Under the pieces are notes generated by a model, which was given only the letters and a program-made list of their open reading frames with translations, did not search any database and was not told where the DNA came from. Source: Pseudomonas fluorescens NCIMB 11764 (GTDB taxonomy: Bacteria > Pseudomonadota > Gammaproteobacteria > Pseudomonadales > Pseudomonadaceae). Taken from it: DNA of 64,000 nucleotides. Numbering within the stretch: the stretch's first letter is position 1; the number at the start of each line of letters is the position of its first letter. The position numbers were made by a program, and so were the translations under genes. The DNA lies in the NCBI RefSeq assembly GCF_000293885.2, contig NZ_CP010945.1:4732001-4796000 (forward strand). The letters run 5' to 3'. Below, in pieces: positions 1 through 64,000 of this stretch.

Positions 1-1116
1 TTGCTGGGGGTGCAGCTCCACGCTCAACTGACCATCAGCACCGGGTGTCAGCCGTGCCCGCAGGTACTGCCGACGTTTGTTGCGCTGCAACCAATCGAAC
101 CCGGCGGGCACGGCCAGTGGCGCCGGCAACACATCGCTGACGCCCTGGGCCCTGAGCAGGAACGGGCGCACCACCACCAACGCGGTAATCAGCGCCGCCG
201 AAGGATTGCCCGGCATGCCGATCCAGGGTTTGCCGGCGACTTCGCCGAAGGCCAGCGGCTTGCCCGGCTGAATGGCCAGCCGCCAGAAATCCAGGCTGCC
301 GAGTTCCTCGATCGCTTGTTTGAGGTGATCTTCCTCACCCACCGAGACGCCACCGGAACTCAACAATAGGTCGCATTCCGAAGACGCCAGGCTTAACGCA
401 TGCCGGCTGGCGGCCAACTCGTCGGCCATGACGCCATAGTCATGCACCTCGACCCCCCAACCGCTCAACAACGCGGCGAGGCAGTAGCGATTGCTGTTGT
501 AAATCTGCCCGGGCGCCAATGAATCACCCGGCTCACGCAGTTCGTTGCCACTGCTGAGCAAGCACACCTGCAACGGTCGATAGACCTCGACCCGCCCGAT
601 ACCAGCGCCAGCCAGCAATCCCACTTCTTGCGCACGCAGACGTTTGCCGGCCTGGATTAACAGGTCGCCCCGGCGAACCTCCTCACCTTCTTTGCGCACG
701 TGATCGCCAGTATTGACGGGCGGGAACCACACGCGCTTGCCCTCGATCCGACAACGCTCTTGCGGCACCACGGTGTCGGCGCCTGCAGGTAATGGTGCAC
801 CGGTAAAAATCTGCACTGCTTGCTGCGCGAGCAACGGTGAGCACGCCGAATCCCCCGCTGCGATTCGTCCGCCAATCAACAACCAGCCACCCTCCGGTGG
901 CAGGTCAGCGGCCCTGAGGGCATAACCGTCCATGGCGCTGTTGTCCCAGGCCGGCAGGTTGACGGGAGAATGAATGTCCGCCGCCAGCACCCGACCCAAA
1001 GCTTGATCCAGGTCGATCTTTTGCGCCAGGGGCGGCGGCGGTGCCTGGTCCAGCAAACGATTGATGGCCTCGTCCACCGGCATCAAGTGACCAAGGTCAC
1101 ACACCCGGCCGGTCAT
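1..1116 (-). CDS. moeA: MoeA molybdopterin molybdenumtransferase (partial, 3' end beyond window)
   Basis: Reading leftward from an ATG at 1116, an open frame runs without a stop to the window edge (372 codons). MoeA inserts molybdate into adenylylated molybdopterin, the last step of molybdenum cofactor synthesis in the cytoplasm, and the cofactor is needed by nitrate reductase. The translation has the family landmarks: an N-terminal segment ending in the NSAMDGYA motif, the FTGAPLPAGADTVVPQE stretch, the LLSSGGVSVGEEDH motif and IGMPGNPSA near the C-terminal side. MoeA proteins are usually about 400 residues, so only a short C-terminal piece is missing. The start overlaps the moaB stop codon (ATGA), so the two are translationally coupled. 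The family is clear; the remaining uncertainty is only the missing end. Confidence 0.95.
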   Translation of the reverse strand, partial: MTGRVCDLGHLMPVDEAINRLLDQAPPPPLAQKIDLDQALGRVLAADIHSPVNLPAWDNSAMDGYALRAADLPPEGGWLLIGGRIAAGDSACSPLLAQQAVQIFTGAPLPAGADTVVPQERCRIEGKRVWFPPVNTGDHVRKEGEEVRRGDLLIQAGKRLRAQEVGLLAGAGIGRVEVYRPLQVCLLSSGNELREPGDSLAPGQIYNSNRYCLAALLSGWGVEVHDYGVMADELAASRHALSLASSECDLLLSSGGVSVGEEDHLKQAIEELGSLDFWRLAIQPGKPLAFGEVAGKPWIGMPGNPSAALITALVVVRPFLLRAQGVSDVLPAPLAVPAGFDWLQRNKRRQYLRARLTPGADGQLSVELHPQQ

Positions 1117-1667
1117 GAGCGGGTCTCGCAGGCGTCGACGCCCCGTTGCCCTTGCGGTTTCAAATGGGGGGCGAAATTGCATGGGCCGGTGCGGCTGTCC
1201 AGCTGTTCGAGCAGGATCTGGTTCCAGGCCGTTCGACACGCGCCCGGCGAACCCGGAACGCAGCACACCAGCACGCCATTGCTCATCCCTGCCAATGCCC
1301 GGGATTGCAGGCTGGACATGCCGATTTCCGCAAGGGACACCTGACGGAACAGTTCACCGAAGCCTTCCACGTGTTTGTCCAGCAACGGCAAAACCGCTTG
1401 TGGTGTGTTGTCGCGCGCGGTGAAACCGGTGCCGCCGGTCATCAATACCACCTGCACCTTGGGGTCGGCGATCCAGTGGGAAACCTTGGCGCGGATCTGA
1501 TAAATGTCGTCCTTGACCAGACCACGATCGATCAATACATGCCCGGCCGTTTGCAGCAAATCCGTGAGGGTCTGCCCCGAGGTGTCAGTGTCAAAGGTGC
1601 GCGTATCGCTGATGGTCAGCACGGCAATGTTCAGGGGTTCAAACGTGCGTTGCGCCAGATGGGCCAT
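1113..1667 (-). CDS. moaB: MoaB family molybdenum cofactor protein (molybdopterin adenylyltransferase type)
   Basis: This 184-residue protein of the MoaB/MogA family acts on molybdopterin before metal insertion by MoeA. The sequence has LNIAVLTISDTRT near the N-terminus, the family MTGGTGFTARD motif, and the PGSPGACRTAW segment near the C-terminus. In-frame upstream start codons exist, up to position 1784. The ATG at 1667 is chosen because a GGAAGG ribosome site lies just before it and because homologues begin with a short leader before LNIAVLT. It forms a two-gene operon with moeA through an ATGA overlap. Its place beside the denitrification genes fits a supply of cofactor for nitrate reductase, which is not encoded in this window. 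Confidence 0.93.
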   Translation of the reverse strand: MAHLAQRTFEPLNIAVLTISDTRTFDTDTSGQTLTDLLQTAGHVLIDRGLVKDDIYQIRAKVSHWIADPKVQVVLMTGGTGFTARDNTPQAVLPLLDKHVEGFGELFRQVSLAEIGMSSLQSRALAGMSNGVLVCCVPGSPGACRTAWNQILLEQLDSRTGPCNFAPHLKPQGQRGVDACETRS

Positions 1668-1790
1668 ATCCAAGCCTTCCCGTAAATGAGGGTATGGGGC
1701 AAAGCCTGAACTGGAATTCCCGATGAGCCTATTCCTCCAAGGAGGTACCTCTACAGGGACATATGAAGAACGTGTAGGCCACACGATACC

Positions 1791-1880
1791 TGTGGGAGCG
1801 AGCCTGCTCGCGATAGCGGCTTGTCAGGCAATATTGATGTCGACTGACCCACTGCTATCGCGAGCAGGCTCGCTCCCACA
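1791..1880. repeat. REP doublet (REPIN-like), inverted pair
   Basis: Two copies of a Pseudomonas REP-type sequence (tgtgggagcgagcctgctcg and its complement) face each other around a roughly 30-base spacer. The arms pair over about 27 bases. The element lies in the intergenic region 1668-1910 between the moaB start and the pdxH stop, which holds nothing else recognisable. It is a non-autonomous mobile repeat of the kind moved by RAYT transposases; no RAYT gene is in the window. Confidence 0.85.
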
Positions 1881-1910
1881 TTGTTCTCCATCGCTGCGCG
1901 TTCTGCGGGT

Positions 1911-2558
1911 TCAAGGTGCCAAGCGGTTCCGTTGCCATACGCCATCGCGCAACCGGTAATCGAGACGGTCATGCAAGCGGTCGGCACGGCCTTGCCAGAA
2001 TTCCAGGCGATCAGGCTGCAAGCAGTAGCCGCCCCAGTGCTCGGGCCGCGGCACGGCCTGGCCGGCAAACCGTTGGGTGGTTTGTATCAACAGCGACTCA
2101 AGCTCGGTCCGATTGGCCAATGGTCGGCTTTGCGGTGAGGCCCAGGCGCCCAGGCGACTGTCCTGTGAGCGGGAATCGAAGTACGCATCCGACAGCGTCG
2201 GGGCGAGCCTGGACACCTGCCCCTCGATCCGCACCTGACGCTCCAGCCCCGGCCAAAAAAAGGTCATCGCAGCATACGGATTAGCAGCCAATTGCTGCCC
2301 CTTGTCGCTCTGGTAATGACCGAAAAACGTGAAGCCTTCATCACTAAAGCCCTTGAGCAGCAGGACCCGACAGTGCGGGCGACCTTCACTGTCGACGGTC
2401 GCCAACATCATGCTGTTGGCTTCGACAGGCGCGCGCTCGGTGTCGCGGGCCAGTTGCATCCACTGTCGGAACATGGCCAGCGGGTCGTCCAGCGCCGCTT
2501 CGTCTTGCAGGCCAAAAAGGGTGTAGTTGCGGCGCATCTGTGCCAGGGAAAGCGGCAT
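1911..2558 (-). CDS. pdxH: Pyridoxamine 5'-phosphate oxidase
   Basis: PdxH oxidises pyridoxine or pyridoxamine 5'-phosphate to pyridoxal 5'-phosphate with FMN and oxygen. The 215-residue length is standard. The protein begins [17 protein letters not shown], contains the substrate and FMN segments [15 protein letters not shown] and [21 protein letters not shown], the family motif [18 protein letters not shown], and ends with [21 protein letters not shown] followed by a conserved RNRLAP tail. It is a single gene between a REP element and norR and has no evident tie to denitrification. The start is supported by conservation of the N-terminus. Confidence 0.97.
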
Positions 2559-2646
2559 GAGGGTGATCTCCGAAAAGGTTCTGCCCAGCGTGCGAGACTT
2601 CGCGCAACAGCACCTTGATCACCATCAACACTGAGCATGCCCAGCC

Positions 2647-4176
2647 TTACTTGAGACGTAACCGCCGCGCCAGTTTGTGCAGGTTGCTGGGATCGATTTC
2701 CAGGATCCGCGCGGCGCTGGCCCAGTTATCCCCGGACAGGCTCAAGGCCTGGAGAATTTTCTTGCGCTGGTAATCGTCGACCGCTTCCCCCAAGGGCTGG
2801 AACGGTGCGTCAGCCGTTTCGTCCAGAGGACTTTCGACGACCACGCCCTGCCCGCCCATGGCACTGTCGAGGTCCAGAATCTCGGGTTCCAGCGTCATGA
2901 TCAGGGTGCGACTCGTGCCGCGGCTGAGCGTCTTCAACGCGGCTCGGCTGATCACATGTTCCAGCTCGCGCACGTTGCCCGGCCAGCTGTAAGTCAGCAG
3001 CGCGCGCTCGGCGGCCGGCGACAGACGCAAACCGCGCAAGCCAAGCCGCGCCCGATTCAGCTCAAGGAAGTGCCCGGCCAGCATCAACACATCGTTACCC
3101 CGCTCGCGCAACGGCGGAATCGGCACCGGATAGACCGAGAGCCGGTGATACAGATCCGCCCGAAACAAGCCATCGCGGATGCTGTCCGGCAGGTGCCGGT
3201 TAGTCGCGGCGATGATGCGCACATCCACGTGCAACGGCTTGTCGGCGCCGAGGCGCTGGATCTCGCCGTTCTGCAGGGTGCGCAGCAGTTTCGCCTGCAC
3301 AGCCAATGGCAATTCACCGACTTCATCGAGAAACAGCGTGCCGCCGTTGGCCGCATCGAAACGCCCGGCACGGTCACTGGTGGCGCCGGAAAACGCGCCT
3401 TTGACATGGCCGAACAATTCACTTTCCGCCAGAGACTCCGGCAAAGCCGCACAGTTGACCTGCACCAGCGGCTTATGACTGCGACGCGACAGACGATGCA
3501 AGCGCCGGGCGAACAGCTCTTTGCCGACGCCGGTCTCGCCCAGCAGCAACACCGGCAGCTCGGAATCGGCCAGCACATCCAGTTCATTGAGCAACTGGTG
3601 CAGCACTTCACTTTGCCCGAGGATCTCGCCTTCGTCCGCCGGTCTGCGTACGTCTTGAATATCGCTGCGGGACAAGCGCAGGCTGCGGTTTTCCTGTTCC
3701 AGTCGGGTGACTCGCACGGCGGCTTCGATCTGCAAGGTGCAGCGCTTGAGTTCTTCCCGCGCACGGCTGTCGAAGGTCCCGGCATGCAGCGCATCGAGGG
3801 TGATCGCCCCCCAGATCCGACCTTCCACATACAGGCTCACGCCCATGCAGTCATGCACTGGCATCGGTTCGCCGGCGTGATTGTCGAGCAAGCCATCATA
3901 GGGATCCGGCAGCCGACTGTCGGGCTCGAACCAGGTGGGTTCGCGCGACGCCATGATCGCCGCCAGCCGCGGATGCTGAGCGATGACAAACCGGCGGCCC
4001 AACGCTTCATGCACCAGCCCCACCGTCGCGACCGGCCTGAGGCTGTCGTCATCCAGACGCAGCAATCCCACGGCGCCACTGTTGAAGTACTCGCGCAGGG
4101 TCTGGACCAAACGTTGCAACCGCACAGCATTCGGCAACTCGACGATCAGGTCGGCCGCCAGGCTTTCACGCAGCAT
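2647..4176 (-). CDS. norR: NorR, nitric-oxide-responsive sigma-54 activator
   Basis: This 509-residue enhancer-binding protein has three parts: an N-terminal GAF sensor (about 1-165) that in E. coli NorR holds a mononuclear iron binding NO, an AAA+ domain, and a C-terminal Fis-type helix-turn-helix (about 460-509). The GAF region contains a cysteine at 110 within HDCMGVSLYVEG, matching the conserved cysteine of the family. Walker A is GETGVGKE (213-220) and Walker B is TLFLDEVGE. The sigma-54 contact loop reads GAFSGA (260-265) rather than the usual GAFTGA, a conservative change. The gene is divergent from ytfE, and a NorR-type site abuts its start codon, so autoregulation is likely. The ribosome site (agaggg) is weak. 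Confidence 0.93.
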   Translation of the reverse strand: MLRESLAADLIVELPNAVRLQRLVQTLREYFNSGAVGLLRLDDDSLRPVATVGLVHEALGRRFVIAQHPRLAAIMASREPTWFEPDSRLPDPYDGLLDNHAGEPMPVHDCMGVSLYVEGRIWGAITLDALHAGTFDSRAREELKRCTLQIEAAVRVTRLEQENRSLRLSRSDIQDVRRPADEGEILGQSEVLHQLLNELDVLADSELPVLLLGETGVGKELFARRLHRLSRRSHKPLVQVNCAALPESLAESELFGHVKGAFSGATSDRAGRFDAANGGTLFLDEVGELPLAVQAKLLRTLQNGEIQRLGADKPLHVDVRIIAATNRHLPDSIRDGLFRADLYHRLSVYPVPIPPLRERGNDVLMLAGHFLELNRARLGLRGLRLSPAAERALLTYSWPGNVRELEHVISRAALKTLSRGTSRTLIMTLEPEILDLDSAMGGQGVVVESPLDETADAPFQPLGEAVDDYQRKKILQALSLSGDNWASAARILEIDPSNLHKLARRLRLK

Positions 4177-4233
4177 GGTAGTTATTACCCTCTATGGTTG
4201 GATTCACCCTAAAGCGTCCGGGTGTCTATCACC
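4177..4233 (+). promoter_or_regulatory. Three NorR enhancer sites upstream of ytfE
   Basis: Three exact GGT-N7-ACC sites lie in the norR-ytfE intergenic region: 4177-4189 (GGTAGTTATTACC), 4196-4208 (GGTTGGATTCACC) and 4221-4233 (GGTGTCTATCACC). Centres are 19 and 25 bases apart. Three sites of this consensus are the known arrangement at E. coli norV. The first touches the norR start codon on the other strand. The third is centred 61 bases from the -12 element of the sigma-54 promoter at 4274-4290. Confidence 0.88.
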
Positions 4234-4273
4234 ACAACTAAAAATTAAGCCATATTTTTCAATGCGTTAAATA

Positions 4274-4290
4274 TGGCATGCCGGGTGCAA
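4274..4290 (+). promoter_or_regulatory. Sigma-54 promoter of ytfE
   Basis: TGGCATGccggGTGCAA has the GG-N10-GC spacing required by sigma-54, with a -24 element TGGCATG close to the consensus TGGCACG. It is about 40 bases before the ytfE start codon and downstream of three NorR sites. Confidence 0.85.
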
Positions 4291-4331
4291 TGAGCCTGGG
4301 GAACCGTTGAAATCCAAACAAGGAACCCCTG

Positions 4332-5006
4332 ATGAGCCTGACTCTATTGGAACAAAGCCTCGGCCAACTGGCGTGCGACATTCCCGGCGCCACACGGATT
4401 TTTCACACCTTTAAACTGGACTTCTGTTGTGGCGGGCATAAAAGCCTGCTTGAAGCGGCCGCTGGCAAAGGCCTCGATCCGGCCCTGATTGCCGATGCGC
4501 TGCACCGGCTGCAAGACACCGGCGAAACCCAGCACGACTGGCGCAACGAACCCTCGGAGCTGTTGATCGCCCATCTTCTGGCGCGCTACCACGCCCGCCA
4601 TCGCGAACAACTGCCGGAACTGATTCGTCTGGCCCGCCGCGTCGAACAGGTCCATGGTGCCCGCAGCAGTTGCCCCAACGGCCTGGCCGATCTCTTGACC
4701 GACATGCAACAAGAACTTGAAGGCCACATGCTCAAGGAAGAACAAGTGCTCTTCCCGATGCTGCAACAAGGCATCGGCCCTCAGGCCGCACCGCCGATCC
4801 AGGTGCTGCGCTTTGAACATGATCAACATGGCGAAGCACTGGAAAGGCTGCTTGCGCTGACCAACAACATCACCCCGCCGGCCGATGCCTGTAATACCTG
4901 GCGTGCCCTGTATCGCGGGCTGCTAGAGTTCCGTGATGACTTGATGCAACACATCCATCTGGAAAACAACGTGTTGTTCGTCAACGCACTTAAACCTCGC
5001 CATTGA
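4332..5006 (+). CDS. ytfE: YtfE/RIC/DnrN family di-iron protein (iron-sulfur cluster repair under NO stress)
   Basis: This 224-residue protein belongs to the RIC family (YtfE, ScdA, DnrN), cytoplasmic di-iron hemerythrin-like proteins that restore nitrosylated or oxidised iron-sulfur clusters. The N-terminal ScdA-type domain carries the vicinal cysteine motif FCCGGHKSL (C32, C33). The hemerythrin-like part has the iron-binding His/Glu set in RYHARHREQLPEL, GHMLKEEQVLFP, FEHDQHGE and HIHLENNVLF. It is transcribed divergently from norR behind three NorR sites and a sigma-54 promoter, so NO induction through NorR is strongly suggested. This matches the norR-dnrN pairing known from other denitrifiers. 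A REP element follows the stop codon. Confidence 0.94.
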   Translation: MSLTLLEQSLGQLACDIPGATRIFHTFKLDFCCGGHKSLLEAAAGKGLDPALIADALHRLQDTGETQHDWRNEPSELLIAHLLARYHARHREQLPELIRLARRVEQVHGARSSCPNGLADLLTDMQQELEGHMLKEEQVLFPMLQQGIGPQAAPPIQVLRFEHDQHGEALERLLALTNNITPPADACNTWRALYRGLLEFRDDLMQHIHLENNVLFVNALKPRH

Positions 5007-5041
5007 TCGATTGCGGGTCATACAAAACCAGTGACACAGCT

Positions 5042-5105
5042 TTCGCGAGCCGGCTCGCTCTCACAGGGAACGGTATCCCAATGTAGGAACGAGCCGGCTC
5101 GCGAA
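5042..5105. repeat. REP-like inverted repeat
   Basis: Arms ttcgcgagccggctcg and its complement cgagccggctcgcgaa flank a short spacer between the convergent ytfE and copD-like genes. The sequence family matches Pseudomonas REP variants, and the structure may also act as a bidirectional transcription stop. Confidence 0.75.
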
Positions 5106-5141
5106 TGGCACCGTTACAGGGTTACCGGTTCTCCAGCGCGA

Positions 5142-5582
5142 TCAACCGTGCCAATAGAACATGGCCTTGGCCAGGATCACGATCAACACCATGTGCCCGA
5201 GGATGCTGCGGCGAATCCAAGTGGCGCGGGTCGTGGTCAGGCGTGCGCTTTTCAGCCAGTACGCCAGCAGAAAATAATGGCCGATGATGCTCAGGGCCAG
5301 GATGATCTTCAGGCTCAGCAACGTACCAAAACTGCTCGCCAGCGGCTGACTCAATACACCCCGGTGTTGCCACGCCAGGCTGATACCGGCGCCATACAAC
5401 AGCAGCACCACGCCATGCAGCACCTTGCGCGAACGCACTGCAATCGCTTGATCGGCGCTCGTTTGCGCGCTAACCGCCACCTGCTGGCGGGCGTTGTGCC
5501 AGATCACCACCTCGAAAAACAGCGTGCCGATGAAGGCAATCGCCGCCAGCAAGTGGGTAACCAGTAAAAAGGGATACATCAC
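5142..5582 (-). CDS. CopD-like small integral membrane protein, copy 1
   Basis: This 146-residue protein has four predicted membrane helices (roughly 3-25, 55-75, 83-107, 122-143). It begins MMYPFLLVTHLLAAIAFIGT and ends HMVLIVILAKAMFYWHG. Histidines recur within helices (THLLAA, GHYFLL, LGHMVL), as in CopD-like or heme-binding membrane proteins; the true ligand is unknown. It lies 25 bases downstream of nnrS on the same strand and is probably co-transcribed with it. A clear paralogue occurs at 34773-35216, sharing FIGT-FFEV, PLASSFGTLL-LK and HMV-IV-LAK-MFY. The function is not established; the regulatory context suggests a role in NO or copper handling during denitrification. Confidence 0.8.
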   Translation of the reverse strand: MMYPFLLVTHLLAAIAFIGTLFFEVVIWHNARQQVAVSAQTSADQAIAVRSRKVLHGVVLLLYGAGISLAWQHRGVLSQPLASSFGTLLSLKIILALSIIGHYFLLAYWLKSARLTTTRATWIRRSILGHMVLIVILAKAMFYWHG

Positions 5583-5607
5583 CGGCAGCCTCCATCAGTT
5601 AGCGTGC

Positions 5608-6798
5608 TTAGCCCGGATGGCCGTCCACCCGGGACTGCAACAGCATCGGCCCATAGCGCCAGGCGTATAGCGCAAACGCCAGCACCCAACACAGACCGGC
5701 CAGCCACAACGCCGGCAAGGGGAAAAACAGGATCAACACGACCCGGCTCAGACAGGCCAGGTTGAGCAGAATGAACGCCAGGGTCATGCCCGACGGCGGC
5801 TCCAGCGCGCGGCCGGTATGCCCCAGGCTGACCCGTGCAATCATCGCCAGCACCAGGCCACCCATGGCGCCAATGGACAGGCAATGCACCGCCAGACTCG
5901 GATTGATCGGCACACCGAAATGCCACAGCGCCATCCCGAGACAGGCCACCGCCAACCAGGCATAAGCCAGGTACAACGACCACAACAACGGCACATGCCA
6001 GAGGGCGCGATCATGCCAGCGCACCAGGCGCACCAGATGCCCTGCGGCCAACACAGCGAACAACAGGCCCACCCAGAAATCGGGGGCAAGCGCAGGTCCA
6101 GCGGCATAGAGCAACGCCACCAGCGGTGAGCCAATCAGCAGCAGCCAATCCAGCCACGGCCAAGGGGTAACGCCCTCGACCTTGCCGAGGCCGCGCTGGA
6201 TGAAGAACGGAATGACGCGCCCACCGATCAAACCCATCATTGCCGCCACCAGCCACATACCCGTCAACACGCCTTGACGCTGCCAGCCTTCATGACCTTC
6301 GACCAGACCATACAGGGACAACCCATCGGCCGCCGCTAACAGCAGCAACACCACCGCTATGGGGTAGTTACGTTTCTGCCGCACCTTCCACAAGGTGAAT
6401 CCCATGAGCGCAGCCACCGCCAGCGGGAACGCCAGTTCCAGCACCGCGAGCACCGGCAACGGTGCATTGACCAGCCAGGCCACGCGCGCCAACAACCACA
6501 GCAGCGCCAGCATGGCCAGTGGTTGCCCGCTGATGCCGGGGCGACCGGTCCAGGTCTGCACCGCCGTCAGCAGAAAGCCGGCGATGATCGCCAAGCCGAA
6601 TCCGAACAGCAATTCGTGTCGATGCCAGCCCAGCCAGCCACCCGCCGGCTGCCAGCCGGAAAGCTCACCACTGAAGGCGAACAGCCAGAGCGGAATGACC
6701 AGCACCGCCAGCAGGCAGCCGGCGAGGAAAAATGGCCGAAAGGCCAAACGCAACAGCGGCGCGATAGCCATCGCTTTACGGCGGTCAAGCACTTGCAT
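5608..6798 (-). CDS. nnrS: NnrS family multi-helix membrane protein
   Basis: NnrS proteins are 12-helix membrane proteins found with NO metabolism genes; in Vibrio cholerae NnrS protects against NO stress, and heme and copper have been reported bound. This 396-residue protein is hydrophobic throughout and carries the family features LRLAFRPFFLAGCL near the N-terminus, WHRHELLFGFGLAIIAGFLLT, GGRVIPFFIQRG in the middle and MIARVSLGHTGR in the C-terminal half. An aaggag ribosome site lies eight bases before the ATG. It is followed closely by the CopD-like gene. Upstream lie an FNR/DNR box, a leftward sigma-54 promoter and the triple NorR cluster shared with dnr, so it may answer to both regulators. 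Confidence 0.92.
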   Translation of the reverse strand: MQVLDRRKAMAIAPLLRLAFRPFFLAGCLLAVLVIPLWLFAFSGELSGWQPAGGWLGWHRHELLFGFGLAIIAGFLLTAVQTWTGRPGISGQPLAMLALLWLLARVAWLVNAPLPVLAVLELAFPLAVAALMGFTLWKVRQKRNYPIAVVLLLLAAADGLSLYGLVEGHEGWQRQGVLTGMWLVAAMMGLIGGRVIPFFIQRGLGKVEGVTPWPWLDWLLLIGSPLVALLYAAGPALAPDFWVGLLFAVLAAGHLVRLVRWHDRALWHVPLLWSLYLAYAWLAVACLGMALWHFGVPINPSLAVHCLSIGAMGGLVLAMIARVSLGHTGRALEPPSGMTLAFILLNLACLSRVVLILFFPLPALWLAGLCWVLAFALYAWRYGPMLLQSRVDGHPG

Positions 6799-6894
6799 AA
6801 AGCTACTCCTTTACCTTGCTGCTGACCTGACGCCAACCCACACGCGTCGAGGCAAGTCCGGAGGCAATCATCGGGTATTGACGATTAATTGCCT

Positions 6895-6908
6895 TTGTCG
6901 CAGATCAA
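6895..6908 (-). promoter_or_regulatory. FNR/DNR box upstream of nnrS
   Basis: TTGTC-GCAG-ATCAA matches TTGAT-N4-ATCAA at nine of ten positions. Centred 103 bases before the nnrS start, it would place a class II start site near 6860; a GATGAT -10-like hexamer falls at the expected place. It also overlaps the predicted start site of the sigma-54 promoter at 6911-6927. Confidence 0.65.
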
Positions 6909-6910
6909 GT

Positions 6911-6927
6911 GTGCAAGGGCCGTGCCC
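6911..6927 (-). promoter_or_regulatory. Leftward sigma-54 promoter of nnrS
   Basis: On the minus strand the sequence reads GGGCACGgcccTTGCAC, matching TGGCACG-N4-TTGCA at all but the first base, with exact GG-N10-GC spacing. It faces nnrS and lies about 77 bases from the centre of the nearest NorR site of the cluster at 6985-7041. A predicted start near 6901 leaves a leader of about 100 bases. Confidence 0.75.
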
Positions 6928-6984
6928 TGATGTTCATTCGCCCGCTGTGGTGAGAGGACCTGCCCCCTGCGGGACCAACCCAAG

Positions 6985-7041
6985 GGTAAAAATGACCATT
7001 AAAGGGTTATTTAAACCCTAAACCTCGTGGTCGTTTTTACC
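6985..7041. promoter_or_regulatory. Triple NorR enhancer cluster between nnrS and the dnr unit
   Basis: Three exact GGT-N7-ACC sites occur at 6985-6997, 7005-7017 and 7029-7041 (centres 20 and 24 bases apart). They read as a nested inverted repeat because each site is itself palindromic and the outer two are near-complements. The rightmost centre is 61 bases from the -12 of the rightward sigma-54 promoter, the same distance as at ytfE. The nnrS-to-smORF gap 6799-7151 holds this cluster, two sigma-54 promoters and one DNR box. Confidence 0.87.
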
Positions 7042-7081
7042 CTCCTATCTGACAACCCCAGTAAACAAAGGGCTCCAGGCA

Positions 7082-7097
7082 TGGCCCGCGTCTTGCT
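7082..7097 (+). promoter_or_regulatory. Rightward sigma-54 promoter of the smORF-dnr unit
   Basis: TGGCCCGcgtcTTGCT has GG-N10-GC spacing and a canonical TTGCT -12 element. It begins about 55 bases before the small ORF at 7152 and is preceded by three NorR sites. Confidence 0.8.
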
Positions 7098-7151
7098 CAA
7101 TGGTTCAGAAATTAAGGAAAACCTGATCCTTCTCGATCTCCAGGAGTCGTC

Positions 7152-7241
7152 ATGAAAAAAGTCATCCAGCCATTGGCCTGGTTTGTTGTGCTGACCTCGG
7201 TGCTGGCGTTGGCCAGCGGTGTCTCGCTGGGCCTCGTTTGA
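7152..7241 (+). CDS. 29-residue single-helix membrane peptide upstream of dnr
   Basis: An ATG with a good ribosome site (caggag, seven bases upstream) opens a 29-codon frame ending in TGA at 7239-7241. The peptide has two lysines after the start methionine and then an almost wholly hydrophobic run, as expected for a one-helix membrane peptide with its N-terminus in the cytoplasm. It is the first gene of the transcript started by the sigma-54 promoter at 7082-7097 and is 41 bases before dnr. I do not recognise a named family. It could be a real small membrane protein or a leader that tunes dnr translation. Confidence 0.6.
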   Translation: MKKVIQPLAWFVVLTSVLALASGVSLGLV

Positions 7242-7282
7242 CTTGATCGCCATCCCCTCCTCAAACCTCAGGATGAATTCTT

Positions 7283-7966
7283 ATGGTGCTTCATCGCGTC
7301 CATCACCAGATTCTGCGCAGTCACCACTTGTTCGAGCCGTTGAACGAAGAACAGCTGGATGAGTTGATGAGTACCAGCCATTTGCTGAGCATCGACAAAG
7401 GCGAACCGTTGTTCCGTCAGGGCGAGCCGGCTGACTCGTTCTATTTCGTGATTGCCGGCGCGGTGAAAATCTATCGCCTGACGCCGGACGGGCAGGAGAA
7501 AGTGTTTGAGGTCATTGGTGACCGGCAAACCTTCGCCGAAGCGATGATGCTGATGGACACCCCGAACTATGTGGCCTCGGCCGAAGCGATCTGCCCCACT
7601 CAGCTCTATCGGTTATCCAACAGCACCTATATGCGCCTGCTGCAAAGTAACAGCCGACTGACCTTTGCGCTGCTCGGCAAGCTGTGCGTTCGCCTGCATC
7701 AACGGGTCAACGAAATCGAAACCCTGTCACTGAAAAACGCCACCCACCGGGTCGTGCGTTATCTGCTGACGCAACTGGTGCGCCAGCAAACCGTTGGCAG
7801 CCAATTCGAACTGCCAATGGCCAAGCAACTGATTGCCGGGCACCTGTCGATCCAGCCGGAAACCTTTTCGCGGATCATCCGTCGCCTGATCGATGAAAAC
7901 ATCATCACCCAGGACGGCCGCCAGATCGCCATTCTTGATCGTCTGCGCCTGGAACAGTTCGAGTGA
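7283..7966 (+). CDS. dnr: DNR-type Crp/Fnr regulator of denitrification
   Basis: DNR is a dimeric, heme-dependent NO-responsive activator of nir, nor and nos genes that binds TTGAT-N4-ATCAA boxes. This 227-residue protein has a cyclic-nucleotide-type beta barrel (about 15-120), a dimer helix (about 120-150) and a winged helix. The recognition region contains QPETFSRIIRRL, whose E-x-x-S-R pattern is the FNR-type specificity signature. The N-terminal iron-sulfur cysteines of FNR/ANR are absent, which fits DNR rather than ANR. It lies downstream of three NorR sites and a sigma-54 promoter, an unexpected arrangement: in P. aeruginosa dnr is known to be controlled by ANR and NarXL. Seven boxes matching its recognition sequence are found in this window. 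Confidence 0.93.
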   Translation: MVLHRVHHQILRSHHLFEPLNEEQLDELMSTSHLLSIDKGEPLFRQGEPADSFYFVIAGAVKIYRLTPDGQEKVFEVIGDRQTFAEAMMLMDTPNYVASAEAICPTQLYRLSNSTYMRLLQSNSRLTFALLGKLCVRLHQRVNEIETLSLKNATHRVVRYLLTQLVRQQTVGSQFELPMAKQLIAGHLSIQPETFSRIIRRLIDENIITQDGRQIAILDRLRLEQFE

Positions 7967-8163
7967 GTGCCCTGCCCGTCTGTTTGTATTGCCAACGCGC
8001 CAACCCCGCACAAGAAACCGAGTGCCTCCAGTGCGGCATGCCCCTGCCGGTATTGGCCGCACACGCGGCGCAACGTCGGCTGCGCCGATTCACGTGGTTC
8101 TGCATTGGCCTGACGATCTTCTGCGTGGCGATGTTTTTCTGGCTGCCACGCGGCAGCAGTTGA
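7963..8163 (+). CDS. DnrP-like zinc-ribbon membrane protein
   Basis: This 66-residue protein starts at GTG overlapping the dnr stop (GTGA), so it is translationally coupled to dnr. It has two CxxC motifs near the N-terminus (CLYCQRANPAQETECLQCG), a rubredoxin or zinc-ribbon knuckle pair, and one hydrophobic helix near the C-terminus. Small proteins of this layout next to dnr in Pseudomonas have been annotated DnrP; the name is from memory of that annotation and the function is unknown. A four-cysteine metal site on the cytoplasmic side of a membrane anchor is the visible feature. Confidence 0.75.
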   Translation: MSALPVCLYCQRANPAQETECLQCGMPLPVLAAHAAQRRLRRFTWFCIGLTIFCVAMFFWLPRGSS

Positions 8164-8178
8164 TGCTGCGCGCCCCCC

Positions 8179-10020
8179 TCAAGGTTGGGTCAACTGGCGG
8201 TACAGCTGCGGCAATCGCAGGGGTAATTGCTCGGGCTGACGGATCAAGGTGTAGCCATTGGCGCCGAACATGTAAGGCAGGTATTCCCCGGCCTCGCGAT
8301 CAATCGTGATGCAGAACGGCGTCAACCCCTTGCGTCGCGCCTCCAGCACCGCTTCGCGGGTGTCTTCAACGCCGTAACGTCCCTCGTACAAGTCCAGATC
8401 GTTTGGTTTGCCATCCGTGAGCAGCAGCAACAGTTTGCTGCGGCGCTTGCTCTCGCCCAGCAGTTGGGTGGCCTGGCGGATGGCGGCGCCCATGCGCGTG
8501 TAATAACCCGGTTTGAGCCCTTGAATACGACCGCGGGTGTTGTCGTCATAACGCTGGGTGAAAGACTTGAGTTCCTGCATCCGCACTTGATGACGGCGCA
8601 ACGAGGAAAACCCGTACAGGGCGAAATCATCACCGAGCACCGACAGGGTCTCACCGAACAGCAGCAAGCTGTCGCGGATGACATCAATCACCCGATGCTC
8701 ATCGTTCAGGTGCGCGTCGGTGGACATCGACACATCGGCCAGCAACAGGCACGCCAGGTCACGGCGTGTCTGCCGTTGTTCCATGAACAAACCGCGTTCC
8801 GCACACTGGCCATGCTCGCGTTCAACGTGAAAATCCAGCCAGGCCTGCATATCCAGTTCAGACCCTTGGGGTTGCTGGCGTAACCATTGGCGGTCATTGC
8901 GCAGGTGCTCGAACTGGCGCCGCAGACGGTGCGCCGAAGCTTTCAGCCGTGGCGGCAGTGGCTGCGCCTCGCAGTCCCGGGGCACCATCATTTGCAGATT
9001 GACGAAGGCGTCTTGCATCTGCTGTTTGCGATAGTCCCACTCCGGCAACTTGATGCCCTCGCCCAGGGGAATATCGTCGACATCGGCCGGCGGTAAATCC
9101 AGGTGCAGCTTGAGGCCGCCGCCCTTGCGCAGACGGGTGCGCGACAGGCTCAACTCGTCGAGGTCCTCGGCGACTTTGGCCGCGTCCGGGTCCTCGCTGT
9201 CGTCCGACCAGCGATCCAGGTCCACGTGTTCGGTCCAGCTGAACAGGTTCTCCAGACGCACGATTAACAACCCGCCGTCACGGGTGCTTTCATCTATCCG
9301 CTTGGCGCGTTTGCTTGCGCCCTTTTGCTCACCGGGCGGGGTCGTCAACGATTCTTCGGACTCCTCCCCCAGGTCGGCAGCCTGAGGGCTCGCGAGGTTT
9401 TGCGGCGGGTACAACCACAGCGGCAACGGCCACGCGGCCCGTTCGCTGCGGGGGAAATGTTCGACACTGCCGGGCTCGCGCAGCGCCTGGCATAACGCCC
9501 GTTCCAGGGCCGCTTCGCCGCTACTCATTGTGGCCGGATCCGGGCGCAATTGCAGGTGAGCATCGACCAGACGTTTGTACCTGGCACGCAACGCGGGATA
9601 ACGCCCTAACAGCAGTTGCGTCCAGCGTTGATTGTCCCGTCCCCAGTGCCGCATCTGGCCGGCCTGTGCCGCCAGCAAGGCGAGCCAACGATAGAGTTCT
9701 TCGTTCAGTGCGACTTCGGGAAACACCGCGAGGCTCGACGGCAGACGAAGGTTGCTCGCATCGCACCACGCCAGGGGCACTTGCTTGCAGGTGCCGGCGA
9801 TCTGCTGCAACACGTTGCGCCGCAACAGCAGATCGCGGTCGCTGGCGGCTTCGACACCGATGCCACTGGCGCCGCCCATGGCGCGAAACAGCAGCGCCAG
9901 CGGACGTTGCTGGCTGGCCAGTTCGACGCGTGCTTCAGGGAAGTCCGGGCTGGCGCGCCGGGTGATGAAGCGATGCCAGACGCTGCCGACCCACTCTTCC
10001 AGTTCGACGGTAAAGGCCAT
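8179..10020 (-). CDS. norD: NorD, von Willebrand factor A protein for nitric oxide reductase activation
   Basis: NorD works with the AAA+ protein NirQ/NorQ in maturing cytochrome c nitric oxide reductase, as MoxR-VWA pairs do in metal insertion. The 613-residue protein ends in a VWA domain (about 425-610) with a MIDAS site: DVSMS (D-x-S-x-S) followed by LLLTDGKPNDLD. The middle has an acidic low-complexity stretch. An ATG at 10026 is in frame, but the ATG at 10020 is chosen because it lies eight bases after an aaaaaggg ribosome site. A strong terminator separates it from norB, so norD expression probably depends on readthrough or a weak promoter of its own. It converges with the DnrP-like gene. 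Confidence 0.92.
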   Translation of the reverse strand: MAFTVELEEWVGSVWHRFITRRASPDFPEARVELASQQRPLALLFRAMGGASGIGVEAASDRDLLLRRNVLQQIAGTCKQVPLAWCDASNLRLPSSLAVFPEVALNEELYRWLALLAAQAGQMRHWGRDNQRWTQLLLGRYPALRARYKRLVDAHLQLRPDPATMSSGEAALERALCQALREPGSVEHFPRSERAAWPLPLWLYPPQNLASPQAADLGEESEESLTTPPGEQKGASKRAKRIDESTRDGGLLIVRLENLFSWTEHVDLDRWSDDSEDPDAAKVAEDLDELSLSRTRLRKGGGLKLHLDLPPADVDDIPLGEGIKLPEWDYRKQQMQDAFVNLQMMVPRDCEAQPLPPRLKASAHRLRRQFEHLRNDRQWLRQQPQGSELDMQAWLDFHVEREHGQCAERGLFMEQRQTRRDLACLLLADVSMSTDAHLNDEHRVIDVIRDSLLLFGETLSVLGDDFALYGFSSLRRHQVRMQELKSFTQRYDDNTRGRIQGLKPGYYTRMGAAIRQATQLLGESKRRSKLLLLLTDGKPNDLDLYEGRYGVEDTREAVLEARRKGLTPFCITIDREAGEYLPYMFGANGYTLIRQPEQLPLRLPQLYRQLTQP

Positions 10021-10043
10021 GATCATTGCCCTTTTTGTAAAGC

Positions 10044-10074
10044 AAAAAAACGGCCCGCTGTATCAGCCGGGCCG
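10044..10074 (-). terminator. Intrinsic terminator between norB and norD
   Basis: On the minus strand a GC-rich hairpin (CGGCCCG/CGGGCCG arms, ten-base loop) is followed directly by seven T residues. It lies 25 bases after the norB stop and just before the norD ribosome site, so norD may receive only readthrough transcripts. Confidence 0.85.
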
Positions 10075-10098
10075 ACCTTTTCTAGCCTTGACAGCGAC

Positions 10099-11529
<1,431 letters not shown>

Positions 11530-11970
11530 TTAGCCCTCCTTGTTTGGCGGCCAGCCATTGGTGTTGATGTTCGAGCTCCATTTGAGGAACTCGGCGATGT
11601 CATCCACCTCCTGGTCACTCAACTTGAACTGCGGCATCGCGCGCCGGCCGGGGACACCCAGTGGCTGCATTTTCATCCAGGCATGCAGAAAGGGTTTGAA
11701 GCCCGCTTCCCCACCGCGCCGCTGGAACACGTTGCCCAGCTCAGGCGCAAAGTAGGCGCCCTCGCCCAGCAGCGTGTGGCAGCCGATGCAATTGTTTTGC
11801 TCCCAGACCAACTTTCCGCGCACCACGGATTCGGTGAGCTGCGCCTCATTGCTGCGGGCCGGAAAGGTCTGTTCCGTGTGATAGGTCAAGGCCAGGAATA
11901 TCAGGAAGAAGAAGATGCTTCCCCCGAAATAGATATTCCTGGCCATGCCTTTGGTGAAGGTCTCTGACAT
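11530..11970 (-). CDS. norC: Nitric oxide reductase cytochrome c subunit NorC
   Basis: NorC is a membrane-anchored c-type cytochrome that passes electrons to NorB. The 146-residue protein has one N-terminal helix (about 13-30, YFGGSIFFFLIFLALTY), the heme site CIGCH (61-65) and a distal methionine candidate in RRAMPQF. The frame stays open far upstream, but the ATG at 11970 is chosen because of the agaggaag ribosome site and because it gives the standard length. A perfect FNR/DNR box lies at 12028-12041, centred about 64 bases upstream, with a TATCAT -10 element at the spacing expected for a class II promoter. Confidence 0.97.
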   Translation of the reverse strand: MSETFTKGMARNIYFGGSIFFFLIFLALTYHTEQTFPARSNEAQLTESVVRGKLVWEQNNCIGCHTLLGEGAYFAPELGNVFQRRGGEAGFKPFLHAWMKMQPLGVPGRRAMPQFKLSDQEVDDIAEFLKWSSNINTNGWPPNKEG

Positions 11971-12027
11971 GGTCGCTTCCTCTTTGCTTGGCCCGTCCAT
12001 GATAGGAAGCGAAGGGTTGAAACCTGC

Positions 12028-12041
12028 TTGATGGCGATCAA
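12028..12041 (-). promoter_or_regulatory. Perfect FNR/DNR box of norCB
   Basis: TTGAT-GGCG-ATCAA matches the consensus at all ten positions. A TATCAT hexamer on the minus strand at 11999-12004 falls 30-35 bases downstream of the box centre, as in class II FNR-type promoters, predicting a start near 11993. Confidence 0.9.
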
Positions 12042-12088
12042 GAAAGACAGATGGTTTGGGTCGGGTATTACTGACAACGCAAATCGAA

Positions 12089-12112
12089 TGGGAGCGAGCA
12101 AGCCCGCTCCCA
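12089..12112. repeat. REP-type hairpin between norC promoter and nirP
   Basis: tgggagcg and cgctccca form an eight-base-pair stem around an eight-base loop. The sequence resembles a single REP unit. It lies just after the nirP stop and before the norC promoter, where it could end nirQOP transcription; there is no T run. Confidence 0.6.
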
Positions 12113-12125
12113 CATGAGTATTCCT

Positions 12126-12383
12126 TCAGCGGAACGACATCAGTGTCATCCCGATCACCGTCGCCAACACCAGCGCCCAGCTCAACATCAACCGGCGCCA
12201 CAGTCGCGGCGCGTGGCGCATCTCCATGAAGCCATCGGTGATCAGCCACGCCTTGCCCACCGCCACAAGCAAGATGGCCATCGACAGCAGCGATGTCGAG
12301 CCAACGTGGGCCAACGCCACCGTGCACACACTTAACGTGGCAAGCGCCGCCCAACAGACGAGCAATACCCTGGAAACAGACAT
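12126..12383 (-). CDS. nirP: NirP/NorF small membrane subunit-like protein
   Basis: This 85-residue protein has three hydrophobic helices and matches the position and character of P. aeruginosa NirP and Paracoccus NorF, small proteins related to cytochrome oxidase subunit IV. Sequence landmarks are SMAILLVAVGKAWLITDGFM and the basic RHAPRLWRRLMLSW loop before the last helix. NorF is needed for full nitric oxide reductase activity in Paracoccus, but its mechanism is unknown. It is the last gene of the nirQOP unit and lies ten bases after nirO. Confidence 0.8.
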   Translation of the reverse strand: MSVSRVLLVCWAALATLSVCTVALAHVGSTSLLSMAILLVAVGKAWLITDGFMEMRHAPRLWRRLMLSWALVLATVIGMTLMSFR

Positions 12384-12393
12384 GAGAACCTCG

Positions 12394-12981
12394 TCAACTC
12401 AGCACGTAGACCAGCGGAAACAGCACCACCCAGATCAGATCGACCATGTGCCAATACAGCACACCCGATTCAAGCCCGCTGCGGTTGGCGGCGTTGTACA
12501 GGCCACGGCGACAGCGCTCCGCGAGCCACCCGAGAATGACCATGCCGAGCAGTACGTGGAGAAAATGAAAACCGGTGAGGATCCAGTAGAGGGTGAAAAA
12601 GGTGTTGTGCTCAATGCCCAGCCCCGAGGCCAGCAAGTGCCGGTATTCCGTGAGTTTCAGCACCACGTAGACACTGGCGGCGAGTAACGCCATCAGCAGG
12701 AAGCCCGCACCGTGACGCGGCCGTGAGCGCCTGACTTGCTCCTGCGCCAGCGCGGCGAACAGCCCCGCAGTGAGCAGACTCAGGGTCATCGCCAACCCGG
12801 TTGAGGTGTTCAGCAACAGGCGGCTTTCACTGAACATCTGCGGCTTGATCGCTTGGGTGACGGCGAACGCCAGGATCAGGATGGCGAACACCGACAGCTC
12901 GGCCAGTATGAAAAACCACATCGCCAGATCGCCCGGCAAATGCCTGGGCGCCACACCGCTGGACTCAACCGAAGTGGACAT
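12394..12981 (-). CDS. nirO: NirO/NorE cytochrome c oxidase subunit III-like protein
   Basis: This 195-residue membrane protein with five helices belongs to the cytochrome oxidase subunit III family (NirO in P. aeruginosa, NorE in Paracoccus). It has the LPGDLAMWFFILAELSVF start of helix I, the HNTFFTLYWILTGFHFLHVLLG segment with the conserved histidines, and the terminal YWHMVDLIWVVLFPLVYVL. It supports nitric oxide reductase assembly or activity, although cNOR itself has no subunit III. The ATG at 12981 lies inside the 3' end of nirQ (17-base overlap); a TTG one codon upstream is the alternative. Confidence 0.88.
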   Translation of the reverse strand: MSTSVESSGVAPRHLPGDLAMWFFILAELSVFAILILAFAVTQAIKPQMFSESRLLLNTSTGLAMTLSLLTAGLFAALAQEQVRRSRPRHGAGFLLMALLAASVYVVLKLTEYRHLLASGLGIEHNTFFTLYWILTGFHFLHVLLGMVILGWLAERCRRGLYNAANRSGLESGVLYWHMVDLIWVVLFPLVYVLS

Positions 12982-13756
12982 CAACCACGTCCATCAGCGC
13001 CGCAACTGTCAGCGGATCATCACTCAGCGGCTCGGCCAGGCAGGCCATGCAGGCCTCACGCGGGGTCATGCCGGAGCGGATCATGCGCGCGGTAAAAATC
13101 AGCAGCCGCGTTGAGGCGACCTCTTCCAGATCATGTTGATCGAGCCGGCGCAGCGCCTGGCCCAACCGCACCACTTGCGCCGCCAGCGCGTTGTCCACCT
13201 GGGCTTCCCGGGCCACGATACGTTCCTCGTCGGCCACCGGTGGATAGTCGAAACGCATCGCCACGAAACGTTGGCGGGTGCTGGGTTTCATGCCTTTGAG
13301 CAGGTTCTGGTAACCGGGGTTGTAGGAGACCACCAGCATGAAGGACGGCGGCGCCTTCAGCACTTCGCCGGTGCGTTCCAGGAACAGTTCACGACGATCA
13401 TCGGCCAATGGATGCAACACCACCACGGTGTCCTGACGCGCCTCGACCACTTCGTCGAGGTAACAGATGCCGCCTTCACGCACCGCCCGGGTCAGCGGTC
13501 CGTCCTGCCACCAGGTGCCTTGGGCACCGATCAGGTGGCGGCCGATCAGGTCGGCCGCGCTCAGATCGTCATGGCAAGCCACGGTGTACAGCGGCAGTTT
13601 CAGCCGATGGGCCATGTGCTGGACAAAGCGGGTCTTGCCGCATCCCGTGGGGCCTTTGATCAGCACCGGCATGCCGTGTCGCCAGGCTTGCTCGAACAGC
13701 GCCTCCTCATTATTGAGCGGTTGATAGAAGGGTTCGCAAGACGGGTTACGGTCCAT
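12965..13756 (-). CDS. nirQ: NirQ (NorQ) MoxR-type AAA+ ATPase
   Basis: NirQ is a cytoplasmic AAA+ ATPase of the MoxR family that, with the VWA partner NorD, activates nitric oxide reductase and also affects nitrite reductase activity in pseudomonads. The 263-residue protein has Walker A GPTGCGKT, Walker B ICYLDEV and the sensor segment FMLVVSYNPGYQ, and the C-terminal lid contains STRLLIFTARMI. It is divergent from nirS and shares one FNR/DNR box with it in the 199-base gap. It leads the nirQOP unit, the same order as P. aeruginosa. Confidence 0.95.
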   Translation of the reverse strand: MDRNPSCEPFYQPLNNEEALFEQAWRHGMPVLIKGPTGCGKTRFVQHMAHRLKLPLYTVACHDDLSAADLIGRHLIGAQGTWWQDGPLTRAVREGGICYLDEVVEARQDTVVVLHPLADDRRELFLERTGEVLKAPPSFMLVVSYNPGYQNLLKGMKPSTRQRFVAMRFDYPPVADEERIVAREAQVDNALAAQVVRLGQALRRLDQHDLEEVASTRLLIFTARMIRSGMTPREACMACLAEPLSDDPLTVAALMDVVDVHFG

Positions 13757-13837
13757 GGGCTGTCTGTTCCAAAAGCGGATTCAAGGAACACGCTACGGGC
13801 CCCTGCGACAACCTGGCAAGTGAGATGGCCGGCAAAC

Positions 13838-13851
13838 TTGATCGTCGTCAA
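13838..13851. promoter_or_regulatory. Shared FNR/DNR box between nirQ and nirS
   Basis: TTGAT-CGTC-GTCAA matches nine of ten consensus positions. It is the only such box in the 199-base gap between divergent nirQ and nirS, centred 111 bases from nirS and 88 from nirQ. A single shared box is also known in P. aeruginosa. The -10 sequences are weak on both sides. Confidence 0.82.
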
Positions 13852-13877
13852 GCGAACATTGGCCTGCTCGGGCATAG

Positions 13878-15647
<1,770 letters not shown>

Positions 15648-15671
15648 GCTCCATCAATGCAAGGAAACACC

Positions 15672-15986
15672 ATGAAAAATACTCTGTTTTCACTGTTCGC
15701 CCTGACCGCCGCGCTGAGTATGCAACCGGCCATGGCCCAAGACGCGCTGGAGCTGTTCAAGAGCAAACCCTGCGCAGCCTGTCATTCCATCGACGCCAAG
15801 ATTGTCGGCCCTGCGCTCAAGGATGTAGCGGCCAAGAACGCTGGCGTACCCGGAGCCGTGGACACCCTCGCGAGCCACATCAAGAACGGTACACAAGGCA
15901 ACTGGGGGCCGATGCCCATGCCGGCCAACCCGGTGACTGAAGAAGAAGCGAAAACGCTCGCGACTTGGGTACTGACACTCAAATAA
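15672..15986 (+). CDS. nirM: Cytochrome c551 NirM
   Basis: NirM is the small soluble periplasmic cytochrome that donates electrons to NirS. The 104-residue precursor has a Sec signal ending MQPAMA, so the mature protein begins at residue 23 with [16 protein letters not shown], nearly the textbook c551 sequence. The heme site is C34-C37-H38 and the methionine ligand lies in [11 protein letters not shown]. An aaggaa ribosome site supports the ATG at 15672 over an in-frame upstream ATG at 15657. It follows nirS by 24 bases. Confidence 0.97.
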
Positions 15987-16005
15987 CCGCCAGGAGGGCG
16001 TCTTG

Positions 16006-16329
16006 ATGGTGTATCGACACGCTGTGATTCTGGCGGCCCTCCTCCTCATTTGCGCAACCGCGGTTGCGGCGCCGGACGCCCAGCGTCAGGCACAACTCGA
16101 ACACTTGCTGACCCAGGACTGCGGCGCCTGCCATGGACTGCACCTGACTGGCGGGCTTGGCCCCGAACTGACGCGCGCAGCGCTGGCCGGCAAATCCAGG
16201 GACAGCCTGATTGCCACCGTCACCCAAGGCCGGCCCGGCACCGCGATGCCCGGTTGGGCTCCGCTGCTCAGCCCCGGCGACATCCGTTGGCTGGTCGATC
16301 TACTTCTCCAGGGATATCCCGCACCATGA
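16006..16329 (+). CDS. nirC: Cytochrome c55X NirC
   Basis: NirC is a small periplasmic monoheme cytochrome that can donate electrons to NirS and is linked to heme d1 biogenesis. This 107-residue precursor has an N-terminal signal ending near TAVAAP, heme motif CGACH (39-43) and a methionine ligand candidate in GTAMPGWAP. A strong aggaggg ribosome site supports the ATG at 16006; a TTG one codon upstream is less likely. Its stop overlaps the nirF start (ATGA). Confidence 0.94.
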   Translation: MVYRHAVILAALLLICATAVAAPDAQRQAQLEHLLTQDCGACHGLHLTGGLGPELTRAALAGKSRDSLIATVTQGRPGTAMPGWAPLLSPGDIRWLVDLLLQGYPAP

Positions 16330-17504
16330 TCCGTTCAATCCTGCTGTCAGCGGCGACCGGGCTGTTGTTGTCCGCTTGCGTTCAGCCACCATTGCGTGGC
16401 ACCGGCGACTTGGGACTGGTCGTGGAGCGCGCCACCGCAAGCGTACAAATCATCGAAAGCGACACCCACACCGCGCTGGCCCGACTCGAGGGTTTCGGCG
16501 ACCTGTCCCATGCCTCGGTGGTGTTCTCCCGTGACCAGCGCTACGCCTATGTGTTCGGGCGCGACGGCGGGTTGAGCAAAATCGACTTGCTGACCTGGCG
16601 TATCGATCATCGCGTCATCCAGGGTGGCAACAGCATTGGTGGCGCCATCAGTCAGAACGGCAAGCTGATCGCCGTGTCCAACTACGTGCCCGGCGGGGTC
16701 AAGGTGTTCGATGCCGATACCCTGCAACTGGTGGCCGATATCCCGGCCACGCCACTGGCCGATGGCACCAAGCGCTCCCGGGTGGTCGGCCTGGTCGACG
16801 CGCCGGGGCAATGCTTTGTCTTCAGCCTGTTCGATACCGGCGAGATCTGGATCGCCGATTTCAGTCAGGGCAGCACGCCACAGATCAGCCGTTTCACCGG
16901 TATCGGCCAGCAACCCTACGACGCCTTGATCACCCCGGACGGACGCTATTACATGGCCGGCCTGTTCGGTGAAGACGGCATGGCCCAACTCGACCTCTGG
17001 CATCCAGAACGCGGCGTGCAGCGAGTACTCGGCGATTACGGACGCGGTCAGGCGAAACTCCCGGTCTACAAGATGCCGCACCTGGAAGGCTGGGCTGTCG
17101 CCGACAACCAGGCCTTCGTGCCCGCCGTCGGCCGGCATCAAGTGTTGGTGATGGATTCACGCACCTGGCAGCAGACCGCCGTGATTCCGGTGGCCGGCCA
17201 ACCGGTGTTCGTCACGTCGCGCCCGGACGGTCGGCAGCTGTGGGTCAATTTCGCCTACCCGGACAACGATCGGGTTCAGGTCATCGACACCGAAACCCAC
17301 GCCGTGGTCGCCGATCTGCGCCCCGGGCCAGCGGTGCTGCACATGGAATTCACCGCACGCGGCGACCAATTGTGGCTGTCATTACGCGACGGTGATCAGG
17401 TCCAGGTCTGGGATCCGTACCGCCTGGAGCTGCTGAGCACCCTGCCCGCCAGAGCACCGAGCGGCATCTTCTTCAGCAGTCGTGCGCAGAAAATGGGGTA
17501 TTGA
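16326..17504 (+). CDS. nirF: NirF, heme d1 biosynthesis lipoprotein
   Basis: NirF is a periplasmic beta-propeller protein needed for heme d1 formation and related in fold to the d1 domain of NirS. The 392-residue protein has a lipoprotein signal with lipobox LSAC, as reported for P. aeruginosa NirF. The propeller repeats are visible as recurring segments such as VFSRDQRYAYVFGRDGGLSKID, AISQNGKLIAVSNYVPGGVKVFD and MEFTARGDQLWLSLRDGDQVQVWD, each shown here in part of a longer run. It starts inside the nirC stop and is followed directly by nirD. Confidence 0.95.
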   Translation: MIRSILLSAATGLLLSACVQPPLRGTGDLGLVVERATASVQIIESDTHTALARLEGFGDLSHASVVFSRDQRYAYVFGRDGGLSKIDLLTWRIDHRVIQGGNSIGGAISQNGKLIAVSNYVPGGVKVFDADTLQLVADIPATPLADGTKRSRVVGLVDAPGQCFVFSLFDTGEIWIADFSQGSTPQISRFTGIGQQPYDALITPDGRYYMAGLFGEDGMAQLDLWHPERGVQRVLGDYGRGQAKLPVYKMPHLEGWAVADNQAFVPAVGRHQVLVMDSRTWQQTAVIPVAGQPVFVTSRPDGRQLWVNFAYPDNDRVQVIDTETHAVVADLRPGPAVLHMEFTARGDQLWLSLRDGDQVQVWDPYRLELLSTLPARAPSGIFFSSRAQKMGY

Positions 17505-17505
17505 A

Positions 17506-17964
17506 ATGGACCTTGAACGACTCAGCCGCCAACTCATCGACCGCTTTCAGCACGGCATGCCGCTGTGTCCGTCACCGTACAAGGAGATGGCCAGGATTCT
17601 CGGTTGCCGCGAGTCCCAGGTGATGGCCTGCCTGGAAGAAATGGATCAGGCCGGCACCCTCTCACGCATCGGCCCGGTGTTCGAACACAGCCGCGCCGGG
17701 GCCAGCACCCTCGCCGCCCTCGCCGTGCCCGCCGACCGCCTGCAACAGGTGGCCGATCGCGTCAGTCAGTACCCGGAGGTCAATCACAACTACGCACGGG
17801 AACATTTCTACAACCTGTGGTTTGTGCTGACCGGCCCTGATCGCCAACACATCGACCGCGTGCTCAAGGAACTGGAGGACGACACCGGCCTCATGCCGCT
17901 GGACCTGCCGATGTTGACCGCCTACCGCATCGACCTGGGCTTTGCCCTGGGAGAAAACTCATGA
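17506..17964 (+). CDS. nirD: NirD, siroheme decarboxylase subunit
   Basis: NirD, NirL, NirG and NirH form the siroheme decarboxylase that removes two acetate side-chain carboxyls to make 12,18-didecarboxysiroheme. The 152-residue protein has a Lrp/AsnC-like winged helix (about 1-60, with [15 protein letters not shown] as recognition region) and a C-terminal RAM-like domain. The motif [18 protein letters not shown] holds the conserved His/Tyr region of this subfamily and is shared with NirG ([18 protein letters not shown]). It starts just after the nirF stop and overlaps nirL by four bases. Confidence 0.94.
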
Positions 17965-18476
17965 CACCAGGATTGAACCCCAAACAAGCATTGGCGTTGC
18001 GCCAGCACCTCGAAGGCGGGTTGCCGCTGGTGTCGCGCCCGTATCAGGCTCTCGCCGAACGGCTCAACGCTGACGAAAACCAGGTACTCGAACAGATGCG
18101 CCAATGGAGCGAGCTAGGGCTGTTTCGCCGTATCGGCCTGGTGCTGCACCATCGAGCGCTGGGCTTTACCGCCAACGCCATGCTGGTGCTGGATGTTCCC
18201 GATGCGCTGATTGACGAAGTCGGCCAGCGCCTGGGGCGAGCGCCCGGCATCAACCTCTGCTATCAGCGGCCCCGGCGCCTGCCGCAGTGGCGGTACAACC
18301 TGTTTTGCATGGTGCACGGGCGTCAACGTGATCAGGTGGAGGCGCAGATCCAGGCGCTGCTGGAGGAGCATCTACTGAGCGACTTGCCCCATCAATTACT
18401 GTTCAGCACCCAGGTCTTCAAACAGTGCGGCGGCCGCTTTGCGCCCTCGCGCACCGGAGCAGCGACCCATGGATGA
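17961..18476 (+). CDS. nirL: NirL, siroheme decarboxylase subunit
   Basis: This 171-residue siroheme decarboxylase subunit has the Lrp/AsnC-like fold. The C-terminal domain carries [22 protein letters not shown], the NirL-type version of the active-site motif, which it shares with NirH (CYRRPRRTGWRYNLFAMVHGR). It therefore pairs by sequence with NirH, while NirD pairs with NirG, so the four genes look like a duplicated two-gene unit. It starts with an ATGA overlap on nirD and overlaps nirG by eight bases. Confidence 0.94.
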
Positions 18477-18912
18477 CCTCGACCGCCGACTGATCAACCG
18501 TTTGCAATTGGGCTTGCCGCTGGTGCGCCACCCCTGGCGGGTATTGGCGGCCGAACTGCAGAGCAGCAGCACTGAACTGCTCGACCGATTGCACACCCTG
18601 CTCGCTGATGGCGTGCTCACACGCTTCGGCCCGATGTTCGACATTGAACGGCTGGGCGGCGCCTTCACCCTCGCCGCGTTGGCGGTGCCGGAAGAACGTT
18701 TCGATGACGTCGCCGAACAGCTCAATGGCCTGCCGGAAGTGGCGCACAACTACCGACGCGAACACGCCTGGAACATGTGGTTCGTGCTTGGCTGCGCGAC
18801 CGAAGAAGGCATCGCCGAGACGCTGCAGCGCATCGAAACCCTGACCGGCCTGCCCCTGCTCAACCTGCCTAAAGAGGAGACTTACCATGTCGGTCTGTAT
18901 TTCCCGGTCTGA
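18469..18912 (+). CDS. nirG: NirG, siroheme decarboxylase subunit
   Basis: This 147-residue siroheme decarboxylase subunit is closest in this window to NirD: it shares the ARFGP/SRIGP-type segment after the helix-turn-helix and [17 protein letters not shown]. An in-frame ATG exists at 18439, but the ATG at 18469 gives a start ([19 protein letters not shown]) that aligns with NirD. The overlap with nirL (eight bases) and nirH (26 bases) shows tight packing and translational coupling. Confidence 0.93.
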
Positions 18913-19390
18913 AGACACCCTCGCCCAGCGTCTGATTGCGTTGACCCAGGCCGGTCTGCCGTTGCTGGATGACCCGTGGGCATGGCTCGCCGAACAACTG
19001 GGATTAAGCATCGAATCCACCCTGGACCTGCTTAAGCGCTTGCAGGCCGAGGGTGCGATTCGGCGCATTGCCGCCGTACCCAATCACTACCGACTGGGCT
19101 ATCGCCACAACGGCATGACGGTCTGGGATGTGCGCGACACCGACATAACGCGCCTCGGCGCGCTGATCGGCGCGCAGCCTTTCGTCAGCCACTGCTATCG
19201 CCGCCCGCGCCGAACCGGATGGCGCTACAACCTGTTCGCCATGGTGCATGGCCGCAGCCGCGATGAGATCGACAGCTACCGCGAGCACCTGCGCTATTTG
19301 TTGGGCGAGGCCTGTGTTGCCGACGAGATGCTGGTGAGCAGCCGCATCCTGAAGAAAACCGGCTTGCGATTACCTGTCGCTTCGCACTGA
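18887..19390 (+). CDS. nirH: NirH, siroheme decarboxylase subunit
   Basis: This 167-residue fourth subunit is of the NirL type and carries CYRRPRRTGWRYNLFAMVHGR. A gaggag ribosome site inside the end of nirG supports the ATG at 18887. The N-terminal winged helix and C-terminal RAM-like domain are both complete, so the full NirDLGH set is intact here, unlike organisms that encode a fused or reduced set. Confidence 0.93.
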   Translation: MSVCISRSEDTLAQRLIALTQAGLPLLDDPWAWLAEQLGLSIESTLDLLKRLQAEGAIRRIAAVPNHYRLGYRHNGMTVWDVRDTDITRLGALIGAQPFVSHCYRRPRRTGWRYNLFAMVHGRSRDEIDSYREHLRYLLGEACVADEMLVSSRILKKTGLRLPVASH

Positions 19391-19416
19391 ACACGCCCTG
19401 ACTCAAGGAGAGTTGC

Positions 19417-20595
19417 ATGTTGAGGATCAGCCAATACTTGCGTGCGCTGGCAGGCCAGGCGCCTGCACCCAGAACCAGTCCACCGGGCAGTAACCGGGCG
19501 CCGGTGGTGATCTGGAACCTGCTCAGGCGCTGCAACCTGACCTGCAAACATTGCTACGCGACCTCGGCCGACAGTGTCTTTCGCGACGAACTGGATACTG
19601 CCGCCGCGCTGACCGTGATCGACGATTTGCACGATGCCGGGGTGAAGGTGTTGATTCTTTCCGGTGGCGAACCGCTGTTGCGCGAGGATCTGTTTGTGCT
19701 CAGCGCCTATGCCCGCACCAAGGGTTTCTTTGTGGCCTTGTCCACCAACGGCACGCTGATCGATGAGCAGAACATTACGCAGATCGGGGCAGCGAATTTC
19801 GATTACATCGGCATCAGTATCGATGGCCTGGAAGCCACCCATGACGCCTTCCGCCAACTCAAGGGCAGCTTCGCCCGCTCCATGCAGGCGATCCGGCTCT
19901 GTCGCGAACAAGGCATTCGCGTCGGGCTGCGCACTACCCTGACCCAGGAAAACCACCCGCAGTTACCCCAATTACTGGCGCTGATGCGCGAGTACGACGT
20001 GCAGAAGTTTTATCTATCGCACCTCAACTACAGCGGTCGCGGTAAACGCAGTCGCAAACTCGACGCGCACCAGCAGATGAGCCGCGAGGCCATGACGTTG
20101 ATCTTTGAGCGAACCTGGGAAGACATCCAACAGGGGCGCGACAGCGATTTTGTCAGCGGCAACAACGATGCCGATGCCATTCTGCTGCTGCAATGGGCAG
20201 CCCTTCGTATTCCCGAGCATTACCCACGCCTGGAAAACATGCTCCGCGCCTGGGGTGGCAACGCCTCCGGCAACGGCATTGCCAATATCGACAACACCGG
20301 CGAAGTGCACCCGGACACCTACTGGTGGCAGCACTCGGTGGGCAATGTCCGCCGCACGCCGTTCCGCACGTTGTGGCTGGATCAGCCGGATGCCCTGCTG
20401 TTGCGCCTGCGTGAGCATCCCCGCGCTGTCGGTGGTCGTTGCGCGCAATGCCGCTGGTTGCCCATCTGCAACGGCAACACCCGCACGCGTGCCTGGGCCG
20501 AGGGAGATCTGTGGGGCCAGGACCCCGGCTGCCACCTCAGCGATGACGAAATCGGTGTTACGCCGTCAACGAACATCCCTTGCATCACCCACTGA
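19417..20595 (+). CDS. nirJ: NirJ, radical SAM heme d1 synthase
   Basis: NirJ is a radical SAM enzyme that replaces the propionate side chains of didecarboxysiroheme with oxo groups. The 392-residue protein has the canonical C39-x3-C43-x2-C46 cluster motif (CNLTCKHC), the SAM-binding LSGGEPLLRED segment and a SPASM-like C-terminal cysteine set (C342, C345, C351, C372 in CAQCRWLPIC and GCHL) for a second iron-sulfur cluster. It is preceded by a ribosome site (aaggag) 26 bases after nirH. Confidence 0.95.
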   Translation: MLRISQYLRALAGQAPAPRTSPPGSNRAPVVIWNLLRRCNLTCKHCYATSADSVFRDELDTAAALTVIDDLHDAGVKVLILSGGEPLLREDLFVLSAYARTKGFFVALSTNGTLIDEQNITQIGAANFDYIGISIDGLEATHDAFRQLKGSFARSMQAIRLCREQGIRVGLRTTLTQENHPQLPQLLALMREYDVQKFYLSHLNYSGRGKRSRKLDAHQQMSREAMTLIFERTWEDIQQGRDSDFVSGNNDADAILLLQWAALRIPEHYPRLENMLRAWGGNASGNGIANIDNTGEVHPDTYWWQHSVGNVRRTPFRTLWLDQPDALLLRLREHPRAVGGRCAQCRWLPICNGNTRTRAWAEGDLWGQDPGCHLSDDEIGVTPSTNIPCITH

Positions 20596-20665
20596 ATAGC
20601 CCGTCCGGCCAACCACCTGACAAAGGCTGGGGCCGGCCAACCTGATGAAGCACCAAGGACGCCCC

Positions 20666-21505
20666 ATGCCTCCATCGATTGCGATACCGGCCACACTTGA
20701 GTCGCCGTTCCGGCCGGGCGAAGTCGCCCTGGTCGGCGCCGGCCCCGGCGACCCACGCCTGCTGACCCTGCGCGCCTGGAGCCTGTTGATGCAGGCCGAC
20801 GCCGTGGTGTACGACCGGCTGATCAGCCCCGAACTGCTGACCCTGATTCCCCTCGCCTGCGCCCGTCATTACGTCGGCAAGGCCAGCGGTTGCCACAGCC
20901 TGCCCCAGGAACAGATCAACGAACTGCTGGCCGACCTCGCCGATCAAGGGCAACGCGTGGTCCGGCTCAAGGGCGGCGACCCGTTCATTTTCGGTCGCGG
21001 TGCCGAGGAGCTGGAGTACCTGCTGCAACGCGGCATTGATTGCCAGGTGGTGCCGGGAATCACCGCCGCTTCCGGCTGCAGCGCCTATGCAGGCATACCG
21101 TTGACCCACCGCGACCTGGTCAATTCCTGCCGGTTCATCACCGGCCATTTGCAACGCGATGGCGAATTGTCGTTGCCCTGGAGCAGCCTCGCCGACAGTA
21201 GCCAGACGCTGGTGTTTTACATGGGCTTGTCGAACCTGGGAATCATCGCTCAACGCTTGATCGAAGCCGGATTATCAGCCGACACACCGGCGGCGCTGAT
21301 CAGCAACGGCACGCGACCCGACCAGCACGTCGCCCGCGGCAAGCTGCACCAATTGCCGACCCTCGCGCTGGATTGTCCACCGGGCATTCCGACACTGACG
21401 GTAATCGGCTCAGTGGTCGATATGTTTGATGCAGAACAGCTGGAATACCCGGCGCGACTCTACCCGACCCAAGCCCTGCTACGTCGCGCCAAGGTGGCGA
21501 TATGA
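20666..21505 (+). CDS. nirE: NirE, uroporphyrinogen III C-methyltransferase
   Basis: NirE uses two SAM molecules to methylate uroporphyrinogen III to precorrin-2, the entry to the heme d1 branch. The 279-residue protein has the tetrapyrrole methylase motifs VALVGAGPGDPRLLTLRA, VVRLKGGDPFIFGRGAEE and VVPGITAASGCSAYAGIPLTHR (each part of a longer run). A start at 20645 is in frame, but an aagga site seven bases before the ATG at 20666 and the usual NirE length favour the latter. The stop overlaps nirN (ATGA). Confidence 0.95.
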   Translation: MPPSIAIPATLESPFRPGEVALVGAGPGDPRLLTLRAWSLLMQADAVVYDRLISPELLTLIPLACARHYVGKASGCHSLPQEQINELLADLADQGQRVVRLKGGDPFIFGRGAEELEYLLQRGIDCQVVPGITAASGCSAYAGIPLTHRDLVNSCRFITGHLQRDGELSLPWSSLADSSQTLVFYMGLSNLGIIAQRLIEAGLSADTPAALISNGTRPDQHVARGKLHQLPTLALDCPPGIPTLTVIGSVVDMFDAEQLEYPARLYPTQALLRRAKVAI

Positions 21506-22995
21506 GGCGCATCGTCCTTGCCCACCTGTTAGGGGTCAGTGCGGCCCAGGCCGGCGCAGCAGTGCCGGTACTTGAACACGCGGCGCAACTCTATCAGCAG
21601 CATTGCCAGAGCTGTCACGGTATCAACCGTCTCGGCGGCGCAGGGCCGGCGTTGTTGCCTGAGAGCCTCAGCCGGATCAAACCTGATGAAATCCGCAGCG
21701 TGATTCAAAACGGTCGCCCCGCGAGCCAGATGACCGGCTATGCCAACGTGTTCAGCCCCGCGCAGGTCGACGCGCTGGTGGATTACCTTCAGCAACCGCC
21801 TGCCACCCCGCCCACCTGGAGCAATGACGACATTCTCGGCAGTTACTCGATGCTCGCGGACCTGAGCAAACTGCCCTCCACGCCCCAGCACGGCGCCGAC
21901 CCGCTGAACCTGTTTGTGGTGGTAGAGGCTGGCGACCATCACATCGACATCCTCGACGGTGACCGCTTTGAGGTGCTCGCGCGGTTCGCTTCGCACTTCG
22001 CCGTGCACGGCGGACCGAAGTTCTCGCCCGACGGGCGCTTCGTCTACTTCGCCTCCCGTGACGGCTGGATCAGTCTGTATGACTTGCACAACCTGAAGCT
22101 GATCGCCGAGGTCCGCGCCGGCCTTAACACCCGCAACCTGGCGGTGAGCAAGGATGGACGCTGGGTGCTGGTGGGCAACTATTTGCCCGGCAACCTGGTG
22201 GTGCTCGATGCCCGCGATCTGTCGCTGGTCAAAACCATCCCGACCATCGGTCAGAACGGTACCGCGTCACGGGTCAGCGCGGTTTACTCCGCCCCGCCGC
22301 GCGACAGTTTCATCGTTGCACTCAAGGACGTGAAGGAAGTCTGGGAGCTGTCCTGGGCGGGCACACAGGATTTCGAACCCCGGCGGATTCCTGCCGGGGA
22401 TTTTCTCGATGATTTTTCCTTTTCGCCGGACTACAAACAGCTGCTGGCTACGTCGCGCAAGGCCCAGGGCGGCCAGGTCATCGACCTCGACAGCGGCAAG
22501 GTGGTCACCGACATACCGCTGCCAGGCATGCCGCATTTGGGGTCGGGGACCTATTGGAAACGCAACGGTGAATGGGTGTTCGCTACGCCGAATATCAGCA
22601 AGGGGCTGATCTCGGTCATCGACTTCAAGACCTGGAAACTGATCAAGGAAATCCCGACCCTGGGGCCGGGTTTCTTCATGCGCAGTCATGTCAACTCGCG
22701 GTATGCCTGGACCGATGTGTTCTTCGGGCCGGACAACGATGCGATCCACCTGATCGACAAACAGACCCTGGAAATCGCCCACACACTGCGCCCGGTACCC
22801 GGCAAAACCGCCGCTCATGTTGAGTTCACTCGCGACGGCCGCTACTTGCTGCTGAGCATCTGGGCCACCGATGGCGCGCTGATCGTCTACGACAGCAACA
22901 CCCTCAAGGAGATCAAACGTATTCCGATGAACAAGCCTTCGGGCAAGTACAACGTGGGGAACAAGATTGAGTTTGCCGAGGGGACTTCGCATTAG
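21502..22995 (+). CDS. nirN: NirN, dihydro-heme d1 dehydrogenase
   Basis: NirN is a NirS paralogue that catalyses the last oxidation of dihydro-heme d1 in the periplasm. The 497-residue protein has a Sec signal (cleavage near AAQAGA), a cytochrome c domain with CQSCH (35-39) and a d1-type propeller. NirS-like segments are RPASQMTGYANVFSPAQVD, LGPGFFMRSHVNSRYAWTD and the end SGKYNVGNKIEF. It closes the nirSMCFDLGHJEN cluster. A REP element follows the stop. Confidence 0.95.
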   Translation: MRRIVLAHLLGVSAAQAGAAVPVLEHAAQLYQQHCQSCHGINRLGGAGPALLPESLSRIKPDEIRSVIQNGRPASQMTGYANVFSPAQVDALVDYLQQPPATPPTWSNDDILGSYSMLADLSKLPSTPQHGADPLNLFVVVEAGDHHIDILDGDRFEVLARFASHFAVHGGPKFSPDGRFVYFASRDGWISLYDLHNLKLIAEVRAGLNTRNLAVSKDGRWVLVGNYLPGNLVVLDARDLSLVKTIPTIGQNGTASRVSAVYSAPPRDSFIVALKDVKEVWELSWAGTQDFEPRRIPAGDFLDDFSFSPDYKQLLATSRKAQGGQVIDLDSGKVVTDIPLPGMPHLGSGTYWKRNGEWVFATPNISKGLISVIDFKTWKLIKEIPTLGPGFFMRSHVNSRYAWTDVFFGPDNDAIHLIDKQTLEIAHTLRPVPGKTAAHVEFTRDGRYLLLSIWATDGALIVYDSNTLKEIKRIPMNKPSGKYNVGNKIEFAEGTSH

Positions 22996-23030
22996 GCCTT
23001 GTGCCCCAATACCGAAATATACATCGCACT

Positions 23031-23163
23031 TGTGGCGAGGGAGCTTGCTCCCGCTGGGGCGCGCAGCGCCCCTACAAACCGTCACTGGGTACATTCAGAT
23101 TAAACGCAGGCGCTGGTTTTACGACTGCTACGCAGCCGAGCGGGAGCAAGCTCCCTCGCCACA
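23031..23163. repeat. REPIN-like inverted repeat pair
   Basis: tgtggcgagggagcttgctc begins the left arm and gagcaagctccctcgccaca ends the right arm, forming a 24-base inverted repeat around a roughly 85-base core. It fills most of the 184-base gap between convergent nirN and the SDR gene and is a different REP subtype from the one at 1791-1880. Confidence 0.85.
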
Positions 23164-23179
23164 GGTTTGTCTTCGCCCT

Positions 23180-23923
23180 TTAACCCAAGGTGTATCCGTT
23201 ATCGACTGTCCAGTCCTGACCGTAAACACCCCGAGCGCCCTGCGAGAGTTGAAAAACAATCACATTGGCCACCGCCCCTGCGTCGAGAAAGTGACCGGGC
23301 AACAGACGTTTACCCAGGGTGTCGGCGACGTCGCCGAGTTCCCCCTCGCTCAACCCCAGGTTGTCCCACATCGCGGTGGCGGTCGGTCCCGGCGAGACCA
23401 GATTGATGCGCACATCAAAACTCGCGAATTCCACCGCCAGCGTGCGTGCCTGAGCCGCGAGCGCAGCCTTGCTGGCAATGCAAGCGGCCAACCCGGGAAA
23501 GCTCGAGCCGGTCAGGAAGCTCCCGACAAACACCACCGAAGCCGGGCTCGCCAATTCACCGCGTAACGCCGCCAGGGTGTTCAACGCCCCGGCGCCGTTG
23601 ACCGCCCACTGACGCTGGAAGGCCTGCATATCCAGGCTGTCGGCCATCTCGGCGACACCCGCGTTAGGCACCAAATAGTCCACGGGGCCCATCGCCGCAG
23701 CGCGCTCGGCCAGTTCGCTCAGGTCTTGCTGACTTGTGACGTCCCCGGCAAACCATTGCAACCGCTCGCCGTAGATCTGCTGCAAGGCCGGCAATTCACC
23801 GAGAGTCCGTGACATCGCCAGCACCTTGACCCCGCGCGGTAACAGCGCGGCGCACAGCGCCAGGCCGATCCCGGAGCTGGCACCTGTGACCACCGCCAAA
23901 CGATCTTGAAACTCGGTTTTCAT
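23180..23923 (-). CDS. Short-chain dehydrogenase/reductase with Cys in place of catalytic Tyr
   Basis: This 247-residue classical-type SDR has the TGASSGIG cofactor motif (13-20), the NAG motif (PNAGV, 87-90 region), a GS serine (135) and the active-site lysine (K152). At the position of the catalytic tyrosine in Y-x-x-x-K it has cysteine 148 (CIASK), so ordinary SDR proton transfer is doubtful. The rest of the fold looks intact. It lies between nirN and nosL, and a near-consensus FNR/DNR box is upstream, suggesting co-expression with denitrification genes. An ATG one codon upstream is possible, but spacing to the aggag site favours 23923. The substrate is unknown. Confidence 0.85.
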   Translation of the reverse strand: MKTEFQDRLAVVTGASSGIGLALCAALLPRGVKVLAMSRTLGELPALQQIYGERLQWFAGDVTSQQDLSELAERAAAMGPVDYLVPNAGVAEMADSLDMQAFQRQWAVNGAGALNTLAALRGELASPASVVFVGSFLTGSSFPGLAACIASKAALAAQARTLAVEFASFDVRINLVSPGPTATAMWDNLGLSEGELGDVADTLGKRLLPGHFLDAGAVANVIVFQLSQGARGVYGQDWTVDNGYTLG

Positions 23924-24002
23924 CATTTTCTCCTGGGCATCACGGATGCCAGCACTGGGGACGTAGCGAGACCTATCTTTGAGCAGGAGACGAAAAAACG
24001 AC

Positions 24003-24016
24003 TTGACGGCGATCAG
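24003..24016 (-). promoter_or_regulatory. Candidate FNR/DNR box upstream of the SDR gene
   Basis: TTGAC-GGCG-ATCAG matches eight of ten consensus positions and shares the central GGCG with the norC box. It is centred 86 bases before the SDR start and lies just past the nosL stop. The -10 match is weak, so this is the least certain box in the window. Confidence 0.5.
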
Positions 24017-24031
24017 GCTTTTTAAACGACG

Positions 24032-24535
24032 TTAGCGTTGCTGCAGCAGTGCCGGAGTGATCTCGCTGAAGCGCAGCAAGCGACCGCCCTGTTCAGCGGC
24101 AAGCTTTTCAGCGGCCTCGCGACTTGAGAACGACGCCAGCACCACGCCCATGGCGCCTTTGAGTTGGGTGCCGACCACGTAGAAGGCGTCTTTGGCATCG
24201 ATCAGGTGGGCGTCATTCGGCGCGTTCCACGGGCTGCGGCCCATGTCATGGACATACAGTTTTGCATCGCCATGATGGTTTTCCGGCTGCAACCACCAGC
24301 CGATCATTTCCGCCGTGGAACAGAACTTCCTGACCCCGGCCCGCTCGACCACTTCGCCCTTGGGCCCGGGGAATCCGTCGATAATCATCCCGCAGACATG
24401 GCATTCATCACTGGGATGAAAGGCTGCGGCGGCGTCGCTGTAAGTGGCTTGCACTGGGTTGTCACAGGCCGTCAGCAGGAGGCACATCATCAGGCCCGCC
24501 ACTGCGCGCACTGTCGTCAGATAAAACGCATTCAT
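24032..24535 (-). CDS. nosL: NosL copper-binding lipoprotein
   Basis: NosL is an outer-membrane-anchored periplasmic Cu(I) chaperone for the NosZ CuZ site. The 167-residue protein has a lipoprotein signal with lipobox LTAC, the metal-binding motif DECHVCGMII and the NosL segments GEVVERAGVRKFCSTAEMI and KLYVHDMGRSPWNAPND. A TTG two codons upstream is in frame; the ATG at 24535 is preferred. It is the last gene of the nosRZDFYL operon. Confidence 0.93.
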   Translation of the reverse strand: MNAFYLTTVRAVAGLMMCLLLTACDNPVQATYSDAAAAFHPSDECHVCGMIIDGFPGPKGEVVERAGVRKFCSTAEMIGWWLQPENHHGDAKLYVHDMGRSPWNAPNDAHLIDAKDAFYVVGTQLKGAMGVVLASFSSREAAEKLAAEQGGRLLRFSEITPALLQQR

Positions 24536-24567
24536 CGTCAACTACTCCAAACCATCAAAGTGGAAAT

Positions 24568-25398
24568 TCATGTCGCCCGGCGACGAAACAACAGCCAGGC
24601 CGAGCCCAATGGCACCGCCACCCACAGCGACAGGCATAGCCAGAGCATCGAGCCCGGCATCGGCAAATCGCTGCCCAGCGTCAGCACACCCGCGGTACTG
24701 GCGCCGGGTTCAAAGCCGGAGAGGTTGATCAGGCGATAGATGTCAGCGGGGTTGAGCAGCAGCAACCAGGGCAGCACTTTCGGGTTGAACTGCCCTTCGC
24801 TGAGCACCAACAGCGCCAGCAGAGCCAGGTCGAACACCAGCACGAAGAAGAACCACACGCCCAGCGCCAGCCCGGCCGCCGTGGATTTCTCGGCCGACGC
24901 ACTGCTCAGCACATAGGCCAACCCCAGAAACCCCCAGCCCAATAACGTCGACGACGCCATGAACCGACCGAAGGCCCAGAGCAGCAGGCTCAGCTGGATA
25001 TCGTCCACCAGCACCGCGATGGCCAGCATGGCGCAGCCGAAACCGATCAGCGTCGCCAGCGCCAGGATCAACCCGTGGCCGACAAACTTGCCGAGCAGAA
25101 TCTGCCCGCGACCCAAGGGGTACGTCAGCAACAGCAGCAACGTGCCGCTCTCGTCCTCGCCGACGATGGCGTCATAAGCCAACAGCAACGCAATCAACGG
25201 CATCAAAAACGTCGCCAGACTGGCGAGGCTGGCGATGGTGGCCGGCACCGAGGTGAAACCCAACTGCCCGGAGGCCGCGGCGCCCAGCCAGGCGATGCCG
25301 ATGGCCAGCACCGCGAACAACACACTGATCGCCAGCAACCAGCGATTGCGCAAACCGTCACTGAATTCCTTGCGGGCCATGTTCCAGACAGCGTTCAT
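24568..25398 (-). CDS. nosY: NosY, ABC transporter permease for NosZ maturation
   Basis: This 276-residue membrane permease has six predicted helices and pairs with NosF and periplasmic NosD to energise delivery of copper or sulfur for NosZ. The protein starts [20 protein letters not shown], contains the ABC-2 type segment [19 protein letters not shown], and ends in a basic RRRAT tail. It overlaps nosF by four bases (ATGA), so stoichiometric production with the ATPase is likely. Confidence 0.94.
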
Positions 25399-26318
25399 AC
25401 GGCCTCCCCGATTGGCGTCGCACCGGCCCGGCTCATGTAGTAGCGGTAGATATCTTCCAGCGACGGTTGATGGATTTCCACGTCGGCCGGTTCGTCTTCA
25501 TTGAGCAGCTGGCGCAACAGCCCGAGCTTGCTGCCATTGAGCGCGGCCACTTCAAGACCTTCGACGCCCCAGCGTTCGGTGAGGTGCCCGGCGTTGTTCC
25601 AGCGTTGCTGCAAGGGCCCGGCGTGCTTGAGGCCGTTGGCGCGAATCAGCGTCGGCAACCCGGCTTCCTCGCGCAAACTGCGTAGACTGCCCAAGGCCAG
25701 CAGGCGGCCCTGGGTCAGAATCGCGGCGCGGTTGATGTGCGCCTCGACACCGGGCAAGACGTGGGAACACAGAATGATGCTGGTGCCTTGGCTGCGCAGG
25801 CGATCGAGCAACCGATACAAGTCCTGAGTGGCGATGGGATCGAGGCCGACTGTTGGTTCGTCAAGCAACAACAAACGCGGCTCACCAAGCAGCGCTTGCG
25901 CCAGCCCGAGGCGTTGACGCATGCCCTTGGAGTACGTCTTGACCCGTCGATGCGCCGCACCGGCCAGGCCGACTTCCTCCAGCAGTGCGTCCACTTGGGC
26001 GGACGCGGCGCCTTTGAGTCGCGCGAAATGACGCAAAGTCTCGACACCGCTCAGTTGCGGGTAAAACGTGACGTTTTCCGGCAGATAACCGAGCAGCCGC
26101 CGCACGTGGGGATCGCAGGGCAAGCGACCGAACACCCGGACCTGCCCTGCGCTGGGCTGGAGCAGGCCAAGCACCAGTTTCATGCTGGTGGTCTTGCCCG
26201 CGCCGTTATGCCCGAACAAACCCAGCACTTCACCTTCCGCCAGGCTGAGGTTGAGCTGATGCAACACGGTGGCATGCCCATAGCGCTGGCTGACGCCTTC
26301 GATGTCGATGACGTTCAT
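25395..26318 (-). CDS. nosF: NosF, ABC transporter ATPase for NosZ maturation
   Basis: This 307-residue ATPase partner of NosY has Walker [10 protein letters not shown], signature [15 protein letters not shown], Walker [14 protein letters not shown] and the switch histidine in ILCSHVL. The C-terminal extension (about 215-307) is typical of NosF and contacts NosY. It overlaps both nosD and nosY by four bases. Confidence 0.95.
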
Positions 26319-27604
26319 GAGTTGGGCTCCTGGGTCAGGGGTTGAGTGGATGATTTCATCAGCGGATGGCTGTCCAGCACCCCCGGCGATTTCATCACCG
26401 GAAAGGCCCGTTGCACCCAGCGCAGCAACTCGATCCCAGGGCTGTTCATCAGCAGCCGCACCTGCGGGTACAGCCAGAGCAGCCGGTCGACGTTGTCATT
26501 GGGTTCGTAGGCGATATCGCCGAGGCCGTCGTTGTTGCGGTCCCAGCCCAGGTAATCGCTCCAGTAGTTACCGCGGCCATCCACCGACCATTCCTGCAAG
26601 CGGGTGGCGACGTACTTGACCTGCCGCTGGTTGCCGACAAACGCGTTGTCGGCGATGCGGTTGTCTTCCGAGCCGGCGGTGAGATGGATGCCCACGGCGC
26701 TGCGCTCGAAGTGGTTGTGTTCGATGCTGTTGAACAGCGAGTTGTAGATGAACAGCGCCTTGCCCTCGGCGCCGCTGATCATGCTGTCGCCGGTCGAGCC
26801 GTCGCGCACGTCAGTGACGAAGTTGTCACGCAAGGTTGAGTAAGTGATGTAGTTCATCAGGATCCCGTAGTTCTGATCCTGTTCGGAGCGATTGCCGATC
26901 ACCGTGAGCTTGCGGCTTTGCATCAAGGCGTAGCCAGTGCGGGTGCGGCGGGTGGTGTTGCCGATCAGTTGGTTATCGTTGGCGAACATGTAATGCACGC
27001 CATAGCGCAGGTCTTCCAGGGTATTGCCCTGCAGCAGGTTGCCGTTGGAGGTGTCGATGTAGATGCCATCGCGGGTGTCGCGCACCTGGTTGCCAATGAC
27101 CTTGGCGCCACGCACCGCATACAGATGAATGCCGTTGCCGCGATCTTGCGAACGCATCGCCGGATCACCCTGAATACGGTTGTCGATCAGACTCACATCC
27201 TGAGTGCCGTCGACCCAGATACCGAAGCCCTTGCCCTGCAGCCGATTGCCTTTGATCACCGCACCATGGGCTTTGGGCTGGATGAACAGCGCCGCATTCA
27301 TGGCGGTGAGGTCGTGTCCCCAGTTTAGAAAGGTGCAGCCTTCGATGGCGACATCCGGCGCGCTGATGATCACACCGTTGCCCTGCCCCTCCCCCTGAAA
27401 TACCGCGCCGGGCTCGCAGAGAATCTGCATCGGTTGATCGACACTGAACGAGCCCCGGTATTCCCCCGCCGGCAGGTGCCAGCGTTGATTGGCGTCCACC
27501 CGCAGCGGCAACGAGGTGATGGGTTGCACCGCCAGCGCGCTGCCGGACATCAGCAGGAGCGCAAATGCCATGACCGTCACCGGGTTTCCCTTGCTATCAG
27601 TCAT
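26315..27604 (-). CDS. nosD: NosD, periplasmic beta-helix copper/sulfur delivery protein
   Basis: This 429-residue secreted protein has a signal peptide ([14 protein letters not shown] region) and a right-handed parallel beta-helix made of pectate-lyase-like repeats, seen as recurring I-x-G-N-x and N-x-I motifs ([56 protein letters not shown]). NosD binds NosFY and takes part in CuZ assembly of NosZ. The ATG at 27604 has an aggagcg site five bases away; an in-frame start eight codons earlier overlaps the nosZ end and is less likely. Confidence 0.94.
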
Positions 27605-27631
27605 TGCTTCGCTCCTGTCGATGGGCAACGG

Positions 27632-29551
27632 TCAGGCCTTCTCGACCTTCATGCGGCCGACCATTTCCATGTGCAGCGCATGGCAGAACCAGCTGCAGTA
27701 GTACCAGTGCAGGCCGGCCTTGTCGGCGATAAAGGTGATCGACGAGGTCTGCTGCGGGCTGATTTCCATGCTCACGCCATGGTTGGTCATCACGAAGCCG
27801 TGGGTCACGTCTTCAATCTGGTCGATGTTGGTGATGGTCACCGTGACCTCGTTGCCTTGTTTGACGGTGAACTCCGGCAAACCGTAGGCCGGGGCCATCG
27901 AGGTCATGTAGACGCGGACTTTGTTGCCGTCGCGGATGACCTTGTTGTCGGTCTCCAGCTTGATCCCGTCTTTGGCGGCGATCGCCACCGTCTCGGCGAA
28001 AAACGGGTCGTTGCGGTCCCAGATCTTCTTGGTCTTGATCTGGTCGCGGCGGGCCATGACGCAGTCGTGGGGTTCGGCAAAGGCCGGGCCGTCATGCACC
28101 AGTTTCATTTCCTCGCCGGAGATATCGATCAACTGATCGTTTTCCGGGTGCAGCGGGCCGGTCGGCAGGAAGCGATCCTTGGAAAATTTGCTGAGCACCA
28201 TCAGCCATTGGCCATCGGCGTCTCTGGTTTCGGTCAGCGAGGCATGGTTGTGGCCCGGCTGGTATTGCACGTCGAGTTTCTGCTTGATGTAGTTGACCTT
28301 CTCGCCGGTGTACGCGCGAATGGCCTCCTCCACGTTCCACTTCACCACCTGGCTGTCGATAAACAGCGTGGTATAGGCATTGCCGCGGCCGTCGTAGGTG
28401 GTGTGAAGCGGGCCCAGCCCCAGTTCCGGTTCGCCGACCACCGCATCGCGCGGGTCCTTGAATTTGTCGTCGAACAGATCATCCAGCTTCGCGGTGGCGA
28501 TGATCGTGCAGGTGGGCGAAAGTTTGCCCGCGGCAATGAAGTACTTGCCATCGGGCGTCATATTGATGCCGTGGGGGTTCTTCGGCACCGGGATGTAGCG
28601 GGTGAACGTGCTGTCCTTGCCTTCGTTTTTACGACCGTCGACCACCGGCACTTTCGAGCCGTCCAGGGTGATGAACTTGCCAGCCTTGATCGCCGCTTCG
28701 ATGCGCGGGATGTTGAACACCACCACCCAGTCGCGCTCGTTGCGCATCATGCCGCCCAGGTCGTAGGCCTTCTCCGAGTTGTAGCAGGTGGACGCCGCGT
28801 ATTTGCCGGTGTAGTCGGCGTCGGTGTTGTCCAGGTTGCCATCGACAATGACCTGGAAGGCCATCTCCATTTTCTCGGCATCGATGGCGTTGAACATCGT
28901 GTAGCTGTTCTTGTCCTGCAGGTCGAAGGTGCTGCCGTCATTGGGGTGTGGAATCACGAATTCAGCATTGGCGAACACGTATTTTGTGTGCGGCACTTTT
29001 TGCAGGCGCAGCCCGTGAACGGCCTGCACATTGGGCACGGTGAGCATCTTGTCGCACTTCATGATGTCCAGACGGATACGCGCAACACGGCTGTTGGCCT
29101 TGTCATTGATGAACAGGTATTTGCCATCGTACTTGCCGTCAGTCATGGACAAATGCGGGTGGTGGCAGTCGCCATTCTGGAAATGCGCGCTGTCGCCCAT
29201 GATCCGTTTGCTTTCGTTGGTCAGGCCCCAGCCAGTGGCGGAGTCGACGTTGAACACCGGTACACGCAACAGCTCGCGCATCGACGGAATGCCCATGATC
29301 CGCACTTCACCCTGATGACCGCCACTCCAGAAACCGTAGTACTGGTCCAGTTCGCCCGGCCCGACGTGGGTTTTCAGTTGCGCGTCCTTGGCCGCTGCCG
29401 CCCAGGTCTCACGGGTAAACACCGCGCCACCGATGGCCGTGGCACCGGCCAGTACCGCGCCGGTCACCGCGCTGGTGCCCAGGAAACCGCGACGACTGAG
29501 GCCGGTCGATTCCGGCACTTCAGTGGCTTTTTTGGATTCTGTGTCGTTCAT
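27632..29551 (-). CDS. nosZ: Nitrous oxide reductase NosZ (clade I)
   Basis: NosZ reduces N2O to N2 in the periplasm with a four-copper CuZ and a binuclear CuA centre. The 639-residue precursor has a twin-arginine signal (SRRGFLG, 19-25), marking the Tat-exported clade I type. The seven-bladed propeller carries CuZ histidines, including the DCHHPHLS motif. The C-terminal cupredoxin domain has the CuA motif [12 protein letters not shown] (C619, C623 and ligands). It is followed by nosDFYL and preceded by nosR. Confidence 0.98.
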
Positions 29552-29606
29552 CAGGTGTATTCCTTGAAGGATAAAAACGGTCGCAGCGCACAGGCGCTCG
29601 CGGGGT

Positions 29607-31787
29607 TCATTCCAGAGCGCTCACTTCCACGACAGGTATCAGTTGCACAGCGATGGGTGCCGGTTTGCCGCGCTTCTTGCGCTTGTTGATCAGTGGCGGA
29701 CACTTGTTGTCGTTGTGGTAAGTCATCTGGCAATCGAGGCAGTAGTGGCACTCGTTGGCATTGATTCGGCCATCGGGATGAATCGCCTGGATCTCGCACT
29801 CCTTAGCGCACAGCTGGCAGGGTGTGCCACAGTCCTTGCGGCGTTTGAGCCAGTCGAACAGGCGAAATTTGCTCGGAATCGCCAGCGCGGCTCCCAACGG
29901 GCAGATGTAGCGGCAATAGACTTTGCGGGTGAAGAGGTTGATGACCAGCAGTGCCACCGCGTAGAGAACGAACCACCATTGGCGGTCGAACCTGAGGGTG
30001 ATCGCGGTCTTGAACGGTTCCACCTCGGCGAACAATTCGGCGGTGGACATCGACTCCAGGGAGAGGCCGAACAGCAGCAGCAAAATGATGTATTTGATGG
30101 CCCACAGCCGTTCATGCACCGCGAAAGGCAATTCGTATTGGGGGATTCTCAGCTTGCGCGCGGCTTCGTTGATCAGCTCCTGCAAGGCACCGAACGGGCA
30201 CAACCAGCCGCAGAATACGCCCCGCCCCCACAGCAGAATGCTCGCAGCGGTGAAGACCCAGAGCATGAAGATCAGCGGGTCGGTGAGAAACAGCTCCCAG
30301 CGAAAGTGATCGAACAGCGCATGGGCGAAGGTCAGCACATTGACCACCGACAGCTGCCCCAGCGCATACCAGCCGAGAAACACCACGGTAAAGACCAGGT
30401 AACCTCGGCGCAGCCAGTGCAGAAAACGTGGCCGACGCGTGAAGGAGTCCTGCAGGAACAGGATCGCCATCAGCAGCAGTAATGCGCTGCCGAGCACGGT
30501 GATCTGAAAGGATTTCTGGTACCAGATGGTCAACCACATCGGCCGACCGGCTTCCTCGAGGGCGGCCAATTCTTCGGCGCTGGGCAGTGGCCGCTCAAGG
30601 TATGGCTCGGGCAGTTGATAAGGCAGTTCGAAGCTGCTGAAGGTGCTACTGAGCGGCCCGGTTTGACGACGCACCAGCAACTCCAGGGACCAGGGCGATC
30701 CCGGGTCGAACCGGGCCGGCTCGCGCACAATGAAAATCGACATTTCGGTGAATTCCGGCATGCCCTTGGCAAAGACGTCGGAGAGCCGCTGATGGTCCAT
30801 GTCGCGAAAACTGATGACGTTGCCGAACTGGCGCAATTGCACCCGATCGAAAATCCCGCCGCGCACATACCCCGAGCCTTTATAGGAAAAAAGCCCACGA
30901 CCCAGCACCACAATGGCCTGCTCGCCGGGCTTGAGGTCTTGCATAAGTAAGCGATATTGATTGTCCCCCAGCAGCGCGCGGCCGATGGTCGGCGGATTCA
31001 GGTCGGCGGTGTAGAGCTCGATAAAGGTCTCATCCACCTGATCGGCGGCGGCGTTTTCCACGCCTTCGGCGTCGGTGCCCTTGAAGGCGGCGTCGACCTG
31101 GCCACGGGTCAGGTTCAAGCGGCGGATGGCGCCGTTGCCGGTCAGTTGTTCCCAGGTGGCGGGTTCGAAAAAGTCCTGGCGCACGGTGGCAGGCATGCGT
31201 GCCACACCGCCCGTGTCCTCGATCAGCTTGAGCGATACGGCCACGTCGTGGGCGGCGCGCATGATGACCTCGTTGACCACCATCGCCGTGACGGTAGCCC
31301 CGGCAATCGCATCGACGGTGACGGCCTTCGGGTCGCTGGAATGGCCGACGACCACCCGCTGGCTGACCTTGATGCCCTTGTACCTGGCACTGAAGCCGTG
31401 AAGTTTTGCCTCAGGAATGCCGATCAGCAGAATGGGCTCATGGTGCTCCAGCACATAGGCATCCTGAATCGCACCAGCAGTGTCGAGGATCACCTGGGTA
31501 TTGATCGGCTTGCCCGAGTAGGCAGGAATGTCCACCACGTCCAGACTCTGGAACACATAGCCGAGCACCTTGCCGGCGGCGGACAGCGTGCGCACCTTGA
31601 ACCGGCCTTCGGGGGCGGAAACGGAATCGGTCTGAGGGAAGGTTTTCTCGATGCGCTGCTGCTCGATGTCGCCGTATTGCTTGGCTTGCACCGCCTCAAA
31701 GGTGGCGAGCATCAGCATTAGCATGACCACCAGCCCGACGCCCCAGGCGCGCAGGTTGCCGTGTATCGAAGGCGGATGGATTGTCAT
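29607..31787 (-). CDS. nosR: NosR, membrane flavoprotein for nitrous oxide reduction
   Basis: NosR has a periplasmic FMN-binding domain, transmembrane helices and a cytoplasmic polyferredoxin end; it supplies electrons or activates NosZ. The protein has the flavin-threonine motif [12 protein letters not shown], CxxxCP motifs GWLCPFGAL and RYICPLGAA, and a C-terminal cluster set ([15 protein letters not shown]). In-frame ATGs exist at 31820 and 31787. The later one is chosen because the perfect FNR/DNR box at 31847-31860 predicts a start near 31812, inside the longer frame, and its -10 overlaps the first ATG. The resulting 726 residues fit NosR proteins. A start inside the transcript with only a weak ribosome site is the remaining doubt. 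Confidence 0.93.
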
Positions 31788-31846
31788 GGGCTCGCTGATT
31801 TCAAAAGGGCTTTCGGTCATGTTAGGGAGCGTTGCGCCCCCTGCCC

Positions 31847-31860
31847 TTGATTGAAATCAA
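31847..31860 (-). promoter_or_regulatory. Perfect FNR/DNR box of the nos operon
   Basis: TTGAT-TGAA-ATCAA matches all consensus positions. TAACAT on the minus strand at 31819-31824 is at class II -10 spacing. The predicted start is about 31812, which argues against translation from the ATG at 31820. Confidence 0.9.
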
Positions 31861-31897
31861 CTTGAGAAATTAGCCCATGAGGACAGGCGCCAATGAC

Positions 31898-33286
31898 TCA
31901 AACCGTGCGTGAAAACAGGCCTTTTTGCTCACTACCCAGATAGGCGTCAAACGCCATCGCGGCACTGCGCATCATCAAGTGCCCCTGTGGTAACAGCACC
32001 AGTTCGTCGCAGTGAATCTGCAGCAGTCCGTCGCGAACATGTTCCTCCAGTTGGGCCAAGGCATCGGCAAAGTACTCGGTGAAGCGAATGTCATGACGCA
32101 TTTCATAGCGGTTAAACGTAATACGGCCGTGGCACATCAGGTCGCTGATCACTTCGCGGCGCAGCAAGTCGTCTGCGCTCAAGCGGTAACCGCGATGCAC
32201 CGGTAGCAGGCCTTGGTCCAGACGCGCGTAGTACTGAGACAGCTCCTTGACGCTCTGGCTGTAGCTGTCGCCGACCTTGCCGATTGAGGACACGCCGAGG
32301 CCGATCAAGTCGCAGTCGGCGTGGGTGGAGTAGCCCTGAAAGTTACGCTGCAGGGTGCCATTGGCGCGGGCCAGCGACAGCTCGTCGTCCGGCAAGGCGA
32401 AATGATCCATGCCGATATAGACGTAACCGGCCGCGGTCAGACGGCGGATGGTCAGTTCAAGCAATTCCAGCTTGCGCTCCGGCGGCGGCATGTCGGCGGG
32501 ACGAATCAAGCGTTGTGCGCGAACCATTTCCGGCAGATGTGCGTAGCTGTAGGCGGCAATCCGGTCCGGACGCAGCGCGATGATCTTGCCGAGGGTGACG
32601 TCGAAACTCTGCACGGTTTGCAACGGCAGGCCATAGATCAGATCGACGCTGATCGACTTGAATTGCGCCTCGCGTGCCGCAGCAACCAGCGCATAAATCT
32701 GCTCTTCACTTTGCTGGCGATTGACCGCGGCCTGCACGTGGGGGTCGAAATCCTGAACACCGAAGCTCAGGCGATTGAAGCCCAACTGGCGCAGCGACTG
32801 GATCTGCTCGGTGCTGATGGTGCGCGGGTCGACTTCGATGGAAAATTCATGGTCATCGCTGTCATCCATATTGAACGCCTGGTGCAGGCAATCCATCAGG
32901 TCCGCGAGCTGTTCACTGGTTAAATAAGTTGGCGTGCCGCCGCCCAGGTGCAATTGCGTGAGTTTACGGGTGCTATCGAACAAGGCCGCCTGCATCGCAA
33001 TCTCAAGCTTGAGGTACCGAAGGTACTCGACGGCGCGATGGGTTTTCTGGGTAATGATTTTGTTGCAGGCGCAGTAGTAACAAAGACTTTTGCAAAACGG
33101 AATGTGGATATACACCGACAGCGGTTTCGACGCGCTCGCCTGGTTGCTCTCGCGGGCGGCACGCTGATAGTCGTCAACGGCAAAGGCCTGATGGAACTGT
33201 GGCGCGGTTGGGTAAGAAGTGTAGCGCGGCCCCGGGCGGTCATACTTTTCGACCAGGGCGCGATTGAAATCAAAGGAAGGCTTCAT
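31898..33286 (-). CDS. hemN: HemN, oxygen-independent coproporphyrinogen III oxidase
   Basis: HemN is a radical SAM enzyme that makes protoporphyrinogen without oxygen, supplying heme under denitrifying conditions. The 462-residue protein has the cluster motif C65-x3-C69-x2-C72 with the adjacent HemN-specific C74 (FCKSLCYYCAC), the SAM motif HLGGGTPTYLT, and the C-terminal trip-wire-type HemN domain (YIGMDHFALPDDELSLA). The frame is open upstream, but homologues start at the ATG used here. It follows the HemN-like gene by 22 bases and is probably driven by the DNR box at 34714-34727. No clear ribosome site precedes the ATG. Confidence 0.95.
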   Translation of the reverse strand: MKPSFDFNRALVEKYDRPGPRYTSYPTAPQFHQAFAVDDYQRAARESNQASASKPLSVYIHIPFCKSLCYYCACNKIITQKTHRAVEYLRYLKLEIAMQAALFDSTRKLTQLHLGGGTPTYLTSEQLADLMDCLHQAFNMDDSDDHEFSIEVDPRTISTEQIQSLRQLGFNRLSFGVQDFDPHVQAAVNRQQSEEQIYALVAAAREAQFKSISVDLIYGLPLQTVQSFDVTLGKIIALRPDRIAAYSYAHLPEMVRAQRLIRPADMPPPERKLELLELTIRRLTAAGYVYIGMDHFALPDDELSLARANGTLQRNFQGYSTHADCDLIGLGVSSIGKVGDSYSQSVKELSQYYARLDQGLLPVHRGYRLSADDLLRREVISDLMCHGRITFNRYEMRHDIRFTEYFADALAQLEEHVRDGLLQIHCDELVLLPQGHLMMRSAAMAFDAYLGSEQKGLFSRTV

Positions 33287-33308
33287 GATCAATAAACTCG
33301 CAAATGGG

Positions 33309-34655
33309 TTAACACCTCGCACCGCCCACATCCTTTTCAAACAGGTTGCAGATGGCATCCACTTCCGGCCGACCGGCAGGGAGAATGCTGATGAAGCGGT
33401 CCGACAACTCAATCAACCCCTCACGACTCAATTGCTCCAGCAACGGCCAGACCGACGAGAAATACCTGGAAAAAACCAGCCCATAACGTCTTTCGATGGC
33501 GCGTATATCCAGTTCCAGATCACACGCCAGTCGCTCCATGACCATTTGCCTGATTTGCTCCCCTGCCTCGAAGCGCCAGCCTCGACACGTCGGCAATTGC
33601 CGCATGTCCAGTTGCTGCTGATAGCGTTCAATCTCGTCGGTGTTTTGCGTGTACAAATCGTCGATCTGGCTAATGGCACCCAAACCGAATCCAACATGAT
33701 CGCAATAGCCGTGACGGGAGAAACCCTCACAGGTACGGCGCAACCGGCCTCGCTCCTGGGCGACGGCCAAATCATCATCGGGCCGGACAAACTGCCCCAT
33801 ACCGATGTAGTGATAACCCGCGCAAAGCAGTTGATCAAAGCAGATTTGGCGCATCGCGCCTTTATCGACCTGGCTGCACGGCGCTCTGACTTTGTCACCG
33901 GGCACCGGACGATAGCGCCGTGGTGGCCGGGCATAATCGAACACCATCAGCCGGTCTGGCTCCAGCTTGATAATGCTCGCCAGCTTCAACGCAAAACTGT
34001 CTGGCGTCTGCCAGGCATGGCCAAAACCCAGATCGACGTTGATGGATCGAAAACCAAAGGTCCGCACCGCGTCCATGAGCGACTGGATCGGCGCCGGGTT
34101 CTGGTAGCAGGCCACCGACCTCTCACAGTCGCTGTCGAAATCCGGTACACCGATGCTGACATGATTGAACCCCTGGTCGCGCAGCACGCCCATGGTCGCC
34201 CAATCGGTTTGATAGAGGTCCACCTCGACGCTGTAGTCGCCGCAATCATGTAAGAGAAAGTTGAAACGGCGACGCAAATGACTCATCAGCCGCCCTATGT
34301 GAGCAGTGGTGAGTGTTGCGCCGCCCAGATGAAACTGTTCCACCCGTTGCTGCGCATCCAGGTGGCAACCGACGAGGTCGATCTCCTGCTCCAGATGCTG
34401 GAGGTACTGCTCAATACCCTGGTGCTCGTCGGCGCTATCACGAGGGGAACAAAAGGCAAGCTTGAGGCTGGAGGGTAGCTGCACGTTCAGGGACAGCGGA
34501 CGTCGCTTCTGGCGGCTGACGCGCAACGCGCGAAGCAGATCCAGTGATCCGATACCCTCATGGAATTTTTGCGTGTCGGCATGACAGTTGGGGTCGAGCA
34601 CGCCCTGATCGCACCGGGCGACCAGCTCGCCGGGGTTGTGAAAGAAATCGAGCAT
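33309..34655 (-). CDS. HemN-like protein lacking the radical SAM cysteines
   Basis: This 448-residue protein aligns with HemN over its whole length, especially at the C-terminus (YIGMGQFVRPDDDLAVAQ against YIGMDHFALPDDELSLAR). The three cluster cysteines are replaced by Ser63, Ala67 and Ser70 (PSSLKLAFCS against PFCKSLCYYC), and the SAM motif GGGTPT has become GGATLT. The frame is intact, so it is not a simple pseudogene. A ggag ribosome site, a perfect DNR box and the 22-base gap to hemN show that it is expressed with hemN. It cannot be a normal radical SAM enzyme; a heme or porphyrin carrier, or a partner of HemN, are possibilities. Confidence 0.88.
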   Translation of the reverse strand: MLDFFHNPGELVARCDQGVLDPNCHADTQKFHEGIGSLDLLRALRVSRQKRRPLSLNVQLPSSLKLAFCSPRDSADEHQGIEQYLQHLEQEIDLVGCHLDAQQRVEQFHLGGATLTTAHIGRLMSHLRRRFNFLLHDCGDYSVEVDLYQTDWATMGVLRDQGFNHVSIGVPDFDSDCERSVACYQNPAPIQSLMDAVRTFGFRSINVDLGFGHAWQTPDSFALKLASIIKLEPDRLMVFDYARPPRRYRPVPGDKVRAPCSQVDKGAMRQICFDQLLCAGYHYIGMGQFVRPDDDLAVAQERGRLRRTCEGFSRHGYCDHVGFGLGAISQIDDLYTQNTDEIERYQQQLDMRQLPTCRGWRFEAGEQIRQMVMERLACDLELDIRAIERRYGLVFSRYFSSVWPLLEQLSREGLIELSDRFISILPAGRPEVDAICNLFEKDVGGARC

Positions 34656-34713
34656 GAAGGTCTCCGACACTGGCTGCGGGTCATCAGTGTCGGGGTTCAA
34701 CGATCAATACGCC

Positions 34714-34727
34714 TTGATTTGCATCAA
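34714..34727 (-). promoter_or_regulatory. Perfect FNR/DNR box of the hemN-like/hemN operon
   Basis: TTGAT-TTGC-ATCAA matches all consensus positions, centred 66 bases before the ATG at 34655. The predicted start near 34679 leaves a 24-base leader. Confidence 0.88.
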
Positions 34728-34772
34728 GCACAAGGCAACGTCTTGGAAGAACAGACCACCCGTCAAAGCCGA

Positions 34773-35216
34773 TCACCAGGTCAGATAAAACATTCCCTTG
34801 GCCAGCAGCACGATAACGACCATGTGACAAAACAGGCTGCCGTGGATGAACTGCAGGTACCGCGGACTCATTCGGCCACGTTTGAACAAAAACATGGCCA
34901 CCAGGAAGTGCAGCAGTACGCTCACGGCCACCGCGACTTTCAAGGCCAGCAAGGTGCCGAACGATGAAGCCAATGGTGAGGCAAGGACTGGCAGGTAGCG
35001 CAGCCAGACCATGCCGAGCCCCGCACCGAACAATACCAGCAGCACCCACGGCATCAGCGAGCGCGCTCGCCGGCCGATGCCTTCCTCCACCAGCAACATG
35101 ACCCTGGTGGGTAGCTGTTTGCGGATACTTTCAAGGAACAGAACTTCGAAGAACACCGTACCGATAAAGATCAGGGCGGCAAACAGATGCAACGTCAGAA
35201 TCAGCGGATAGATCAT
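34773..35216 (-). CDS. CopD-like small integral membrane protein, copy 2
   Basis: This 147-residue four-helix membrane protein is paralogous to the gene at 5142-5582. Shared segments include FIGTVFFEV, PLASSFGTLLALK and HMVVIVLLAKGMFYL, and several membrane histidines are kept. An upstream TTG is in frame; the ATG at 35216 aligns with copy 1. It stands alone with its own near-perfect FNR/DNR box, so both copies are probably induced during denitrification. The function is unknown. Confidence 0.8.
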   Translation of the reverse strand: MIYPLILTLHLFAALIFIGTVFFEVLFLESIRKQLPTRVMLLVEEGIGRRARSLMPWVLLVLFGAGLGMVWLRYLPVLASPLASSFGTLLALKVAVAVSVLLHFLVAMFLFKRGRMSPRYLQFIHGSLFCHMVVIVLLAKGMFYLTW

Positions 35217-35300
35217 GGAGGTGTCGCCTTGAGTCAAGGCAACCCGTTACGCACGGGTATGTCGATCTCTGGAGACTACTGAGCCGTCGGCTCCATGTGG

Positions 35301-35314
35301 TTGACATCGATCAA
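35301..35314 (-). promoter_or_regulatory. FNR/DNR box of copD-like copy 2
   Basis: TTGAC-ATCG-ATCAA matches nine of ten consensus positions, centred 91 bases before the ATG at 35216. It marks the right end of the denitrification island. Confidence 0.75.
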
Positions 35315-35438
35315 GAAAGCCACAAAACCCACACTCAACGCACTACATCAGTATCGAACGCGCAGAAGTGGCCGTTTTTACCGTTGGTCAAGTGAAAACC
35401 TGATAGGCGTGCTGCCTAAACCATTACTGAAATGCCAA

Positions 35439-35463
35439 ACGCCCGATGCGGTGCATCAGGCGT
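35439..35463 (-). terminator. Hairpin downstream of the MFS gene
   Basis: Eleven-base arms acgcccgatgc and gcatcaggcgt with a three-base loop lie 26 bases after the MFS stop. There is one mismatch and only a weak T run on the minus strand. Confidence 0.6.
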
Positions 35464-35488
35464 TCGGTTAAATCGGTGTAACACTCAA

Positions 35489-36832
35489 TTAGCGCAGAGG
35501 CAGGCCCTTGGTTTCTGGCATGCGCAAATAGACCACGGCACTGATGGCGCTGATCACCGCCAGGTAGATCCAGAACAAGTGCCCATAGCCCCATCCGGCC
35601 ATCGCGGCCATGAGATACGGTGCGGTTCCGCCAAACAGTGTCACTGATAATGCGTACGGCAAGGCGATACCGGTCACTCGAACTTCAGCCGGAAATTGCT
35701 CCGCCATGGTCACTGCAGAAGCTGCGCCGAAGCCTGTCATGATGACCATTGATATGGTTTGCAGGATGGTCACTTCCGTCAGACTGATACCGACATGCAA
35801 CAGACCGAAACTTGGCCACGCCCACAGAACCGAAGCGACGGCAAATCCGATCAGAACCGGCCGGCGACCGAGTCTGTCAGCAAGTTTCCCGGCAAAAGGC
35901 ATTAGCACCAGTGACACCCCTACCGAGATCACCCCTGCCAGCAATGTGTCACGGATCGACATACCGGTGATCAGGTGAACCTGCGAGGGATAGCTCACCA
36001 TCCATACATAGTTGAGCAAGTTGCCGGCCATGGCGATGCCGATCACCCGCATCGCATCTTTTTTATGGCTGAAAAACAGATCACGCAGAGGCCTTTTTTT
36101 CATGTTGCTCGCGGAGCGCGCCTTGAAAATTTCAGTCTCGCGCACCGACAGGCGGATCCACAGCGCGATCACCCCCATCAGAGCGGCAATGATAAAGGCA
36201 ACGCGCCAACCCCAGTCGTTCAACGCAGCGTCACTTCCCAGCGATGCCAGACCAAAGCCCAGAAGGAACGAAACCATGGTCCCGGCATTGATCGCGAACC
36301 ATTGCCATGAGCCGGCGAAGGCGCGGCGGTGTGCAGGGGCTGACTCGATCAGGAACGCCGAAGCAGAGCCGAATTCCCCCCCAGCGGAAAACCCTTGGAC
36401 CAGGCGCGCTAAGACCAAAATGATCGGTGCGGCAATTCCAATGCTGTCGTAGTTGGGGCATAGGCCGATGACCAGCGAGGCCAGCGACATCAGCAGGATA
36501 GAAAGCGTCAAGCCTTTCTTGCGGCCGTAGCGGTCGGCTATTTGGCCGAGAACCGCACCACCGATTGGCCGCATGATGAAACCAACGGCGAAAATCGCCA
36601 ACACTGACAGCAAGTTAGTAAGACTATCCCCAGCGGGGAAGAACTGTCGGGCAAGGATGGAAGAAAACGTGGCGTAAATCACCCAGTCGGTATATTCGAC
36701 TATGGTGCCGAGCGTTGCGGCGACAATGGCCTTTTTCTCGCCATAGGTCAGTTGCCGCCCCTGAACATTTGCACCGGCGCCTGATGCCGACTCTGGCGAC
36801 AGTGCACTCATCAAACTATTGTCGTTACTCAT
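35489..36832 (-). CDS. MFS transporter, metabolite:H+ symporter family
   Basis: This 447-residue protein has 12 predicted helices. The family signature after helix 2 is FIMRPIGGAVLGQIADRYGRKKGLT, here kept in part as RPIGGAVLGQIADRYGRKK. VQGFSAGGEFGSASAFLIE is characteristic of the MHS subfamily (KgtP, ProP, ShiA and relatives), which takes up carboxylates with protons. It is divergent from the aldehyde dehydrogenase gene and shares an intergenic region with two TTGA-N7-TCAA boxes, so it probably imports the substrate of the adjacent catabolic pathway. The exact substrate cannot be read from sequence. Confidence 0.88.
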   Translation of the reverse strand: MSNDNSLMSALSPESASGAGANVQGRQLTYGEKKAIVAATLGTIVEYTDWVIYATFSSILARQFFPAGDSLTNLLSVLAIFAVGFIMRPIGGAVLGQIADRYGRKKGLTLSILLMSLASLVIGLCPNYDSIGIAAPIILVLARLVQGFSAGGEFGSASAFLIESAPAHRRAFAGSWQWFAINAGTMVSFLLGFGLASLGSDAALNDWGWRVAFIIAALMGVIALWIRLSVRETEIFKARSASNMKKRPLRDLFFSHKKDAMRVIGIAMAGNLLNYVWMVSYPSQVHLITGMSIRDTLLAGVISVGVSLVLMPFAGKLADRLGRRPVLIGFAVASVLWAWPSFGLLHVGISLTEVTILQTISMVIMTGFGAASAVTMAEQFPAEVRVTGIALPYALSVTLFGGTAPYLMAAMAGWGYGHLFWIYLAVISAISAVVYLRMPETKGLPLR

Positions 36833-36949
36833 TTCTACGGCTCCCGTGGGCGCTATTATTATTGACCTCTAGTCGCGGCCTCGTCTTGTCACGGGTTCAT
36901 ACTGCAATTTACCCGCGCCCCGGTGAATCGAGATTTTCGCCCTGCATCG

Positions 36950-37021
36950 TTGATTAAATCTCAATGCATAGGCATCTATTGAATATTTCAGGCTATTGAA
37001 AGTTGTTTGATATTTGCTCAA
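36950..37021. promoter_or_regulatory. Two TTGA-N7-TCAA boxes between MFS and aldehyde dehydrogenase
   Basis: The 306-base AT-rich gap 36833-37138 holds TTGATTAAATCTCAA at 36950-36964 and TTGATATTTGCTCAA at 37007-37021. Both fit the T-N11-A pattern of LysR operators and the motif found at three other promoters of this region. No other feature was seen in the gap. Confidence 0.7.
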
Positions 37022-37138
37022 TCGCCAACACCATAAAACTCAGTTGAGCAATATGAATCTGCTGGTTGTAATAGGTATTCGTAATGGAGTTTTAAACAAT
37101 AAAGACGAGCCTCACTGCAGTTTCAGAGGAGACACACA

Positions 37139-38572
37139 ATGTTTGTAAAAGTTAACAGCTTCGTCGATGGCCGTTCCATGGAGCCGGCTGACGGGCAGTA
37201 TGTCGACAAGATCGATCCGCGCACCGGAGCCAAGATCAGTGAAGTCGCCAGCAGCGGGGCGAAGGATGTGGCTCTGGCAATCGAGTCGGCAGCCTCCGCG
37301 CTGCAAGGCTGGCGCGACATGCGCCCCGCCGAACGTGGGCGCATCCTCAATGAATTCGGGCGTATCATCCGTCAAAGCGAAAATACGCTGGGCGCGCTGG
37401 AAAAGGCCGATACCGGTAAACCCGGCAGCGAGATGGCGGCGCTGATGGACCTGACCGCCCAATACTTTGAGTTTTATGGTGGCATCGTCAACGTCATGGA
37501 CGGGGACGTGATTAACCAGGGCCCCGACTATCACATCTATACACGCCGAGATCCCTTTGGCGTGATTGGGGTCATCCTGCCTTGGAACGCCCCGCTGCAC
37601 CAGGCAGCGCGCGCTATCGCTCCCGCCCTCGCTACCGGCAATACCGTGGTGGCCAAACCCTCCGAACACACCTCTGCCTCACTGGTGGAACTGGCACGCA
37701 TTGCCGTGCAAGCCGGAGTGCCTGCCGGAGTCTTCAACGTCATCGTGGGCAAAGGGAGCGTGATCGGCCCCGCCATGGCTCACAACCCGCATATCCGCAA
37801 GATTTCCTTTACCGGCGGTCTGCGCGCGGGGCAGGAACTGGGACACATTGCCGCTGAACGCATCCTACCGCTGACCCTTGAACTGGGCGGCAAGTCCGCC
37901 AACATTGTGTTCGACGACGCCGACCTCGATGCGGCCGCCAAAGGCTCGACCAAGGCATTTACCTGGAACAGCGGCCAATGGTGCGCTGCAGGCACGCGGT
38001 TGCTGGTCCAGGAGAATATCCATGACCGCTTCGTCGACAAGTTGGTTGCCGAGGTGGGTGCCCTGCGCGTCGGCCCGGAGGATGACTCGACGTCCGGGCC
38101 GATTACCACTCATGCGCAGTTCGAGAAGATCCAGAGCTACTTCGCCATCGCCGAACGCGAGGGGCTCAAGCCTGCAATCGGCGGCAAGGTGGCCGTACAC
38201 GAGGGCTATGAAGAGGGTTGGTACATCGAACCGACGGTATACACCGGTGTGAACAACGATATGACCCTGGCACGCGAGGAGATCTTCGGGCCTATTGTCT
38301 GCGTCATTCCCTTCAAGGACGAAGCCGATGCGCTGCGGATTGCCAACGACAGCGAATTCGGCCTCGGTGCCGGTATCTGGAGCCGTGACATCGGCCGGGT
38401 GCATCGGGTCGCCGCGCAACTGGAGGCCGGCCGGATTGTCGTCAACGAGTACAGTGGCGGTTTCGTCCAGACGCCATGCGGTGGCTTCAAGCAAAGTGGC
38501 TACGGTCGCGAGCAAGGCATCGACGCCCTCTCCCACTATACCCAGCTCAAATCCGTGATCATTCGCCTTTAA
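37139..38572 (+). CDS. NAD(P)-dependent aldehyde dehydrogenase
   Basis: This 477-residue ALDH superfamily enzyme oxidises an aldehyde to the acid. The catalytic set is present: N150 in VILPWNAP, E248 in LELGGKS and C282 in GQWCAAGTR, and the C-terminal EEIFGPIVCVIPF segment is normal. SFTGG replaces the usual SFTGS in the cofactor loop. A gaggag ribosome site precedes the ATG. The gene lies within the probable LysR regulon; the aldehyde substrate is unknown. It ends at a bidirectional terminator shared with the porin gene. Confidence 0.93.
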   Translation: MFVKVNSFVDGRSMEPADGQYVDKIDPRTGAKISEVASSGAKDVALAIESAASALQGWRDMRPAERGRILNEFGRIIRQSENTLGALEKADTGKPGSEMAALMDLTAQYFEFYGGIVNVMDGDVINQGPDYHIYTRRDPFGVIGVILPWNAPLHQAARAIAPALATGNTVVAKPSEHTSASLVELARIAVQAGVPAGVFNVIVGKGSVIGPAMAHNPHIRKISFTGGLRAGQELGHIAAERILPLTLELGGKSANIVFDDADLDAAAKGSTKAFTWNSGQWCAAGTRLLVQENIHDRFVDKLVAEVGALRVGPEDDSTSGPITTHAQFEKIQSYFAIAEREGLKPAIGGKVAVHEGYEEGWYIEPTVYTGVNNDMTLAREEIFGPIVCVIPFKDEADALRIANDSEFGLGAGIWSRDIGRVHRVAAQLEAGRIVVNEYSGGFVQTPCGGFKQSGYGREQGIDALSHYTQLKSVIIRL

Positions 38573-38587
38573 ATACTTTTCACACAC

Positions 38588-38625
38588 AAAAAAAAGGGCA
38601 CAGCCATTGGCTATGCCCTTTTCGT
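38588..38625. terminator. Bidirectional terminator between ALDH and OprD genes
   Basis: aagggcacagcc and ggctatgccctt pair with one mismatch around a short loop. An A run lies on the left side and a T-rich stretch on the right, so both convergent genes can end here. Confidence 0.82.
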
Positions 38626-38642
38626 TTACGGTCGACGACTGT

Positions 38643-39929
38643 TTACCAGATCGGCAGGGAGTAGCTGAGGATCACCCGGTTCTCGTCGATATCGCTGGCA
38701 AAGTTGCTGCGCGTGCTGGCGTTTTTCCATCTAACGGCAAGGTTTTTCAACGCACCGCTCTGAATGACATACGCCAATTCAGTGTCTCGTTCCCACTCTT
38801 TTCCAGCCTGAACCTGGTTGCGCACACCCACCTGGTCGCCCGACAGATAGCGCGTCATGAAAGTCAGGCCAGGAATGCCAAGCGCCGTGAAGTTGTAGTC
38901 GTAGCGCAGTTGCCAGGAACGCTCATCTTGATTGCCGAAATCATTTATCTGTACCAGATTGATCAAATACGCGTCGGTGCCGTTGAGGTTGGCAAAGCCG
39001 GTTGCCCCGCTCATGCGTTGATAGCCAAGGCCCAGCGAATGGCCGATCGCGCTATAAGTGAACATCGCGCCGAGGGCAGAGTTTTCGACGTTGCTACCGC
39101 CCTCATCAAGGCTTCGCGCCCAGCGGATATCGGACGTAAGCGTTTGTCCTTCGGTGAGCGCCAACTTGTGGTTCAAGGTCAGGTAGTGCTGCCGGTAAAT
39201 GCCATCAAGAGCGCCATAGTGGTAGGCCGTACTCAATGCTGGCGTCCAGCGATAGGTCCCCCCCGCAAAATCGAAGCGCTCACTGCTTGTCTTCCGGCCT
39301 GGCCGGATATTGCGTGCAGCGCCGTTAAATACCGTCATGGGCTCATTGTCGCTTGAGTTACGCAGGTTGATCCGGTCGAACCGCCCGAGATCGAAAGTCG
39401 TATTGCTCAGGTCGGCACTATTGAACCAGGCGCCGCGAAACGTCTGCGGCAACAAACGCGTGTCGTTGTACATCGCCACGGGCAGTTTGGGCGTCAGGGT
39501 GCCGGCTTTCAGTGTGCTTTGCGCCATGCGTAACTTGGCGGTCAGCCCCAACTCGCTATATTCATCCTGGGCACGGCCGCCCGGGTCGCGATCAGTAACG
39601 AGCAACCCTGTGCCGGTTCTGGATGGGCCCGAGTCCAACTTGATGCCGAGCATGCCCAATGCATCCATGCCAACGCCGATCACTCCGGGAGTAAAGCCGG
39701 ATTCATAGCGCAGGAGAAAACCCTGGGCCCACTCCTCTGCCTTGCTTTGAGCCGCACCTGATTGGCGAAAGTCGCGATTGAAGTAGTAGTTGCGTAAATC
39801 CATGCTGGCTTTGCTGTCGGTGATGAAGTCCGCAAAAGCCGGCGAATGCACAGTGCTGACTGCGCCGCACAATGCCAGTCCTGAGGCGCGTTGAAAATGC
39901 TTGCGATGGCGCGTTTTGGCGATCTTCAT
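38643..39929 (-). CDS. OprD family outer membrane porin
   Basis: This 428-residue outer membrane beta-barrel is of the OprD/OpdK substrate-specific type used by pseudomonads for amino acids and aromatic or small carboxylic acids. The N-terminal signal ends SPAFA before DFITDSKASMDLRNYYFNR (in part), which is the OprD family start. Barrel strands with alternating residues follow, and the C-terminus ends in an aromatic-rich strand (VILSYSLPIW). The frame is open upstream, but the ATG at 39929 directly precedes the signal peptide. It is divergent from the LysR gene across a TTGA-N7-TCAA box. Confidence 0.93.
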   Translation of the reverse strand: MKIAKTRHRKHFQRASGLALCGAVSTVHSPAFADFITDSKASMDLRNYYFNRDFRQSGAAQSKAEEWAQGFLLRYESGFTPGVIGVGMDALGMLGIKLDSGPSRTGTGLLVTDRDPGGRAQDEYSELGLTAKLRMAQSTLKAGTLTPKLPVAMYNDTRLLPQTFRGAWFNSADLSNTTFDLGRFDRINLRNSSDNEPMTVFNGAARNIRPGRKTSSERFDFAGGTYRWTPALSTAYHYGALDGIYRQHYLTLNHKLALTEGQTLTSDIRWARSLDEGGSNVENSALGAMFTYSAIGHSLGLGYQRMSGATGFANLNGTDAYLINLVQINDFGNQDERSWQLRYDYNFTALGIPGLTFMTRYLSGDQVGVRNQVQAGKEWERDTELAYVIQSGALKNLAVRWKNASTRSNFASDIDENRVILSYSLPIW

Positions 39930-40040
39930 GAATGGATCTCTTATTGTTGTCGGGAGCTGCATCACGACCAGATGGCGCGTGCGCGCCGATCGTAGAAATC
40001 GCAGCCCCCTGACGACAATCGAATAAAACGGGCGCCCACC

Positions 40041-40055
40041 TTGAGCTTTTATCAA
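40041..40055. promoter_or_regulatory. TTGA-N7-TCAA box between oprD-like and lysR genes
   Basis: TTGAGCTTTTATCAA lies in the divergent intergenic region and fits the LysR T-N11-A pattern. It is nearly identical to the box at 41056-41070. Confidence 0.7.
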
Positions 40056-40153
40056 GCGTTCACTTTATTGTTGGGATGCGCCGGGCAATTAAATACACTC
40101 CGCGTCCTCGTTTTTTCCAATACAGTAACTTCCAACAACAAGAGATGACTTCC

Positions 40154-41059
40154 ATGGACCGACTGCCGCCACTGAATGCCATCCGTGCGTTTGAGTCCGT
40201 AGCGCGTCATTTGAGCATCACCCATGCCGCCGATGAGTTGAATGTCACGCCGGGTGCGGTCAGTCGGCAGATCCGCGCACTCGAGGAATTTCTCGGCCTC
40301 GACCTGTTTGTGCGCGGGCATCGGCAAATCACCTTGACCCATTCCGGCGAACAATATTTCCGTGCTGTGGCCAGGATGATCGAAGACTTGCGCGGCGCCA
40401 CGAAGAAACTCATGTCGCCGCCTCTGCGTCGGCAAATCAAGGTGCGTGCCTACACCACGTTTGCCATGCAGTGGTTGATACCCAGGCTCGCCAGCTTTCA
40501 CGCCGAACATCCCAAGATCGAGGTGCTGTTGACCGCATCGCTCGAGCCGGTCGACTTTCACAAGGAAGACATCGATGCCGCGATCCGTCTTGGTGCCGGC
40601 GAATGGCCCAATTGCAATTGTTACGTGCTGAGCGATAACCGTCTTGCACCCGTCTGCAGCCCTTCTCTTTTGCAACATGGTCCGGGCCTGAGTACACCCG
40701 CCGACATCGCGCAGTACACCATGCTGCACTCGATCGCCAGGCCCGAAGATTGGCGCTACTGGCTGGAGGCAAGCGGCGTGAGCCGTGACGTCGATGCGCT
40801 TGCCGGAATGTCATATCAGAGTTCTTCGATGGTCTATGCCGCTGCCGCTGGTGGCCAGGGCATTGCCATGGCGCAGTTGTTCCTGGTCGAGAAGGAGTTG
40901 CGTGACGGCACGCTGATCAAACCTTTCGATCAAGTCGTCGACATGGGCGTGTACACCTATTATCTGCTCACGCCAAGGCACCGCGAAGAGAGCGATGACA
41001 CCCGGGTTTTCCGCGAGTGGATCCTCGAGCAGGCACGTTTGACCCGCGAAGGCGCTTGA
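40154..41059 (+). CDS. LysR-type regulator (GcvA-like)
   Basis: This 301-residue protein has an N-terminal winged helix (MDRLPPLNAIRAFESVARHL, then LNVTPGAVSRQIRALEEFLG) and a periplasmic-binding-like effector domain. It resembles GcvA-type regulators. Upstream in-frame ATGs exist, but 40154 gives the standard LysR start. It is divergent from the porin gene, and five TTGA-N7-TCAA boxes occur in the promoters of this region, so it is the likely regulator of all of them. The effector is unknown, perhaps the pathway substrate or a CoA thioester. Confidence 0.92.
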   Translation: MDRLPPLNAIRAFESVARHLSITHAADELNVTPGAVSRQIRALEEFLGLDLFVRGHRQITLTHSGEQYFRAVARMIEDLRGATKKLMSPPLRRQIKVRAYTTFAMQWLIPRLASFHAEHPKIEVLLTASLEPVDFHKEDIDAAIRLGAGEWPNCNCYVLSDNRLAPVCSPSLLQHGPGLSTPADIAQYTMLHSIARPEDWRYWLEASGVSRDVDALAGMSYQSSSMVYAAAAGGQGIAMAQLFLVEKELRDGTLIKPFDQVVDMGVYTYYLLTPRHREESDDTRVFREWILEQARLTREGA

Positions 41060-41070
41060 GTTTTTATCAA
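41056..41070 (+). promoter_or_regulatory. TTGA-N7-TCAA box upstream of the 3-HIBDH-like gene
   Basis: TTGAGTTTTTATCAA overlaps the lysR stop codon and lies 84 bases before the next start codon. It differs from the box at 40041-40055 at one base. Confidence 0.68.
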
Positions 41071-41153
41071 CCAAAACGCGCCAATAACTCCTTTGTCGCA
41101 GGGTAAACGGCAAACCTAGGATGGTGTCTTCCCAATAATAAGGACGACACGCG

Positions 41154-42092
41154 ATGAGCCGACTTCCAACGCATTCAGACGCTGCATCCATCGAAACCAT
41201 CGGTTTTATCGGGTTGGGCGCCATGGGCCAGAAAATGGCCCATCACCTGCTCGACAATGGCTATGACCTGAGTCTGTTTGACCCCAATCCGCAGGTATTG
41301 GCGCCCTTGCTCGCACGCGGAGCGCGCAGTCATGGCAGTCCCCGTGATGTCGCCAATCACGCGCGGATCGTGCTGATCTGCGTGCCCACTCCGGAGATCG
41401 TCGAACATGTGGTGCTGGGTGACAATGGGGTCATCCACGGCCAACAGGTGAAAATCCTGGTGGACCACTCAACCACCGGTCCGAGTATGGCCCGACGTAT
41501 TGAACAGGCACTGCGCGATCATGGTATCCAGGCATTGGACGCGCCATTGGCGGGTGGCGTGACCGGCGCACTCAATGGCACCCTCTCGGTGATGGTGGGC
41601 GGTGACAAAACTGCCTACCAACTGTGTGAACCGGTATTCGCCTGTTTCGGCAAAAAAGTCGAACACATCGGCACAACGCCAGGCCTGGGCCAGACCTTGA
41701 AGCTGGTCAACAACATGATCGTTGGCGCCACGCTGGTCGCCACTAGCGAAGCAATGCTGTTCGGTATCAAGTCCGGGCTCGAACCCGGGCAAATGCTGGA
41801 AATGCTCAACGCCAGCACTGCGCGCAGCTTCAGCAGCGAACAGATACTGGCCGGCACCGTGATGCAGCGCGAATTCGATTTCGGCTTTCGCCTGGACTTG
41901 ATGCGCAAGGATGTAAGACTGTTCCTCGCAGAGGCGGAAAACGTCGGCACACCGGCCTTCACCTGCGCCGTGGTCAAGCAGTTCTTTGATCAAGCCATGA
42001 GCGACGGTGACCCAGCACGCGACATGACCCATGTGGTCAAGGTGCTCGAGAAAATGGCCGGCGCAACCATCGACGGGCATACCTCATCCTAG
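41154..42092 (+). CDS. NAD(P)-dependent oxidoreductase, 3-hydroxyisobutyrate dehydrogenase family
   Basis: This 312-residue beta-hydroxyacid dehydrogenase has the Rossmann motif IGFIGLGAMGQKMAHHL, the substrate motif DAPLAGGVTGA, the catalytic lysine in GQTLKLVNNMI and the C-terminal helical domain ending in RKDVRLFLAEA. The usual serine of DAPVSGG is alanine, so the substrate may differ from 3-hydroxyisobutyrate. It follows the LysR gene with a probable operator before it. Its role is likely oxidation of a beta-hydroxyacid or reduction of a semialdehyde in the pathway. Confidence 0.88.
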   Translation: MSRLPTHSDAASIETIGFIGLGAMGQKMAHHLLDNGYDLSLFDPNPQVLAPLLARGARSHGSPRDVANHARIVLICVPTPEIVEHVVLGDNGVIHGQQVKILVDHSTTGPSMARRIEQALRDHGIQALDAPLAGGVTGALNGTLSVMVGGDKTAYQLCEPVFACFGKKVEHIGTTPGLGQTLKLVNNMIVGATLVATSEAMLFGIKSGLEPGQMLEMLNASTARSFSSEQILAGTVMQREFDFGFRLDLMRKDVRLFLAEAENVGTPAFTCAVVKQFFDQAMSDGDPARDMTHVVKVLEKMAGATIDGHTSS

Positions 42093-42164
42093 GCTCACCC
42101 CCCTCCTTTTCTGGATGCAGGCAAGCTGGCTTGGCCCGCAGTTTTCAAAGCGTAAAATAAACCA

Positions 42165-42185
42165 GGCGGGCCGCTAAGGCCCGCC
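42165..42185 (+). terminator. GC-rich hairpin after the 3-HIBDH-like gene
   Basis: ggcgggcc and ggcccgcc form a perfect eight-base-pair stem with a five-base loop, 73 bases after the stop. There is no T run on the plus strand, so termination would be weak. Confidence 0.5.
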
Positions 42186-42225
42186 GTCATCTGTGCCTTT
42201 GAAGGTGCCCTCTGCGGCTGCTGGT

Positions 42226-42240
42226 TTGATTTTTTCTCAA
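42226..42240 (+). promoter_or_regulatory. TTGA-N7-TCAA box upstream of the acyl-CoA operon
   Basis: TTGATTTTTTCTCAA lies 97 bases before the OB-fold gene that opens the six-gene operon. Confidence 0.68.
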
Positions 42241-42336
42241 TTCAACCGCGTTTTTATATCGTTTGTCGCCCATTGAGGCGTGCCCGAACATACCTCCAGA
42301 CGTTCGCAATCGAGCGCAATAAAAACAGGAGGTCAC

Positions 42337-42696
42337 ATGAACAGTCCGTCACCCGTCTGGGCATCCACTACACCGCCCCGGCTTGCTGCTTCACGACATT
42401 TGGGCACTGGCGAAATCTTCTTTCCTGCGGTCACTGCCGATTCGCCCCTGGCCGATCAGTTCCAGGACACCACCCTGAGCGTGGAAGGCCGCGTGTACAG
42501 CTTCACCATCATGCACCCCAGCCCCAAAAGTGGTTTGAATCCCTTCGTCCTGGCCTACGTCGACCTGCCCGGTCCTGTGCGTCTTTTCGGCCGCCTCAAA
42601 GCCAGCGGTGACCGTCCATTCATTGGCGAAAAATGCCGCGTGATTGCCGATGAGACTTTCGGCTACGTATTTGAATCCCTGGAGATACGTCCATGA
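42337..42696 (+). CDS. OB-fold (DUF35-like) partner of thiolase
   Basis: This 119-residue protein matches the OB-fold DUF35/ChsH2-type partners that bind acyl-CoA beside thiolase-like enzymes. The visible segments are GRVYSFTIMHPSP, PFVLAYVDLPGPVRLFGRL and GEKCRVIADETFGYVFESLEI, typical of the OB barrel. The N-terminal zinc ribbon with four cysteines seen in many DUF35 proteins is absent; only one cysteine is present. An aggagg ribosome site supports the ATG at 42337. It overlaps the thiolase gene by four bases, which is the usual pairing. Confidence 0.82.
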   Translation: MNSPSPVWASTTPPRLAASRHLGTGEIFFPAVTADSPLADQFQDTTLSVEGRVYSFTIMHPSPKSGLNPFVLAYVDLPGPVRLFGRLKASGDRPFIGEKCRVIADETFGYVFESLEIRP

Positions 42697-43838
42697 CCCA
42701 GATGCATGTAATGGGCGCTGCGATGACGCCCTTTGGCCGCCACATTGGCGTGATGGCGCCGGAACTTGCCCAGCGAGCGATCCTTGACGCGGTGGCCGAT
42801 GCCGGCGTCTCCCTTGCAGACATACAGGCGGTCTATTGCGCCAATGTGCTGGGCGGGATGATTCTCGGACAAGTGATCCTGCGTGACCTGGGCCTCAAGG
42901 GCATTCCGGTCTACAACATCGAAAACGCCTGCGCCAGCGGCGCCACCGCCGTCCACCTCGCTCGGCATGCGCTGATGTCCGGGCAATACGAGCGGGTACT
43001 GGTGTTTGGTATCGAGCAACTGACGGCGTTGGGCGGTGGCACCATCCCCATGCAGCGCAACGATCGCATGACTGATCTGTACGCCACGGCCGGTATGGTC
43101 CTGCCGGCAGTTTATGCCATGCGCGCCACACGCTTTATCCATGAGCGAGAAGCCAAGCCAGCCGACCTCGCAGCTGTTGCAGTGAAAAACCGCCACCATG
43201 GTTCGCTCAATGAGTATGCGCAGCAGCGTACCGAAGTCAGCCTGGAACAGGTGCTCAGTTCACGGATGATCGCCGACCCGCTGACCCTGTTGCAGTGCTG
43301 CCCGTCGCAAGTCGATGGCGCCGCCGCCATGGTGCTCGGAACGCAGCCTGGGCCACAGGCCAAAGCTGTCAAGGTGTTGGGCTCGATCATTGTCTCGGGC
43401 ATGCGCGAAACCGGTGATGACGACATTCTCGATGCCGAAATCACCGCACGCGCGGCGCGCCTGGCCTATGAGCAAGCCGGGGTTGCGCCCGCCGACATTG
43501 GCGTGGTCGAGCTGCATGACGCCTTCACAATCGCCGAACTGCTCTATTACGAAGCCCTTGGCCTGGCGGCGCCGGGCGAAGCCGTGTCGCTGTTGCACTC
43601 AGGGGCCACCGCGCTTGGCGGTCGCGTACCGGTTAACCCAAGTGGCGGTCTGCTGGCCAAGGGTCATCCGCTGGGCGCTACCGGCGTCGCGCAAATGGTC
43701 GAGCTGACCTGGCAATTGCAAGGGCGCGCCGGCAGTCGTCAGGCCGGCACACCGAAGCTGGGCCTGGCGCAATGCACCGGTGGCGGTATTGCGGGCGTCG
43801 ATCACGCCGCCTCTGCCGTCCACATTCTGGGAGTTTGA
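42693..43838 (+). CDS. Thiolase / SCP2-type acyl-CoA C-acyltransferase
   Basis: This 381-residue thiolase superfamily protein is of the SCP-x type. It retains the nucleophile C80 (ENACASGA), the HDAF motif, the GHPLGATG histidine motif and the C-terminal CTGGG cysteine. It could therefore be a real beta-ketothiolase, not one of the inactive or aldolase versions that lack the nucleophile. It pairs with the OB-fold protein. It probably cleaves the beta-ketoacyl-CoA formed by the downstream SDR. Confidence 0.9.
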   Translation: MTQMHVMGAAMTPFGRHIGVMAPELAQRAILDAVADAGVSLADIQAVYCANVLGGMILGQVILRDLGLKGIPVYNIENACASGATAVHLARHALMSGQYERVLVFGIEQLTALGGGTIPMQRNDRMTDLYATAGMVLPAVYAMRATRFIHEREAKPADLAAVAVKNRHHGSLNEYAQQRTEVSLEQVLSSRMIADPLTLLQCCPSQVDGAAAMVLGTQPGPQAKAVKVLGSIIVSGMRETGDDDILDAEITARAARLAYEQAGVAPADIGVVELHDAFTIAELLYYEALGLAAPGEAVSLLHSGATALGGRVPVNPSGGLLAKGHPLGATGVAQMVELTWQLQGRAGSRQAGTPKLGLAQCTGGGIAGVDHAASAVHILGV

Positions 43839-43839
43839 G

Positions 43840-44604
43840 ATGAGCACTCGACATTTCACTGCTACACAGGTCGCCGCAATCACCGGCGCCGCTCGCGGCA
43901 TTGGTCTGGCTATCGCTGAACGACTGGCGCGCCAAGGCGTATTTGTCTATCTGTTGGACCGCGACGAAGCAGCACTCGCCGCAAGTGTTGAGGCCTTGAC
44001 GGGGCATGGTTTGAAAGTCGCCGGCATTGCGCTGGACTTGACCGAAGGTGAGGCCGTCAATGCAGCGTTTGCGCGGATCCACGAAGCCCACGGGACGCTC
44101 GACTTTCTCGTCAATAACGCCGGTGTGGTCAGGGACAAGCGTTTCCTGAGCATGACTGAGCAGGATTGGGACCTGGTCGTCGATACCAACTTGCGTGCCC
44201 AGTTTCTGTGCTGCAAGGCCGCCCTGCCGTTGATGCTGGAAAAAGGCTTCGGCCGTATCGTCAACATGTCCTCCAGGGCCTGGCTCGGCGGTTTCGGTCA
44301 GGCCAACTACTCGGCGGCCAAGGGCGGCGTGGTGAGTTTGACCCGCAGCCTAGCCATCGAGTTTGCCGCCAAGGGCATCACTGTCAACGCGATCGCGCCC
44401 GGCATTGTCGATACCCCGCTGTTCCAGAGCTTCGCCCCTGAGGTTCAGGCAAAACTCAAGGAAACCGTGCCGGTAAAACGCATCGGTACCCCAGAGGACA
44501 TCGCCAACGCCGTCGAGTTTTTCCTCGACCCGGCCAGTTCCTATGTGACCGGACAAACCTTGTATGTCTGTGGCGGACGCAGTCTGTCATCGGCCAGTGT
44601 TTGA
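43840..44604 (+). CDS. Short-chain dehydrogenase (probable 3-hydroxyacyl-CoA dehydrogenase)
   Basis: This 254-residue classical SDR has TGAARGIG, NNAGV, the SS serine in NMSSRAW and the complete YSAAK active site. The C-terminal GQTLYVCGGRS is of the FabG/3-ketoacyl reductase type. Set between a thiolase and an enoyl-CoA hydratase it is best read as a 3-hydroxyacyl-CoA dehydrogenase. The ATG at 43840 follows the thiolase stop by one base; upstream in-frame starts lie inside the thiolase gene. Confidence 0.9.
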   Translation: MSTRHFTATQVAAITGAARGIGLAIAERLARQGVFVYLLDRDEAALAASVEALTGHGLKVAGIALDLTEGEAVNAAFARIHEAHGTLDFLVNNAGVVRDKRFLSMTEQDWDLVVDTNLRAQFLCCKAALPLMLEKGFGRIVNMSSRAWLGGFGQANYSAAKGGVVSLTRSLAIEFAAKGITVNAIAPGIVDTPLFQSFAPEVQAKLKETVPVKRIGTPEDIANAVEFFLDPASSYVTGQTLYVCGGRSLSSASV

Positions 44605-44614
44605 GGTGAGCGCC

Positions 44615-45421
44615 ATGTCAGTCTCAATGGAACTACAGGGTGCGATTGCGCTGATCACACTGGATCGTCCGCAGGCCTTGAATGCCCTCGATCTGGACTC
44701 GCTCCAGGTCCTTCGGGAGCACCTGGTGAATGTGCGCGATAACCCCGCGCTGCGCGTCGCCGTCATCACCGGTGCCGGCGAGCGGGCGTTTTGCGTCGGC
44801 GCGGACCTTAAAAGTACCCGTTCTTCGTCAGCCTCATATGCCCAGGCGCTGTTCCTGGCCAATGACCCTGCTGCCGATGCCGGTCTTTACATCCGCTTGA
44901 TGGACCTCAGCGACCTCGACCTGCACAAGCCACTGATTGCCGCTGTCAACGGTCACTGCCTGGGCGGTGGCCTGGAGCTGGCGTTGCAATGCGACCTGCG
45001 CATCGCCTGCAGCAGCGCCTCCTTCGGGCTGCCCGAGGCTGCCGTGGGCTCTATCCCTGCGGTCAGTGGTTTGCACCGGCTGATGCGGGCGATACCGGCG
45101 GCCCCTGCCATGCAGATGGCCTTGACCGGGCAACGCATCGATGCACACCAGGCACACAGCATCGGCCTGATCTCCGAACGGCTGGACAGCCACGACGCAT
45201 TGCTGGCGCGTGCCATGGAGCTCGCCGAGCGAATTGCACAGCAGGCGCCACTGGCCATACAGGCACTGCAAACCCTGTCACGCAGCACTGCGCACCTCAG
45301 CGACCGCGATGCCCAGCGGTTGACCGAGTTGTACTGGGGGGTGCTGCGCGATACCGAAGATCGAATCGAGGGCCGTCAAGCCTTCGCCGAGAAACGTGTA
45401 CCGCACTACAAGGGCCGCTAG
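44615..45421 (+). CDS. Enoyl-CoA hydratase/isomerase family protein
   Basis: This 268-residue crotonase family protein has the oxyanion-hole motif ERAFCVGADLKS, HCLGGGLELALQCDLRIA and the glutamate region FGLPEAAVGSIPAVSG. It hydrates an enoyl-CoA to a 3-hydroxyacyl-CoA, or isomerises it. The in-frame ATG at 44564 overlaps the SDR gene; the ATG at 44615 with a gaggtg site is preferred. The operon encodes no acyl-CoA dehydrogenase, so the natural substrate may already carry an alpha,beta double bond. Confidence 0.9.
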   Translation: MSVSMELQGAIALITLDRPQALNALDLDSLQVLREHLVNVRDNPALRVAVITGAGERAFCVGADLKSTRSSSASYAQALFLANDPAADAGLYIRLMDLSDLDLHKPLIAAVNGHCLGGGLELALQCDLRIACSSASFGLPEAAVGSIPAVSGLHRLMRAIPAAPAMQMALTGQRIDAHQAHSIGLISERLDSHDALLARAMELAERIAQQAPLAIQALQTLSRSTAHLSDRDAQRLTELYWGVLRDTEDRIEGRQAFAEKRVPHYKGR

Positions 45422-45439
45422 GTGGCCCGAGGAGAGATC

Positions 45440-45850
45440 ATGCAATTGCACAATCCCTTTCTTCAGGGCCTGGGTGTCAAGTTGATCCGCTGGGAACCGG
45501 GAGAGGCCGAATTTCAGCTGCACATCGCCGAACAACATCTCAACCGTCAGGGCGCCTTGCACGGCGGGATGATCGCCACACTGATGGACGCGGCGTGTGG
45601 CTATGCAGGCTTGCACACTGGCGAAGGCGAAGCTGAGATCCATGGACTCACCGCAATGTTGAACATTGCCTACCTGCAACCGGCATTCGAAGGGAGCGTT
45701 AGCGCATTGGGCCGGGTTCGCCGCGCCGGCAGGAGCCTCTACTTCGCCGAAGCCGAGCTGCTGTCCGACACCGGCGTTCTTCTGGCCACCGCCCAAGGGA
45801 CCTTCAAGAAACCCCGGGCGTCGATCCGCGGAGGTAATCATGTTACGTAA
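45440..45850 (+). CDS. PaaI-type hotdog acyl-CoA thioesterase
   Basis: This 136-residue hotdog-fold protein has the PaaI-family motif NRQGALHGGMIATLMDAACG, in which the Asp and His-Gly-Gly region form the active site. It probably releases stalled acyl-CoA or aromatic acyl-CoA intermediates. A gaggag site precedes the ATG at 45440; a GTG six codons earlier is in frame. The stop overlaps the CoA-transferase start. Confidence 0.87.
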   Translation: MQLHNPFLQGLGVKLIRWEPGEAEFQLHIAEQHLNRQGALHGGMIATLMDAACGYAGLHTGEGEAEIHGLTAMLNIAYLQPAFEGSVSALGRVRRAGRSLYFAEAELLSDTGVLLATAQGTFKKPRASIRGGNHVT

Positions 45851-47045
45851 CGCACTGGAGGGCCTCACCGTCCTCGATTTCACCCAGATCGCCGCAGGCC
45901 CGACGGCGACCATGCTGATGGCCGACATGGGCGCTCGTGTGATCAAGGTCGAACCCCGCGAAGGAGAGCTGGGTCGCACCCTGGGGCCAGCCTGGGTGGG
46001 CGAGGACAGTGCGCTTTACCACGCTTTCAATCGCGGCAAGCAATGCATTGGCCTGGACCTCAAGCACCCGGACAGCATCGAGGTCATCAAACGCCTGGTG
46101 CTGCAAGCCGATGTGCTGATCGAAAGCATGCGCCCAGGTGTGATGACGCGGCTGGGCCTGGGTTATGAAACCCTCGCCGCACTCAAGCCTGACCTGATCT
46201 ATTGCTCGATCTCGGCCTACGGCCAGGAAGGACCCTATTCGGACCGGGCGGGTGTCGACGGGATTCTACAAGCGGATTCCGGCCTGATGAGCCTGATTGG
46301 CACGCCGGGCTCGGCGCCCTGCAAAGTGCAGGCTCCGGTGGTGGACGTGGTCACTGGCTACATGGCCTGCATGGCCGTATTGGCCAAGCTGCACGCCCGT
46401 CAGAGCGATGGTTTGGGCGGCCATCTGGATGTCAGCCTGATGAATTCGGCGCTTGCACTGCAACAGTCGTCCATCACCAGCTATCTGAGTGATGGAAAGT
46501 TGCCGACTCGCATCGGCAGCGGCGCACCCTACTCGGCACCCAACGAAGCCTTCCAGACTGCGGATGGCTGGCTGATGGTTGCGGCCTACAACGGCAACCG
46601 CTGGCCGACCCTGTGCAAAGTACTGAACCACGAAGAATGGATCACCGACCCACGCTACGTCAGCTCCGCACAGCGAGTCGTCCACCGCGCTGAGATGGGC
46701 GCCGCGTTGACTGACGTTTTCATCAGCAAACCAACGGCCCATTGGCTGCAGGTGTTGCATGAAGCGGACATTCTCTGTTCGAAGGTGGCCGACTACAGCG
46801 ATCTGATGACGCATCCACAGATTGCCAGCAATCGCATGCTGGTTGAGCTCAACGATCCTGTACAGGGCGTCGTGCGGGTCCCGGGGTTCCCCATCAACAG
46901 CGTGCAGGCTGCGCAAACAGCCTATGGGCCCGCCCCGCAAAACGGTGAACATTCGCGCTCGGTGCTGCGCGACTTTGCGTTTTCCGAAGCACAGATTGCC
47001 GCGCTACAGGCATCGAAGGCATTGCACTGTAGCGACGCCCTCTGA
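45840..47045 (+). CDS. CaiB/BaiF class III CoA-transferase
   Basis: This 401-residue family III CoA-transferase moves CoA between carboxylic acids without a free acyl-phosphate or AMP step. Landmarks are VLDFTQIAAGPTATMLMADMGA (in part), GARVIKVEPREGE, NRGKQCIGLDLKHP and the catalytic aspartate region QAPVVDVVTGYMA. As the activating enzyme it would load the imported acid with CoA for the hydratase, dehydrogenase and thiolase encoded upstream. A ggagg site precedes the ATG at 45840. A strong terminator follows. Confidence 0.92.
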   Translation: MLRNALEGLTVLDFTQIAAGPTATMLMADMGARVIKVEPREGELGRTLGPAWVGEDSALYHAFNRGKQCIGLDLKHPDSIEVIKRLVLQADVLIESMRPGVMTRLGLGYETLAALKPDLIYCSISAYGQEGPYSDRAGVDGILQADSGLMSLIGTPGSAPCKVQAPVVDVVTGYMACMAVLAKLHARQSDGLGGHLDVSLMNSALALQQSSITSYLSDGKLPTRIGSGAPYSAPNEAFQTADGWLMVAAYNGNRWPTLCKVLNHEEWITDPRYVSSAQRVVHRAEMGAALTDVFISKPTAHWLQVLHEADILCSKVADYSDLMTHPQIASNRMLVELNDPVQGVVRVPGFPINSVQAAQTAYGPAPQNGEHSRSVLRDFAFSEAQIAALQASKALHCSDAL

Positions 47046-47060
47046 CGGCCAATGGCTGAA

Positions 47061-47106
47061 ACCCGGGCCCTTTCATCGCAACGCGGTGGAGGGTCCCGGG
47101 TTTTTT
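47061..47106 (+). terminator. Intrinsic terminator of the acyl-CoA operon
   Basis: acccgggccct and agggtcccgggt form a stem of about 11 base pairs with one bulge and a long loop, followed by six T residues. It separates the catabolic region from the Nit1C cluster. Confidence 0.88.
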
Positions 47107-47171
47107 CTTTTCTGCAAAACACCTGGTTGTTCAAGCTCGCGGCAAATATCGCGGAACCTGAAGCGCACCAC

Positions 47172-47226
47172 TACGATATTTCGTACCGAGCTACTACGAA
47201 ACTCCGTATTTATACGCAAATTCGTG
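47172..47226 (+). promoter_or_regulatory. Three TACGA-N4-TCGTA activator sites upstream of the Nit1C cluster
   Basis: Sites are TACGATATTTCGTA (47172-47185, perfect arms), TACGAAACTCCGTA (47195-47208, one mismatch) and TACGCAAATTCGTG (47213-47226, one change per arm). They lie about 100-170 bases upstream of a sigma-54 promoter, the usual place for enhancer-binding protein sites. A perfect copy occurs before the activator gene at 56574. The 364-base gap 47046-47409 holds the terminator, these sites and the promoter. Confidence 0.8.
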
Positions 47227-47326
47227 ATCCGGAGATGAACCCCGAGGGGCTTTCAAGACGTTTGAAATTTTAATTTATCGTTGTGTTTCAACGAGTTGAT
47301 GATCGCAAAGACCAACAGGATTCAAG

Positions 47327-47343
47327 TGGCACACTTCTCGCTC
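47327..47343 (+). promoter_or_regulatory. Sigma-54 promoter of the Nit1C cluster
   Basis: TGGCACActtcTCGCT has a perfect TGGCAC -24 element and GG-N10-GC spacing; the -12 element TCGCT departs from TTGCW at one base. It lies about 70 bases before the first gene. Confidence 0.8.
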
Positions 47344-47409
47344 CAGTCCCTGTAACCGATCGGCCGATCCCGGCCATCGATAACAGCAAGTACTACTGGA
47401 GACGACGAC

Positions 47410-47892
47410 ATGCCCAATGTGGACATTGCCCACTATCAAGACGGCGACTTTTTGGTCAACTACGAAGAAAAGGTCTTCGAGGACGTCAAGGCCGCACCCG
47501 GTGACAAGGCCCTGTTGACCTTCCACACGATCGCCTTCGAAGGCTCCATTGGCCTGGTCAACATGCTGCAAGCCAAGCGCCTGCTGCGCAAAGGTTTTGA
47601 AACCAAGATCCTGCTCTACGGGCCAGGCGTGCAACTTGGCGTGCAACGCGGCTTCCCCACCTTGGGCGCCGAGGCCTTCCCTGGCCACTTGGCCGTCAAT
47701 AACCAGATCAAGGCATTCATGGCTGAAGGCGGTGAAGTCTATGCCTGCCGCTTTGCCTTGCAGGCGCTGTATGGGCAAACCGAAAAAGCCCTGATCGAAG
47801 GCATTCGCCCAATCAACCCTCTGGATGTCATGGACCTGCGTCTGCTGATGCGTCGTGAGGGCGCGATGATCATCGATACCTGGACTGCCTGA
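47410..47892 (+). CDS. MSMEG_0572/Sll0783 family nitrogen starvation response protein (Nit1C)
   Basis: This 160-residue protein of the family first named from Mycobacterium smegmatis and Synechocystis nitrogen-starvation loci is always found with the Nit1C set. Visible features are a globular alpha/beta DsrE-like pattern: [20 protein letters not shown] at the N-terminal strand-helix and [16 protein letters not shown] with a small-residue loop. No catalytic function is known. It is the first gene after the sigma-54 promoter and is separated from the nitrilase by an 84-base gap containing a very stable hairpin. Confidence 0.85.
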
Positions 47893-47897
47893 GTCGC

Positions 47898-47931
47898 GGC
47901 CCGCCCGCTCCGCGCAGGAAGCGGGCGGGCC
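47898..47931 (+). other. Stable hairpin between first Nit1C gene and nitrilase
   Basis: ggcccgcccgct and agcgggcgggcc form a perfect 12-base-pair, almost all-GC stem with a ten-base loop, starting five bases after the stop codon. No T run follows, so transcript protection or attenuation is more likely than full termination. Confidence 0.7.
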
Positions 47932-47976
47932 TGCAAAGACCTTCAGCCTCCCTCCGCCGCCCCAAGGAATTACCCC

Positions 47977-48921
47977 ATGCCCGTTATTCGCGCCGCCGCC
48001 GTGCAGTTCAGTCCCGTGCTTTACTCGCGCCAGGCAACCGTCGACAAACTCTGCCGCCAGCTGCTGGAACTGGGCCGCGAAGGCGTGCAGTTTGCTGTCT
48101 TTCCGGAAACCGTGGTGCCGTACTACCCCTACTTCTCGTTCGTGCAGCCGCCCTGTGCCATGGCCAGGCAACACCTCATGCTGCTCGAAGAGTCGGTCAC
48201 CGTGCCCTCGGACGTCACCCGCCAGATCGGCGAAGCCTGCCGCGAAGCCAACCTCGTCGCCTGCATCGGTGTCAACGAACGCGATGGCGGCACAATCTAC
48301 AACGCTCAACTGCTGTTCGACGCCGACGGCACGCTTATCCAGCACCGACGCAAGATAACCCCCACCTATCACGAGCGCATGGTCTGGGGCCAGGGCGATG
48401 GCTCCGGTCTGCGCGCTACCGACAGCGCCGTCGGCCGCATCGGCGCCCTCGCTTGTTGGGAACATTACAACCCGCTGGCGCGCTACGCGCTGATGGCCGA
48501 TGCAGAACAGATTCACGCAGCGATGTTCCCCGGTTCCCTGGTCGGTCAGATCTTCGCTGATCAGATCGAAGTCACCATCCGCCATCACGCCCTGGAAAGC
48601 GGCTGTTTTGTGGTCAACGCCACTGCCTGGCTGGATGCCGGGCAACAGGCACAAATCATGGCCGACACAGGTTGTGCCATCGAACCTATCTCAGGTGGTT
48701 GCTTCACGGCCATCGTTTCGCCGGAAGGCAAGCTGCTCGCGCAGATGACCGAGGGCGAAGGGGTGATCATCGCCGACCTCGACTTTGCCTTGATCGACAA
48801 GCGTAAACGCATGATGGATTCAGTCGGCCATTACAGCCGCCCGGAATTGCTTAGCCTGCAGATCGACCGCCGAGTCACGGCACATGTGCATGAGCGTGGC
48901 GAGGCTTGCGAACATGAATAG
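47977..48921 (+). CDS. Nit6803 family nitrilase (Nit1C)
   Basis: This 314-residue nitrilase superfamily enzyme has an intact Glu-Lys-Cys triad: E44 ([12 protein letters not shown]), K126 ([20 protein letters not shown] in part) and C160 ([18 protein letters not shown] in part). It converts a nitrile to the acid and ammonia. Enzymes of this exact family within the same gene set have been tied to growth on cyanide as nitrogen source in P. fluorescens NCIMB 11764 (recalled knowledge). The following radical SAM gene overlaps its end by eight bases. Confidence 0.93.
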
Positions 48922-50005
48922 CCCAATGATTGCCAGCGATCTGCTGGCCCAACTGCAATGCCATGGCGTTCGCTGGCAAGGCGCCGAAGGTCTGAGCCGC
49001 AAGGGTGGAGCGGGCCCGTCGGACCACAAGGCGCTGAGCCTGGGCGCGCACACCGCCATGGTGCCGATGCTCAACCGCGCCTCCCTGGACTCGCCCTACT
49101 CTGCCGAACCTGACGCCACCGGCGGCCAGGCGCTGATCTTTCGCGAAGGCTTGCAGGTTGGCCAGGTACAACTGCCGGGCGTGCCGAATTTCTACAGTTT
49201 GAGCACCGAAGACGGTACGCCGTACTGGAAGATCGCCACGTTGCACAGCAAGGACGTGTTGGCCACAACCGTGCTGCAACACTGCATCCGCATGAACGAA
49301 GCGGCCACTTCCTGCCAGTTCTGCGCCATCGACCAGTCCCTGACGTCGGGCAAGACCATTGCCCGCAAGCGCCCTGCACAATTGGCAGCGGTCGCAAAAG
49401 CGGCGGTCAAGCTGGACGGCGTCAAGCACATGGTGATGACCACTGGCACGCCGCAGACGCCCGACCGTGGTGCGGCAATCCTTTGCGAATCGGCGGCGGC
49501 CGTAACGGCCGCGGTCGACCTTCCCATCCAGGCCCAATGCGAGCCGCCAGACGACGATGTCTGGTTCGAGCGTCTCAAGGACAGCGGCGTGGTCTCGCTG
49601 GGCATGCACCTGGAGGCAGTCACCGACGAAGTTCGCCGGCGGATCATGCCGGGCAAGGCCGAAGTCCCGTTGCAACGCTACTTCAGCGCCTTCGAGGCCG
49701 CGGTCAAGGTCTTCGGCCATGGCCAGGTCAGCACCTACATCCTCGCCGGACTTGGCGACAGCGAGGAGGCCATCGCCAACATGTGCGAAAGGCTCGCACG
49801 CATGGGCGTATACCCCTTCGTGGTGCCCTTCGTGCCCATCGACGGCACTCCACTGGCCCACCACCCAAAACCCGACAGCGCCTTTATGCAACGGCTCTAT
49901 CCGCGTATCGGTGCGAGCTTGCGCCGGCATGGGCTGCATTCGGACAACATCAACGCCGGCTGCGCCAAATGCGGCGCCTGCTCGGCCCTGAAACATTACG
50001 AGTGA
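48914..50005 (+). CDS. MSMEG_0568 family radical SAM protein (Nit1C)
   Basis: This 363-residue radical SAM protein of the Nit1C cluster has an unusual iron-sulfur motif: C124-x9-C134-x2-C137 ([15 protein letters not shown]) instead of C-x3-C-x2-C. A second cysteine set, C350-x2-C353-x2-C356 (CAKCGAC), lies near the C-terminus and could bind an auxiliary cluster. The barrel segments [16 protein letters not shown] and [20 protein letters not shown] are consistent with biotin-synthase-like enzymes. The ATG at 48914 is preferred over one at 48884 that lies deeper inside the nitrilase gene. The reaction is unknown. Confidence 0.88.
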
Positions 50006-50018
50006 CAGGAGCCTGACC

Positions 50019-50582
50019 ATGGCCGAACACGCATTTGCCTTGAGCGAAGACACGTTCCGGGATTTTCTCGCCGACGATTTGCTCGTCAAGCCAGCCAGTG
50101 AAACCTGGGAGCGCAGCGGATATTACGCACTGCGCCGCACAGTGTTCTGCGAAGAACAACGTTTGCTGGAGAAAGACAAGGACGAACGCGACTTTCAGGC
50201 CATTCCCATTGTTGCCATCGCCCACCACTGCGGCATGCCGGAACAAGTGATTGGCGCCGTGCGGATCTACCAGACCGAGCCCGGTGTCTGGTTCGGCGGT
50301 CGCCTGTGCGTGGAGCGGGCCTACCGCCGCCACGGCATGATCGGCAAAGCCCTCGTCAACGAAGCGGTATCGCGGGCTATCGACCTGGGCTGCCAGACCT
50401 TCCTGGCCACCGTGCAGGTTGCCAACCAGCAGTATTTCCATGGCTTGCACTGGCAGACGCTTGAGGCAATCGAGCTGCTTGGCCAGCCCCACATGCTGAT
50501 GCAGGCAGACCTTGATTGCTATCCCTTCATGCGGCGTCAGGTTGCCTTGACGCCTCGCCGGAGCCGCTGTCATGGGGACTGA
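50019..50582 (+). CDS. MSMEG_0567/Sll0786 family GNAT acetyltransferase (Nit1C)
   Basis: This 187-residue GNAT-fold protein has the acetyl-CoA pyrophosphate loop in FGGRLCVERAYRRHGMIGKAL (R/Q-x-x-G-x-G/A type) and the downstream TFLATVQVANQQYFHGLHW helix. Its acceptor is unknown. It follows the radical SAM gene by 13 bases and overlaps the next gene by 11 bases, so it is translationally coupled with the AIR-synthase-like protein. The central conserved cysteine-glutamate patch (RRTVFCEEQRLL) is visible. Confidence 0.87.
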   Translation: MAEHAFALSEDTFRDFLADDLLVKPASETWERSGYYALRRTVFCEEQRLLEKDKDERDFQAIPIVAIAHHCGMPEQVIGAVRIYQTEPGVWFGGRLCVERAYRRHGMIGKALVNEAVSRAIDLGCQTFLATVQVANQQYFHGLHWQTLEAIELLGQPHMLMQADLDCYPFMRRQVALTPRRSRCHGD

Positions 50583-51567
50583 TCTGCACACCCTGTTGGC
50601 AGCATTGAAGAACACGCCAGCAATGCGTTCCAAACAAGCTATCCAGCAACCAGCGCGATTCATGCAAGCGTTGACGTGCAGCGACGATGCGCGCTACGCG
50701 TTACCCGGTGACGACACCGCAGCCATCCGTTGTGGCGACCAATACCAACTGCTCGCCATCGAGGGCATGCTGCCGAACTTTGTCGCCCAGGCGCCGTGGT
50801 TCGCCGGTTGGTCGTCTGTCATGGCCAACGTCAGTGATATTACCGCCATGGGCGGTCGCGCCACGGCAGTGGTCAATGCCTATTGGCATCACGATGTCGA
50901 AGCAGCCGACAGCGTGCTCGCCGGCATTCGCGACGCCTGCAATGCCTATGGCCTGATCCTCGCGGGCGGTCACACCAGCCTCACCCCGGACAATCCGACG
51001 GCACTCGCCGTGGCGATCACTGGCTGGGCCCGGAGCCTGCTCTCGAGCCTTCATGTCGCGCCCGGTCAGGCCCTGGCCATGGTCGTGGACCTCAACGGCC
51101 AATGGCACGGCCAGGCGCCGTACTGGAAAGCGTTCGAAGGTGTGCCCGGCGAACGATTGCGGGAAAAGCTCGAAGTCATTCCGCGCCTGGCCGAGGCAGG
51201 CCTGTTGCTGGCCGCCAAGGACATCAGCAACGCGGGGATTCTTGGTTCCTTGCTGATGTTGCTGGAGCCGACAGGATGTGGCGCGCGAGTCGATCTCGGC
51301 GCCCTGCCCCGACCTGGGGATGCGCCTTTGGAACGCTGGCTGCAAGCCTTCCCCAGCTACGGCTTCCTGTTGACCCTCAAGCCAGAAGACCTGGCCACTG
51401 TGCAGGCGGCCTTCGCCTTTGAAGGTTTGCACTGCGCGCCAATCGGCACGATCAACGGCAGCGCCAGCCTCGACGTACAACTGGCCAACCAGCACGACGA
51501 ATTCTGGAACTTGCGACGACAGCCCTTTACCGGTTTCAGCTACCCCAACCTGATCAAGGAGCACTGA
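50572..51567 (+). CDS. Sll0787 family AIR synthase-like protein (Nit1C)
   Basis: This 331-residue protein is related to PurM, HypE and SelD, ATP-dependent enzymes that activate carbonyl or selenium groups. The N-terminal GDDTAAI motif and the MANVSDITAMGGRATAVVNAY segment (in part) match the AIR-synthase ATP-binding half, and GHTSLTPDNPTAL follows. The C-terminal half begins with VIPRLAEAGLLLAAKDISNAG. Within the cluster it could phosphorylate or dehydrate an amide-like intermediate, as HypE does when it makes a thiocyanate-like nitrile; this is inference only. Confidence 0.87.
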   Translation: MGTDLHTLLAALKNTPAMRSKQAIQQPARFMQALTCSDDARYALPGDDTAAIRCGDQYQLLAIEGMLPNFVAQAPWFAGWSSVMANVSDITAMGGRATAVVNAYWHHDVEAADSVLAGIRDACNAYGLILAGGHTSLTPDNPTALAVAITGWARSLLSSLHVAPGQALAMVVDLNGQWHGQAPYWKAFEGVPGERLREKLEVIPRLAEAGLLLAAKDISNAGILGSLLMLLEPTGCGARVDLGALPRPGDAPLERWLQAFPSYGFLLTLKPEDLATVQAAFAFEGLHCAPIGTINGSASLDVQLANQHDEFWNLRRQPFTGFSYPNLIKEH

Positions 51568-51568
51568 C

Positions 51569-51895
51569 ATGCCCGCCGTCAACATCCGCTTGCGCTGGCC
51601 CGATGGCCAGGAGAGCAACGCCTACTCGCCGTCCACCACCATCTACGACTACCTGCAAGCGGGTCAAAGCTATCCCCTCGACGAATTTCTGCGCCGGGCG
51701 GAAACCGGCCTCAACAACGCCTCCGAACGGGTCAGGCAGGTCAAGGGTTTTTATTGCAGCGCTGCGATGGACACGCTCGGCAGCCTGCGCCTGAGCGCGA
51801 GCAAGTTCAATGCGCGCGAGGCGCAGGTCGAGGTACTGGAAATCAAGAACCAGGGCGCCGGGCAGGTTAACTACGCCGGATTTTCCGACATTTGA
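51569..51895 (+). CDS. MSMEG_0570 family nitrogen starvation response protein (Nit1C)
   Basis: This 108-residue protein follows the AIR-synthase-like gene by one base. The start PAVNIRLRWPDGQESNAYSP, an internal FLRRAETGLNNASERVRQVKG helix (in part) and FYCSAAMDTLGSL with a single cysteine are visible. The family has no known activity; it is recognised by sequence type and constant context. Confidence 0.85.
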   Translation: MPAVNIRLRWPDGQESNAYSPSTTIYDYLQAGQSYPLDEFLRRAETGLNNASERVRQVKGFYCSAAMDTLGSLRLSASKFNAREAQVEVLEIKNQGAGQVNYAGFSDI

Positions 51896-51921
51896 ATCAC
51901 GACTTCTCAGAGGACCACAGC

Positions 51922-53145
51922 ATGAATCACTACAAAGCGATCGTCGTCGGCGGCGGCCAGGCAGGCCTTTCTGCCAGTTACTACCTGCAACAGCAAGACA
52001 TCGACCACCTGGTGCTGGAAAAGCACACCCTGACCCACACCTGGCGCAACCAGCGCTGGGACGCCTTTTGCCTGGTGACTCCCAACTGGCAATGCGCCCT
52101 GCCCGGCTATCCCTATGCCGGTGACGACCCGCACGGGTTCATGAAAAAGGATCAGATCATCCGCTACCTGGACGGATTCATCGCCAAGGTCAACGCCCCG
52201 GTGCGTGAGGGCGTGACCGTACAACGCATGAGCGCCCGCGCAGAAGGCGGTTACCTGCTTAACACCAGTGCAGGCGACTTCAGCGCCGACCAGGTCATCG
52301 TCGCCAGCGGCGGCTACCACACCCCGATCATTCCGCGCCTGGCCGAACGCCTGCCAGCCGAGATCAAGCAAATCCACTCCGAACAGTACCGCAACCCCGA
52401 TGCGCTGCCAGAGGGTGCAGTCCTGGTGGTCGGCTCTGGGCAGTCCGGCGCGCAAATCGCCGAAGACCTGCACCTGGCCGGCCGCAAAGTCTTCCTTGCA
52501 GTAGGCGATGCGCCGCGCTGCGCGCGCTTTCACCGCGGCAAAGACGTGGTCGACTGGCTGGCCGAGATGGGCTACTACGACATCGGTGTTGATGTGCACC
52601 CTCTGCGCGAGGGCGTACGCGACAACACTAACCATTACGTCACCGGCCGTGACGGCGGGCGTGACATTGACCTGCGCCGCTTCGCCAGCGAAGGCATGCA
52701 ACTGTTCGGCCGCCTGGAAAGCCTGGACGGCACCACCCTGAAGTTCGCCCCTGATCTTGGCACCAACCTCGACGCAGCGGATGCCGTGTACAACCGAATC
52801 AATGCGAGCATCGACAAGTACATTGCGGAAAAAGGTATTGAGGCCCCCGCCGGCACGGTCTATGAGCCACTGTGGACGCCCGGGCAGGAAACCACCGATC
52901 TGAACCTGGCAGGCTCGGGCATCACCAGCATCATCTGGTGCATCGGCTTCCAGCCGGACTTTACCTGGGTCGACGTCCCCGTATTCAACGGCCGCAGCTA
53001 TCCCGGCCATCAACGCGGCGTGACTGCCCGAAAGGGCCTGTACTTCCTCGGTTTGCCATGGCTACACACTTGGGGCTCGGGGCGGTTTTCCGGGGTGGCG
53101 CGCGATGCGCAGTTCGTGGTCGAGCATCTCGCTGCTTGCCGCTGA
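51922..53145 (+). CDS. MSMEG_0569 family flavin-dependent oxidoreductase (Nit1C)
   Basis: This 407-residue FAD/NADPH-dependent protein resembles flavin monooxygenases. It has the FAD motif IVVGGGQAGLSASYYL, the TWRNQRWDAFCLVTPNW segment and the second dinucleotide motif VLVVGSGQSGAQIAEDL. In monooxygenases of this group NADPH and oxygen form a hydroperoxyflavin that oxygenates nitrogen or sulfur. An agagga site supports the ATG at 51922 over one at 51892. It completes the seven-gene Nit1C set. Confidence 0.9.
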   Translation: MNHYKAIVVGGGQAGLSASYYLQQQDIDHLVLEKHTLTHTWRNQRWDAFCLVTPNWQCALPGYPYAGDDPHGFMKKDQIIRYLDGFIAKVNAPVREGVTVQRMSARAEGGYLLNTSAGDFSADQVIVASGGYHTPIIPRLAERLPAEIKQIHSEQYRNPDALPEGAVLVVGSGQSGAQIAEDLHLAGRKVFLAVGDAPRCARFHRGKDVVDWLAEMGYYDIGVDVHPLREGVRDNTNHYVTGRDGGRDIDLRRFASEGMQLFGRLESLDGTTLKFAPDLGTNLDAADAVYNRINASIDKYIAEKGIEAPAGTVYEPLWTPGQETTDLNLAGSGITSIIWCIGFQPDFTWVDVPVFNGRSYPGHQRGVTARKGLYFLGLPWLHTWGSGRFSGVARDAQFVVEHLAACR

Positions 53146-53165
53146 CCTTTCGACTGGCATTTATC

Positions 53166-53188
53166 CGTCGGCCCTGCGCGGGCCGACG
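53166..53188 (+). other. Hairpin between Nit1C flavoprotein and LnmK-like gene
   Basis: cgtcggccc and gggccgacg form a perfect nine-base-pair stem with a five-base loop in the 56-base gap. There is no T run. The short gap and same strand suggest that the next two genes are still in the Nit1C transcript. Confidence 0.65.
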
Positions 53189-53201
53189 TCAGGGGTTTCG
53201 C

Positions 53202-54050
53202 ATGCATAACGTCAGCCTCGAACAGACTTACCTCGCCAGCATGCCCAATCTGGCGTACACCGGCTTGTCCGAAAACTGGCTGCTCAAGGAATGCGGTCAC
53301 CAGCACTGGCTGGCGCTCGCCGGACTCTACGACCGACCACTCCCCGATTTTGTCGACGCACAGGGGCGCACAGCCTATGCCGCCTTCACCCTGGTCAAAA
53401 GCCAGGGGCTGCAGTTGCAGGCGATCACCGAGAATCGCTCGTTCAGGATAGAAACAAAACTCGGCCGGGCGGGCCAAACCCGGCATTACAGCGAACATCG
53501 GCTGATGCTCGGCCAGCGTTGCGTCGCAGAAATCAGCCTGATGTCGGCCTTTGTCAGCCGCCATACGCCGGGGGACAACCGTAGCGTCGCCAAAGCCAGC
53601 CTCAGGGGCACAGCACCGATTGAGGCCACCCTCCCCACCTCCCTGCAAACCTTGCATGCGTTCGGCAAACAGCTGCGTAAAGGCGACTGGCTCAAGCACT
53701 TCGAGATCAGCCGTGCCGCGTCATCAGCAACATCGGTCTTCTCATTCACCCCTTGCCCCGACGTCGACTTCAATGGCGCCGAATTTCTTTACTTTGCCAA
53801 CTTCCAGGCGCTGGTCGAGCGCGCCGAGTGGAGCGTACTGGGGCTGCGCCGCCCAGGTTTGGTAAGGCAACGTGAAATCCACTTCCACGGCAACCTCAAC
53901 ATTGGCGACAGCGTTCACGTTCATCTGCATACCGCAGAAGCTGGCCAACATTCACGGCATTGGTGCGAGGTTTTTCGCCAGTCCGATGGCTACAAGCTTG
54001 CCGATGTCTTTACCGAGAAAACCTGGCTTCGGGAGTGCACAAGGCCATGA
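53202..54050 (+). CDS. LnmK-like (Pnap_2097 family) double-hotdog protein
   Basis: This 282-residue protein resembles the LnmK-type biosynthesis-cluster family. LnmK of leinamycin synthesis is a bifunctional acyltransferase/decarboxylase that turns methylmalonyl-CoA into a propionyl thioester. Visible segments are the N-terminal YTGLSENWLLKECGHQHW, the central LKHFEISRAASSATSVF and DFNGAEFLYFANFQALVERA (second hotdog), and WCEVFRQSDGYKLADVFTE near the end. The ATG at 53202 has an agggg site. The next gene, overlapping by four bases, encodes methylmalonyl-CoA mutase, which would provide exactly the substrate expected for a LnmK enzyme. The family call is from recalled similarity and is less certain than the context. 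Confidence 0.65.
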   Translation: MHNVSLEQTYLASMPNLAYTGLSENWLLKECGHQHWLALAGLYDRPLPDFVDAQGRTAYAAFTLVKSQGLQLQAITENRSFRIETKLGRAGQTRHYSEHRLMLGQRCVAEISLMSAFVSRHTPGDNRSVAKASLRGTAPIEATLPTSLQTLHAFGKQLRKGDWLKHFEISRAASSATSVFSFTPCPDVDFNGAEFLYFANFQALVERAEWSVLGLRRPGLVRQREIHFHGNLNIGDSVHVHLHTAEAGQHSRHWCEVFRQSDGYKLADVFTEKTWLRECTRP

Positions 54051-56221
54051 CTCGTTCTCCGTTGTACCGCGCCCCCGGCCTGCAACTCAAAGCGCTTTAC
54101 CGACCCTGCGATCTTGCCGGCATCGAACATCTGGATAGCGATCCGGGCAAGCCGCCTTATCTGCGCGGCCCCTACGCCAGCATGTACACCCACAAACCCT
54201 GGACGATCCGTCAATACAGCGGTTTTGCCGACGCCCGGTTGTCCAATCAGCGTTTACGCCAAAGCCTCGCCGAGGGGGCCCAGGGACTGTCCGTTGCATT
54301 CGATCTGCCGACCCATCGTGGTTACGATTCTGACGACACTCACTGCAGCGCCGACGTCGGCAAGGCCGGCGTGGCCATCGACAGTGTCGAGGACATGCTT
54401 GAATTGTTCGACGGCATTGCACTGGACCGGGTTTCCGTGTCGATGACTATGAACGGCGCGGTTCTTCCAGTTCTGGCAGCCTTTATCGTGGCCGCCCAGG
54501 AGCGCGGCATCGCCAGGGAGCAACTGAGCGGTACCATCCAGAACGACATTCTCAAAGAGTTCATGGTGCGCAACACTTATATCTTTGCGCCCGAACCTTC
54601 GCTGCGGATCTGCACCGATGTCATCGAATACCTCGCCCGGCACATGCCACGTTTCAACCCCATTTCAGTGTCCGGCTATCACTTCCAGGAAGCCGGCGCC
54701 GATCCAATACTCGAATTGGCACTGACCCTCCTCAACGCGCGAACCTATGTCGAGCAGGTGCGACTTCGAGGGCTGGATATCAACGCCTTTTGCGCGCGAA
54801 TGAGCTTCTTCTTTGGTGTCGGCAACGACTTCTTTACGGAGGTGGCAAAGCTACGGGCTGCGCGTGTTTTATGGAATGAGATCAGCGAACAGATGGGGGC
54901 CGACAAGCCGCGCGCCAGGGCCATGCGCATGCATTGCCAAACCTCCGGCTGGACGTTATGCGCACAGGACCCGATGAACAATGTCGTGCGCACGACCGCA
55001 CAGGCCATGGCCGCAGTATTTGGCGGCACCCAGTCACTGCACACCAATGCCTGGGATGAAGCCCTCGCACTGCCCAGCGCAAGTTCGGCAAGGCTGGCAA
55101 GCAACACCCAACAAATCCTGCAAGAAGAAACCGGTCTGACCGATGTCATTGACCCTTGGGCCGGCTCCTACATGATGGAGTCCTTGACCGCGTCAGTGTG
55201 CCGCGAGGTTCGCGCGTGTATTGCACGCATAGACAGTGAAGGCGGCGTGGTCGCGGCGATCAATAATGGCTCGATCAGCACGATGATCCATGCCCAGGCA
55301 GTGCAGACACAAGCGCGGCTCGATACCGGAGCGCTACGACGGGTCGGAGAACGGACAGCCAGCCCGACATCGCAAGCCCTCCATACGGTCTATCCGGTGG
55401 ACAGCTGCGCGGTGCGTCAGCGTCAGAACCAGCGACTCACGCAATTGCGTATCAGGCGAGACGAGGCGGCGGTACAGGCGCACCTTCAGGCGCTCACCCA
55501 TTGCGCACGGAACGGTCAGGGCAATCTGCTGGAACTCGGCATTGCCGCGATCAGCGTCAGAGCGACCGTAGGTGAGTGTACGAAGGCACTGGAGAAAGCC
55601 TGGCCTCGTCACCGTCAGGCACCTGCTTTTCTACCCCGCGGCTATGGTGCCCTGCGTGGCCAATTGCCTGGTTGGTCGGCACTTTGTGAACGTACTTCAC
55701 GCTTTTCGACACAGCATGGCCGGCCGCCACAGGTACTGCTCGGAAAACTCGGCCAGGATGGCCATGATCGCGGGATCCGCTTGATCGCCTCAGTGCTCGT
55801 CGAAGCAGGATTTCGGGTCACGATGCTGCCACTGTTCCAGAGTCCAGCCGAACTGCTGGCCTCCATGAACGCCGATGGGCCGGTCGATCTGATCGGATTT
55901 TCCAGCCTTGCAGGTGCGCACAACGAAATACTCTGCGACCTGCTCCTACAGCTGCATCGCCAGCGCATCGACGTTCCCGTCGTGCTGGGCGGGATCATTG
56001 CGCAATCGGACATCGCCTCACTCACCCAGCAGGGTGTGCGTGCCGTCTTCGGCCCAGGGGACGATGTGCTCAAAATCGCCAATCAGTTGATGAGCCTTGT
56101 CGAGCAACAATCTGTTCAAAGCCGCGCACGGAATGCGGCAGGATTCAGCGGCGCCGAAACAGCGGCCGGGGCTCAATCGCCAAGCGCCCATACTGCACGC
56201 TCATACCAGCCAGCCCCCTGA
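54047..56221 (+). CDS. Adenosylcobalamin-dependent methylmalonyl-CoA mutase
   Basis: This 724-residue mutase carries both the acyl-CoA barrel and the B12 domain on one chain. The barrel keeps the mutase landmarks RGPYASMYTHKPWTIRQYSG, SVAFDLPTHRGYDSD, MVRNTYIFAPEPSLRI (active-site Arg), ISVSGYHFQEAGAD (active-site His) and HCQTSGWTL. The C-terminal domain has the cobalt-ligand motif DGHDRG (571-576) and GFSSLAG. The linker (about 440-560) is divergent from ordinary mutases. The start overlaps the LnmK-like stop (ATGA), so the two are coupled. No epimerase or MeaB-type chaperone gene lies nearby. It probably links succinyl-CoA and methylmalonyl-CoA. Confidence 0.9.
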   Translation: MTRSPLYRAPGLQLKALYRPCDLAGIEHLDSDPGKPPYLRGPYASMYTHKPWTIRQYSGFADARLSNQRLRQSLAEGAQGLSVAFDLPTHRGYDSDDTHCSADVGKAGVAIDSVEDMLELFDGIALDRVSVSMTMNGAVLPVLAAFIVAAQERGIAREQLSGTIQNDILKEFMVRNTYIFAPEPSLRICTDVIEYLARHMPRFNPISVSGYHFQEAGADPILELALTLLNARTYVEQVRLRGLDINAFCARMSFFFGVGNDFFTEVAKLRAARVLWNEISEQMGADKPRARAMRMHCQTSGWTLCAQDPMNNVVRTTAQAMAAVFGGTQSLHTNAWDEALALPSASSARLASNTQQILQEETGLTDVIDPWAGSYMMESLTASVCREVRACIARIDSEGGVVAAINNGSISTMIHAQAVQTQARLDTGALRRVGERTASPTSQALHTVYPVDSCAVRQRQNQRLTQLRIRRDEAAVQAHLQALTHCARNGQGNLLELGIAAISVRATVGECTKALEKAWPRHRQAPAFLPRGYGALRGQLPGWSALCERTSRFSTQHGRPPQVLLGKLGQDGHDRGIRLIASVLVEAGFRVTMLPLFQSPAELLASMNADGPVDLIGFSSLAGAHNEILCDLLLQLHRQRIDVPVVLGGIIAQSDIASLTQQGVRAVFGPGDDVLKIANQLMSLVEQQSVQSRARNAAGFSGAETAAGAQSPSAHTARSYQPAP

Positions 56222-56573
56222 GGGCATCGTCAGGGGATTTGTCATCACGCACCGCAATTTGCTCGGTACTCAACGACGGGCGATCACTTTGCCCAAGGCT
56301 GCGCTTGCGCTGATATTCATTACAGATTCAGATCTCGTATAAAAACAGGATCAGACTCAACTGAACCTGTCCGGTAGGCGCGCCCTATCTGATATCTTTT
56401 TTTTAAACGGTTGCTCTGCCTGTTTTACCTCAAACAACTAGCACCTGACCTTTCACCGCTGGCGCTCATCACATCAATCTGCGATGGTTTTTTACGGCTC
56501 ATCTGATGCTATCAATGAACCCCGAACTCCCGTAGATATACGAAAATTCGTAACGCCACGAGATGTCGTACCC
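56222..56573 (+). promoter_or_regulatory. Intergenic region with perfect TACGA-N4-TCGTA palindrome before the activator gene
   Basis: TACGAAAATTCGTA at 56539-56552 is a perfect palindrome matching the three sites before the Nit1C cluster. It lies 21 bases before the chosen start of the sigma-54 activator, which suggests autoregulation. A weak hairpin (56346-56369) and a T run (about 56397-56403) follow the mutase gene; a TATAAA hexamer near 56338 could be a sigma-70 -10. No sigma-54 promoter was seen here. Confidence 0.7.
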
Positions 56574-58478
56574 ATGAACGAAACCGACTCCATCACTGGC
56601 TGGGCCGACCTGGCCTACTCTTCACGACATATGGTTTTCGAGCATTGCGCCGAAGCCATTGCCCTGCTCAACCCCTTCTCCGACCGCTTGGTGGACCTGA
56701 ACATCGCAACCTGCAAGTTGCTCGGTTACCCGCGTCAGGAACTGCTTGATCTGCCTGTGAGCAAACTGTTCGGTCATCAGTTGGCGGACTTGATCGTGTT
56801 TACCCAAGCCGTCATGGACAAAGGTCGCGGCTGGACTGAAGAACTGAGTTGCAACTGCAAGACCGGTGAGCGCATCGAATTGACGATTTCTGCCACAACC
56901 TTGCAGATCAAGGGCCAGCAGCAGCTTATCCTGGTACTGCGAGAACTGAGCCATGAGCAATACCAGCGTGACCAGGCCCACACTGAGCGCACCATGCGCG
57001 GCGGGCTGATCGAGTGGCGCAATATCCTCAACCTGTTCCAGGAATCGGAGCGTGATAACCAGTTACTGCTCAGTTCGGTGGGGGACGGTATCTACAGCAT
57101 CAACACAGAGGGCCTGGCTACTTTTGTCAATCCGGCCGGGGCTCGGATGCTGGGTTGGGAGCCCAAGGACATGATCGGCAAGAACATCCACCGCATACAC
57201 CACCACACCCATGCCGACGGCAGCCATTACCCGGTCGAGAGCTGTCCGATCTACAAGGCGGTGCGTGATGGTGTGGTTCATGAAGGACGCCAGGAGATCT
57301 TCTGGCGCCGCGATGGCAGTTCGTTCCCGGTGGAGTTCACCAGTACTCCAGTGATTTCCGATGGCCGAATCGTCGGGGCCGTGGTGGTTTTTCGGGATAT
57401 TACCGAACGGCGCAATACCGAAAACCAACTGCAAAGTGCGCTTGATGAGCTGCAGGTACTGAAAAAACGGCTGGAAGAGCAAAACGCCTACTTGCAGGAA
57501 GAGATTCATATCGAGCACAACTTCCGCGAAATCGTTGGCCAGAGCGCCCCCATTCTAAAAATCATCAAGCAGATCGACGTGGTTGCCCCTACCGATGCCA
57601 GCGTACTGATCAACGGCGAGTCGGGCACGGGTAAGGAATTGATCGCCCGTGCGATTCATCAGGCCAGCCGTCGCAACGCAAGTCCGCTGATCCGGGTCAA
57701 CTGCGCGGCAATTCCCACCGAGCTGTTTGAAAGCGAATTCTTCGGACATATCCGTGGCGCCTTTACCGGTGCTGTCCGCGATCGCGTCGGGCGCTTTGAA
57801 CTGGCCGATGGCGGCACGCTGTTTCTCGACGAAATTGGCGAAATCCCCCTGGAGCTGCAAAGCAAGCTGCTGCGGGTTTTGCAGGAAGGCCAATTCGAAC
57901 GGGTCGGCGAGGAGCGCACGCGCAAGGTCGATGTCCGGATCATTGCTGCCACCAATCGGGACTTGCGTCTGGAAGTGGCGGACAAGCGTTTTCGCGAAGA
58001 CTTGTATTTTCGCCTTAACGTATTCCCGATCCAGTCTCCCGCACTTCGCGATCGTCCCATGGACATCGCGCCGCTCGCTGCGCACTTCCTTAAACAAACC
58101 GCAAAGCGGCTAAACATGCCTGGGCGTCGACTGCGCAACCTGGATATCGAGCGCCTGCAGCGCTACTCCTGGCCGGGCAATATCCGCGAGCTGCAAAACG
58201 TCATTGAGCGTGCGCTGATCACTTCAATCGGCGTAGACCTGACGCTCGATCTGCCCGAAGAGAACAAACACAGTCCTCTGCTGACTCAACCCTCCAGCGT
58301 CTCCCCCACGATCATGACCGATGCCCAGTTGCGCGAACTGGAGCGCAACAACATGCAGGCTGCGCTCAAGGCCGCTGACGGCAGATTGTTTGGCAAAGGT
58401 GGAGCAGCTGAACTTCTTGGGCTGAAACCCACGACGTTGGCTTCAAGGTTCAAACGGCTGGATATCAAACCCGGATAG
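56574..58478 (+). CDS. PAS domain sigma-54-dependent activator, probable Nit1C regulator
   Basis: This 634-residue enhancer-binding protein has two N-terminal PAS domains (about 20-125 and 165-290, the second with [20 protein letters not shown]), a coiled-coil linker ([21 protein letters not shown], in part), an AAA+ domain and a Fis-type helix-turn-helix. Walker A is GESGTGKE, the sigma-54 loop is a canonical GAFTGA and Walker B is [12 protein letters not shown]2 holds an [17 protein letters not shown] stretch rich in His and with one Cys, a possible metal or heme ligand set. An ATG 30 codons upstream is possible; the shorter start leaves the palindrome outside the coding sequence. Matching palindromes point to the Nit1C promoter as target. 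Confidence 0.88.
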
Positions 58479-58519
58479 CATCATGTCAGCCGCCCGCTTG
58501 CCTGCGATCCTCGCGGAGC

Positions 58520-59455
58520 TCAGCGCGGGCTGGGAGCAGCGGCTAACGGGTCAGGTTGTGTCGGCCTGAACACCAGACCCGAGGCAAACACTACGCCCAG
58601 AATGACGCCGCCAGCGCCAAGCAGTTGCCAGACATTGGGTGCTACACCCAACACCGAGGAAACCAGCATGGTGAACACTGGGGCCAGATTGAAAAAGATC
58701 GACGTGCGTGCGGCGCCGATGGCGTGGATGCCTTTGAACCACAGCAAGTACGCAATCAACGAGCCGCAGACCGCCAGGTAGATGACTGCACCATGAATGG
58801 ACAGCGAAGCGGTACTGATGCTGGCAACCGGAGCCTCATAGATGAATCCCAGCACAATCAGGCCAATGACACCGAACAACATCGAGAAGGTTGTTGTTTC
58901 CAGCGGCGTTGCATTTTTGACAAAGCGCCGTGTGCCGACCATGTTCGCAGCCCATGCAATGCTGCCGGCCAGAATGATCGCATCACCGGTGGCCACTTTC
59001 AGCCCCAGAAGCACCTGGATATCCCCTCGGGTGATCACCAGGCCGACGCCCAGCAAGCCCAATACGAGACCTATGGCACGCCCGCGATCAATGCGATCGC
59101 CCTCAAGCAGAACTGCAAAGAGCATGGTCCAGAGCGGCGTGGTCGCCAGGATCAATGCGCCGTTGATGGGGGTGGTGCTTTGCAGGCCAAAGAATGTCGC
59201 GAGGTTGAACGCAGTGAATCCAAGCAGGCCCAGGCCGATAAAAGCCACCAGATTGTTCTTCAGCGTGCTCAGGCGCAACTTGCCGGCCAGACCGAAAATC
59301 AGTACGAGTAACAGGGTAGAAATCGAAAAGCGCTCAATGGAAGCGCTGATGGGTGCCATGCTCTTGATGATGTAGGCACCCGCGTTGAAGTTGGTGCCCC
59401 AGAAAAATGTGGCACCCACGATGCCGGCATACGCGAGAGGCGTTGATTTAGACAT
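58520..59455 (-). CDS. EamA/DMT family transporter
   Basis: This 311-residue protein has ten predicted membrane helices in two EamA repeats. Landmarks are GATFFWGTNFNAGAYIIKSM in the first repeat, INGALILATTPLWTMLFA and GLVLGLLGVGLVITRG, and SIAWAANMVGTRRFVK in the second. These proteins usually export metabolites or amino acids. It converges with the sigma-54 activator gene and is divergent from the LysR gene at 59602, which probably controls it. The substrate is unknown. Confidence 0.9.
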   Translation of the reverse strand: MSKSTPLAYAGIVGATFFWGTNFNAGAYIIKSMAPISASIERFSISTLLLVLIFGLAGKLRLSTLKNNLVAFIGLGLLGFTAFNLATFFGLQSTTPINGALILATTPLWTMLFAVLLEGDRIDRGRAIGLVLGLLGVGLVITRGDIQVLLGLKVATGDAIILAGSIAWAANMVGTRRFVKNATPLETTTFSMLFGVIGLIVLGFIYEAPVASISTASLSIHGAVIYLAVCGSLIAYLLWFKGIHAIGAARTSIFFNLAPVFTMLVSSVLGVAPNVWQLLGAGGVILGVVFASGLVFRPTQPDPLAAAPSPR

Positions 59456-59601
59456 GGCTTTTTCCTCGTCAAGTCGTGCGATGAAAACCCGGCAGCACGC
59501 GGGGCTCTTTGCACCTGTTTGTCAGGTGTTGAAAGATTCTTGCAGACCCGTCGACGGGGAAAAATTCCCCATTTATTCACCTGTCATATGAGAAAACGCC
59601 C

Positions 59602-60447
59602 ATGTTTGACTGGGAGGATCTTCGCTATTTCATTGTCTTCGCCCATGAACACTCTTTATCGGCGGCGGCACGCAAGCTCAAGGTCGACCATGCCACCGTG
59701 GCGCGCCGCATCAGCGCCCTCGAGGGCTCGCTTAACCTCAAACTGGTGGACCGCCGCCCTCGCTCGTACGTGATCACCGAAGACGGGGAACGTATCGCTC
59801 AGCTGGGGCGACGCATGGAAAGCGAATCCTTCGCGGTGCAGCGGACCGCGTTGGCCGGGCAGGAAAGCTATACCGGCGAAGTCATCGTCAGTGCCCCGCC
59901 AGCGCTCGCCTGTACCCTGATCGCGCCCCGCATCAATGAATTGCGCATGAAACATCCGCAGCTGTCCCTGCAATTGATCGGTAGCCTGGGCAGCGCTTCC
60001 TTATCACGACGGGAGGCGGATATAGCTGTGCGACTGAGCCGCCCCACAGAGCCGGACCTGGTGGCCCGCAAGGTTGCGACGTTGCCGTTCCACCTCTATG
60101 GCTCGGCGGACTATTTGGCCAACACCGCCGCGCAGGACCTGACTTTCATCGCCTACGACGAGACGATGGAACAAACACCACAGCAGGACTGGCTCCAGGC
60201 GCAAGCGGGTGATCGTCCTATCCTGCTGCGCAGCAATGACCTGAATATCCAGGCCACCTGCGCTCAAGCAGGCGCCGGTGTTGCCGCACTGCCCTACTTC
60301 CTGGGTCGCCACTACGGTCTGCAAGCGATGGAGACCGTGGGAGCGGATTTTGCGCGGGATGTGTGGCTAGTGGTCCATAGCGACATCCGCTATACCCCTG
60401 CTGTCCAGGCGGTAATGAGTTTTCTCGCATCCTGCTTTGATAACTGA
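59602..60447 (+). CDS. LysR-type transcriptional regulator
   Basis: This 281-residue LysR protein has the winged helix MFDWEDLRYFIVFAHEHSLS with KLKVDHATVARRISALEGSL as recognition region, and an effector-binding domain with AQAGAGVAALPYFLGRHYGL. It is divergent from the EamA transporter gene across 146 bases, the usual arrangement for a LysR regulator and its target. It is shorter than the LysR protein at 40154-41059 and not closely related. Confidence 0.92.
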   Translation: MFDWEDLRYFIVFAHEHSLSAAARKLKVDHATVARRISALEGSLNLKLVDRRPRSYVITEDGERIAQLGRRMESESFAVQRTALAGQESYTGEVIVSAPPALACTLIAPRINELRMKHPQLSLQLIGSLGSASLSRREADIAVRLSRPTEPDLVARKVATLPFHLYGSADYLANTAAQDLTFIAYDETMEQTPQQDWLQAQAGDRPILLRSNDLNIQATCAQAGAGVAALPYFLGRHYGLQAMETVGADFARDVWLVVHSDIRYTPAVQAVMSFLASCFDN

Positions 60448-60582
60448 ACCCGTGCACAGGGACGGATGTGCATTTTTGCGGACGCTGCCCGCACTTTTTC
60501 AGGCTGGCGAAGGGAACTATCCAGCGGCAAAAATAGGATCTCGAATGCCCGATCACTCCATTCATACCCTTCGAGGATTTCA

Positions 60583-61809
60583 GTGACCGACACGCACCCA
60601 AAACCAACGGTTGTTGCTTCCGTTTTGTTGGCTATCGCACAGATTATGGTCTGGGGTGGTTCATTTTTTTTGATGGCGATGCTTGCAGGCCCGGTGGTCA
60701 AGGACACGGGCTGGTCACAGCAATGGGTGTACGGCTCACTGTCGCTAGGCATTTTAATTTCTGGGCTGCTGGCACCGATGGTCGGCCGCGGGATCGCCAG
60801 GATCGGTGGTCGACTGGTCCTTGCAAGCAGTGGCCTCATCATCGCATTGGGCCTGTTCTTGCTCGCCAGCGCCCCCAACCTGCCTTGTTTCGTTCTGGCC
60901 TGGGTGGTGATTGGTATCGGTATGGCGGTTGGACTTTACGACCCTTTGTTTGCCGCGCTGGGGCAACTCTATGGAGACAATGCGCGCAGTGCGATCACCC
61001 GGATCACGCTGATTTCGGGTTTCTGCACCACCATTGTCTGGCCACTGATTGCCATCCTCATCGAGCACCTCGGCTGGCGGGAAACCTGTCTGGTGTACAG
61101 CGCTGGACTTGCGCTGATGGTGCTGCCGATCTACCTGTGGGTGTTTCCCAAGCACGTCCCCGCCGTGCAAACACCAAAGGTGCACTCAGGCATCGAATAT
61201 GCGCTATCGAGCGTGGCGCAGGAAAGGATGTTCAAGCTACTGACCGCGGGCTTCATCCTGGCCTCGGTGATCATGACCGCCATTTCGGTGCAACTGATCG
61301 CGATACTACAAGCGCAAGGCATCTCGCTCCCTGCAGCCCTGGGTATTGCCGCATTGCTCGGCCCCAGCCAAGTGGGTGCCCGCGCCATCGACCTGTTCAT
61401 CGGCAAGCAAACTCACCCGATCTGGAGCGCGTTAGGCTCTTCGGTGCTCGTCGCACTGGGTCTGCTGTGCGTGATTATGTCTCCTACGATGGCAGCCGTA
61501 GGCATCGTGCTCTACGGCGCAGGTAGCGGCATTCGTTCCATAGTTCGCGGCACTCTGCCCCTGGCGCTTTTCGGTGCGCGCATCTACCCGATCATACTGG
61601 GCCGAATCGCTCGCCCTACATTGATTGCGCAAGCATTGACACCTTTGGCAGGCGGGTACTTGCAGCAGCGTTATGGCGCAACGGTGACCATGATAGTCCT
61701 GGGTGGCCTTGCGCTAGTCAACGTCGTTCTCGTGTTGATGTTGTTGATTCAGGTACGCAAGACGTCGAAGCCGGACGGCACGAGGGCCGCGACGATAGCG
61801 TCTGACTGA
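60583..61809 (+). CDS. MFS transporter
   Basis: This 408-residue protein has 12 predicted helices. The start is a GTG at 60583 with a gagga site six bases away; the open frame extends upstream, but those 39 codons are polar and unlike a transporter N-terminus. Segments include VVKDTGWSQQWVYGSLSLGI, LLAPMVGRGIARIGGRLVL and GIGMAVGLYDPLFAALG. It is 135 bases after the LysR gene. The substrate is unknown. Confidence 0.85.
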   Translation: MTDTHPKPTVVASVLLAIAQIMVWGGSFFLMAMLAGPVVKDTGWSQQWVYGSLSLGILISGLLAPMVGRGIARIGGRLVLASSGLIIALGLFLLASAPNLPCFVLAWVVIGIGMAVGLYDPLFAALGQLYGDNARSAITRITLISGFCTTIVWPLIAILIEHLGWRETCLVYSAGLALMVLPIYLWVFPKHVPAVQTPKVHSGIEYALSSVAQERMFKLLTAGFILASVIMTAISVQLIAILQAQGISLPAALGIAALLGPSQVGARAIDLFIGKQTHPIWSALGSSVLVALGLLCVIMSPTMAAVGIVLYGAGSGIRSIVRGTLPLALFGARIYPIILGRIARPTLIAQALTPLAGGYLQQRYGATVTMIVLGGLALVNVVLVLMLLIQVRKTSKPDGTRAATIASD

Positions 61810-61881
61810 CGAGTCCCTCATGAGACTGCCCGCGTTGAGAAGGACCATGGGCCTTGACGCTCACTCACGAACAGCATCAGC

Positions 61882-62172
61882 CTAGCGATCATCTTCATGA
61901 ATGGATGCGGGGTGCCGGCAGATCGCATCCACCTCAATTGCCATATAGGGATGTAACGGCAGTTGCATCAACAAGTCGTGCAGTTCCTGCACGCTGTCAA
62001 CGTCAAAGATGCTGTAATTGGCGTAGTGTCCGGCGATGCGCCACAGGTGACGCCACTTCCCTTGTTGTTGCAGGCGCTTCGCCAAGGCTACCTCGTCAGC
62101 CTTGAGCTGGGAGGCGAGTTCAGGGGGCATGTCGAATGGCAAATTCACGGTCATTTTCACATGGAACAGCAT
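61882..62172 (-). CDS. Muconolactone delta-isomerase family protein
   Basis: This 96-residue protein of the CatC family isomerises muconolactone in the beta-ketoadipate pathway. The start MLFHVKMTVNLPFDMPPE, the center GKWRHLWRIAGHYANYSIF and LMQLPLHPYMAIEVDAICRH match the family. A gaggag site supports the ATG at 62172. No catA, catB or other catechol genes are nearby, so it is either a stray paralogue or acts on another lactone. It lies 83 bases after the HxlR gene on the same strand. Confidence 0.85.
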   Translation of the reverse strand: MLFHVKMTVNLPFDMPPELASQLKADEVALAKRLQQQGKWRHLWRIAGHYANYSIFDVDSVQELHDLLMQLPLHPYMAIEVDAICRHPASIHEDDR

Positions 62173-62255
62173 GATGCTCTCCTCAAGTTTGATGAACGAT
62201 GGGGAGGGAGCCAACTGCTCCCACCCTTCAACCTCCAGTTAGCGGCAGACTCGCA

Positions 62256-62639
62256 CTACCGCTGGCCATCAAGCGAACGCACGACCGCATCGCACGATAA
62301 TAGTCGATGGGCATCCCCCTGTTCATTCGCGTGCTGCTGGCCCCATTCCTGAAGCGACGAAATCAGCGGCTGAAGACTCAACCCCAATGGCGTCAGCATG
62401 TAATCGACGCGTTGCGGCTCTTCAGGATAGGTTTTTCGCCAAACAATACCGTGTTCTTCCAGCGCCTTGAGCTGTTGAATCAAAACTTTCTGCGAGATGC
62501 CGGCAATTTGCGCCTCTATCTCACACGTCCGCTTGGGACCCTCCAGCAACACATGGATGATGACGGCTTTCCAGCGTCCTGAAATGATTCCAAGGGCACG
62601 CTCGATGGGTAGGCGGGGAAGCAATTTTGTCAGGGTCAT
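62256..62639 (-). CDS. HxlR family winged-helix regulator
   Basis: This 127-residue HxlR-type regulator has the characteristic ALGIISGRWKAVIIHVLLEG start of the winged helix, GISQKVLIQQLKALEEHGIV and RVDYMLTPLGLSLQPLISSL. HxlR proteins often respond to electrophiles or redox changes and control neighbouring reductases. It is divergent from the Old Yellow Enzyme gene across 93 bases, a common pairing, and upstream of the CatC-like gene. Confidence 0.92.
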   Translation of the reverse strand: MTLTKLLPRLPIERALGIISGRWKAVIIHVLLEGPKRTCEIEAQIAGISQKVLIQQLKALEEHGIVWRKTYPEEPQRVDYMLTPLGLSLQPLISSLQEWGQQHANEQGDAHRLLSCDAVVRSLDGQR

Positions 62640-62732
62640 AGGGCGATTAAATCTTGCATACCAAAGGGTGTGTAGATAGGAGAATAAGCGCTAACTAATC
62701 TGGTTCTCCAGTCCACTTTGGAGTTAATTCAG

Positions 62733-63860
62733 ATGTCCTCCTTGTTCAAGGCTTATACACGAGGTCCCCTTAAACTGAAAAACCGCATCGTCATGGCCCC
62801 CATGACCCGATCGCGCACCTCCAGCGGGGATGTCCCCAATGCGCTGATGGCGGCCTATTATGCGCAACGAGTGAGCGCTGGCCTGATCATTACGGAAGCT
62901 ACAGATGTCTCGGCATCTAGCAATGGCTATGCGTGCACCCCCGGCATTTATACAGCGGAGCAGACTCAAGGTTGGCGCCTGGTAACCGACCGAGTCCATC
63001 TCCACGGCGGAACGATTTTTCTGCAAATCTGGCATGTCGGCAGAATGGCCCATCATACAATGCTACCTAACGGAGAGGCACCGCGTGGTGCGACCGATGA
63101 GCGGGCAGCACAATCCCAAGTATTTATCTACGACAGTACCGGCAAGGCGGTTTTCGTTCCCGCGGATACGCCGCGCAAGATTGAGACCGACGAGGTCGCA
63201 GATCTGCTCGATGAGTTCACCCTCGCTTTCAGGAACGCAAGGGCTGCCAAGTTTGATGGTGTGGAAATTCACGGGGCCAATGGTTATCTCTTCGATCAGT
63301 TCATGAACTCGACCCTTAACAAGCGCTCAGATCAGTTCGGGGGGCAGACACCTCAAACACGCACGCGCCTGCTGCTGGATGTGGTCGATCTGGCGATTCG
63401 GGAACTGGGGGCCGGCAAGGTCGGCGTTCGCGTTTCCCCCTTCGGAAAATTCAATAGCATGCCTTCTGATCCATTCGTTGAAGAAACATTGCTGTACCTG
63501 TGCAGCGAGTTGAATCGCCGTGAGATCGCTTATCTGCATGTCGTTTACCAACCATTACCTGCAGGCAACACGGTGGACAGTGAGTTTAACGAAAAGAATC
63601 TCAGTGACGACTTGGTGCGCGAGGTGCGAAAAGCCTTTCAGGGGACATTGATCTGGTGTGGTGGTTTTGACCAAAACTCGGCTCAGGCGGCATTGGATGA
63701 AGGCTGGGCAGACCTGATTGCTTTCGGCAGACCCTTCATTGCCAATCCAGATTTAGTGGAGCGCATGACAAACAATTGGCCGCTCGCTGAAGCGCATCCT
63801 GACACCTTCTATACACGCGACGGTGAGAAGGGCTATACCGACTTCCCGTTTTTCCAGTAA
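62733..63860 (+). CDS. Old Yellow Enzyme family NADH:flavin oxidoreductase
   Basis: This 375-residue FMN-dependent ene-reductase is of the NemA/OYE type and reduces activated alkenes, N-ethylmaleimide or nitro compounds. Landmarks are LKNRIVMAPMTRSR (FMN site), GLIITEATDVSASSNGYACT, ILQIWHVGRMAH, VEIHGANGYLFDQFMNSTLN (catalytic His/Asn pair) and ADLIAFGRPFIANPDLVERM. A ggag site precedes the ATG at 62733. The divergent HxlR gene is the likely regulator. The gene ends at a strong hairpin. Confidence 0.95.
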   Translation: MSSLFKAYTRGPLKLKNRIVMAPMTRSRTSSGDVPNALMAAYYAQRVSAGLIITEATDVSASSNGYACTPGIYTAEQTQGWRLVTDRVHLHGGTIFLQIWHVGRMAHHTMLPNGEAPRGATDERAAQSQVFIYDSTGKAVFVPADTPRKIETDEVADLLDEFTLAFRNARAAKFDGVEIHGANGYLFDQFMNSTLNKRSDQFGGQTPQTRTRLLLDVVDLAIRELGAGKVGVRVSPFGKFNSMPSDPFVEETLLYLCSELNRREIAYLHVVYQPLPAGNTVDSEFNEKNLSDDLVREVRKAFQGTLIWCGGFDQNSAQAALDEGWADLIAFGRPFIANPDLVERMTNNWPLAEAHPDTFYTRDGEKGYTDFPFFQ

Positions 63861-63868
63861 GCCGAAAA

Positions 63869-63907
63869 GCGCCCGTCAAATCACATTTTGTGTGATTTGA
63901 CGGGCGC
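63869..63907. terminator. Bidirectional terminator with 17-base-pair perfect stem
   Basis: gcgcccgtcaaatcaca and tgtgatttgacgggcgc pair perfectly around a five-base loop. A four-T run follows on the minus strand, so it can end the leftward gene at 63925 as well as the OYE gene. Confidence 0.9.
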
Positions 63908-63924
63908 AAACACGATCAGCGCGT

Positions 63925-64000
63925 CTATTGCGTCTGCATCAACCTTCGGCAAAGCATCGCGATGGATTCGGTGACGGACCGGTCCATTGCATTGACCGAA
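63925..64000 (-). CDS. 3' end of a leftward gene (partial, unidentified)
   Basis: A minus-strand frame is open from the window edge to a TAG at 63925-63927, giving 24 codons ending IAMLCRRLMQTQ. The strong terminator just beyond, with T residues on the minus strand, supports a real gene end. The piece is too short to identify. Confidence 0.45.
   Translation of the reverse strand, partial: SVNAMDRSVTESIAMLCRRLMQTQ

Follow-up and report, generated by a model that had tools for sequence, protein, structure and literature searches.

An optional methylmalonyl-CoA mutase and LnmK-like gene pair as a possible co-regulated propionyl module of a Pseudomonas Nit1C cluster

In the window (the whole stretch of 64,000 nucleotides of Pseudomonas fluorescens NCIMB 11764 DNA that was analysed), a complete Nit1C cluster is followed by an overlapping gene pair encoding an LnmK-like protein and a methylmalonyl-CoA mutase (MCM) (Table 1). 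On balance, we favour the reading that the pair is an optional, co-regulated module that would turn succinyl-CoA into (2R)-methylmalonyl-CoA, from which a propionyl unit would then be made for use in the Nit1C pathway. This reading is supported by the gene identities, the catalytic residues, the linkage with Nit1C, the promoter features and the presence of an MCM in every carrier genome tested; the substrates, direction, product and acceptor of the module are those that we infer. Nit1C is a widespread nitrogen-starvation gene cluster and, to our knowledge, has no known end product.

Table 1. Genes and sites of the Nit1C region in the window
Feature	Position	Strand	Remarks
Double-dyad activator-like site	47195..47225	+	Upstream of nitB; 0 mismatches to TACGnAnnTnCGTnnTTnnACGnnAnTnCGT
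σ54-type −24/−12 element TGGCACACTTCTCGCT	47327..47342	+	Precedes nitB; departs from the consensus assumed for scoring by 2 mismatches
NitB, MSMEG_0572/Sll0783 family	47410..47892	+	TIGR04044
NitC, Nit6803-type nitrilase	47977..48921	+	TIGR04048
NitD, MSMEG_0568 radical SAM protein	48884..50005	+	TIGR04043
NitE, GNAT N-acetyltransferase	50019..50582	+	TIGR04045
NitF, AIR-synthase-like protein	50572..51567	+	TIGR04049
NitG, MSMEG_0570 family	51569..51895	+	TIGR04042; Cys63 invariant in 21/21 aligned
NitH, MSMEG_0569 flavin-dependent oxidoreductase	51892..53145	+	TIGR04046
GC-rich perfect 8-bp hairpin, no T run	53167..53187	+	Between nitH and the pair
LnmK-family acyltransferase/decarboxylase-like protein, 282 aa	53202..54050	+	ATG 53202, TGA 54048-54050; TIGR04099 (Pnap_2097 family) and TIGR04098 (LnmK); putative nucleophile Tyr59
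Methylmalonyl-CoA mutase, adenosylcobalamin-dependent, B12-binding domain on the same single chain, 724 aa	54047..56221	+	ATG 54047, stop 56219-56221
PAS-PAS-AAA+ σ54-dependent activator, NitA-like	56484..58478	+	
Two overlapping activator-like sites	56522..56569	.	2 mismatches on −, 3 on +; beside the activator start

Identity of the pair and its linkage with Nit1C

The seven Nit1C core families each score above their NCBIfam cut-off and form one operon-like run (47410-53145), and the pair starts at 53202, behind the complete cluster, where the initial annotation had placed it. A class III CoA transferase is encoded upstream of the cluster (45837-47045). The four-base overlap claimed for the pair is an ATGA at 54047-54050, a junction found in 19 of the 22 LnmK-like/MCM pairs examined, in three lineages. 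The 56-base gap between nitH and the pair had been described as free of a clear terminator, which is fair but not clean: our scan listed neither a terminator-like site nor a σ70-like promoter there, but the gap does hold a hairpin, which is retained in the two closest relatives (L002 and L003) and whose fold z-score of −1.35 is not significant.

The likeness of the 282-aa protein to LnmK exceeds chance by far. It reaches 255.8 bits against TIGR04098 (NCBIfam cut-off 100) and 295.3 bits against TIGR04099 (cut-off 125), so the family resemblance proposed earlier stands and the missing family match that could have undone it did not materialize; a Pfam search returned no match. Its AlphaFold2 model (pLDDT 85.9) adopts a double hotdog fold, and the top seven matches of this model in a PDB fold search are all LnmK (TM 0.76-0.79 on the query), followed by other double-hotdog thioesterases. 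In the structural alignment, the protein and LnmK are 15-16% identical and share a DxNGxxxLYF segment, and Tyr59, invariant in all 19 aligned proteins, pairs with LnmK Tyr62, which we take to be an active-site residue.

The mutase scores 923.6 against the methylmalonyl-CoA mutase equivalog NF006944 (cut-off 876), and both its catalytic (PF01642) and B12-binding (PF02310) domains exceed their cut-offs. Tyr89, Arg207, Tyr243 and His244 are retained in 22/22 alignment rows, and Lys604, Asp608 and His610 in 21/22, the exception being L002, whose open frame stops short of the last three. We take Tyr89, Arg207 and His244 to be substrate residues and His610 the cobalamin ligand; the reference chains 1req and 5req disagree at Tyr89. 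The domains and conserved substrate and B12 residues support a mutase that is full-length and predicted to be intact. Both genes look to be under purifying selection, with dN/dS values of 0.18 (against L003) and 0.13 (against L002) for the LnmK-like gene and 0.14 (against L003, first 500 codons) for the mutase gene. The LnmK-like gene of L008 is interrupted by a stop and the MCM frame is disrupted in L002 and L092; the module may therefore be dispensable in some strains.

All 16 close relatives that were found adjoin both Nit1C and an MCM gene, and among 19 hand-picked plasmid regions with relatives, 16 carry Nit1C and three do not. In a phylum sample of 398 genomes, 16 of them with Nit1C, the four strong LnmK-like matches all fall within those 16 (Fisher p 1.8e-6, relatedness ignored), and two weaker over-cut-off matches lie away from Nit1C in the stretches fetched. 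Those two matches and the three plasmid regions weigh against the favoured reading, but overall the survey supports a strong linkage across gamma-, beta- and alphaproteobacteria, and the absence of linkage that the initial annotation regarded as refuting was not what the survey found. The pair is nevertheless an optional rather than a fixed part of Nit1C: the LnmK-like gene occurs in 4/16 Nit1C genomes of the phylum sample and 2/17 of a genus sample, and since the majority of Nit1C clusters do without it, the core cluster does not require this gene. Twenty Nit1C loci without an LnmK-like gene were fetched, and none has an LnmK-like or MCM match. A substitute gene behind NitH was considered and rejected, as inspection of the downstream side in 19 of these 20 loci revealed no gene in common (L131 ends at a contig edge).

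Every LnmK-like-positive genome tested (23/23) has an MCM, beside the gene in 18 and elsewhere in five. Furthermore, only two of 199 genomes in a Pseudomonas sample have an MCM, precisely the two with an LnmK-like gene, one MCM copy being truncated. An epimerase exceeds the cut-off in 5/5 genomes with MCM elsewhere versus 0/18 with adjacent MCM, a pattern that fits a mutase serving the LnmK-like enzyme only; in the P. fluorescens genome itself, where every candidate was scored, no epimerase passes. MeaB, like the epimerase a partner of the mutase and not a component of it, is the usual MCM chaperone. Its full-length form was not found in this genome (68 of 94 candidates scored) or in any of the 18 adjacent-MCM genomes (in 12 of which 68 of 69-112 first-look candidates were scored), and we count this against the favoured reading.

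Promoter sites and probable co-regulation

The σ54-type element upstream of nitB is weak by itself, because three further σ54-type sites of equal quality lie inside genes between 43000 and 60000, and this weighs against the favoured reading; L002 and L003 have such an element at the same place, with 1 mismatch. The start of the NitA-like activator is likely Met31, at about 56574, by comparison with L092, and the activator-like sites beside it would reflect either autoregulation or a remnant of a divergent nitA-nitB promoter.

In seven divergent Pseudomonas loci, the pair carries its own promoter, with a Nit1C-type activator site and a σ54-type element. Because an earlier site pattern had been drawn up with both promoter sets in view, the test was repeated with nitB-upstream sites alone, using an activator profile trained solely on five distinct sites. 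Among ~41,000 positions, the best match to this profile in all seven loci is the site that precedes the LnmK-like gene, with scores of 13.5-36.6 against 6.4-9.8 for the next best elsewhere, and a σ54 profile of the same construction ranks the corresponding site first in four loci and fourth in three. Separate promoter and regulation had been named as evidence against a connected pair; the separate promoter does exist in these seven loci, but it bears the Nit1C-type activator site together with the σ54-type element, which argues for co-regulation. In the Marinomonas, Oceanobacter, Sessilibacter and alpha/beta loci (L011-L017 and L086-L088; non-plasmid loci scanned), all matches to the activator-site pattern have at least five mismatches.

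Proposed function, acceptor and competing explanations

In the module that we favour, the mutase would use adenosylcobalamin to form (2R)-methylmalonyl-CoA from succinyl-CoA, and the LnmK-like enzyme would accept the methylmalonyl group, probably by esterification of Tyr59, decarboxylate it and free the propionyl unit. The latter would end on a Nit1C small molecule, by direct transfer or via NitE, with neither a polyketide synthase nor a carrier protein taking part. LnmK transfers to an acyl carrier protein (ACP), which weighs against the module, since the window encodes none: the genome has 17 matches to PF00550 (acyl carrier), none of them in the window and the nearest ~400 kb off. A nearby ACP is therefore ruled out as acceptor for the window. 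NitG was also considered as a carrier. Despite the invariant Cys63, we see by eye no DSL-type motif, and a fold search with the NitG model gave no match at E 0.001 or better; NitG is therefore not recognisable as a carrier; a Cys-thiol might nevertheless serve as acceptor. More tentatively, LnmK-type chemistry might operate away from the assembly line in Nit1C, with an LnmK homologue that needs no carrier and draws on its own B12 mutase propionylating a small nitrogenous metabolite, and in a bolder version the post-decarboxylation enolate may be trapped by a pathway electrophile (e.g., a nitrile), forming a carbon-carbon bond.

The carrier-free window would also suit an Sbm-like route, which we consider rather unlikely, where the LnmK-like protein is only a methylmalonyl-CoA decarboxylase with CoA as acceptor and succinyl-CoA yields propionyl-CoA and CO2 for NitE or general metabolism. 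A mutase with a decarboxylase resembles E. coli ScpA/ScpB, the cluster has a GNAT acyltransferase, and a polysaccharide gene region of Roseobacter litoralis encodes a fusion of an LnmK-type domain with a hexapeptide acyltransferase, as if one supplied the acyl donor to the other. However, the LnmK-like gene is kept in the five tested genomes whose MCM lies elsewhere, and with epimerase and MCM there, other propionyl-CoA sources are expected; furthermore, the modelled double hotdog is unlike the crotonase ScpB.

The low identity to LnmK, the thioesterases ranking next in the fold search and the status of TIGR04099 as a hypothetical equivalog of unassigned function could be read differently: the LnmK-like protein would handle another acyl thioester, or be a thioesterase, in Nit1C, with the mutase supplying a product other than methylmalonyl-CoA. 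We regard this as improbable, given that the protein passes the TIGR04098 cut-off with an invariant Tyr59, that the mutase scores above the cut-off of the methylmalonyl-CoA mutase equivalog and retains Tyr89 and Arg207, and that all five tested genomes lacking an adjacent mutase encode an MCM elsewhere. That the two genes are chance neighbours hitchhiking beside Nit1C with no common pathway is very improbable, since, although most Nit1C clusters lack the pair and some strains have it broken, the linkage holds across several arrangements and families, the activator site is common to the separate transcription unit and the pair looks to be under purifying selection.

If the module reading holds, the Nit1C product of strains with the module would be B12-dependent, carry a three-carbon unit labellable from succinate and be made with the σ54 activator on, and the module points to an LnmK-type enzyme acting without a polyketide carrier protein. 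On the more tentative carrier-free proposal, if true, Nit1C would be more than a cyanide-assimilation route, namely a genuine biosynthetic pathway with interchangeable glycosyl and propionyl tailoring.

Comparison with known systems

The cluster has all seven core families of known Nit1C clusters (MSMEG_0565-0572 or sll0783-0787 type) and differs from them by two additional genes at the 3′ end. Some other Nit1C clusters have an MSMEG_0565 glycosyltransferase inserted between nitF and nitG; no gene occupies that position here.

The E. coli Sbm system (scpABC) has a methylmalonyl-CoA mutase step followed by loss of CO2, the same order as proposed for the pair. ScpB is a crotonase, whereas the partner of the mutase in the window is an LnmK homologue with a double hotdog, encoded within a Nit1C locus; with no Pfam match and a hotdog fold, the 282-aa protein does not qualify as a crotonase-type decarboxylase. 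An Sbm-type pathway also has a propionyl-CoA:succinate CoA transferase, and the CoA transferase encoded upstream of nitB belongs to class III.

LnmK, the methylmalonyl-CoA:ACP acyltransferase/decarboxylase from the pathway of the antibiotic leinamycin (PDB 4hzn, 4hzo, 4hzp and 6x7l-6x7p), shares with the 282-aa protein the NCBIfam family, the double-hotdog fold, the Tyr62/Tyr59 pairing and the DxNGxxxLYF segment. The 282-aa protein differs in having a mutase in its own operon, a Nit1C setting and a window without ACP, whereas beta-branching cassettes of the LnmK/LnmL type have a cognate ACP nearby. Finally, the protein is a direct member of the Pnap_2097 family (TIGR04099), which has no assigned function and other members of which likewise follow Nit1C; to this picture of the family we add the coupling to a mutase and the common promoter site.

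Locus layout and the LnmK-like protein

The two open reading frames of the pair lie where the initial annotation had placed them and share the overlap ATGA, and it was also correct in setting them behind seven Nit1C genes, each of which scores above the curated NCBIfam cut-off for one Nit1C core family. The genome is a single contig of 7.0 Mb, and the closest relatives found are Pseudomonas. A PAS-AAA+ σ54-dependent activator gene lies downstream of the pair; since the same gene is divergent and adjoins nitB in eight of nine loci from other Pseudomonas (L131 showed none), its product very likely regulates Nit1C. Immediately before the Nit1C promoter (43780-47045), genes for a short-chain dehydrogenase, an enoyl-CoA hydratase, a hotdog thioesterase and a class III CoA-transferase form a run that is kept in the closely related locus L003.

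Features of the pair and of the nitB upstream region in the window
Feature	Position	Length	Location	Basis
LnmK-like gene	53202-54050	282 aa		open reading frame
MCM gene	54047-56221	724 aa		open reading frame
PAS-AAA+ σ54-dependent activator gene	from 56484		downstream of pair	domain/family matches
Double-dyad site	47195		upstream of nitB	pattern match
σ54-type element	47327		upstream of nitB	pattern match

The proposed resemblance to LnmK held in a comparison with profiles of LnmK-type families, in which the 282-residue protein scores 295.3 bits against TIGR04099 (cut-off 125) and 255.8 bits against TIGR04098, LnmK itself (cut-off 100). No Pfam family matched at E 0.1, and a PDB search with the single sequence gave one chance-level match only (E 0.72); a profile of 19 relatives reached LnmK at E 4.9e-13. 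When an AlphaFold2 model (pLDDT 85.9, pTM 0.87) was used in a fold search, LnmK took the first seven places (E 4.3e-17 to 1.3e-14, TM 0.76-0.79 on the query), with FatA-type thioesterases ranking behind it. LnmK's DVNGVGLLYFASY has its counterpart in DFNGAEFLYFANF of the 282-residue protein, and Tyr59, invariant in 19/19 sequences, aligns with LnmK Tyr62, the residue that carries the acyl group in LnmK.

Linkage with Nit1C and shared promoter features

The linkage that the initial annotation had drawn from one locus recurs in other genomes. A scan of named genomes, which reaches close relatives only, gave 16 relatives (nine Pseudomonas, five Marinomonas, Oceanobacter and Sessilibacter), all adjoining Nit1C genes and an MCM gene. 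Of 398 genomes sampled evenly across the phylum, ten had a TIGR04099 match at E 0.001, six of these above its cut-off, and 16 had an over-cut-off Nit1C radical SAM protein; all four strong TIGR04099 hits (E < 1e-80, own genome included) fall among those 16 and adjoin the Nit1C cluster. Neighbourhoods were viewed for seven of the ten matches, the remaining three being weak (E 6e-4 to 1e-3). The other two over-cut-off hits, weak at 131-132 bits, and the below-cut-off match in genome G007 had no Nit1C on the 9.5, 17 and 19.5 kb fetched. Fisher tests of this co-occurrence, which ignore relatedness, gave p 1.8e-6 when only the strong hits were counted, 4.4e-5 when the own genome was dropped from them, and 2.5e-5 when all six over-cut-off hits were taken. 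Nit1C occurs in 17 of 199 Pseudomonas genomes, and the two genomes of this sample with the LnmK-like gene over cut-off are both among those 17. Plasmids contributed 60 records with a relative; in regions hand-picked from 19 of these, Nit1C was present in 16, with MCM directly behind in five, all Burkholderiales, and was not found in the other three. The phylum, Pseudomonas and plasmid counts therefore make the LnmK-like gene a recurrent but optional one, usually right after nitH; L088 and L168 have a gap of ~1.5 kb there instead.

Besides a complete Nit1C cluster and the LnmK-like gene, a 29-kb plasmid of Tabrizicola piscis (L170:1-11600) bears an RND efflux pair and a DUF983 gene. L165, L174, L175 and L177 have DUF983 genes close to Nit1C as well.

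A dyad pattern, written with the promoters of both gene groups already in view, has four matches in the whole genome at up to three mismatches: the site upstream of nitB, two next to the activator gene start and one elsewhere. The reversed pattern, as a control, had no match in the genome. Because the pattern had used both promoter groups, we repeated the test with a profile trained on five distinct nitB-upstream sites alone, excluding the nitB region from the ranking. Seven Pseudomonas loci (L004-L010), which as close relatives are not seven independent events, have the pair after the activator gene and divergent from Nit1C. In 7/7 of them, the top-ranked of ~41,000 positions falls in the 280 bases that precede the LnmK-like gene. 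Scores there run from 13.5 in L004, where one base is inserted in the site, to 36.6, and the next best elsewhere from 6.4 to 9.8. With a σ54 profile built likewise, the site preceding the LnmK-like gene comes first in L004-L007 and fourth in L008-L010. The putative σ54 element of the window has two mismatches to the consensus, as do three intragenic sites in 43000-60000, and what supports it is that relatives have it at the same position. Genome G459 shows a third Pseudomonas layout.

Upstream of nitB in eight beta- and alphaproteobacterial loci (L160, L161, L163, L171, L174, L175, L177, L178), the place held by the σ54 activator in Pseudomonas is taken by a divergent 'PLP-dependent aminotransferase family' gene, perhaps a MocR/GntR-type regulator.

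The mutase and its pairing

Against NF006944, the equivalog model for methylmalonyl-CoA mutase, the window mutase scores 923.6 (cut-off 876). In P. shermanii numbering, Tyr89, exactly where chains 1req and 5req differ, is kept together with Arg207, Tyr243 and His244 in each of the 22 operon and chromosomal mutase rows. The residues Lys604, Asp608 and His610 are present in 21/22, the exception being L002, where the open frame ends early.

Several frames are interrupted. The L002 mutase match (P. fluorescens C2, L002:10846-13043) is in two pieces, split near residue 536, with an open frame ending at 575 aa, a frameshift or assembly error. The MCM frame of G459 (L092:11206-13037) ends after ~190 residues, where an opposite-strand KAP-family P-loop NTPase gene ends, and the LnmK-like gene upstream is open. 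Pseudomonas reinekei MT1 (L008:9974-10057) has an in-frame stop near the start of the LnmK-like gene, which is open in the closely similar P. moorei locus L010.

Each of the 23 tested genomes that carry the LnmK-like gene also has MCM; plasmid-bearing strains without adjacent MCM lie outside this set. MCM is on another contig in five; in the 18 with adjacent MCM that copy is the sole match, save in the metagenome bin G603, whose second match is a contig-edge fragment, and in G459 the sole match is the truncated copy. Only two of the 199 Pseudomonas genomes have MCM, exactly those with the LnmK-like gene; the background in the phylum sample is 182/398. Methylmalonyl-CoA epimerase scores above cut-off in 5/5 genomes with MCM elsewhere and 0/18 with adjacent MCM, weaker below-cut-off matches occurring in 23/23. 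Full-length MeaB (E < 1e-90) was found in 3/5 and 0/18, respectively, with candidates partly scored in many of these genomes (68/94 in the own genome). Given these distributions of MCM, epimerase and MeaB, we read the mutase as recruited to make (2R)-methylmalonyl-CoA for the LnmK-like enzyme alone, rather than for propionate catabolism. The ATGA junction occurs in 19 of 22 pairs examined, L008 excluded (nine Pseudomonas, window included, five Marinomonas and five Burkholderiales); the others overlap by eight (L012) or ten bases (L092) or have a short gap (L014).

Proposed reaction and possible partners

Judging from its family and residues, the mutase would most likely convert succinyl-CoA to (2R)-methylmalonyl-CoA. 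By analogy with the chemistry of LnmK, the methylmalonyl group would then most likely pass to the tyrosine of the LnmK-like enzyme and be decarboxylated, with release of propionyl. The nearest carrier proteins in the own genome are ~400 kb from the locus. NitG, considered for this role, is not recognisable as a carrier. Outside Nit1C, an Azospirillum family member lies beside a carrier protein and ketosynthase-type genes, which we infer to be polyketide-like, and on a Thalassospira marina plasmid (L167:1336-13947) the LnmK-like gene, without Nit1C, belongs to a run that also encodes a carrier protein, a fatty acyl-AMP ligase, a P450, a dioxygenase and a large AMP-binding protein. On a Roseobacter litoralis plasmid (L172:9323-10777), inside a polysaccharide gene cluster, the LnmK-type domain is fused to an N-terminal hexapeptide-repeat acyltransferase. 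This fusion suggests that such a domain can work for an acyltransferase with no carrier protein involved; NitE would be the obvious partner of that kind in Nit1C. The LnmK family, TIGR04099, MCM and Nit1C are each already known; the gene's NCBI name is 'Pnap_2097 family protein' only.
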